Of a DNA stretch of 30,610 nt, positions 1 to 30,610 are shown piece by piece. The position numbers and the translations under genes were made by a program. The notes under the pieces are model-generated. The model searched no databases and had not been told where the DNA came from. It was given only the letters and a program-made list of their open reading frames with translations. This stretch comes from a virus. Within the stretch, counting starts at the first letter, position 1. Each line of letters opens with the position of its first letter. Location: positions 1-30,610 of IMG/VR virus record IMGVR_UViG_3300021368_001273; one strand, given 5' to 3'.

Positions 1-209
1 GCGTAGCAATGAATGTTGAAGTCAATAACCTCAGCACCGTTGGCAATCAGGTTGTTAATAGAGTAGACAGCATCAGTCTTAACAATGGTGGAGAATGTAG
101 TCATCTCGCTCTCAGCACCAGGATGCCAGATCACACGCTTGACGAAGCGTTTGCCAGCAGGAGTGACGGGATAGTAGTCAACCTGGGTGGCGGAAGTGAG
201 AAGTCTCAT
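1..209 (-). CDS. hypothetical protein, C-terminus cut by window edge
   Basis: The reading frame opens at an ATG (complement of 207-209) and stays open for 69 codons to the left edge, so only the N-terminal part is visible. It begins MRLLTSATQVDYYPVTPAGK and ends in view with FNIHCYA. A GAGG Shine-Dalgarno lies 5 nt upstream of the ATG. A TATAAT box 24 nt upstream and a hairpin just before that suggest it starts its own transcript after the preceding small-gene operon terminates. No signal peptide, membrane segment or catalytic motif is visible. I do not recognise the family; no function is proposed. Confidence 0.75.
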   Translation of the reverse strand, partial: MRLLTSATQVDYYPVTPAGKRFVKRVIWHPGAESEMTTFSTIVKTDAVYSINNLIANGAEVIDFNIHCY

Positions 210-233
210 GGTTGCCTCGTTTGGTATGTAAAT

Positions 234-239
234 ATTATA
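234..239 (-). promoter_or_regulatory. sigma70-like -10 box (TATAAT)
   Basis: The complement of 234-239 reads TATAAT, 24 nt before the ATG at 209. No convincing -35 is visible; the -35 and spacer region is occupied by the hairpin at 241-265. The same geometry (hairpin, then TATAAT, then about 25 nt to the ATG) recurs at 6221-6253, which supports a functional promoter for the gene ending at the left edge. Confidence 0.45.
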
Positions 240-240
240 A

Positions 241-265
241 CCCCCCAGGAGGGCGTCCTGAGGGG
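241..265 (-). terminator. intrinsic terminator-like hairpin after the small-gene operon
   Basis: Positions 241-250 pair with 256-265 to give a 10-bp GC-rich stem with one C-A mismatch and the 5-nt loop at 251-255. On the minus strand it follows the stop of the 294-425 gene by 28 nt and is followed by an A/T run beginning TTATAATATTT, not a clean U-tract. It probably ends the transcript that begins upstream of 990. Confidence 0.55.
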
Positions 266-293
266 TCATGTGACACTTTATAGGGTGGATGCC

Positions 294-425
294 TCAGAAG
301 TCTGCTAGAAGGTCTTCTGGTAGGGTCTCAGGCGTCTCCCACAATTCTTGTTCACTCATTTCACGAATAATACTCTCACGGAGTTCATAATCACCAAAGA
401 TGTCGCCTTCAAATTCGTTGTTCAT
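294..425 (-). CDS. very acidic 43-residue protein, unknown
   Basis: The ATG is at the complement of 423-425 and the stop TGA at 294-296. The protein is 43 residues, starting MNNEFEGDIFGDYELRE, with 14 Asp/Glu against 2 Arg and no Lys, so it is strongly negative. The start overlaps the stop of the upstream 422-577 gene as ATGA, implying translational coupling. No known domain is visible. Small highly acidic phage proteins are sometimes DNA mimics or inhibitors of host enzymes, but nothing here shows that directly. The coding call rests on the tight operon packing. Confidence 0.6.
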   Translation of the reverse strand: MNNEFEGDIFGDYELRESIIREMSEQELWETPETLPEDLLADF

Positions 426-577
426 GATTCAAATACAGGAATAATTTCAGTCTTAAGATGTTGGGTTTTGTTAATGTGTTGCTCCCACATGGCAGCATCA
501 TCAAGATTGTAGAATACTGCTTGTTCCATAACAAGTTTCTTCTTCTTGGGTTTCATGTACACAACAGCGTACTTCAT
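422..577 (-). CDS. small basic-headed hypothetical protein (51 aa)
   Basis: The ATG at 575-577 overlaps by one base the TGA of the upstream 577-774 gene (TGATG), and its own TGA overlaps the next ATG (ATGA), so both junctions look coupled. The 51-residue product begins MKYAVVYMKPKKKKLVMEQ, with a Lys-rich patch at residues 9-14, followed by a likely helix around DDAAMWEQHINK and a beta-like C-terminus (TEIIPVFES). No motif of known function is recognised. Confidence 0.65.
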   Translation of the reverse strand: MKYAVVYMKPKKKKLVMEQAVFYNLDDAAMWEQHINKTQHLKTEIIPVFES

Positions 578-774
578 CAATTACCTCGGGAGTGGTTTCC
601 AATAACAGGGGTCACATGATCCATATCATGCTTATAGACTACCAAGCACACATTGCGTGATGGATCGTCTTCGAATACTCTAATACAGATACTACATGTA
701 CCTGTTGCTGGGTCACAGAAACTAACTGTGCCTCTTTGTCCTTTGAAGATTACTTCCGTGCCTACGGAATACAT
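577..774 (-). CDS. hypothetical protein (65 aa)
   Basis: The frame can be extended to a TTG at 834, but the ATG at 772-774 is preferred because GAGGA sits 7 nt upstream of it while the TTG lacks a Shine-Dalgarno. The product begins MYSVGTEVIFKGQRGTVSF and looks like a small beta-barrel: short alternating hydrophobic strands, Cys at residues 20, 27, 30 and 43, and an Asp-rich turn FEDDPSRN. The VGTEVIFKGQRGTV segment resembles KOW/SH3-like strands, but this is only an impression. The TGA overlaps the downstream ATG by one base. Confidence 0.65.
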   Translation of the reverse strand: MYSVGTEVIFKGQRGTVSFCDPATGTCSICIRVFEDDPSRNVCLVVYKHDMDHVTPVIGNHSRGN

Positions 775-846
775 TTCTATTTCCTCGGTGTGTTGAACTG
801 ATCCAGGCATCGGAATGACCATAACAAATTTCAAGTGGGGTGCTCA

Positions 847-990
847 TCAGCAATCGTACTCTTTATTTTCCATGTCTGCTAACTCTTGTTGTAACTCTTT
901 AATGTACGCATCTTGGTCACGGATCTTTACGTTTTGATCCTTGATAAGATCACTCATCTCATCAACCATTGCTTTTTCAGAATCGGTCAT
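847..990 (-). CDS. small coiled-coil protein (47 aa)
   Basis: The ATG is at 988-990 and the stop TGA at 847-849. The 47-residue protein starts MTDSEKAMVDEMSDLIKDQ and is almost entirely charged helix with heptad-like spacing of I/V/L through about residues 15-43, consistent with a short coiled coil or dimerisation helix. It is the first gene of the small operon reading to the terminator at 241-265, with inverted repeats and a -10 candidate upstream. Phage genomes often carry such short coiled-coil proteins; the partner is unknown. Confidence 0.65.
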   Translation of the reverse strand: MTDSEKAMVDEMSDLIKDQNVKIRDQDAYIKELQQELADMENKEYDC

Positions 991-1008
991 TGTGTGCTGT
1001 GAAATACA

Positions 1009-1029
1009 ACTATACTACTTAGTATAATA
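1009..1029 (-). promoter_or_regulatory. candidate promoter within an inverted repeat
   Basis: On the minus strand this region reads TATTATACT then AAGTAGTATAGT, giving overlapping -10 candidates (TATTAT, TATACT, TATAGT) 18-33 nt before the ATG at 990. Positions 1011-1017 and 1020-1026 form a perfect 7-bp inverted repeat with a 2-nt spacer, which could be an operator over the -10. The best -35 is weak (AAGACA, 16 nt before TATACT). Confidence 0.4.
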
Positions 1030-1057
1030 GGTTTTTTGGGTTTGTCTTTTTTTAACA

Positions 1058-1072
1058 ATCTACAGTGTAGAT
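1058..1072. repeat. perfect 7-bp inverted repeat around one base
   Basis: Positions 1058-1064 are the exact reverse complement of 1066-1072, centred on G1065. The repeat touches the stop codon of the 1072-1251 gene. On the minus strand it is followed by an A-run rather than a U-tract, so it is a poor intrinsic terminator; an operator or a weak hairpin separating the two transcription units is more likely. Confidence 0.45.
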
Positions 1073-1251
1073 CATTTATCCTGTAGGGCACAATACCCTA
1101 GACACTTTACCAAGCGTCCTTCTAGCACCTCGTCTACAATGTTATGCTGGTCTGCCATAGTCTTGGTCTTATGTGTATCTGTAGACCACATTAAATTGAT
1201 GAGGAACTTCAGTTCGTTTTCGTCTAGTGTAATGTCAATGGAGCGGGGCAT
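1072..1251 (-). CDS. hypothetical protein (59 aa)
   Basis: The ATG is at 1249-1251 and the TGA at 1072-1074. The 59-residue product begins MPRSIDITLDENELKFLINL, has an amphipathic helical middle and two late cysteines in VKCLGYCAL. Its start lies inside the last 17 bases of the upstream 1235-1435 gene in another frame, a common overlap in phage operons. No strong Shine-Dalgarno is visible, so coupling to the upstream gene is likely. I do not recognise the family. Confidence 0.6.
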   Translation of the reverse strand: MPRSIDITLDENELKFLINLMWSTDTHKTKTMADQHNIVDEVLEGRLVKCLGYCALQDK

Positions 1252-1435
1252 TTTTCAGTGGTGAGTAGGGTCCTCGGTCAAATCCAGACATTTGATATCC
1301 TTCACGGATAGCCTGGATAATAATCTTATCATACGAGTGTGAATGGAGCGGAATGTGTCGGTGATTGAGATAATCTTCACAATCTTCTGCTAGTGCTTCC
1401 TTCATTCCATCGGGCAGTGACTCGAAATCAAACAT
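1235..1435 (-). CDS. hypothetical protein (66 aa)
   Basis: The ATG at 1433-1435 follows the stop of the 1440-1700 gene by 4 nt; an AGAGAGG sequence about 10 nt upstream can serve as ribosome binding site. The product begins MFDFESLPDGMKEALAEDCE and carries several His residues (NHRHIPLHSHSYDK) followed by a helix IIIQAIREGY. The His cluster might bind metal, but no known zinc motif is formed. The C-terminus overlaps the next gene by 17 bases. Confidence 0.6.
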   Translation of the reverse strand: MFDFESLPDGMKEALAEDCEDYLNHRHIPLHSHSYDKIIIQAIREGYQMSGFDRGPYSPLKNAPLH

Positions 1436-1439
1436 TAGT

Positions 1440-1700
1440 CTAGTACCTCTCTGGTAGATTTAGGTCGATGTTTCGATATCCTAACATCAAATCCCTCAAA
1501 TCTTCAGCTTTCTTTAGATTGTTTTTATGATATCTGATGACATCATGGACACAGCATAGCATTTCTTCGTATGCTCGTCGTGCTGTTACATCCTCATCTT
1601 GGAGATAATCATCGATAGCATCTTGCATCCTGTCTCTACGTTGCCTAGCATACTCTGCCTTCCAATCGTGTTGAATTTCTGGTCGTCCTTCAATGGTCAT
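1440..1700 (-). CDS. charged helical hypothetical protein (86 aa)
   Basis: The frame extends ten codons further, to an ATG at 1728-1730, but the ATG at 1698-1700 is preceded by GGAGGAG at ideal spacing and is chosen. The product begins MTIEGRPEIQHDWKAEYARQ and is rich in Arg, Asp and Glu with long predicted helices (RRDRMQDAIDDYLQDEDV; ARRAYEEMLCCVHDVIRYHK). An AT-rich stretch at 1716-1724 (TATTATAGT on the minus strand) could be a weak -10, but no -35 is seen. No known domain is recognised. Confidence 0.7.
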   Translation of the reverse strand: MTIEGRPEIQHDWKAEYARQRRDRMQDAIDDYLQDEDVTARRAYEEMLCCVHDVIRYHKNNLKKAEDLRDLMLGYRNIDLNLPERY

Positions 1701-1737
1701 GTTCTCCTCCGAACTACTATAATATATCATGCTTTGG

Positions 1738-2280
1738 TCACCAGGACCATAAGACCCATGAGTATCGTGTGCCTTTCGTAACAGTGGTCACCTCATGCTC
1801 ATACATGAAGACAGAGGGAAATATAATACAATCTCCCTGTTTTAGTTCCATCTTCTCACCACATAAGATGAAATCACCACCCTCATAGTCATCATTGAAT
1901 ACACCAACAAAACTAATGACTGGAATGCCACGCTTCTTACCATCAAATATACTATGAATATGGTCTACATGTTTACGAATAGACTGTCCTTCAGTATATT
2001 TGTTGAAACGTACACCAGAGAACTCACAGTCAACATCACCACGGGGACGATGCTTAGTATAATATCTGGCAAGCATTTCCATGACTGGGATTCTCATCTT
2101 GCCCTGTACTTCAGCATCATATGTGACATCAAAGTCTTTTATTTCATGATGCTTGGAATTACTATTCTGATACCACGTGTGTCCTGTCCAGTGACATTGG
2201 TTGAGTGTCTTGATATATTCCTCACACTGTTCTGGTGTGAAGATGTTCTCAACCTCAGCATAATGTAGTAAATCAGTCAT
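1738..2280 (-). CDS. 2-oxoglutarate/Fe(II) oxygenase, prolyl-4-hydroxylase-like
   Basis: This 180-residue protein matches the double-stranded beta-helix fold of 2OG-Fe(II) dioxygenases. Iron ligands are visible as H104-V-D106 and H162 (EHEVTTV), with R172 ten residues after the last His in the place of the 2OG-binding Arg. Supporting family features are YEGGDF (residues 132-137) and LKQGDCIIFPS (146-156). Such enzymes couple 2OG decarboxylation to hydroxylation of a protein, nucleic acid or small molecule; the substrate here is unknown. It is the last gene of the operon that starts with the helicase and overlaps the small membrane-protein gene by 8 bases. The family is frequent in marine T4-like phages. 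Confidence 0.88.
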   Translation of the reverse strand: MTDLLHYAEVENIFTPEQCEEYIKTLNQCHWTGHTWYQNSNSKHHEIKDFDVTYDAEVQGKMRIPVMEMLARYYTKHRPRGDVDCEFSGVRFNKYTEGQSIRKHVDHIHSIFDGKKRGIPVISFVGVFNDDYEGGDFILCGEKMELKQGDCIIFPSVFMYEHEVTTVTKGTRYSWVLWSW

Positions 2281-2503
2281 CTAATCCGTGCTCTCGTCTA
2301 ATTCGTTTGAACTCTCGTTTCATTTTCCATGTTTGATACTTAACCACTGTACCAATAGTAATAATATACCATCGTCGTTTGAGTCGTACTACAAACCAGC
2401 GGAACTGTAAATCAATGAATGTTGCTACATTGGCATCTATTGCCATGAGTATCATAATGACCGCTGCTAACGTCAATAACGTTAGATAGTATGACTCTAC
2501 CAT
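2273..2503 (-). CDS. small membrane protein with basic cytoplasmic tail (76 aa)
   Basis: A GTG at 2507-2509 is possible, but the ATG at 2501-2503 has AGAGG 6 nt upstream and is preferred. The protein begins MVESYYLTLLTLAAVIMILM, a hydrophobic stretch at about residues 5-23 that looks like one transmembrane helix, with weaker hydrophobic segments around 33-40 and 46-55. The C-terminal half is very basic (VRLKRRW; KMKREFKRIRREHG), suggesting the tail faces the cytoplasm. It overlaps both flanking oxygenase genes (8 and 7 bases), so it is co-translated with them. No family is recognised; a membrane anchor, or a host-envelope effect, are both possible. Confidence 0.7.
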   Translation of the reverse strand: MVESYYLTLLTLAAVIMILMAIDANVATFIDLQFRWFVVRLKRRWYIITIGTVVKYQTWKMKREFKRIRREHGLDD

Positions 2504-3135
2504 ATACACCTCTTTGATGATCGTGGAGCGTTGATTGCTGTAAGATATGGTTGTTCAGCAGCAACTTTAATTTCATTACGAAAGACACAGTTCCATAGAA
2601 TAGTCTTCGTTCCGTTGGATACTTTCACACCCTTATGAATGTGATAGTGATCAACAGGAAAGCATAGTACAGATCCTTTCTTAGGTTTGACTGATATTTT
2701 ATCATTCATAAACCTAGTCTCACCACCATCAAAGTCATCATTCAGATAAAATATGTATGAGAACTCAGCATGATTTGCTGGTGATTGGTCTGCGTGCCAA
2801 TCATATGAATCGCTCTCATTATACTGTCTCATGATATTTTGTCCACGCCAGACAATGTTATCACCAAACAAAGAATCGTGTTCCCAGTTATAGAATATGA
2901 AATCATTATTGGAAACATAATATTGATTTGCTTGTCTTACCCACTTCCATGCTATATCATCTAACTCAGCAACATCAGTAAGATCATATGTGTCATTATC
3001 TCTTCTACTATTCCTGAAGTCTGGTTTTACAGCAGGATTGTAGAATCCCACCACACCAAGGAAGTATTTAATTTCATCATCAGGAATAAAGTTATCGATC
3101 TCCCAAATGTATTTGGTGTGCTTGGTTACGTTCAT
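2497..3135 (-). CDS. 2OG-Fe(II) oxygenase with Lys at the 2OG-binding position
   Basis: A 212-residue dioxygenase of the prolyl-4-hydroxylase-like superfamily. H114-A-D116 (YDWHADQSP) and H167 form the iron triad; FDGGETRF (135-142) and PKKGSVLCFP (151-160) are typical neighbouring strands. The residue ten positions after H167 is K177 (NGTKTILW), where the downstream paralogue has Arg. Lysine at this site is known in collagen-type prolyl hydroxylases, so activity is still plausible. The ATG overlaps the methylase stop as ATGA. An N-terminal region (EIDNFIPDDEI) matches the usual P4H start. The substrate is unknown. Confidence 0.88.
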   Translation of the reverse strand: MNVTKHTKYIWEIDNFIPDDEIKYFLGVVGFYNPAVKPDFRNSRRDNDTYDLTDVAELDDIAWKWVRQANQYYVSNNDFIFYNWEHDSLFGDNIVWRGQNIMRQYNESDSYDWHADQSPANHAEFSYIFYLNDDFDGGETRFMNDKISVKPKKGSVLCFPVDHYHIHKGVKVSNGTKTILWNCVFRNEIKVAAEQPYLTAINAPRSSKRCIW

Positions 3136-3974
3136 GCTAAGAATGCCTCCAGTGCTCCTACTTTTGGTTTCACCTTCTCAGGATATTTAACAATAACTAG
3201 TTCTGTCTTATCATAACGCTTGGTGCCAGACATTTGATATGGGAATGTAAGATACCTGAACTCAGTCCACCCATCATAGAGAGCACGAACGCTATCACTA
3301 TTGTCATAGGACATTACAAACCCACCTTTGTGTTGCTTCAGTGTCTCACAGAACTTCTCATGGTCAAATGATTTGTGAAGAGCACCGTCTTTGCCATAGT
3401 AGTGACTAACAGTCTCATAATATGGTGGGTCCAGGTATAAGAAGTCATTTTCATGTAGTGGGATGGTGTCGAAGCACGACCCATGGCAGAACGACACGTT
3501 GGGAGCATGAAAATTCCTAAGTTTATCAATGCCCACCAATCTGAACTCTGCTCTACTACGAACAGTAGAACATCCGATCTTACCTGAGTACGAACCCTTG
3601 ATTGCAATGTAAAATGACAGTGCTCGCTCCCACTTGTCCTCACTATCTAACCCTGGGAGGAACGTTTTGTAGTGGTCACTATCAACTAGTGGGTAGTGCT
3701 GCTCCGCCATGTCGGCAAGGATGGCAGCACCACCATCACCACACACAATCTCCCAGAAGTCTGCCAGGGGTTGGAAGACATCATAACCTTGGACCTTGAC
3801 ACCCTCGCTGGCAATCAGCATCTCAGTGCTGCCACCACCCCAGAAGGGAGACACAAGATATTCGATGCCTGGGTTGACATCACGAATAATCTTGATAAGA
3901 TCCTTCTTCATCCTATTCTTACCACCAGCATAGCGGTAGAGAGAATGATTGGTTACTTTTTGAGTTTTGGCCAT
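3132..3974 (-). CDS. dam: D12-class DNA N6-adenine methyltransferase (Dam-like)
   Basis: The 280-residue protein has the D12/Dam order of motifs: an N-terminal LYRYAGGKNRM (residues 12-22), the SAM-binding motif variant SPFWGGGSTE (42-51), an acidic strand YDVF (64-67), and the catalytic DPPY at 182-185. Length fits the Dam family (about 270-290). It methylates adenine in DNA; GATC is the usual target of this family, but the specificity cannot be read from the sequence. In phages such enzymes protect DNA from restriction. The start lies inside the last 22 bases of the HNH gene, and the stop overlaps the oxygenase ATG (ATGA), so it is part of the helicase-HNH-methylase-oxygenase operon. Confidence 0.9.
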   Translation of the reverse strand: MAKTQKVTNHSLYRYAGGKNRMKKDLIKIIRDVNPGIEYLVSPFWGGGSTEMLIASEGVKVQGYDVFQPLADFWEIVCGDGGAAILADMAEQHYPLVDSDHYKTFLPGLDSEDKWERALSFYIAIKGSYSGKIGCSTVRSRAEFRLVGIDKLRNFHAPNVSFCHGSCFDTIPLHENDFLYLDPPYYETVSHYYGKDGALHKSFDHEKFCETLKQHKGGFVMSYDNSDSVRALYDGWTEFRYLTFPYQMSGTKRYDKTELVIVKYPEKVKPKVGALEAFLA

Positions 3975-4948
3975 GAATAGGTGTTACGGAGGACTTTAGC
4001 GGTAAACTTCTCTCTATCATACTTCACTGCCACATGATTTGACAACTCAATACACTCACACATAATGTTTACATATGAGTCATTGTTGATCTCACCATTG
4101 ACATACTTGGCAGCACCAACACGTACAGTACGATAAATCTGACGTGCTAGTTCTTTATCACCACGTAGATACTCATTGAGTACAGTGTTAAGAACCTCTT
4201 TGTAGTTGCCCTGACTACCACCAGGACGTGCTACACCTGCCTTTGTCAATCGAAATGGTTGTAGAGATGACATACCAATGTTTCTCCACATATACTTCTC
4301 ATACTTGGCAGGACAGATGTCAAGGTAAGCACGTAGATCATCCTCTTCCATAGAAAGAATGCTAACCTTAGCACGTTGACCCTTGTCAGATGCTTTCTTG
4401 AGGTCTTTGTACCACTGGTTGAACTCATCTTCACCGTTAGCAGCACGTTTCTCCCAGCGATTGATGAACTTAGTCATACGAGACTGCTTACGATTCTCGT
4501 TGACGTTGTATGCTACCAGGAACCAGTTGTCAGGATGATCTCCACCATTGGCGATGATATGCTCTACCTGAAAGTCCAGAACGTTGTAAGGACCAGTGTG
4601 AGTGTAGGCACAGCGTCCACCTTGGTTGAGATATAGCTGGCAGATCAGAATACCACGACCATGTGTAGGATTCTTGGTGAGACTATCAGACTCTGGATCA
4701 TACCAACCCAGTGTATTCTCACCATCTCCACAAATACCCTGCTGTCCTGATTTACGTACCATGGCACGATCAGGTGTGGAGAGATTGTTGTAGTATTCTT
4801 CTGCTTCTTCCCATGATACGTCACGAACCATGACAGCATCACGTACTACCTGGCGACCCATAAGTAGGTTCTGCTTATTCTTAATCAGACCCTGACATTG
4901 TTCCCAGTCAAGGATCTGATTTCCGATGACACGTGTTTGATTCTCCAT
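3953..4948 (-). CDS. HNH endonuclease
   Basis: A 331-residue protein with an HNH nuclease core in the middle: CAYTHTGPYN (113-122), FQVEHIIANGG (126-136), then NWFLVAYNVNENRKQ (141-155). H130 is the candidate general base and the Asn-rich segment supplies the N positions. The C-x2-C zinc pairs of some HNH families are missing, with only C103 and C113 nearby. About 110 residues precede and 175 follow the core, more than in a minimal HNH protein. The ATG overlaps the helicase stop by one base (TAATG). It could be a homing endonuclease, a packaging/recombination nuclease, or the nuclease part of a restriction-like operon; the overlap with both neighbours argues mildly against a recent homing insertion. 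Confidence 0.82.
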   Translation of the reverse strand: MENQTRVIGNQILDWEQCQGLIKNKQNLLMGRQVVRDAVMVRDVSWEEAEEYYNNLSTPDRAMVRKSGQQGICGDGENTLGWYDPESDSLTKNPTHGRGILICQLYLNQGGRCAYTHTGPYNVLDFQVEHIIANGGDHPDNWFLVAYNVNENRKQSRMTKFINRWEKRAANGEDEFNQWYKDLKKASDKGQRAKVSILSMEEDDLRAYLDICPAKYEKYMWRNIGMSSLQPFRLTKAGVARPGGSQGNYKEVLNTVLNEYLRGDKELARQIYRTVRVGAAKYVNGEINNDSYVNIMCECIELSNHVAVKYDREKFTAKVLRNTYSWPKLKK

Positions 4949-6195
4949 TAGACAGTGACAGAAACAGCGGGGAGACCCTTGACGAAGATAGTATCGACAA
5001 GGTTTTGAAGGCGTTTGATAGTAGGAGCACCGTAGTTCTTGAAGACAGGAACAATGACCTTGCCAGTAGACTTACGATACATGTCGAACTTGCCTGGGAT
5101 AATCTTACCACAAGCAATGTCAGCAGCGTCGTCTTTGTTAAGACGAATGACACGACCGACAGTCTGTGCCATTTGGATGACATCCAGTTGACGAAGGAAC
5201 ACACAGTGTGTTAGACCGTGGACGTTGATACCTTCAGACAGGATGCTGTAGTGGAAGATCACAAACTTACGATTAGGATCTTTGCCCCAAGCATTGAAGG
5301 TGTCGAAGAACTGCTCACGGTTGACCTTAGTCTTGTTCACATAAGCACCGAACTTACTGGTGATGTGAAGTACATCGTAACCCTTGTCATGGAAGAAGTC
5401 AAGGACATTAGTCTTAGACAGCAGGTTGAACATGATCTTGCTGCTAGGAGCAGCGACCAAGATCTTGTTACCAGCAGCATCAATATCCTCAATCAAGTTG
5501 GTGAGTGTGTCCTTGTCAGACTCGTAGGAGAACTTACCCTTGACTCGCTCGAAGTCAACCTCGTAAGAAACAACCTCAGGAGCAAGAATGCTGCCGTTGT
5601 TGACCAGTTCGGGAGCAGGAACAGACTCAAGCACAGAACCATAGACCATGCTATTGTTCATGCCACGACCATAAGCAGAACGAGTGTGCTTAGGAGTAGC
5701 AGTAAAGAAATAGTAGGACTTAGCATCAACGTTGAGCACAGACTCAAAGAAGTCACGACGGACAGAGTTGTGTGCCTCATCATAATAGATACAGTCAATG
5801 TCAATGCCTGCCTCTACAATACGACGGAGTGAATTGTATGTGGTGAAGATAACTTGGTGGATACCAGCAGTCTTACAGACAGCATCGTGACACTGAATCT
5901 TCTGAACCTTGGTGCTGCTGCCGAAGGAAGTCTCACCACTGTGAACGTGGAAGAACTCAGCATCGACATCACCATTGAAAGCAGTCCAGAACTCATCACA
6001 GAGTTGGTTTGCCAGCAGAATACGTGGGGCGACCACTACAATAGTCTGTGGCGTGGTAGCAGCAGTCAGACGACGCTCAGCATCCTTGATCATGATAAGA
6101 GTCTTGCCACCACCTGTAGGGATGATAACCTGACCATGAGTGTTGTTCTCAAGAGCAGCAAGAGCACGCTGCTGGTGAGGACGGAGGGTGAGCAT
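4948..6195 (-). CDS. SF2 DEAH helicase, UvsW/ResIII-like
   Basis: The 415-residue protein shows the full set of SF2 motifs: LRPHQQRAL (4-12), Walker A IPTGGGKT (25-32), motif Ia VVAPRILLANQL (54-65), DEAH (139-142), TATP (165-168), motif V SEGINVHGL (320-328), and motif VI QTVGRVIR (344-351). T4 UvsW, which unwinds branched DNA and R-loops and helps shut off origin replication, is the closest phage relative I can name. This protein is shorter than T4 UvsW, and the RxxQ motif begins at residue 4, so it lacks UvsW's extra N-terminal domain. For that reason no gene symbol is given. AAGG precedes the ATG. It is first in its operon, 25 nt after an extended -10 box. Confidence 0.85.
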   Translation of the reverse strand: MLTLRPHQQRALAALENNTHGQVIIPTGGGKTLIMIKDAERRLTAATTPQTIVVVAPRILLANQLCDEFWTAFNGDVDAEFFHVHSGETSFGSSTKVQKIQCHDAVCKTAGIHQVIFTTYNSLRRIVEAGIDIDCIYYDEAHNSVRRDFFESVLNVDAKSYYFFTATPKHTRSAYGRGMNNSMVYGSVLESVPAPELVNNGSILAPEVVSYEVDFERVKGKFSYESDKDTLTNLIEDIDAAGNKILVAAPSSKIMFNLLSKTNVLDFFHDKGYDVLHITSKFGAYVNKTKVNREQFFDTFNAWGKDPNRKFVIFHYSILSEGINVHGLTHCVFLRQLDVIQMAQTVGRVIRLNKDDAADIACGKIIPGKFDMYRKSTGKVIVPVFKNYGAPTIKRLQNLVDTIFVKGLPAVSVTV

Positions 6196-6220
6196 CGATT
6201 GCCTTGCTGACTACCCTGTA

Positions 6221-6229
6221 ATTATAGCA
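6221..6229 (-). promoter_or_regulatory. extended -10 promoter (TGCTATAAT) of the helicase operon
   Basis: On the minus strand 6229-6221 reads TGCTATAAT, a textbook extended -10, ending 25 nt before the helicase ATG. No -35 consensus is visible; that region is taken by the terminator hairpin at 6233-6253. It likely drives the helicase, HNH, methylase and oxygenase operon with a host sigma70-type polymerase. Confidence 0.65.
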
Positions 6230-6232
6230 GAA

Positions 6233-6253
6233 AACCTCCCGTGGTGGGAGGTT
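6233..6253 (-). terminator. intrinsic terminator after the chaperone/unknown gene pair
   Basis: Positions 6233-6240 pair perfectly with 6246-6253 (8 bp, 5-nt loop GTGGT). On the minus strand the hairpin ends in GGTTTTC, giving a short T-run. It lies 11 nt past the stop of the 6265-6645 gene and separates the late structural block from the helicase operon. Confidence 0.75.
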
Positions 6254-6264
6254 CGTGCCAGTTA

Positions 6265-6645
6265 TTAAAGTGTCTCTGGTCTCGGTTCTCGTAGACCAGT
6301 CATGCCGTCGTTTCCTCGTACATACAATCCATTACTAAAAATAACGTATTGAATGAAATAATCAGTATCGTCTGGTTTAGATGTTGGGAAGTTATCTCTA
6401 CAGAAGTCATCTGCTGCCTCCTCAGTAGTGAACTCTACAAATGTAAACTCATTGTACAATAGTTTATCGAAGATAGCAGGGTTCTCCGACTGCATATTCA
6501 AATAGTATGCTGAATAGATAGCATTTGCTTTAGTGGCATCATCTACACCATCAGGACCAACAGTTCTCAACAATACAATGGTTGATTGTGTTGCCTCTGT
6601 GTAGTGTCTCATCCACTCTACAAAGTCTCTTGTGGTAACGTACAT
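6265..6645 (-). CDS. hypothetical protein (126 aa)
   Basis: The ATG at 6643-6645 follows the stop of the 6650-7582 gene by 4 nt; the terminator lies just beyond the stop. The product begins MYVTTRDFVEWMRHYTEATQ and is a mixed alpha/beta protein with a central segment FVEFTTEEAADDF reminiscent of small ferredoxin-like folds, where a beta strand is followed by an amphipathic helix. There is no signal peptide or catalytic motif. Its position after the adhesin and the chaperone-like gene suggests a tail-fibre assembly or late function, but this is only context. Confidence 0.7.
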   Translation of the reverse strand: MYVTTRDFVEWMRHYTEATQSTIVLLRTVGPDGVDDATKANAIYSAYYLNMQSENPAIFDKLLYNEFTFVEFTTEEAADDFCRDNFPTSKPDDTDYFIQYVIFSNGLYVRGNDGMTGLREPRPETL

Positions 6646-6649
6646 AATA

Positions 6650-7582
6650 TCAATCCGTAATGTTTAGGTTTTCAATAACAGCACCAGTTAGTCCTTCATT
6701 CAGACTATACTGATTGATCTTATCCCAAATCTGTTTTGATAGTGGTAGTCCACCGTTTTCTTCTCTTTGTTTAGCAAGAATAGCAGACTGTTTGATTTCA
6801 CCAACAATTTGTTCAGTAGCATATTGTCCTGTCTCAACAGCATTAAATTTGAAATGAGCAGGGATAGAGAGATACTCATTCTCATGATCTGGGTCTAGTT
6901 CATGATAAGCAAAGGGATCAATAGGCCAGCTATATTCTTCATCCCAGATGAGATAATCTAGCATGTCATCAAACTCATCTGGAGTTTTAATATTCTCACG
7001 TAGATATGTTCTGTAAGCAGTCCACAATGCTAGTTCACCAGTAAACTTTTCGGTAGCATCTGGCAGTTGTGTCCAGTCAGAACCACGAAGTAGTTTCTCT
7101 AGTGTTGCTTTCTTCACTTCATCAGTTTTGATGAGATATTCTTGTCTAGTAGCAATATCAATGATTGCTTTCGACTTGACTACTTCAGCATCAACTTGCT
7201 GTACTGCTAGTGCTGCCTTGAGAATATCAAATAGTTCTTTTACTTGAGATAGGGTAAGATCATTTTTTTCATATCTCAACCATTTTGAGGTTTTAGTAGA
7301 AAAGTCAAACTTCAACTTTTCTTTCTCAAAGATATGCTCGCCATTCTCAAAAACTGAGAAACTTACGATTCTATCATTTTCATTAGACCACTCAGCTGGC
7401 AGATTATTATGAAGGTTGGTATTAATCGTAGGTTCCAACTTAGTGGCAAGGTATGTCCACTCACCATCCTGCTTCACACGCACAACCATTAGACGATGAA
7501 GAGCGTCCCATTCAAGAATAGGTTTCCTCTCTTCAGGTGGTAAGATTCTCTCGAATTGAAAATCGTCTGGATTAAACGCCAT
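6650..7582 (-). CDS. putative tail-fibre assembly chaperone-like protein (310 aa)
   Basis: Residues 162-196 read LEKLLRGSDWTQLPDA followed by TGELALWTAYRTYLREN, matching the pattern of the phage tail assembly chaperone domain (LL..TDWTQLPD...W..YR..LR), known from C-terminal parts of tail-fibre assembly proteins. A helix-rich region (108-160) precedes it, and an acidic aromatic segment (DDMLDYLIWDEEYSWPIDPF) follows. The protein is much longer than typical chaperones of this type and has a beta-rich N-terminal third. It follows the 1914-residue adhesin, as gp38 follows gp37 in T4, so folding or trimerising that protein is a natural role. A virion component carrying the motif is the main alternative. 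Confidence 0.6.
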   Translation of the reverse strand: MAFNPDDFQFERILPPEERKPILEWDALHRLMVVRVKQDGEWTYLATKLEPTINTNLHNNLPAEWSNENDRIVSFSVFENGEHIFEKEKLKFDFSTKTSKWLRYEKNDLTLSQVKELFDILKAALAVQQVDAEVVKSKAIIDIATRQEYLIKTDEVKKATLEKLLRGSDWTQLPDATEKFTGELALWTAYRTYLRENIKTPDEFDDMLDYLIWDEEYSWPIDPFAYHELDPDHENEYLSIPAHFKFNAVETGQYATEQIVGEIKQSAILAKQREENGGLPLSKQIWDKINQYSLNEGLTGAVIENLNITD

Positions 7583-7605
7583 CTCTATCAGGGTGCTTTA
7601 TTTAC

Positions 7606-7613
7606 TATTTAGA
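7606..7613 (-). promoter_or_regulatory. T4-late-like promoter box (TCTAAATA)
   Basis: The minus strand reads TCTAAATA across the stop codon of the 1914-residue adhesin, 23 nt before the ATG at 7582. It differs at two positions from the T4 late consensus TATAAATA. The short spacer is otherwise AT-rich (AGTAAATAAAG). A possible internal late promoter for the chaperone-like gene. Confidence 0.35.
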
Positions 7614-10600
7614 ATGCTTTGATCATCCACTTAGTCCACGTGTATGGTGTGACTAGTGGTACTTCATCTTGTGGATCAAATTCAGGAACAGGAATCAACT
7701 GCTTAGTTTGCTGTAGTGTGAACGTACCAGGGAGAACCTGAAGACCTACATCTAGAGCAGAGAACTCAAGATCAACAGAGGAATTAGCACCACCAGAGAA
7801 AGATTGTAGTGCTGCACTCTGTGTACCACCAGTCTCATTGTTACCATATCCATAAATGGCGCTATTATTATGAGCAGTCAGTGAGACATAGTGATTGTGC
7901 TTCAATTTGTTGACTGGGTTGTAGGAACTAACAGTAATCTCTTTGTCTGGAATGTCAACAGTAGACAAGAACTTACGAGCGTTAGTACCACCAAAAGCAC
8001 CAGTCTGTCCAGTGAATGGAGAACCATCTAGGTCAATATATGAATTGATTTCATTATATTCTCCACCACCAATACCATTCTGTTGGACAGTAACAGAACC
8101 ATATTGACCAGCGGTGTTAACACCCTGATATCCAGGGTTAGTACCATTCGACCAGTTCTGAACGCTACCATTGTGCCAACCACTACCATCACAACCAGTA
8201 GATCCAGGTAAGTTACTTGCACTCAGACTATAATCCTCTAGAGCATATCCCCATAGGTTGAACGAGAATGTACCAGATGATGTGAATGTAGCATTAGTGC
8301 CAGAACCTAGGTTCGAAGCATTAGGTGGAACAACATCAATACCATAACCACCAGTACCACCCCAGTTAACTTTACCTTTGAACCTACCTGGGTCAGAATT
8401 ACCAGAGATCAAATCGTGGAAGTGTAGTGGAATATCATAAATCTTCTCTGGGTCTAGTCCAACAGGACATGTTGTCTTACCAGATGTGAAGAATTCAATC
8501 TGTCCAGTAACATCAGAATAACCAGTAGTGGTTACCTGAGCAATACCAAAGTAATCGGAAGTTTGTGCTGGTTGTCCAGTAGCAGGAGTTTCTACTTGTT
8601 CTAGTTCATCAACACCAGGATCAGCAATCTTATCAATAAACCACATACCACCAAATGCTCCAGGTTCAGCATTACCAGGAGAACCAGATTGTTTTGTTGG
8701 TGTGTACGATGGTGTTAGTCCAGGAGAAGAAGCGGCGTTGCCATCAATAACACCAGTGCCCTTGACATATCTGTTTCTAAGGTCAGGAACTCTAAAGTAT
8801 GTGTCACCACCTACTAGTTTAGCACCATACTCATACTCAAGCACTTCAAATAGCAATGGATACTCTACTGGATTGTAGTATGAACCATCACAATATACCC
8901 AACTTGGGAATCTAGATCCTGGTTTGCCATCTAATGTACCCCAAGCGTCAGATTCAGTACCATCTTGGAATACAGGCATGATAGCTCCAACAGGCAAACC
9001 ATCAAACTTAGTATTAATTCTAATCTGACTACCACTGAATGTATTACCAATATACTTACATGGTGTGATAGAACTATACCACTGACTCTCTAGAGGATCT
9101 TGTACAGCAGCAGGAGTTTGAACAGAGAATCCTGTTGTAAATGATCCAGCAGTAACAAATGTTGTTCTAGTAAATCCAGCAATATCAGAAGATGTCATCT
9201 GTACTTGGAACTGATCTCCATTAGATACATTTCCCTGAGATGCTACAGTATATGAAAGGAATGCTCCACCATTAATAGAGATCAATGCTCCATTTGTAGC
9301 ATAAAGACCAATACTGATACCTGTAGATAGACCACTGATAGTAATAGTTTCAACAGATGTTGTTTGTACACCAGGACCAGTGGCAAGTACACTAGAGAAT
9401 GCGAAGTCATCGGGTTCTGTACCGAATGCTCCACCATTAGTTACACTCCAAATTCTCTCATAAAATCCAGCAGTTGAACCAGCAAGACCAATCTTTGTAT
9501 TGAAGACTCTTCCTTCGCCAATAACATCACTAGTTGTGTAGTTCAAAGCAAGAGTATCAAAGTTCGATACTGTTGTCTGTGTAACACCAGCACCTAGATT
9601 TACACCATTCTTGATAATATATGCTAGGTCAGTGTTAGGACCCATGTCACCAAAACCTTGCTCAACGATAAAGTCAACAGTGGTATCAAGACCTTGAATC
9701 AGGTTGGTATTACTAGTATATTCTGTGAGTAGATCAGCAGGGTTAACAGGCAACCAAGAGTAACCAGTAGGTGTACTATCAGATTCAGCACCAGTAGTAA
9801 CATTCCAGTCAACAGGATCTCCAGTACCAACAGTAATTTCTGTACTTACAGTGGATTGGAAGTCGGGAGATGATGTAATTCTAATACGGAACTGCTGACC
9901 ATTTGAAATGGTAGTACCTGTAGCACCACTAACGTAGGCATTTCCTTCTACACTAATCTCAGCACCACCAGTAGCAGTAATATTTACAGGTACAGTAATA
10001 CCAGAGATCTGGACTTCTTCACTTATAACGAGAGTGCTAATACTAACACCAGTTACATCTTCAAGGAAGAATGGGTTTGGTTCAGAATCAGGTGGTGGAC
10101 CAGCATTGATATCAAAGTTAGCAGTAGTATCACCCACAGTGACAGCAGTTGTGTATGTGGTGTTAAACTGATTGCCAGTTGTTGCTTGGACTTGAATATA
10201 TTGGTTGTTAAAGACCACAACACCTGCTTCAAATGCTCCACAACTAGAAGGATTAGAATTAGTACATACTCTTACAGCAGATGTAATACCAGGAGAGTTA
10301 GTTGTTACCGATACACCACCTGTAATACCAGTAATCTGTTCAAGATTAGATTCATATGTTGTTTGTACCGTAGCACCGTCAATAGTATCAAAGCTGAAAG
10401 GATCTGGTGTGATGTCTTGCTGTGAGTATTCAACATAAACAGCACCTTCTTCACCAGCAGCGGCACCTTGACCACTAACTTGTGCTGCTGATAGTGGTGT
10501 ACAATATGTGGCATTATAATAAGCACCACCACCATTACCACCAGTAGCATCTAGATCACTAGTTTGTAGTGTAGTTCCACCTTCACTGGTGGAATTAATT

Positions 10601-13353
10601 AGTGTACCAGCGGATCCATCATATCCACCACCACCGCCACCAGGACCACCACCCTGACCAGTTCTATCAGGAGCATCATCACCAGGAAGATTTAGGTTAA
10701 TAGTGGTAGTTTGAACTGTGCCATTGGTGTTGTAGTTACCATATTGAATTTCTAATGGCGTGGCAGTATCGTTACCAGCACCACCGCCGCCACCACCACC
10801 GCCAGCAAGGGCGATCAGTGTACCATTACTGAGTGTAATAGCAGAAGCGCCGCCACCTCCACCACCAGCACCAGAGGCGTCTCCAGGACCAGCATCGCCA
10901 CCGTCTCCACCATAACAATAACCAAAACCACCAGTACCACCACCAGTTCCAGCTACATAATTAGAACCATCATTACCAGCGTCAGCAGGATAAATTCTTA
11001 GTTTATAGTCAGGATTGCCGAATTGGTTAGTTGGCCAAACATTAATAGGTATCTCTACAAGGACTCTAAGAATATTGCCAGAACCACCAGGACCACCTGA
11101 ACTATTTGGTACGTCACCACCACCTTCTCCACCACCAGCACCAACTAGTGAGAGATAGAATTGAGTGGCAGCAAAAGCAGGAATAGTAAACTCTGTATAA
11201 TCAGTGAATCCCTCTCCAACCCATGTCTCAGTAATGAAATCACCAAGAGTGTTGAACTGTCTAGTATAGACTCTAAACGTATCAATTATAGCATCACCTG
11301 CCAGCACATCAGGACCGTTACCAATTCTATAAGACAACTGTGCTAGACCACCAGATGCCGAAGAAGCATTCTGTCTAACAAATAATGTATAATTTGTTGG
11401 CAGAATAGTAACACTAGATCCCCAGTTAACTTGGTCTACACTGAGACTACCAACACCACCAGTAATTGATGCTGTAGTAGCAGCATCCAATCCCCCTATT
11501 TTTACCTCAGCAATTTGTTCTACACCTGGGTCAGACAAAAAGACAGGGGTAGCATGGAATGGATAAGGAACTGTTCTCTCTTCTCTAGTAATAAGAGTAA
11601 TCGAATGAGTAGTTTCCGAGTAAGTTGGTGATGATGGACCACCAGTAGGGTTACCAACAGATGGGTTACCATCTGGAGGACCTTGTAGTCTAACAGTAGC
11701 AGTTACACTGTTTTCATATGTACCATCAGCACGTATCTTCAGGTTGAGAGTGTCATTGTTTTCAACTGTTAATTGTTGTACCCAACTACCAGTATTATTC
11801 TTTCTAATAAAACCACCAGTGCCATCAATGATAGCAGTCATCTTCACACCCTGACCATTCAGTTGTGATACCAAGTTCTGAGCAGTGCTTGGACTATTGT
11901 TTGCTAGATTAGTAAATGGTGACTCTAGATTATTATATGTACCACTAGAGTATTCTGTACCAAGACCAGTGATAGTAACATCACCAAAATACATGAAGTC
12001 TGGTTCTGCTCTGTTATGTGTAGCGTCACCAGATACTAGAACCTTTTCATATTCAGCAACAGTCAAAGTACAAACTTCACCACCACTACCAGTAATAGTT
12101 ACAGTATCACCAATACTATAACCATAACCAGGATCACTGATAATTAGATCATCAAATCCATCGGTGGTGACCTGAACTTGCATGCTGTTTCCGTTACCAC
12201 CAGAAACAGGATATTCTGTACCATTAGTGAGGAATCCAGTGGTTGGTGCTGTTCCTACTAGGTTTAGTTTTACACCATAGGTAAAGATGGGAGCAATACT
12301 AGCAGTAGCTGGATATCTATCTACCTCAGTCCATGACTGCCAGTTATCATCTACATCACCCAGAGTCTGTGTTACCTGATAAGAACCAGATCCGTATGTA
12401 CCAGCAGTAGTATTTTCGTAACTATTACCACCTCTAGTGTAAGTATCACCACCAGTAGCAAATACAGTTACAGTACCAGTTCTCTTCTGAGTATAATTAG
12501 GACCGTTACGAATTCTAGTATAGAGAGTATCACCAAGAACTAACTGGTCACCGATAGATTGAGACCAGTTACTGTTATCAGCAGAGATGTCTACAGAACT
12601 TGTAGAAGATGCTCTAAGTACAACATCACCATCAATACCCGTGATGGGAATATCGTAGTAAAAATAATCATCTCCACCATCAGCAGGAATCTGCTGGTCT
12701 ACTCTATCAGTAAAAGTAAACTGGTTAATATTCTGATCTTGTGCTCTAGTTGTAATACCCCACGTTCTACTAAATGATGTAGATGGTTGTCCAATGTTAG
12801 TACCAAATGTTTCGTCACCAACATTGAATGTCACCACAGTGCTAGTAACATACCAGTCGGGAACAGTTACTCTTAGTTGTACTTTATCTCCAGGTTGTAG
12901 ACCACCAGTACCATCAGCAACATTGGCACTGATAGATGATCTCCAGGAATCAAAGGAACCATTCCTATAGATTCTAAATCTTGCTGTTGAATTGTTTGTA
13001 TTATTATTCTTAGGACCGTTAGATACAGCAGAGATGCTAGCAGGAATAGGAATCTCAAAATTCGCTAGGTCAACTACATTAGAATAGTATGTTGTATTTC
13101 TTTGAAAGGTTGTAGTACCACCACTGCTACTAGTTCCATTAAAAGCACCAGTAAATCCAGATTGATTTGTAAAGTTAAAGGTATCTGGTAGCGCATCAGG
13201 AATTTTTGTACCAAATGTGACGCCATCGGGGTCAGATCCAGTACCAATTTGTACATTAACAGTAACCTGAGTGTTCCAGGTACTTGGAGTTGGATATCGT
13301 ACCTGTACTTTATCCCCAGGATTTACGTTTACAGGACTACTGCTAAATGGCAT
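7609..13353 (-). CDS. giant multi-domain tail adhesin with Ig-like repeats and collar domain (1914 aa)
   Basis: AGGA precedes the ATG at 13351-13353. The order of parts is: N-terminal repeated beta modules with GDKVQ(V/L)R and TVTV motifs (about residues 1-700); a Gly-rich block (about 740-920); four Ig-like modules (about 983-1418); a phage tail-collar domain (about 1453-1535, VGAIMPVFQ through YCDGSYYNPVEYPLLFEVL to VPDLRNRYVKGTG); and a His-x-His-bearing C-terminal region with H1644-F-H1646 and H1819-N-H1821. The collar domain and HxH pairs are features of T4 gp12 and the gp37 tip, where HxH motifs bind metal in a trimer. It is therefore very likely a host-contacting tail fibre or adhesin. 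The chaperone-like gene lies directly downstream. Residue choice varies along the protein but the frame is uninterrupted. Confidence 0.85.
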   Translation of the reverse strand: MPFSSSPVNVNPGDKVQVRYPTPSTWNTQVTVNVQIGTGSDPDGVTFGTKIPDALPDTFNFTNQSGFTGAFNGTSSSGGTTTFQRNTTYYSNVVDLANFEIPIPASISAVSNGPKNNNTNNSTARFRIYRNGSFDSWRSSISANVADGTGGLQPGDKVQLRVTVPDWYVTSTVVTFNVGDETFGTNIGQPSTSFSRTWGITTRAQDQNINQFTFTDRVDQQIPADGGDDYFYYDIPITGIDGDVVLRASSTSSVDISADNSNWSQSIGDQLVLGDTLYTRIRNGPNYTQKRTGTVTVFATGGDTYTRGGNSYENTTAGTYGSGSYQVTQTLGDVDDNWQSWTEVDRYPATASIAPIFTYGVKLNLVGTAPTTGFLTNGTEYPVSGGNGNSMQVQVTTDGFDDLIISDPGYGYSIGDTVTITGSGGEVCTLTVAEYEKVLVSGDATHNRAEPDFMYFGDVTITGLGTEYSSGTYNNLESPFTNLANNSPSTAQNLVSQLNGQGVKMTAIIDGTGGFIRKNNTGSWVQQLTVENNDTLNLKIRADGTYENSVTATVRLQGPPDGNPSVGNPTGGPSSPTYSETTHSITLITREERTVPYPFHATPVFLSDPGVEQIAEVKIGGLDAATTASITGGVGSLSVDQVNWGSSVTILPTNYTLFVRQNASSASGGLAQLSYRIGNGPDVLAGDAIIDTFRVYTRQFNTLGDFITETWVGEGFTDYTEFTIPAFAATQFYLSLVGAGGGEGGGDVPNSSGGPGGSGNILRVLVEIPINVWPTNQFGNPDYKLRIYPADAGNDGSNYVAGTGGGTGGFGYCYGGDGGDAGPGDASGAGGGGGGASAITLSNGTLIALAGGGGGGGGAGNDTATPLEIQYGNYNTNGTVQTTTINLNLPGDDAPDRTGQGGGPGGGGGGYDGSAGTLINSTSEGGTTLQTSDLDATGGNGGGAYYNATYCTPLSAAQVSGQGAAAGEEGAVYVEYSQQDITPDPFSFDTIDGATVQTTYESNLEQITGITGGVSVTTNSPGITSAVRVCTNSNPSSCGAFEAGVVVFNNQYIQVQATTGNQFNTTYTTAVTVGDTTANFDINAGPPPDSEPNPFFLEDVTGVSISTLVISEEVQISGITVPVNITATGGAEISVEGNAYVSGATGTTISNGQQFRIRITSSPDFQSTVSTEITVGTGDPVDWNVTTGAESDSTPTGYSWLPVNPADLLTEYTSNTNLIQGLDTTVDFIVEQGFGDMGPNTDLAYIIKNGVNLGAGVTQTTVSNFDTLALNYTTSDVIGEGRVFNTKIGLAGSTAGFYERIWSVTNGGAFGTEPDDFAFSSVLATGPGVQTTSVETITISGLSTGISIGLYATNGALISINGGAFLSYTVASQGNVSNGDQFQVQMTSSDIAGFTRTTFVTAGSFTTGFSVQTPAAVQDPLESQWYSSITPCKYIGNTFSGSQIRINTKFDGLPVGAIMPVFQDGTESDAWGTLDGKPGSRFPSWVYCDGSYYNPVEYPLLFEVLEYEYGAKLVGGDTYFRVPDLRNRYVKGTGVIDGNAASSPGLTPSYTPTKQSGSPGNAEPGAFGGMWFIDKIADPGVDELEQVETPATGQPAQTSDYFGIAQVTTTGYSDVTGQIEFFTSGKTTCPVGLDPEKIYDIPLHFHDLISGNSDPGRFKGKVNWGGTGGYGIDVVPPNASNLGSGTNATFTSSGTFSFNLWGYALEDYSLSASNLPGSTGCDGSGWHNGSVQNWSNGTNPGYQGVNTAGQYGSVTVQQNGIGGGEYNEINSYIDLDGSPFTGQTGAFGGTNARKFLSTVDIPDKEITVSSYNPVNKLKHNHYVSLTAHNNSAIYGYGNNETGGTQSAALQSFSGGANSSVDLEFSALDVGLQVLPGTFTLQQTKQLIPVPEFDPQDEVPLVTPYTWTKWMIKAF
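9100..10405 (-). repeat. four tandem Ig-like modules inside the 1914-aa adhesin
   Basis: Modules of about 95-120 residues begin near 10405 (DPFSFDTIDG), 10083 (NPFFLEDVTG), 9780 (GYSWLPVNPADLL) and 9417 (DDFAFSSVLATG). Each repeats an ISG(I/L) strand, an xxNGxxFxVxxTSS strand and a closing VTVG/FxVxT strand. The modules are diverged at DNA level. Related modules occur in the three Gly-rich paralogues (ISGIDMP or LAGVDMP, then NGNxVxLRTT). Confidence 0.6.
10600..11140 (-). repeat. Gly-codon-rich low-complexity block
   Basis: Clusters of GGN codons (seen on the plus strand as runs of CCACCACC, for example 10626-10660, 10778-10805 and 10847-10885) encode poly-Gly runs within the adhesin. Such runs form polyglycine-II-like bundles in some phage tip adhesins. 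Slippage or recombination here would change adhesin length. Confidence 0.6.
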
Positions 13354-13380
13354 GGATTCCTACTCTATCACGTGCTATTT

Positions 13381-13557
13381 CTACTTGTTATTTAGGTCAG
13401 ACTGCCTAACGTTAATCCAAGGACCATTGTTAATTCTTACCTGAATTGGTTTATCTGCTGTGATCTCTTGAGGTTGATCTCCATCAACTTCAAAGATTCT
13501 AGACTTATAATGTGGATTACTTGGATCCATATCATATACCACAGGAAATTTTTTCAC
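13381..13557 (-). CDS. 58-residue protein sharing the paralogues' C-terminal motif
   Basis: The open frame reaches a TTG at 13569, but a GTG at 13555-13557 is preferred: GGAG lies 7 nt upstream and the GTG overlaps the previous stop as GTGA. The product starts (M)KKFPVVYDMDPSNPHYKS and contains KPIQVRINNGPWINVRQ, clearly related to the last 15 or so residues of the three Gly-rich paralogues (PDAQVxINxGxWQNxR). It looks like a free-standing version of that terminal module, perhaps a capping subunit or a broken-off gene end. Function is unknown. The adhesin gene starts 27 nt after its stop. Confidence 0.65.
   Translation of the reverse strand: MKKFPVVYDMDPSNPHYKSRIFEVDGDQPQEITADKPIQVRINNGPWINVRQSDLNNK
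13389..13396 (-). promoter_or_regulatory. T4-late-like promoter box (CCTAAATA)
   Basis: The minus strand reads CCTAAATA inside the last codons of the 58-residue gene, 35 nt before the ATG of the 1914-residue adhesin. It keeps the TAAATA core of the T4 late consensus. Candidate late promoter for the adhesin and chaperone-like genes. Confidence 0.35.
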
Positions 13558-13763
13558 AATGTACTCCAATAATGATTAGCAATGTTCTGAAACAGGGCAT
13601 CTTCAGCAGAAATATCATCTTCTTGAGAAAAGTGAGTCTCGTAAGAGTTTACCGACACTGTTTCTCCATCTACAGTTGTAGTCACAGTCTTTCTAAAACC
13701 AACTTGCTTAAGCAGAGGTCTGACTTCAATAGCATCTATGACTTCGGTTCTTTCGACTGCCAT
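13554..13763 (-). CDS. hypothetical protein (69 aa)
   Basis: The frame extends to a GTG at 13796, but the ATG at 13761-13763 is favoured: it comes one base after the TAA of the upstream adhesin paralogue (TAAGATG), and a candidate late promoter box at 13797-13804 would place the transcript start downstream of the GTG. The product begins MAVERTEVIDAIEVRPLLKQ, has a beta-hairpin region (RKTVTTTVDGETVSVNSYETHF) and an acidic helical end. No family is recognised. Its place between adhesin genes suggests a structural or assembly role. Confidence 0.65.
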   Translation of the reverse strand: MAVERTEVIDAIEVRPLLKQVGFRKTVTTTVDGETVSVNSYETHFSQEDDISAEDALFQNIANHYWSTL

Positions 13764-13764
13764 C

Positions 13765-15429
13765 TTACATTTCTCGGGTGTTTTGCCATACTCCACTATT
13801 TATGCTGACCTGAGCATCTGGGTCATCCAATTTGATTTCCACAGGAACTTCAATATCGTTAGCATCAATTTGTGCTGATAATACATAGTCTGAAGGATTA
13901 TTAGTAATCAAGTCAATATCTTCATAAGGATATTTACCAACGTTATCAGCATAATCAAAACTCTCAGCAATCACAGGAGCCCGAGTGGTAACAGTAACAT
14001 TAAATGTTCCACTAGGTGTTGTCACTGGTATTATTTTACTATTAGTCTTACCGACCTGAGCGTTAGCAGGGAGTCCACTTAGGTCTGTATTAAACGGAAG
14101 AGTAGTTGTTCTCAATTTTACTTGATTGCCGTTATTGAAATTTTTAGAACCAGAAAAACTATTGTTGAGACCCATAAAGTTACCACTACCTGATGTGGAA
14201 ATAGTAGTTGGCATATCAACACCAGCAAGTATACCGAGGTTTAAATCGTAAGTAGTATTCTCTTCTAGATTTTGGAACGATGTAGTCCAATTAGTTGATG
14301 GTGTATTATCATTAGTAATCTGAACATCTATGCTAGCAAAATCAGACGAACTACCTGCTACAGCACTGAGAGTAATAGTGTGACTAACAGGACTTTGATT
14401 TGCTTCTACATTTGACTGAGTAATTGGAGTCCAAGCATAAGTAAGAGAATCACCAGAATTAAAGACAGTGCTGCCCCATGGACCAGATAAAGTAGCAGTT
14501 ATAAAATCTACAATAGCAAAATTAAATACAATTGTATCGTCAGGAATTCCATCAGAACTGTTGCCACCAGTGTAAGTAAATTGAGTAATTTCTGGTACTA
14601 GAAGATTATACGATATAATTATTCTCCCATCACCACTTCGTAATCCTTGATTACTGGATAATGTAACTAACTGACTATTATATCGTGATCTAGCAGCTGT
14701 GTTATATGCCACTGAAGTTTGAGCACCGCCACCGCCGCCACCTGTGCCGCCACCTGATCCACCGCCACCACCGTTGGCACCATTAAACAAAGCAAAAGTA
14801 CCATTAACAGCAGAAAAAGCACTAGCTGTAGCAGGAGTAGAACAACTACTAGATCCTCGACCACCACCACCGCCACCCGAAACGGCTGCTACTACATTAC
14901 TGATTTTTAAAACAGAGGCACCACCGCCTCCTCCACCACCACCAGCATAGGCAGTACAATAGACAGGAAAATTTTTACAGCAAGCACAAAATACAATACC
15001 AGCATTGCGTCTAGGAGGATCACAGAATCCACCACATCCACCGTAATTAGGATCAGGTTGCTGACCACCAGGACATCCATCACAATATCCACCAGTGTGT
15101 ATACATTGTGTTCCACATTGATATTGATATGGACTAGCGGATCCAGATCCGCCATTTACTCCACCACCTCCAGCAGATCCACCTCCACTAGCACCTCCAG
15201 AACCATCACCACCTCTCTTTCCAATCTGTAATTGAAATGATCTTGCTACCAAATCTTGATTTACTTTAAATATAGAATCTCTAGACTTACCAAAACTAGT
15301 AGAACTACCACACCCAGATCCACTACCACCCTGAGCGCCAGCGATCCGTACAAATATATCCTTGGCGTTGCCAGGAATATTGACAGTTGTATTAGATGTA
15401 TATGTTGTACTAACAGGTGTTAAAGACAT
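13765..15429 (-). CDS. Gly-rich adhesin-like protein with Cys-rich insertion (554 aa)
   Basis: First 30 residues form beta strands (TTVNIPGNAKDIFVRIAG), followed by a Gly-rich domain (about 31-236) of the phage glycine-rich type. Within it residues 105-158 hold ten cysteines (C-x3-C-x6-C-x2-C-x12-C-x3-C-x11-C-x-C-C-x6-C). A PKD/Ig-like domain follows (about 278-375), then an Ig-like module with LAGVDMPTTISTSGSG (about 376-483), and a C-terminal module with PYEDIDLITN (501-510) and PDAQVSINSGVWQN (537-550). Residues 374-554 parallel 299-477 of the 477-aa paralogue. The start overlaps the upstream stop as TAATG. Likely a virion surface or tail-tip protein; direct proof is lacking. Confidence 0.78.
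   Translation of the reverse strand: MSLTPVSTTYTSNTTVNIPGNAKDIFVRIAGAQGGSGSGCGSSTSFGKSRDSIFKVNQDLVARSFQLQIGKRGGDGSGGASGGGSAGGGGVNGGSGSASPYQYQCGTQCIHTGGYCDGCPGGQQPDPNYGGCGGFCDPPRRNAGIVFCACCKNFPVYCTAYAGGGGGGGGASVLKISNVVAAVSGGGGGGRGSSSCSTPATASAFSAVNGTFALFNGANGGGGGSGGGTGGGGGGAQTSVAYNTAARSRYNSQLVTLSSNQGLRSGDGRIIISYNLLVPEITQFTYTGGNSSDGIPDDTIVFNFAIVDFITATLSGPWGSTVFNSGDSLTYAWTPITQSNVEANQSPVSHTITLSAVAGSSSDFASIDVQITNDNTPSTNWTTSFQNLEENTTYDLNLGILAGVDMPTTISTSGSGNFMGLNNSFSGSKNFNNGNQVKLRTTTLPFNTDLSGLPANAQVGKTNSKIIPVTTPSGTFNVTVTTRAPVIAESFDYADNVGKYPYEDIDLITNNPSDYVLSAQIDANDIEVPVEIKLDDPDAQVSINSGVWQNTREM
13797..13804 (-). promoter_or_regulatory. T4-late-like box (CATAAATA) inside a coding region
   Basis: The minus strand reads CATAAATA, one change from TATAAATA, within the terminal INSG codons of the 554-residue gene. 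It lies 33 nt before the ATG at 13763. The other two paralogues use different codons at this point and lack the box, which argues that it is a specific feature here rather than a by-product of the conserved protein motif. Confidence 0.45.
13901..13932 (-). repeat. 32-bp near-identical patch, copy 1 of 3
   Basis: This block encodes the YPYEDIDLITN segment in the 554-residue protein. It differs at one base from 16145-16176 and at two bases from 17580-17611, although flanking DNA is much more diverged. Confidence 0.7.
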
Positions 15430-15806
15430 TACTCTTCCTTCTCTGCTTCCAACTCCGCCATCGCTTGATCCAAGACTTCCTGTTCCATTGGACTCAATGG
15501 TTGAGTCATAATTGTTTCCTGAGCATCAGGTTTTTGAAACGCTAGATTAGTAAGAATATCACTCAGAAGAACTTCTTCGGTTATACCCAATCTATTAGTA
15601 ACTCTAGTTATTTCTTCATCAACAAATTTTTTAACTTTCCTACCTTCTTCTGTACCCTGAAAATGGTTAACGAGTGCCTGAAATTGAGGCATCGTTAGAA
15701 CATATAATCTCTTGTGAAGTTCAGGCAGTTCTTCAATGGTGATGTCAGCATCCAAATTAGGATTAGCTTTATAAAATTGTCTAATTAACTTGTCAATTTT
15801 GGTCAT
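15429..15806 (-). CDS. helical protein with acidic tail (125 aa), possible assembly factor
   Basis: GTG codons at 15818 and 15815 are in frame but overlap the upstream gene; the ATG at 15804-15806, 5 nt after that gene's TGA and preceded by GGTGAG, is preferred. The protein begins MTKIDKLIRQFYKANPNLDA, is mostly helical, and ends in an acidic helix (MEQEVLDQAMAELEAEKEE). There is no membrane segment or catalytic motif. Its stop overlaps the ATG of the Cys-rich adhesin gene (TAATG). A dedicated chaperone for that protein would fit the arrangement, but the sequence alone does not show it. Confidence 0.7.
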   Translation of the reverse strand: MTKIDKLIRQFYKANPNLDADITIEELPELHKRLYVLTMPQFQALVNHFQGTEEGRKVKKFVDEEITRVTNRLGITEEVLLSDILTNLAFQKPDAQETIMTQPLSPMEQEVLDQAMAELEAEKEE

Positions 15807-15811
15807 ATTAC

Positions 15812-15982
15812 TCACCACTTTGAAGGATTAGCAGGGCAACGCATCATAGGCACCAGCACTTTAGCAGGCATAAAACAACCACATAATTTACATTGTTTTG
15901 TTGATGCTACAAAATTCTCACACTCAATACAAATCTTCATTTTCTTGACAGCTTCCTGCTTCATTTCTGAAAGACTTTTCAT
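15812..15982 (-). CDS. small zinc-ribbon-like protein (56 aa)
   Basis: The ATG is at 15980-15982 and the TGA at 15812-15814. The product begins MKSLSEMKQEAVKKMKICIE and has CIEC (18-21) and CKLCGC (31-36), a CxxC-x9-CxxC arrangement typical of a zinc ribbon or rubredoxin-like knuckle, with another Cys at 49. A basic helix precedes the zinc motif. A perfect T4 late box TATAAATA sits 18 nt upstream, so this small gene starts a late transcript that also covers the helical protein and the Cys-rich adhesin. It could act in assembly or bind nucleic acid; the sequence does not decide. Confidence 0.72.
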   Translation of the reverse strand: MKSLSEMKQEAVKKMKICIECENFVASTKQCKLCGCFMPAKVLVPMMRCPANPSKW

Positions 15983-16000
15983 AATGATAGTGCTTTTTGA

Positions 16001-16008
16001 TATTTATA
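16001..16008 (-). promoter_or_regulatory. perfect T4 late promoter box (TATAAATA)
   Basis: The minus strand reads TATAAATA directly after the TGA of the 16009-17442 gene and 18 nt before the ATG at 15982. It is the exact T4 late consensus recognised by the gp55/gp33 late sigma system in T4. The surrounding bases TGATAT and ATATCA also make a 6-bp inverted repeat (15999-16012). Confidence 0.75.
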
Positions 16009-17442
16009 TCATATGCTTCTAGCGTTTTGCCACGAACCGTTGTTAATTCTTACCTGAGCATCTGGTTGATCTACCTTAACTTCCATAGGAATTTCAATAT
16101 CATCAACGTCAATATTAGCCGATGTTCCATATTGTTGTGGACTATTAGTAATCAAATCAATATCTTCATAAGGATAGTTGCCAACGTCATCAGCATAATT
16201 AAAGTCTTCTTTAATTCTTGGTTTTCTAGTAGTGAAATTTATGTTAACTGTTCCGCCAGGGTGAGTAATTTGTACTGTCTTTGTGTTTGTTTTGCCGAAT
16301 GTACCATTTTCTCCACTGACATCTGTGTTAAATGGCAATGAAGTAGTCCTTAACTGTACTGAATCACCGTCATTAAAGTTTCTAGACCCAGAAAAAGATC
16401 CATTTTTTCCAATAGCATTACCACTACCACTAGTAGATATAGTACATGGCATATCAACACCAGCAAGAGTTCCAATAACTACTACAGTTACTGTGTTAGG
16501 TTCTAAATTAGTCCATGATTTAGTCCAATTGTTTGATGGTGTATTGTCATTCTTTACCTTAGCAGTCTTCGTGCTGGTCACCGTTCCGCCAGGACCTGAT
16601 GCTGTTAGTGTATAAGTTTTTTGGGCAGGACTTGTGCCGTTAGCATTTGATTGTAATCCAGTATTTACATTGAGTGTTCCACTAGTACCAACAGAACCAA
16701 TACCTCGGTTTATACTGACATTATCAGCATATTGTGTGTTCCATGTAATAGAAACATTAGCATCTGGAATACCATCAGTATTGTAGTTATTACCTACAGA
16801 ATAAGAAGTAATACTTGGGTTATGATACTCCCACACAATTCTAGCACCACCTTTAGCACCTGATCCAGCACTACCACCATCATTTCCTGCTCCACCAGCA
16901 CCATAATTAGCACCCGATCTACCGCCTGGGCAACTGCCGCTGGTTCCATTTAGATCAGTTCCCCTACCACCTTTACCATTACCACAGCGTCCAGAGTTTC
17001 CACTTTGATTACCTGCTCCACCACCATCTTGTCCATCGTCGTCATCAGATCCAGATCCACCACCTGAAGTAATATCACCAGCATCAGAATAACCACCGCC
17101 ACCACCACCAGAGTCGTCAGTTCCAGTACGACCACCAGTAGCACGAACGTTTACAATGTTACCAGGACCACCTTTAATTTCTGATGTGCCACCATTATTG
17201 CCGTCATCACAACTAGGTGACGAACCACCAGATGCTACCTTAATTGATAGCGTCTGACCAGAAGAAAAATTTCTAGTGGATCTAGAAAATCCACCGCCTC
17301 CTCCGCCGCCACCTTCATCATCTCCATCACAATCTCGATAACCAGAAGCACCACCACCAATCACTGTACAAGTGACACTTTTAGTAGCAAATGGTGCTGT
17401 CCAACTGTAGTTTCCAGGATTAGGGTAACTATTTGTAGGCAT
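16009..17442 (-). CDS. Gly/Asp-rich adhesin-like protein (477 aa)
   Basis: Starts MPTNSYPNPGNYSWTAPFAT, the entry strands of a phage glycine-rich domain; residues 29-200 are Gly-rich with an Asp-rich patch (SGSDDDDGQD, 130-139) and close with ARIVWEY (200-206). A PKD/Ig-like domain (about 209-297, WNTQYADNVSINRG) is followed by an Ig-like module with LAGVDMPCTISTSGSG (326-341) and NDGDSVQLRTT (357-367), then the shared C-terminal module PYEDIDLITN (424-433) and PDAQVRINNGSWQNARSI (460-477). The ATG comes one base after the stop of the previous paralogue; GAGAGA upstream serves as ribosome binding site. Likely a virion surface protein. Confidence 0.78.
   Translation of the reverse strand: MPTNSYPNPGNYSWTAPFATKSVTCTVIGGGASGYRDCDGDDEGGGGGGGGFSRSTRNFSSGQTLSIKVASGGSSPSCDDGNNGGTSEIKGGPGNIVNVRATGGRTGTDDSGGGGGGYSDAGDITSGGGSGSDDDDGQDGGGAGNQSGNSGRCGNGKGGRGTDLNGTSGSCPGGRSGANYGAGGAGNDGGSAGSGAKGGARIVWEYHNPSITSYSVGNNYNTDGIPDANVSITWNTQYADNVSINRGIGSVGTSGTLNVNTGLQSNANGTSPAQKTYTLTASGPGGTVTSTKTAKVKNDNTPSNNWTKSWTNLEPNTVTVVVIGTLAGVDMPCTISTSGSGNAIGKNGSFSGSRNFNDGDSVQLRTTSLPFNTDVSGENGTFGKTNTKTVQITHPGGTVNINFTTRKPRIKEDFNYADDVGNYPYEDIDLITNSPQQYGTSANIDVDDIEIPMEVKVDQPDAQVRINNGSWQNARSI
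16145..16176 (-). repeat. 32-bp near-identical patch, copy 2 of 3
   Basis: Encodes the same YPYEDIDLITN segment in the 477-residue paralogue, with one base different from each of the other two copies. Confidence 0.7.
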
Positions 17443-17443
17443 T

Positions 17444-19000
17444 TTAAATCTCTCTAGCGTTTTGCCAAGATCCGTTATTAATACTTATCTGAGCATCGGG
17501 TTGATCGACCTTAATTTCCATAGCAATATCAATATCATTAGCAGTAATTTGTGCTGTTGTAGCATATTGATCTGGACTATTGGTAATCAAATCAATATCT
17601 TCATAAGGATAGTTGCCAAGATTATTAGAATAATTAAAGTCTTCACTGATTCTAGGTGCTTTAGTTCCTATAGTAATATTCTTAGATCCACCTGCGTATG
17701 ACACTGTAATTGTTTTGAGATTCTCTTTTCCATAGATACCAGTTTGTCCACTGATATCTGTGTTAAATGGTAGTGTAGTAGTCCTCAACTGTACAGTGTT
17801 GCCGTTATTGAAATTTTTAGAACCAGAAAAAGATCCACCAGAACCAACAAAGTTACCACTACCTGCTGCAGAAACCTGTGTAGGCATATCTATGCCAGAA
17901 ATATTTCCTAGAGTTACTGTAACTTGAGTATCAGGTTCTAAATTAGTAAATGATGTATTCGTAATCCAATTACTATTAGGTACATTGTCATTACGAGCAG
18001 AGACAGTAACATTACTAGTTGTGCTGCCACCATCATTTGATGCTGTCAAATAATATGTTCTAGTTGCTGGACTATTACTACCAGCAGTAGATTGTGGCAA
18101 GTTAGTAATATTTTTATTGCCATCTACTGCTTGACTACCAAAGTTCTCTCCAGCAGAACTAGTGAGAGTCACACTAGTAGCATATGTTGTAGTCCATGTC
18201 AATGTAGTCGAATAAGAAGGAGATCCACCCGTACTATTTTGTGGATTTGGACTTGCTGTAAAACTATTAATCTGTGGTGCTGCTTCTAACCATGTTACTT
18301 GGACATATCCATCCATAGCAGTCTGATTATAACTGGCGCTACCAGCTTGACATAAAGAAGTACGGTATCGTGAACCACCACGACCACCACCGCCGCCGCC
18401 ATTATTATTGTCTCGTCCAGGACCACCGCCAGCACCACCAAGAGCACCGCCGCCTCCGCCGCCGCCACCACCGCCATCGGTGCCGCCTGGGTCTCCACCC
18501 TGACCACCGACGCTAACACTAAAACTACCACTAGCAGTAGCGTTTACAGACTGGACTCCGCCACCACCACCATTTCTGTTATCGGAAGCACCACCGCCAC
18601 CACCTGATCCACCCATACAGATGGCATTTACACCATTAATTTTTAATCCTGAGGCACCGCCGCCTCCTCCACCACCACCAGAGTAGGGAGGATCACCAGC
18701 GTTACCACCACGACCACCAGCTGCCATACCAGAACCACCACTACCTCCAGTAGCGTTCGGAGCATTGTTCTGTCCATTACCACCATTGTTACCAACATAA
18801 CAGGTGAATGTTCTAGCCTGAAAATTTTGATTGACGGTAAATGTTTGTTGTGTCGTTTTGCCACCAACACCACCCTGAGCAGAGGCGTCTGTACCACCTG
18901 TGCCACCTCTAGCACCACGTACAGTTACACTGATGCTATATCCGTTGTCGGGTATGCTAACATTATACGTTCCAGGCGACGTAAAAGTTGAAGTAGGCAT
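17444..19000 (-). CDS. Gly-rich adhesin-like protein (518 aa)
   Basis: Starts MPTSTFTSPGTYNVSIPDNG, the same entry strands as the 477-residue paralogue. Residues about 30-215 are very Gly-rich, including a run of ten Gly; an aromatic/Cys strand region (SRYRTSLCQAGSASYNQ) and YVQVTW close the domain. A PKD/Ig-like domain (about 235-335, TTLTWTTTYATSVTLTSSAG) follows, then the module with ISGIDMPTQVSAAGSG and NNGNTVQLRTTTLPFNTD, and the C-terminal module with PYEDIDLITNSP and PDAQISINNGSWQNAREI. The ATG overlaps the collar gene stop (TAATG). Domain order matches the other two paralogues. Probable tail-tip or capsid-surface adhesin. Confidence 0.78.
   Translation of the reverse strand: MPTSTFTSPGTYNVSIPDNGYSISVTVRGARGGTGGTDASAQGGVGGKTTQQTFTVNQNFQARTFTCYVGNNGGNGQNNAPNATGGSGGSGMAAGGRGGNAGDPPYSGGGGGGGGASGLKINGVNAICMGGSGGGGGASDNRNGGGGGVQSVNATASGSFSVSVGGQGGDPGGTDGGGGGGGGGGALGGAGGGPGRDNNNGGGGGGRGGSRYRTSLCQAGSASYNQTAMDGYVQVTWLEAAPQINSFTASPNPQNSTGGSPSYSTTLTWTTTYATSVTLTSSAGENFGSQAVDGNKNITNLPQSTAGSNSPATRTYYLTASNDGGSTTSNVTVSARNDNVPNSNWITNTSFTNLEPDTQVTVTLGNISGIDMPTQVSAAGSGNFVGSGGSFSGSKNFNNGNTVQLRTTTLPFNTDISGQTGIYGKENLKTITVSYAGGSKNITIGTKAPRISEDFNYSNNLGNYPYEDIDLITNSPDQYATTAQITANDIDIAMEIKVDQPDAQISINNGSWQNAREI
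17580..17611 (-). repeat. 32-bp near-identical patch, copy 3 of 3
   Basis: Encodes the same YPYEDIDLITN segment in the 518-residue paralogue, one base different from copy 2. Confidence 0.7.
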
Positions 19001-19899
19001 TAGATCTTAATGATATACTCTACTAGAATGTATGGAGGAGTTGCTTCATCAAGTTTTTTGATGTTGCTAGTTGTTAAAGTAACTGTACTTTCTAGTCCAA
19101 AAGCATCAATATCAGTATCTACGAAATTATATCTCAACTCATTGTTATCAGAAACTACAGTTGATGATGGGAAATCAATCAAGTGAGCATGAGATACAAC
19201 AGCAGAAGATCCTGTCGGAGATTGAACTGTAATTGGTTCGTTAGAACCTTCGTTTTGAGCATTATTACCACCCTGTGAAGCACCTGTTGTTTCACCAGTG
19301 AAGATAGAATCTGCCCATTTTCCAAGATAACTAAACACACCAACACCTGCTTCGTGACCATGTGCTTGGAAGTTTTGTTCTGACAAGAAAGCATTCAATG
19401 TTCTACCATTAGTGGTGGTAGTATTGAATGTAGGATTACCAATAAACTCTTGATTACCAGGACTAACAACTTCGAAAGTACCACTATATGTAATTGTTGT
19501 AGTGTCACCAATCAAAGATACAACGTTAATCTCAGCACCAACTCTATATGGATTAGTAGAGTCTTCATTGATCACCTTATCATTTAAATAAGCACCAGAA
19601 GCATTACCACCTTGGATATATTTCGATCCAATGTCAGGTAAAACAAATTGATTATTAGTTAGCGTTTGATCAGGTCTTTTGAATTTGGAGTTGACACCAG
19701 TTCCCAAAATTCCAGCAAGAATTGGATACTCGCTAGCATCAAGAATAGATCCATCACATCTCAAATAACCAGCAGGAAGCTTCTCTTTCCAATCTCCCTG
19801 ATCAGGAACATTGACAGTAGGTAATCTGATAGGATATGGTATAATGGTGCCCGAAACACCACCATATCTTGCTTTTTCCTTAGTGTAATAGGTTGGCAT
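19000..19899 (-). CDS. tail-collar domain protein, short-tail-fibre-like (299 aa)
   Basis: Residues about 32-97 form a phage tail-collar domain: PAGYLRCDGSILDASEYPIL (42-61) and QFVLPDIGSKYIQGG (84-98). Two His-x-His pairs follow, H180-G-H182 (FQAHGHEAG) and H237-A-H239 (VSHAHLID), like the metal-binding pairs of T4 gp12 and gp37. A beta-rich C-terminus ends in ILVEYIIKI, a typical collar-protein end strand. ATG and stop are joined to both neighbours by TAATG overlaps. It is shorter than T4 gp12 (527 aa) and has no obvious N-terminal shaft, so it may attach to, or alternate with, a larger fibre. Probably a tail-fibre tip or baseplate component. Confidence 0.8.
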   Translation of the reverse strand: MPTYYTKEKARYGGVSGTIIPYPIRLPTVNVPDQGDWKEKLPAGYLRCDGSILDASEYPILAGILGTGVNSKFKRPDQTLTNNQFVLPDIGSKYIQGGNASGAYLNDKVINEDSTNPYRVGAEINVVSLIGDTTTITYSGTFEVVSPGNQEFIGNPTFNTTTTNGRTLNAFLSEQNFQAHGHEAGVGVFSYLGKWADSIFTGETTGASQGGNNAQNEGSNEPITVQSPTGSSAVVSHAHLIDFPSSTVVSDNNELRYNFVDTDIDAFGLESTVTLTTSNIKKLDEATPPYILVEYIIKI

Positions 19900-21599
19900 T
19901 AGTAAGCTCTAATTAGGTTGGTAATAGTAACAGAAGCTGTTCTTGTAGTGAATGTAATCTGTAGTGCCCCATCGAGTGAGTTTGGAGTAACGTTCGGTTG
20001 TGCCAAAACGTTAAGCTGTTGAACTACGTCAAGGTTTGAACCATCATATACAACGTTAAAAGAACCATCATGGTCATGAGTTTCAATAACATCATTAATA
20101 CCACCACCAGTCAAAGTATCATTCAAGAATGAAACAGCAGCGTGGTTGAATAGTGTCTTGGTATATCCATGTTGATGGTCAGATCCACCAGTACCATTAT
20201 CATAGTTAGGACATTTGATTGTCTGACTACTATCCGAAAATGGAATTCTATATCCTGGGAAGAATCTACCAGTTTGTTTCAAAGCAGTCATATTGGCGTT
20301 ACCAGAAGCAGATGTAGCACCAGACTTATCTCTTAAGTTAAAGTGTGATCCAGATCCAGTAAACCAAGACTTACCAACACCATGACCCACAGCAGTTGTG
20401 CCAAATGGTTCGTGTTCGGCAACGGGCAAACTACCGCCAACAGAAGCGATGGTATATCTACCAACACCAGTAGAGAATGGAGAGTTATTTAAAGCAGTAA
20501 TATTACTTGTTGGACTGTTTCCAATCCAGAATCCAGTTTCTACACCACCACTACTACAATCAAGTGATGTTGGTAGCGGACAATAAGGTCCGAATGGAGC
20601 AAAGTATCCTGATGGACAGGGGTGAACTCTTTCATAAAATTCTGTAAAGTTTACTTCTGGTGTAGCAAATACACAAGCACCTCCACCTGGGTTCTCTCCA
20701 GAGTCACCCGTGTTAATTGTTTTATATGTTCCTTCGTGGAAGTGCTGGGGGAAGTGTTCTCTACCCAGTTTTCTAGGACAAACGTATACCTCTTTAATAG
20801 AGAAACCTTCAATAATAGTCTGTCCTGTAACTACACCTTCAAAATAAGAATTACCAACCTGAGTAACAGTAATGGTGATGTCATTAGCGGTAGAAACACC
20901 ACCATCGTCAGAAAATGTCGAACCAGGAATTATTAGTTGATCACTAATATTATATGCTTGTCCCTTAACTTTAGGAACAACATCATATGTTTGATCTGTA
21001 TTAAGAACAACCGTAAACTGAGAACCTGATCCAATAACAGCAGCACCAGTATCAGCATTAGTGCCATTTGTTGCTGTAACATTATTATAAACTTTCGTAT
21101 TAGTTACTGTAGGTGCTGTTCCAGTTGTCGTGATACTAACAATCGTACCCTCTGGGTCTGGAGTATATGTAAAGTTTAGATCAGTCCGAGCGTTAACTAC
21201 GTTTGGTGGACCAAGGTCTCCAGGTTCAAATCCAGGAACAGAATCACCAAGGTAATTTTGTACTATACTCAAGGCATCAAGATTATCAATTGGAGATGGA
21301 ACAAGAGGAGACGTGGAAACATAGTTACCAAAGTAGGCAGTTGAAATATCCGCCAATGCTTTGTTATTTGTTTGTGGTAGTCTAAATGTTACAGTGTAGT
21401 TAGGGAAGGTGCCACTAAATTCTGTACCACCGTAGGTATCACGTAGAATACGTGCTAACAGTGGATAATCTGCCGCTTCTAGTTCAGTACCATTACAAAG
21501 CAACCACCCACTAGGAATTTCAGACAGGTTTCCTGTCCAAGGTTGGACACTTCCGATTGGAAGTGCCCTTTGTGTTTTGATTACGTTATATCCTGGCAT
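19899..21599 (-). CDS. tail-collar domain protein with three HxH pairs (566 aa)
   Basis: A tail-collar domain opens the protein: LPIGSVQPWTGNLSEIPSGW (13-32), LLCNGTELEAADYPLLARIL (33-52) and a closing FRLPQTNN (72-79). A beta-rich linker domain (about 140-270) follows. The C-terminal half has H286-F-H288 (FPQHFHEG), H475-Q-H477 (SDHQHGYT) and H508-D-H510 (ETHDHDGS), plus Cys at 328, 340 and 348 in CPSGYFAPFGPYC and SLDCSS. HxH pairs bind zinc in T4 gp12 and iron in the gp37 needle. It thus resembles a receptor-binding fibre tip. The gene starts one base after the stop of the giant structural gene and overlaps the next by TAATG. Confidence 0.82.
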   Translation of the reverse strand: MPGYNVIKTQRALPIGSVQPWTGNLSEIPSGWLLCNGTELEAADYPLLARILRDTYGGTEFSGTFPNYTVTFRLPQTNNKALADISTAYFGNYVSTSPLVPSPIDNLDALSIVQNYLGDSVPGFEPGDLGPPNVVNARTDLNFTYTPDPEGTIVSITTTGTAPTVTNTKVYNNVTATNGTNADTGAAVIGSGSQFTVVLNTDQTYDVVPKVKGQAYNISDQLIIPGSTFSDDGGVSTANDITITVTQVGNSYFEGVVTGQTIIEGFSIKEVYVCPRKLGREHFPQHFHEGTYKTINTGDSGENPGGGACVFATPEVNFTEFYERVHPCPSGYFAPFGPYCPLPTSLDCSSGGVETGFWIGNSPTSNITALNNSPFSTGVGRYTIASVGGSLPVAEHEPFGTTAVGHGVGKSWFTGSGSHFNLRDKSGATSASGNANMTALKQTGRFFPGYRIPFSDSSQTIKCPNYDNGTGGSDHQHGYTKTLFNHAAVSFLNDTLTGGGINDVIETHDHDGSFNVVYDGSNLDVVQQLNVLAQPNVTPNSLDGALQITFTTRTASVTITNLIRAY

Positions 21600-21600
21600 A

Positions 21601-24600
21601 TTAGATCTCTACGAGCCACCAACCTTGTGTTGTAGATGGAGCACCAGTAGTGGTTCCATCAAAGTTTGTACTACCTAGGAAGATCAGACCGAAACCAGCA
21701 TGTGGGGTCTGGACAACAAGTTCACCGCCGCCGTAGTTAATAGTATCTAGGCTAGCAGGGACTCCACTATTGGTATTGTCGCCTTGAATAGCAACATTGT
21801 CAGGTGCTCTTACCTTGAGCGAGATGTTGTAGGTTAGGTTACCACCAACATCTACAACTCTAATCATGTCACCAGTGGTTGGATTCTGTGGTAGTTTGAT
21901 AGTTGTATCAGAAGAAGGTGTAACAAAGTAGTTGACGTTCGATACAACATCGATTGTCTCTTCACCAGCACCAACAAACACCCACTTTCTAGCACCAGAT
22001 GGAGTGAAGAATCCTTCTTGACCAGCGAAGTTCATAGAACCATCAGCTTCTACCTCGAAGATTTCTTCAGGTTGCCTGAGTTTCAAGAAGGCGAGTTGAA
22101 CAGCACCATTGTTTTGTGTACCAGTATTGTGTGTTGGTGGTACAGTACCGAGGGCACCAGTGCCAACAACAGTGTAGATGTTAATGCCAGAGAAGATAGT
22201 ATCACCATCATCAACAGACTGACCAGATACCCACTCAGGAGAATTATCAATCTTATTGAGTTGGAAGTTACCACCATCAACTTGTAGAGGACCAGCAATA
22301 GTGCTTTCAGTTTGACCCTCAACAGTTAGGTGACCAGCGATTGTTAGGTTACCAGTGCTGTTCTGGAGGATCAACTTCTGATCAGTTGGTGAACCAACCA
22401 GGAGATCACCAATACTAATCGTGGTAAGACCTGTCTCAGAATCAACTGTCAATCTGTCACAGTTTGTACCACCAGCACCAAAGTCACCCTTGAGGCAGGT
22501 ATCACCTGTAGCAGAGTCAACAGTAAATGTGGTAACAGGAGAAGAACCACCAGTAGTGATGGTTAGTACCTGAGAGTTAGCGGTTGTCGAACCAGCAAGA
22601 GTGAAGTTAGCATTAACAGTTACATCACCAAGGATGGTGGTGTTACCGTTAGTAGAGTCAACAACAAATTGCTCAACAGGGTTATTATCAGCACCGTCTG
22701 TGATTACGAATCTCTGTGGAGATGTCGTGTTGATGTCAGTGATGATTGCTAGTTCAGAATCAGTAAAGCGTAGGATGTCTCCCTCACCAACAGCACCAGA
22801 GAAGTCGCCAGTATTGATGTCTTCTAGAGTTCCGCTGCTAACAGCACTGAGACCACCAACTTCATCGATGAAGCTAACATTGTTTGCTAGGTCATATCTA
22901 ATGATCTCAATGTTATCTGGGTGATCAGTTCTTAGGAACTTGAAGGAGGAAGGATCAGCACCAGATGGTAGATTAGCTGGAGTTCCAGCAACCATCGAAC
23001 CATCGCTGTTACGCTGGTTCATTGCTCTCTTGATTTTCACTCTTAGAGGATTATCAGAAGAGATAGCGTTCAAGTTAGTTAGTTCTTCGACTAGAACCAA
23101 TTCACTGTACTGTTCGCCAACAGGAGCATCACCCTGTGTAGAATCACCACCAGTAAACGCTACCTGACCAGCAGTTGTACCAACAGCAAATGGTTTGCTG
23201 AGAGTAAACGTGGTTCCAGCAATCGTTTGGATTTGGGCATACTTGGTTCCGTCATTAAATGTAACAGAAGAAGAAGGATCAATACGTACCCAAGTATTGT
23301 TTGTGTCGAAACTAGCAGCGTTAGTAACACTGGTAATAGTGCTGCTGTTAGCAGCAACGTTAGCAGTAAACGATGTTGGATCGAAAATTGCTAGTCTAGA
23401 ACGATCAAGGAGGAGGTAAGCACCAACTTCAAAGATCGTGGTGTTAGCAGGTGTCGAGAATGTGAGATAGTATTCGTCAGCATCAGCAGATCCACCAACA
23501 GCATCATCAGTACCACCGTAGAAGCTAGCGTCAGTATCAATGAACTGACCGATGACCGTCTTAGTGAAGAGGTCAACGTTAGAGTTATCAGTATCACCTT
23601 GGTCATGAGCAGAAGCAGTGGTAGAGAACGAACCTCTACGTACCTCGAACTCACCAGAGTTAAGACCACCAGAGAGTGTTACATCACCCTCAAGTGTAGA
23701 AGAAGACTTAACGATTAGACTGTTGTTGATCTGTGTAAATCCACCCTGAGCACCGAGGTACATTCTGGAGACAGAGCTACCAATGTATAGTTTCGATGTG
23801 TTCAGTGTGAATAGGTTAACACGATCAGCAGGAGAACTTAGAGTAGCAATACCAGTTCCAGTTACTAGTGCTGTACCGACTGCTAGATCACCATCAACCT
23901 CAGTAAATCTGGTTTGGAACTTAACAACCGAACCAGAAACAAGAGAGTTAGACTCGTTAGAGTAAGCACCACCAATCTTAGAAACAGAGACAGCAGCGGT
24001 GTTGGTTAGATTAGATGTACCAAGTTCGAGAACCGACTTAAGACCGCCAGTGTGAACCTTGAAGATGGTGTCATCACTGAATGTACCAATGTTGACTTCC
24101 TGATGCTCAGCAGTTGGCGAGATGTTAATAACTTGAGGAGATGCCTCAGTAGTGTCATCACCAGAGACCGAGTTACCAATGAACAAGTTCTTCGCTTCAG
24201 AAGCAAAGTAAACAGTGGTAGCACCACCATCAAGGAGACTAAAGGAAGCAGAAGTAGTAGATAGAGATCCACCATTAACTGCTAGGTTTTCTTCTAGAAG
24301 AACATTCTCAGTAATTCTAGCGTCACCAACAACCGTTAGGGTGTGGTTGGCAAGACCATCGGAGACGTTAATACCAACTCTACCACCAGGAACAGTTCTA
24401 GGAGTGCCAGTAGCTTGACCAGAGTGTGGACCTTGTAGACCATTCGTTGTAGCAACTCTAAATGTTGCTTCGACGTTAGGATCAACAGAGTTACCACCAA
24501 CTAGTAGAGCATTGTTGACTTCAGCAAATGTTCTGTTAGCAAGTAGTGGGAAGTTATCATAACCATTAGTGGCAAGAACCTTACCACTAATGAATGCTGT

Positions 24601-27600
24601 ACCAACAACATCCAAGTTTGCTCTTGGAGCAACAGCATCAGAAGTGAATCCTTGTAGATAATCACTATGAGCAGATCTTGCTAGAGTGTTGATGCCTAGT
24701 CTGTAGTCACCATTGTTAGCAGTGTCAGTTCTAAGTGTTTCAGCACCGATTAGAGCAGTCTCAGTCCACTTGGAGAGCGAGACGGCGATGATACCACCAA
24801 CAGGGATAGCAGTAGGATCGTCAACCTGACTGGTTTCAATGATAGTAGGAGCGTTAACAGAGAAGCTGTCACCAGTTACTGCTGTAACCTCTCTAATGCC
24901 GTTGACATTGAGGAATCTACCTTCCAGACCAGAGATCTTAATGGTAGCACCAACAGCGATATCATTACCAGCAGGAGACTCACCACTACCCATGGTGAAG
25001 GTTACCAAAGAACCACCAGCAGCAGTAGAGGATGCTACACTAGCAGTGATTGGGTTGTAGTAGTTAGCATAGATCCAACCAAGAGAACCAGTTCTACCAA
25101 CTTCCTCACCCTTGAGTAGGATGTCACCAGCAGTTGGTCCTTCGCTTGTTTGTAGAGCACCATACTTAACCTCGATACCTAGATTACTGTTAGTCTGATT
25201 AGGTGTTCTATTGGTTGGAGTATTGCCAGCATTCTGGTCAACATGAGTTCTGATGCTGTAATCCTGACCAGAGAGAATAGTGCTACCACGTGGATTTAAT
25301 CTGTAGATAGCAGAGAAAATCTGGTTCTGATGGATAACAACATTACCTTCAGAAGCAATGGTGCTTCTGCTCCAGGAACTGGAGTCTAGAGTTAGGTCGC
25401 CACCAGCAGTGCTGTCAACGTTAGAGACAACAGTGAAGGCATTTGGTTCGTTATCGTCAACGTTGATGGTTACAGGGTTGTTGAACAGAGCGTTGCCGTC
25501 AACTGTAATCTCTTGCTCGAAAGCAACAGGTAGTTCAAATGTTGTAACCAGACCACCGATATCCCCTTCATCATCATCTGATGATAGTAGTTCTGCTCTC
25601 TCAAGGAACGTCTCTTCACCTGTAATAGCATTAATCTTACGGTTACCGATATAGAGGTCACCGTTAGAGTTTAGACCCGTGTAGAAGACGATACCACCAT
25701 CTTCACGCTTCGCCTGGGCATAGAAGTCTTGAATGTCTTCCAGGACAACTTCCTGACGGAGTGGGAAACCAGTGGAGTAGTTACCAGGACCGAAACCAAG
25801 GTATTCAAACGTGTGGTTACCAGATCTAGCAATAGAAGGACGACGTAGCTCGACGTATAGTCTCTTCTCTGTAGGATAGACAGAATCACCACTAATTGGG
25901 ACTAGTCTGTCTTCAGAACCAGAAGCGGCATTACCATCTTGTGCTTCAATCTTATTGGTAGTGTACTCATATCTGCTTAGAGCAGGGTTCTCGATGAAGT
26001 CAAGAACAACTTCCTTAGTTTCACTGTTCTTGTAGTCGTTAGTGGTAACAAGACCATGAATAAAGTTATCAGCAGCACAAACAGTTGCTGGAGTATCAAG
26101 GATTGTGGTGTCTCTGGTGTTATCAGGACGGATCTGGAACCACAATGGATCGTTCTTGTAGTCTAGAGGATACAGTTGACCGATAGGCTGGGAGAACTTG
26201 AATCCACGGAAGTTTGTACCAACACCAGGACCAGTTGGGAATGGAGAAACGTTACCCTTGACACAAGTTAGATAGTAGATACCTTCTTGCTGGTTAGGAA
26301 TACGACGCTTGACCTCTTCAATGTCGAAGATGTAGAAGGTGTCTTCAATCTCACCAGCATCGATAACAGAAGCGATCTCGTAGTCGTTACCATCATCGTC
26401 AGTGATAATATCACCAGGAGTCATGGTAAGAACGTTGGAGTTCTTATCGCTGTAGAGATAATCCTTTCTATCAGACTTGCTTAGTGAGTCGTTAGGAGAA
26501 CCAACACTGTTTGGTTTTGCTTGTAGGGTAGCATAGATTAGAACTTGGTTGCCGTTACCATCTAGTACAGGATCATTGTCGGCATCCAGAACTGGTTGAG
26601 AGAATGTAGTAGCAGAGTTCTTATCGTATACAACTACATCATCATCTAGACCCTTGAGGACTAGGTAATGCTCATCGGTGCCATCTGGGTTGAAGTAACC
26701 TTGGACATAACCGAAACCAGAAGAGAAACCATTCCAGGTAATCTTGTTAAGTTCATTAGAAGTAGAAGTATTAATTCTAAAAGCACCACTACCACCCTGA
26801 GGAGCGTTGATTCTGACAGTTACAAACTGCTCGTTTCTTACAGAATCATCAGTGATTGTGTGGTCAAATACAGTTAGTTCTAGGTAGTTGGTGCCACTGA
26901 CATCAACCTGTCTAGCAGATTGAATGCTAAAGGCAGTCTTAGAAGCAACTCTATCAGATGTAATCTGCTTGACCTGACTGTTTAGATATGGATCATAATC
27001 AAAGTTAGGATCAAGAGAAGCAGCAGGAAGACCTAGTTGCTGGGCAAGTGTACCGCCAGCGGTGAGTTGAATTTGTGTCTCGAATAGAGCAACGTCAGCA
27101 TCACCAGCAGCAGTAGGCTTCAGCAGAATTCTCTGTGGTAGAAGTTTTCTTGTCTCGTCAGTTCTTGCCTTGATAACGAAACCGTTGAGAGGATCACGTA
27201 CACCTTCAGCATACTTAGGAATGACATAACGTAGACGATAGATTCTATCCTGAGCAGTTCTTTCATCCTTAAGACGCTTGAATGAAGTGTTCTTAGAACG
27301 AGCGTCCTTGAGATCCTGACCGAGTTCATTCATTCTTGCCTGAATGTTTATGGCAGGATCATAAGCATCTGTAGTTTGGATGTACCACTGACCTGTAGTA
27401 GTCTCTTGATTATCTGCTGTTAGAGCAGAATCGTCTCTAGTTGGGTCAAATCTTACAGGCGAAACACGCTTGTTAGCGAAGACATAGAAGTCTTGACCGA
27501 AGTTAGGAGCAAACGTGATTCTAGGTGAACCAGCAACTGCTTCTGCCTTGGTGTTAAATACAGCGAATGTCTTAGGAGTGACGAATCGTACATAGTAGAA

Positions 27601-30600
27601 CTGATTAGTATTAACTTCAGCAGTAACACCACCAGTTGTAATCTGAGGTAGAGTAGAACCCGTACCGAATGTTCTAAAGAACACTTCATGTACAACATCC
27701 TCAGTTCCAGGAACATCAAAGATGTGAGGAACGTCGGTCTCTAGAACATCAGTTAGACCAGTTGGGAAGTTACAAACATACTTGTGGAGATCATAAGACT
27801 CATCAAGTACAAATTGATTGATACCGATTTCTACATCAAAGTCAACAGAGTCAGTCTCTGGAGAATACATGTAGATGCCAGCGGCAGCGTTCTCCTTTGT
27901 CGTTGCCAACATCAACTTGGTTGTATTGGTCTTCTCGAAGATGTTAGGATAGGTTACGCCGTCAGAATAATCTTCTGGTTCAGTAGTTCTACCAGGAGCA
28001 ATTACATAATAAATGGTGTTAGTGTCGAATCCTTTTGGAAGTCTGATAACACGTTTGTCTACTGTTGCTGGATCAACACCAGATCTAATTTTAGGAACAA
28101 GTCTTACAGGAGTTCCAGTTTCAAATAGGTGAGGATCGGAAGTAGAACCACCAGTGTTGATGGTGAACAGAGTAGCACGGGAAGCGAGATTAGCAGTGTC
28201 TACAACTGGTTCAACTCTCGTAGCAACGTTGAAAGAAGGTTCTGCTCTAACGATACCAACTAGATCACCAGGAGCAGCATCTGTACCGATTGCTTGAGTG
28301 ATTAGAGCAGTAAAGACGGTGATAGAGCTAGCAACGTCAGCACAGTCATTAGCGAAGTCATAGACTCCAGGTTGACTAGAAGTATCGCCAAGGACATTGT
28401 TGTCAATGACCTGAGTTAGACCATGAGAACCTTGGACAACAATAGGTTCGTTCTTCATGGCAGAGATCGCTAGATCTCTCATCTGTGTGTAAACCTGTAC
28501 AGACTCGTCTCTCTCGTCGTTGATTAGTCCAGGTTGCTGGACATAATTTAGAGCACCATCATAAACTTTGTCGTTACCGCCGTACTTAATGTTATAGGCG
28601 ATTGCTTCTAGGAACAACTCAACGTCGTCGATACAGTTCTGGTTACCACCAGGAATGACGAAGCTGGCATTAGCAGGATCGAGAAGCATTCTCTCAACCG
28701 CTTCAGTAGCGATGAAAGTCTTGTTAGCAAGAATTAGGTTATGAGCATCAACCTCAGTACCACCAAGAGGTGTTAGACCATTGTTGAGGATCAAGAAGAA
28801 CTCAGTGAAGTAACCCTCGATAAGAGTGAGGATGTCATTACACTCGGGATAACCCTGGTCGGCAGCATCCCAGACGCTAGTATCTTGGAGTACAGAACTG
28901 TCTCTTACTGGGTTGATGTCACTGTAACCACCTTGTAGAACATCGTCACTATCAGCAGTGGTAGCAGTTTGTGGGAACTCGAAGTAGAGATAAGCACCAG
29001 AAGTAGAGCTGTTAGATGCTACAACAGCATTACCAAATGTAGCACTAATGTTACCGTTAGCGTCTGTAGTTAGAACAGGAGCAGAGTTACCGATTTCAAT
29101 TCTAGAACCATCAATAACACGTCTGACATAAGCATTCTGTGGTAGTAGAGCAGCAGCACCAGTTACCTGAATAGCAGTGTCACGATTGAGTCTACCGTTA
29201 GTGAAATTAGTGGTATTGTACTCATACTGAGTAACAGTCATACCAACTAGAATACCAGCGGTGCTACCAATGTCAAGGATAGCAGAACCAGCAGTAACTG
29301 TAGGATTCTTGATTAGATAATCAAAATTCCTCATAGTAGCAATGGTCAAGTTCTTGACATACTCATATGCCTCAATTGATTCGTTGAACTCGCCATCAAT
29401 ATAAGCAAGAGTACCACCAACGTAGTAACCTTCTGCTGCTTGAATAGTATTGATGTTTCCACCAAGTCTCAAGTCTTGAATAACAGCATCAACAATGTAT
29501 CCGATGTCTCTTTCACACTTAGAAATAGTGATGTTAGAGTTGTTTTGTAGTTCAGGATAACGGGTAATGATGTAGTTGTATGCTTCTCTTTGAATGAACT
29601 CTTTGTTCGTCTCAATGAGGTTAGAAGCATCTTGAGCGTTGTTGTTAATCTGAACGCCATCTGGGTTGAGAGTTTCTAGTGAAGCAGTAAACTGACTGAA
29701 ACCAGAAGGAGAAACAGTAGACTCGTAGATGTCGTTACCACCACCCAATTTAGGTAGTTTGAGGTATACTTTATCATTAGTTAGAGCACCAAGTCTGTAA
29801 CCTTCAATAGAGGTAGCAGGTTTCTCGAATGGAGTGTATACATCATCACCAGAATAATATAGTCTAGTCTGGTTTCCAGTAACCTTGGTTGCCTGGTTAG
29901 ATAGAGGATAATACTTAAGATCTTCCTGGTTGAAGGCACTGGTGTCAACGTTCTTAACAGGAACAATGTCAGTAATATATCCACCCTTATCTTGGTTAAA
30001 GGAGAATCCTTTGTAACCAATAGAGTGAAGTGATGTATTTCCGAAGTTGGAGTTAGAGTTGGTGATAGACATGTCACCACCTGACTCCATCAGGAAGTGA
30101 TCGAAGAAACCAACAGCGAAGACCGAAACACACTGAATGAAGGAGTCATCAGAAGCACGGATGTGGAAGTTTCTCCAGTCATCCTTCCAATAAGCATCAC
30201 CCTTGGTGTGATAAGCAGTAGTAGCGAAAGCATCGGTTAGTGATGCCTGGTTCCAGGTGTTGCTAAACTCATCGTAGCGGATGAAGGCACGGTCGTCTTT
30301 CTGCAACGATACGCCCGTATATTGAGCCACGACCATCGACTTAAATCCAGTCGCCTTAGAACCGTCTGCCCACATACCACACTGACCCCAGGTGGATCTG
30401 ATGGAACAGTTAAAGACGTAAGGAGAAGCAGATTCAACCGAATCAATCTCTGCTTGTGCTCTAGCAGCAAGGTTGAGATCAGGTGAAGTGTAACCAGTAT
30501 CATTAATATCGAGACCCAACTGCTGAGGAGTTACATCTACCTCATAGCGGAACAGTTTGGGGTTATCTTCATCAATAGCAGTGACCTTGAATGTACCATT

Positions 30601-30610
30601 CAGGGCATCA
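21601..30610 (-). CDS. giant fibre-like virion structural protein, N-terminus beyond window
   Basis: The frame is open from the right edge to TAA at 21601-21603: at least 3002 codons plus an incomplete one. A TTG at 30519 can look like a start, but codons upstream of it (reading DALNGTFKVTAIDEDNPKLF) remain open, so the true start lies outside. The N-terminal part includes CSIRSTWGQCGMWADGSKAT. Two related helical domains with C-x2-DI...GGN motifs lie near 29315-29625 and 28445-28745. The second half is mostly beta, with short repeats FxVDSxTGxTxIxGD near the C-terminus and a final TQGWWLVEI. No collar domain or enzyme motif is seen. A long fibre or baseplate-linked appendage is likely; such very large structural proteins occur in marine T4-like phages. 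Confidence 0.82.
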   Translation of the reverse strand, partial: DALNGTFKVTAIDEDNPKLFRYEVDVTPQQLGLDINDTGYTSPDLNLAARAQAEIDSVESASPYVFNCSIRSTWGQCGMWADGSKATGFKSMVVAQYTGVSLQKDDRAFIRYDEFSNTWNQASLTDAFATTAYHTKGDAYWKDDWRNFHIRASDDSFIQCVSVFAVGFFDHFLMESGGDMSITNSNSNFGNTSLHSIGYKGFSFNQDKGGYITDIVPVKNVDTSAFNQEDLKYYPLSNQATKVTGNQTRLYYSGDDVYTPFEKPATSIEGYRLGALTNDKVYLKLPKLGGGNDIYESTVSPSGFSQFTASLETLNPDGVQINNNAQDASNLIETNKEFIQREAYNYIITRYPELQNNSNITISKCERDIGYIVDAVIQDLRLGGNINTIQAAEGYYVGGTLAYIDGEFNESIEAYEYVKNLTIATMRNFDYLIKNPTVTAGSAILDIGSTAGILVGMTVTQYEYNTTNFTNGRLNRDTAIQVTGAAALLPQNAYVRRVIDGSRIEIGNSAPVLTTDANGNISATFGNAVVASNSSTSGAYLYFEFPQTATTADSDDVLQGGYSDINPVRDSSVLQDTSVWDAADQGYPECNDILTLIEGYFTEFFLILNNGLTPLGGTEVDAHNLILANKTFIATEAVERMLLDPANASFVIPGGNQNCIDDVELFLEAIAYNIKYGGNDKVYDGALNYVQQPGLINDERDESVQVYTQMRDLAISAMKNEPIVVQGSHGLTQVIDNNVLGDTSSQPGVYDFANDCADVASSITVFTALITQAIGTDAAPGDLVGIVRAEPSFNVATRVEPVVDTANLASRATLFTINTGGSTSDPHLFETGTPVRLVPKIRSGVDPATVDKRVIRLPKGFDTNTIYYVIAPGRTTEPEDYSDGVTYPNIFEKTNTTKLMLATTKENAAAGIYMYSPETDSVDFDVEIGINQFVLDESYDLHKYVCNFPTGLTDVLETDVPHIFDVPGTEDVVHEVFFRTFGTGSTLPQITTGGVTAEVNTNQFYYVRFVTPKTFAVFNTKAEAVAGSPRITFAPNFGQDFYVFANKRVSPVRFDPTRDDSALTADNQETTTGQWYIQTTDAYDPAINIQARMNELGQDLKDARSKNTSFKRLKDERTAQDRIYRLRYVIPKYAEGVRDPLNGFVIKARTDETRKLLPQRILLKPTAAGDADVALFETQIQLTAGGTLAQQLGLPAASLDPNFDYDPYLNSQVKQITSDRVASKTAFSIQSARQVDVSGTNYLELTVFDHTITDDSVRNEQFVTVRINAPQGGSGAFRINTSTSNELNKITWNGFSSGFGYVQGYFNPDGTDEHYLVLKGLDDDVVVYDKNSATTFSQPVLDADNDPVLDGNGNQVLIYATLQAKPNSVGSPNDSLSKSDRKDYLYSDKNSNVLTMTPGDIITDDDGNDYEIASVIDAGEIEDTFYIFDIEEVKRRIPNQQEGIYYLTCVKGNVSPFPTGPGVGTNFRGFKFSQPIGQLYPLDYKNDPLWFQIRPDNTRDTTILDTPATVCAADNFIHGLVTTNDYKNSETKEVVLDFIENPALSRYEYTTNKIEAQDGNAASGSEDRLVPISGDSVYPTEKRLYVELRRPSIARSGNHTFEYLGFGPGNYSTGFPLRQEVVLEDIQDFYAQAKREDGGIVFYTGLNSNGDLYIGNRKINAITGEETFLERAELLSSDDDEGDIGGLVTTFELPVAFEQEITVDGNALFNNPVTINVDDNEPNAFTVVSNVDSTAGGDLTLDSSSWSRSTIASEGNVVIHQNQIFSAIYRLNPRGSTILSGQDYSIRTHVDQNAGNTPTNRTPNQTNSNLGIEVKYGALQTSEGPTAGDILLKGEEVGRTGSLGWIYANYYNPITASVASSTAAGGSLVTFTMGSGESPAGNDIAVGATIKISGLEGRFLNVNGIREVTAVTGDSFSVNAPTIIETSQVDDPTAIPVGGIIAVSLSKWTETALIGAETLRTDTANNGDYRLGINTLARSAHSDYLQGFTSDAVAPRANLDVVGTAFISGKVLATNGYDNFPLLANRTFAEVNNALLVGGNSVDPNVEATFRVATTNGLQGPHSGQATGTPRTVPGGRVGINVSDGLANHTLTVVGDARITENVLLEENLAVNGGSLSTTSASFSLLDGGATTVYFASEAKNLFIGNSVSGDDTTEASPQVINISPTAEHQEVNIGTFSDDTIFKVHTGGLKSVLELGTSNLTNTAAVSVSKIGGAYSNESNSLVSGSVVKFQTRFTEVDGDLAVGTALVTGTGIATLSSPADRVNLFTLNTSKLYIGSSVSRMYLGAQGGFTQINNSLIVKSSSTLEGDVTLSGGLNSGEFEVRRGSFSTTASAHDQGDTDNSNVDLFTKTVIGQFIDTDASFYGGTDDAVGGSADADEYYLTFSTPANTTIFEVGAYLLLDRSRLAIFDPTSFTANVAANSSTITSVTNAASFDTNNTWVRIDPSSSVTFNDGTKYAQIQTIAGTTFTLSKPFAVGTTAGQVAFTGGDSTQGDAPVGEQYSELVLVEELTNLNAISSDNPLRVKIKRAMNQRNSDGSMVAGTPANLPSGADPSSFKFLRTDHPDNIEIIRYDLANNVSFIDEVGGLSAVSSGTLEDINTGDFSGAVGEGDILRFTDSELAIITDINTTSPQRFVITDGADNNPVEQFVVDSTNGNTTILGDVTVNANFTLAGSTTANSQVLTITTGGSSPVTTFTVDSATGDTCLKGDFGAGGTNCDRLTVDSETGLTTISIGDLLVGSPTDQKLILQNSTGNLTIAGHLTVEGQTESTIAGPLQVDGGNFQLNKIDNSPEWVSGQSVDDGDTIFSGINIYTVVGTGALGTVPPTHNTGTQNNGAVQLAFLKLRQPEEIFEVEADGSMNFAGQEGFFTPSGARKWVFVGAGEETIDVVSNVNYFVTPSSDTTIKLPQNPTTGDMIRVVDVGGNLTYNISLKVRAPDNVAIQGDNTNSGVPASLDTINYGGGELVVQTPHAGFGLIFLGSTNFDGTTTGAPSTTQGWWLVEI
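22310..22690 (-). repeat. short beta-solenoid-like repeats near the giant protein's C-terminus
   Basis: Four successive segments share the pattern x-F/L-x-VDS-x-TG-x-T-x-I-x-GD: FVVDSTNGNTTILGDVTV, FTVDSATGDTCLKGD, LTVDSETGLTTISIGDLL, and LILQNSTGNLTIAGHLTV. This is typical of trimeric fibre shafts. DNA copies are diverged. Confidence 0.6.
28445..29625 (-). repeat. duplicated helical domain in the giant protein
   Basis: Copy 1 (about 29315-29625) reads NKEFIQREAYNYI, then CERDIGYIVDAVIQDLRLGGN, ending YEYVKNLTIATMRN. Copy 2 (about 28445-28745) reads NKTFIATEAVERM, then NCIDDVELFLEAIAYNIKY followed by GGN, ending YTQMRDLAISAMKN. Spacing of the conserved positions is nearly the same, indicating an internal duplication of an approximately 100-residue helical module. 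Confidence 0.65.

Follow-up and report, generated by a model that had tools for sequence, protein, structure and literature searches.

An HNH nuclease gene and an adenine methylase gene inherited together behind a core cyanophage helicase: a possible restriction-like pair

In a 30.6-kb virus fragment (the whole stretch of DNA analyzed here, called the window below), genes for an HNH protein and a D12-class DNA adenine methylase lie directly behind a helicase gene, and we propose, tentatively and at slightly under even confidence, that the two encode a phage-borne, restriction-like conflict pair housed within the helicase transcription unit. The HNH protein would cut DNA inside the infected cell, whether that of a co-infecting phage or the host chromosome, and the carrier phage would escape through protection by its methylase and/or through loss of the target word. 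We read the locus in this way because the two genes are present or absent jointly, because the HNH gene is swapped as a cassette, because relatives of the HNH protein are hypervariable and encoded next to methylases, and because the degenerate palindrome YGCR is purged from the genomes that carry the pair; that the HNH protein cleaves DNA, what it targets, its partnership with the methylase and the role of the pair as cause of the purge are all points that we infer from this evidence.

Results

The three genes, their 1- and 22-base overlaps and the extended -10 promoter reported in a first-pass annotation were all located as described (Table 1). The 1-bp overlap (TAATG) joins helicase and HNH genes and the 22-bp overlap HNH and methylase genes; gene overlaps are frequent in phages, which weakens them as a sign of coupling. 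The 2OG oxygenase gene that comes next is not at that place in several relatives. The annotation had also assigned the unit its own promoter. One is indeed present before the helicase, but a TATAAT-like promoter stands at the equivalent place in Syn1 and Sf-FP1, both of which have the helicase without HNH and methylase, and, as far as these sequences tell, the helicase promoter is therefore not peculiar to the HNH-methylase arrangement.

Table 1. Features of the helicase-HNH-methylase locus in the window
Feature	Position	Strand	Remarks
SF2 helicase gene	4948-6195	-	415 aa; core cyanophage gene, not UvsW
HNH gene	3953-4948	-	331 aa; residues ∼45-169 form a Cas9-like HNH core, followed by a family-specific helical C-terminal domain
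D12-class (DPPY) DNA adenine methylase gene	3132-3974	-	280 aa; putative partner of the HNH gene
2OG oxygenase gene	2497-3135		next after the methylase; 4-bp overlap
Extended -10 promoter	6221-6229	-	TGCTATAAT; upstream of the helicase
Terminator-like hairpin	6231-6251	-	CCTCCC-ACCAC-GGGAGG-TTTT; belongs to the upstream gene

The helicase matches Pfam ResIII (2.6e-19) and the PHROG_16 helicase family (1.6e-70), has relatives in 420 phage records and is closest, among isolates, to that of Synechococcus T4-like phages (Kyanoviridae; 60-64% protein identity). The likeness to the cyanophage core helicase (T4-GC 36, e.g., Syn1_045; ∼44-64% identity in isolates) lies in the helicase itself: unlike in the window, neither an HNH nor a methylase gene follows it in the isolates examined. 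In annotated Syn1, Sf-FP1, and S-RIM32, small unrelated genes are found downstream of the helicase, and in the isolate records compared, methylase relatives are encoded at a distance of tens of kilobases. Genes that published work lists as common to many, though not all, cyanophages include an N6A-methylase and a helicase (PMC3037559). Identity with UvsW is ruled out, as the two largest relative contigs encode a separate UvsW orthologue (45-47% identity to S-CRM01 UvsW, compared with only 22-24% for the window helicase); the extra UvsW N-terminal domain had thus correctly been reported as missing, because the helicase is a different gene. The idea of a three-part module including the helicase, on the other hand, had to be abandoned, since most relatives have the helicase without HNH and methylase nearby. 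A core gene of long standing, the helicase is a neighbor that supplies the HNH-methylase pair with its transcription unit and promoter.

The order helicase-HNH-methylase is seen in 35 IMG/VR contigs, including some near-duplicates, and in the window, and no empty HNH slot was seen in any IMG/VR contig that encodes this methylase and can be read upstream of it. Within the lineage, HNH and methylase are jointly present or jointly absent: 11 large helicase contigs lacking an adjacent HNH contain neither a profile-matching HNH nor this methylase elsewhere (in one of them, only an ordinary cyanophage Dam with 30% identity was found), and the same HNH profile recovers 10 of the 10 carriers tested. 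On a helicase tree with 47 rows, the pair trait changes three times, two of the changes being forced by supported branches. Adjacent, co-inherited nuclease and methylase genes are what a type II restriction-modification system would have, and the sporadic presence and gene-less alleles typical of a free-standing homing gene, which had been envisaged between the other two genes, were not found within the lineage, where HNH is absent only together with the methylase. A 156.6-kb carrier contig has an additional ordinary Dam-like gene elsewhere, and the methylase of the pair is therefore an extra enzyme. Gene content and order thus point to HNH plus methylase as the true unit, behind an ordinary core helicase. 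From the original suggestion that all three proteins act together, the helicase, usually found without the other two, drops out; the nuclease-methylase link, with co-occurrence and order both kept, survives and draws some support from the YGCR purge described below.

The HNH protein has no match in Pfam at E 0.01, none in PADLOC, and none above cutoff in NCBIfam, and thus fits no known restriction-enzyme model. It belongs by profile match to phrog_3561, a family without an assigned function (E 1.5e-12, residues 14-167; fold match, E 6e-11), the S-TIM5 protein matching at E 2e-13, and the best named matches in a viral fold library are proteins of S-TIM5, ACG-2014f, S-N03, and S-CBWM1. Residues H130 and N150, and E or D at position 129, are kept in all 20 aligned HNH alleles; E129, H130, and N150 would be the counterparts of the Cas9 catalytic residues, and judged by sequence the catalytic motifs are intact in both enzymes. 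In the AlphaFold model (mean pLDDT 86), residues 43-169 align with the Nme1Cas9 HNH domain (VIA-align; Z 4.8, rmsd 4.5, 94 aligned residues, 19% identity), a Z score equalled by unrelated helical rows that align with a different part of the protein. Cas9 proteins also top an HMM search, at a weak E of 0.0036. With the whole protein as query, Foldseek found nothing in the PDB at E ≤ 0.001. A Cas9/IscB-type RNA-guided nuclease was rejected: the protein has 331 aa and no RuvC/Cas9 domain (Pfam hmmscan, E 0.01), and only its HNH core is Cas9-like. The C-terminal domain modeled alone (pLDDT 90) matched no PDB chain with Z of at least 5 among those compared, and Foldseek gave E > 1; the missing match indicates neither novelty nor absence of relatives. 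No bacterial relatives turned up in a genome scan, which sees only the two conserved words used as query.

The methylase matches Pfam D12 (5.8e-15; 56.1 bits, compared with a cutoff of 22), and with the DPPY motif, which is intact in all methylases checked, this score places it in the D12 class of N6-adenine methyltransferases. GATC, checked as a clue to its site, is avoided only slightly, and a literature search on 7m6b, the nearest solved methylase structure, returned nothing.

Near-identical flanks hold HNH alleles that are 46-82% identical, and the HNH proteins of L042 and L043, in the same slot, are only 24% identical to that of the window. Between loci L006 and L009, helicase and methylase DNA is ∼98% identical and HNH DNA mostly 70-88% identical, with dS values of 0.15 for the helicase, 0.79 for HNH, and 0.08 for the methylase; the corresponding values are 0.27, 1.34, and 0.21 for L010 versus L016 and 0.24, 1.15, and 0.27 for the window versus L014. 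The reverse case is provided by L009 and L010, in which HNH is close (dS 0.38) and the helicase and methylase flanks are distant (0.74 and 1.03). The exchange boundaries fall close to the gene junctions. The trees agree with this: the helicase clade is incompatible with the HNH data (AU p 2e-36), and the grouping of L009 with L010 with the helicase (AU p 9e-36) and methylase (5e-91) data. On these alignments, the HNH gene is a recombinationally swapped cassette, the alleles of which are exchanged as a unit, in line with expectation for conflict genes. The methylases of L006 and L009 have a dN of 0.008, whereas the HNH proteins are ∼75% identical; methylase alleles thus do not track HNH alleles, so that a matched recognition sequence is at most putative, which counts against the conflict-pair reading.

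Other phrog_3561 members are found at different places across several cyanophage groups. Those of S-TIM5 and S-TIM54 adjoin a C5-cytosine methylase gene, and that of ACG-2014f lies one small gene after Dam, followed, depending on the variant, by an N6_N4-type or Eco57I-type methylase gene; among ACG-2014f isolates, the N-terminal part and the flanking genes are ∼96% identical, whereas the C-terminal HNH part is divergent. The S-CRM01 member, between gp55 and gp47, and the S-CBWM1 member, which adjoins the major capsid protein gene, have no methylase neighbor. The recurrent neighborhood with methylases of different classes supports a functional link, though these two lineages lack it.

YGCR (TGCA, CGCA/TGCG, and CGCG) is depleted in every carrier of the pair. 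In the window, TGCA occurs 8 times with 153 expected, and CGCA/TGCG 9 times with 80 expected. Of all GC dinucleotides in a contig, 0.8-4.8% fall within YGCR in 13 carriers, as against 10.8-27.6% in 11 non-carriers. Locus by locus, 33 carriers have observed/expected ratios of 0.00-0.25 and 24 non-carriers of 0.57-0.88, a complete separation of 57 helicase loci that amounts, however, to only two to three independent contrasts, too few to demonstrate that purge and pair go together irrespective of phylogeny. All three codon phases show the depletion, which therefore acts on DNA rather than on codon choice, and among 5- and 6-mer extensions of YGCR, no longer motif accounts for it. The presence of the purge in all carriers suggests a virus-borne cut-and-protect system. 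CGCG, which contains no adenine, lies beyond the protection of an adenine methylase, and this too counts against the conflict-pair reading. As to whether both enzymes recognize one site, the indirect signs thus point in opposite directions, the purge in carriers one way and the near-constant methylase and CGCG the other. L083 and L084, relatives without the pair, have intermediate YGCR levels; in the L084 contig, a sister of one carrier block (block C), the ratio is 0.48, as would fit a purge fading after loss of the pair, and RGCY is weakly avoided, as in block C. Carriers are likewise poor in GGTACC and CTCTGA.

Discussion

An alternative that we regard as unlikely, though credible, treats the two enzymes as independent: the HNH protein would be a homing or marker-exclusion endonuclease of the free-standing kind, lodged in a fixed slot, cutting rival alleles and being replaced by competing ones, and the methylase would be an orphan enzyme that counters restriction. 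Phages often have free-standing HNH genes close to core genes, and these promote local exchange (PMC10448857, PMC12724721); here, recombination is concentrated in the HNH slot, and the flanks are conserved; orphan Dam-like methylases are frequent in cyanophages, and L078 has a different D12 methylase after the helicase and no HNH. Such a nuclease would not, however, account for the gain and loss of HNH jointly with the methylase or for the lack of an HNH-free slot allele in carriers, and it leaves the YGCR purge unexplained; in addition, no co-converted flanks accompany the HNH allele shared by L009 and L010, though later recombination could have erased such a trace. Among known homing or marker-exclusion nucleases of this kind (T4 SegF/SegG, cyanophage F-CphI, and the Skunavirus HNHs), an HNH or other nuclease gene lies between core genes and is exchanged among related phages, as here, whereas the HNH of the window lineage is never absent from its slot and always occurs with the same methylase. 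That helicase, HNH, and methylase form a replication/repair unit, in which HNH is a junction resolver like endonuclease VII, seems very improbable: the HNH core has weak similarity to PHROG endonuclease VII (1.6e-4) and the gene is coupled to that of the helicase, but the same helicase occurs without HNH in most cyanophages, and a house-keeping resolvase is not expected to be the fastest-diverging, swapped gene of its locus.

The purge itself may have been imposed by host restriction enzymes and be unrelated to the pair, a possibility that we take seriously while holding it somewhat less probable than its negation, and one that could hold whichever reading of the pair is correct. Prokaryotic viruses are known to evade restriction by avoiding sites (PMC6286503), and most non-carriers deplete RGCY comparably (observed/expected 0.11-0.35) without the pair. 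Moreover, carriers share an upstream tail/virion gene cluster that is absent from non-carriers; they may therefore share hosts, in fact probably do, and the link between purge and pair is confounded. Set against this are the perfect match between purge and pair in the 57 helicase loci and the L084 contig, in which RGCY is avoided weakly, as in block C, but YGCR has recovered halfway in the absence of the pair. A stronger form of the conflict-pair reading, in which all HNH alleles cut YGCR in host or rival phage DNA, the phage is safe chiefly through erasure of ∼80-95% of its own sites, with the methylase as back-up, and alleles are swapped as cassettes to escape inhibitors or rivals, strikes us as improbable.

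The conflict pair proposed here would resemble type II restriction-modification in its adjacent nuclease and DNA adenine methylase genes and in the avoidance of a short degenerate palindrome by its carriers; it differs in being virus-encoded, in that nuclease alleles swap under a constant methylase and the shared site is putative, and in a nuclease that matches no known restriction-enzyme model. Chloroviruses encode restriction systems in which a viral nuclease-methylase pair acts on host DNA; hosts and enzymes differ, and the likeness is one of concept. If the conflict-pair reading is true, cyanophages are armed with a nuclease and methylase whose target word is legible in their own genomes; it then becomes directly testable how such lytic phages break down host DNA or keep rivals out without harm to themselves, with L083 and L084 as a natural loss case for probing cause and effect.

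It would also give a likely conflict role to phrog_3561, which is polymorphic between nearly identical phage isolates. The proteins of S-TIM5 (AEZ65730), S-CBWM1 (gp174), S-CRM01 (g51), and ACG-2014f share with the window protein a homologous HNH core, a similar C-terminal region, and strong polymorphism, and several are encoded beside or near DNA methylases; they differ in their genome positions and in long N-terminal extensions, some being annotated as virion proteins, whereas the window protein is short and carries no N-terminal tag. The tag of the ACG-2014f proteins, which may be a packaging signal, recurs on other proteins, e.g., a cytidylyltransferase.

Short Words Avoided by Carriers and Non-carriers

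In the contigs that carry the HNH-methylase pair, GGTACC is missing (0 observed vs 132 expected), and CTCTGA is scarce in carriers. Many Kyanoviridae relatives of the helicase that do not have the pair (loci L085-L098, L106, and L113-L117; larger contigs G011-G021) nearly lack the degenerate word RGCY (AGCT, AGCC/GGCT, and GGCC), the count falling to zero in some of their 17-kb loci, and in most of these RGCY-poor phages CCGG is absent as well.

Gene Neighborhood and Related HNH Loci

Structural genes of the tail and virion are clustered directly upstream of the helicase, and only phages with the pair have this cluster. The methylase gene is followed by two 2OG-Fe(II) oxygenase genes, of which the first overlaps it by 4 bp and is absent or substituted in several relatives.

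Relatives of the HNH gene in other cyanophages are also polymorphic. In the Aurunvirus-type phages, the N-terminal head is the same throughout and the HNH part has been exchanged, next to a nearly invariant C5-cytosine methylase. Among ACG-2014f isolates, the gene behind Dam has a constant N-terminal part and an HNH-like C-terminal part that differs between isolates, in surroundings that are ∼96% identical; depending on the variant, it is followed by an N6_N4 methylase, an Eco57I-like methylase, or a 169-aa protein. This gene looks like a polymorphic-toxin-style locus.

Coordinates of the features discussed (L, loci of relatives; G, larger contig)
Feature	Source	Position
Tail and virion structural gene cluster	window	6265-21599
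Counterpart cluster	G002	14661-31084
2OG-Fe(II) oxygenase gene, first after methylase	window	2497-3135
2OG-Fe(II) oxygenase gene, second after methylase	window	1738-2280
Head-HNH gene, Aurunvirus-type	L121	4001-5683
Head-HNH gene, Aurunvirus-type	L138	3077-5335
Head-HNH gene, Aurunvirus-type	L140	4885-7173
Variable HNH-like gene behind Dam, ACG-2014f	L120	3762-6152
Variable HNH-like gene behind Dam, ACG-2014f	L161	1863-4724
Variable HNH-like gene behind Dam, ACG-2014f	L163	1863-4541
Variable HNH-like gene behind Dam, ACG-2014f	L164	5863-8748
Different D12 methylase, after helicase	L078	5184-6029
HNH allele, 286 aa	L037	5150-6010

One relative (L078) has no HNH gene, the helicase being followed by a different D12 methylase that, judged by eye, is Dam-like in sequence. 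In L037, an in-frame deletion has removed the region of the conserved R-x-GG motif from the HNH allele, and the overlapping frames are kept despite it.
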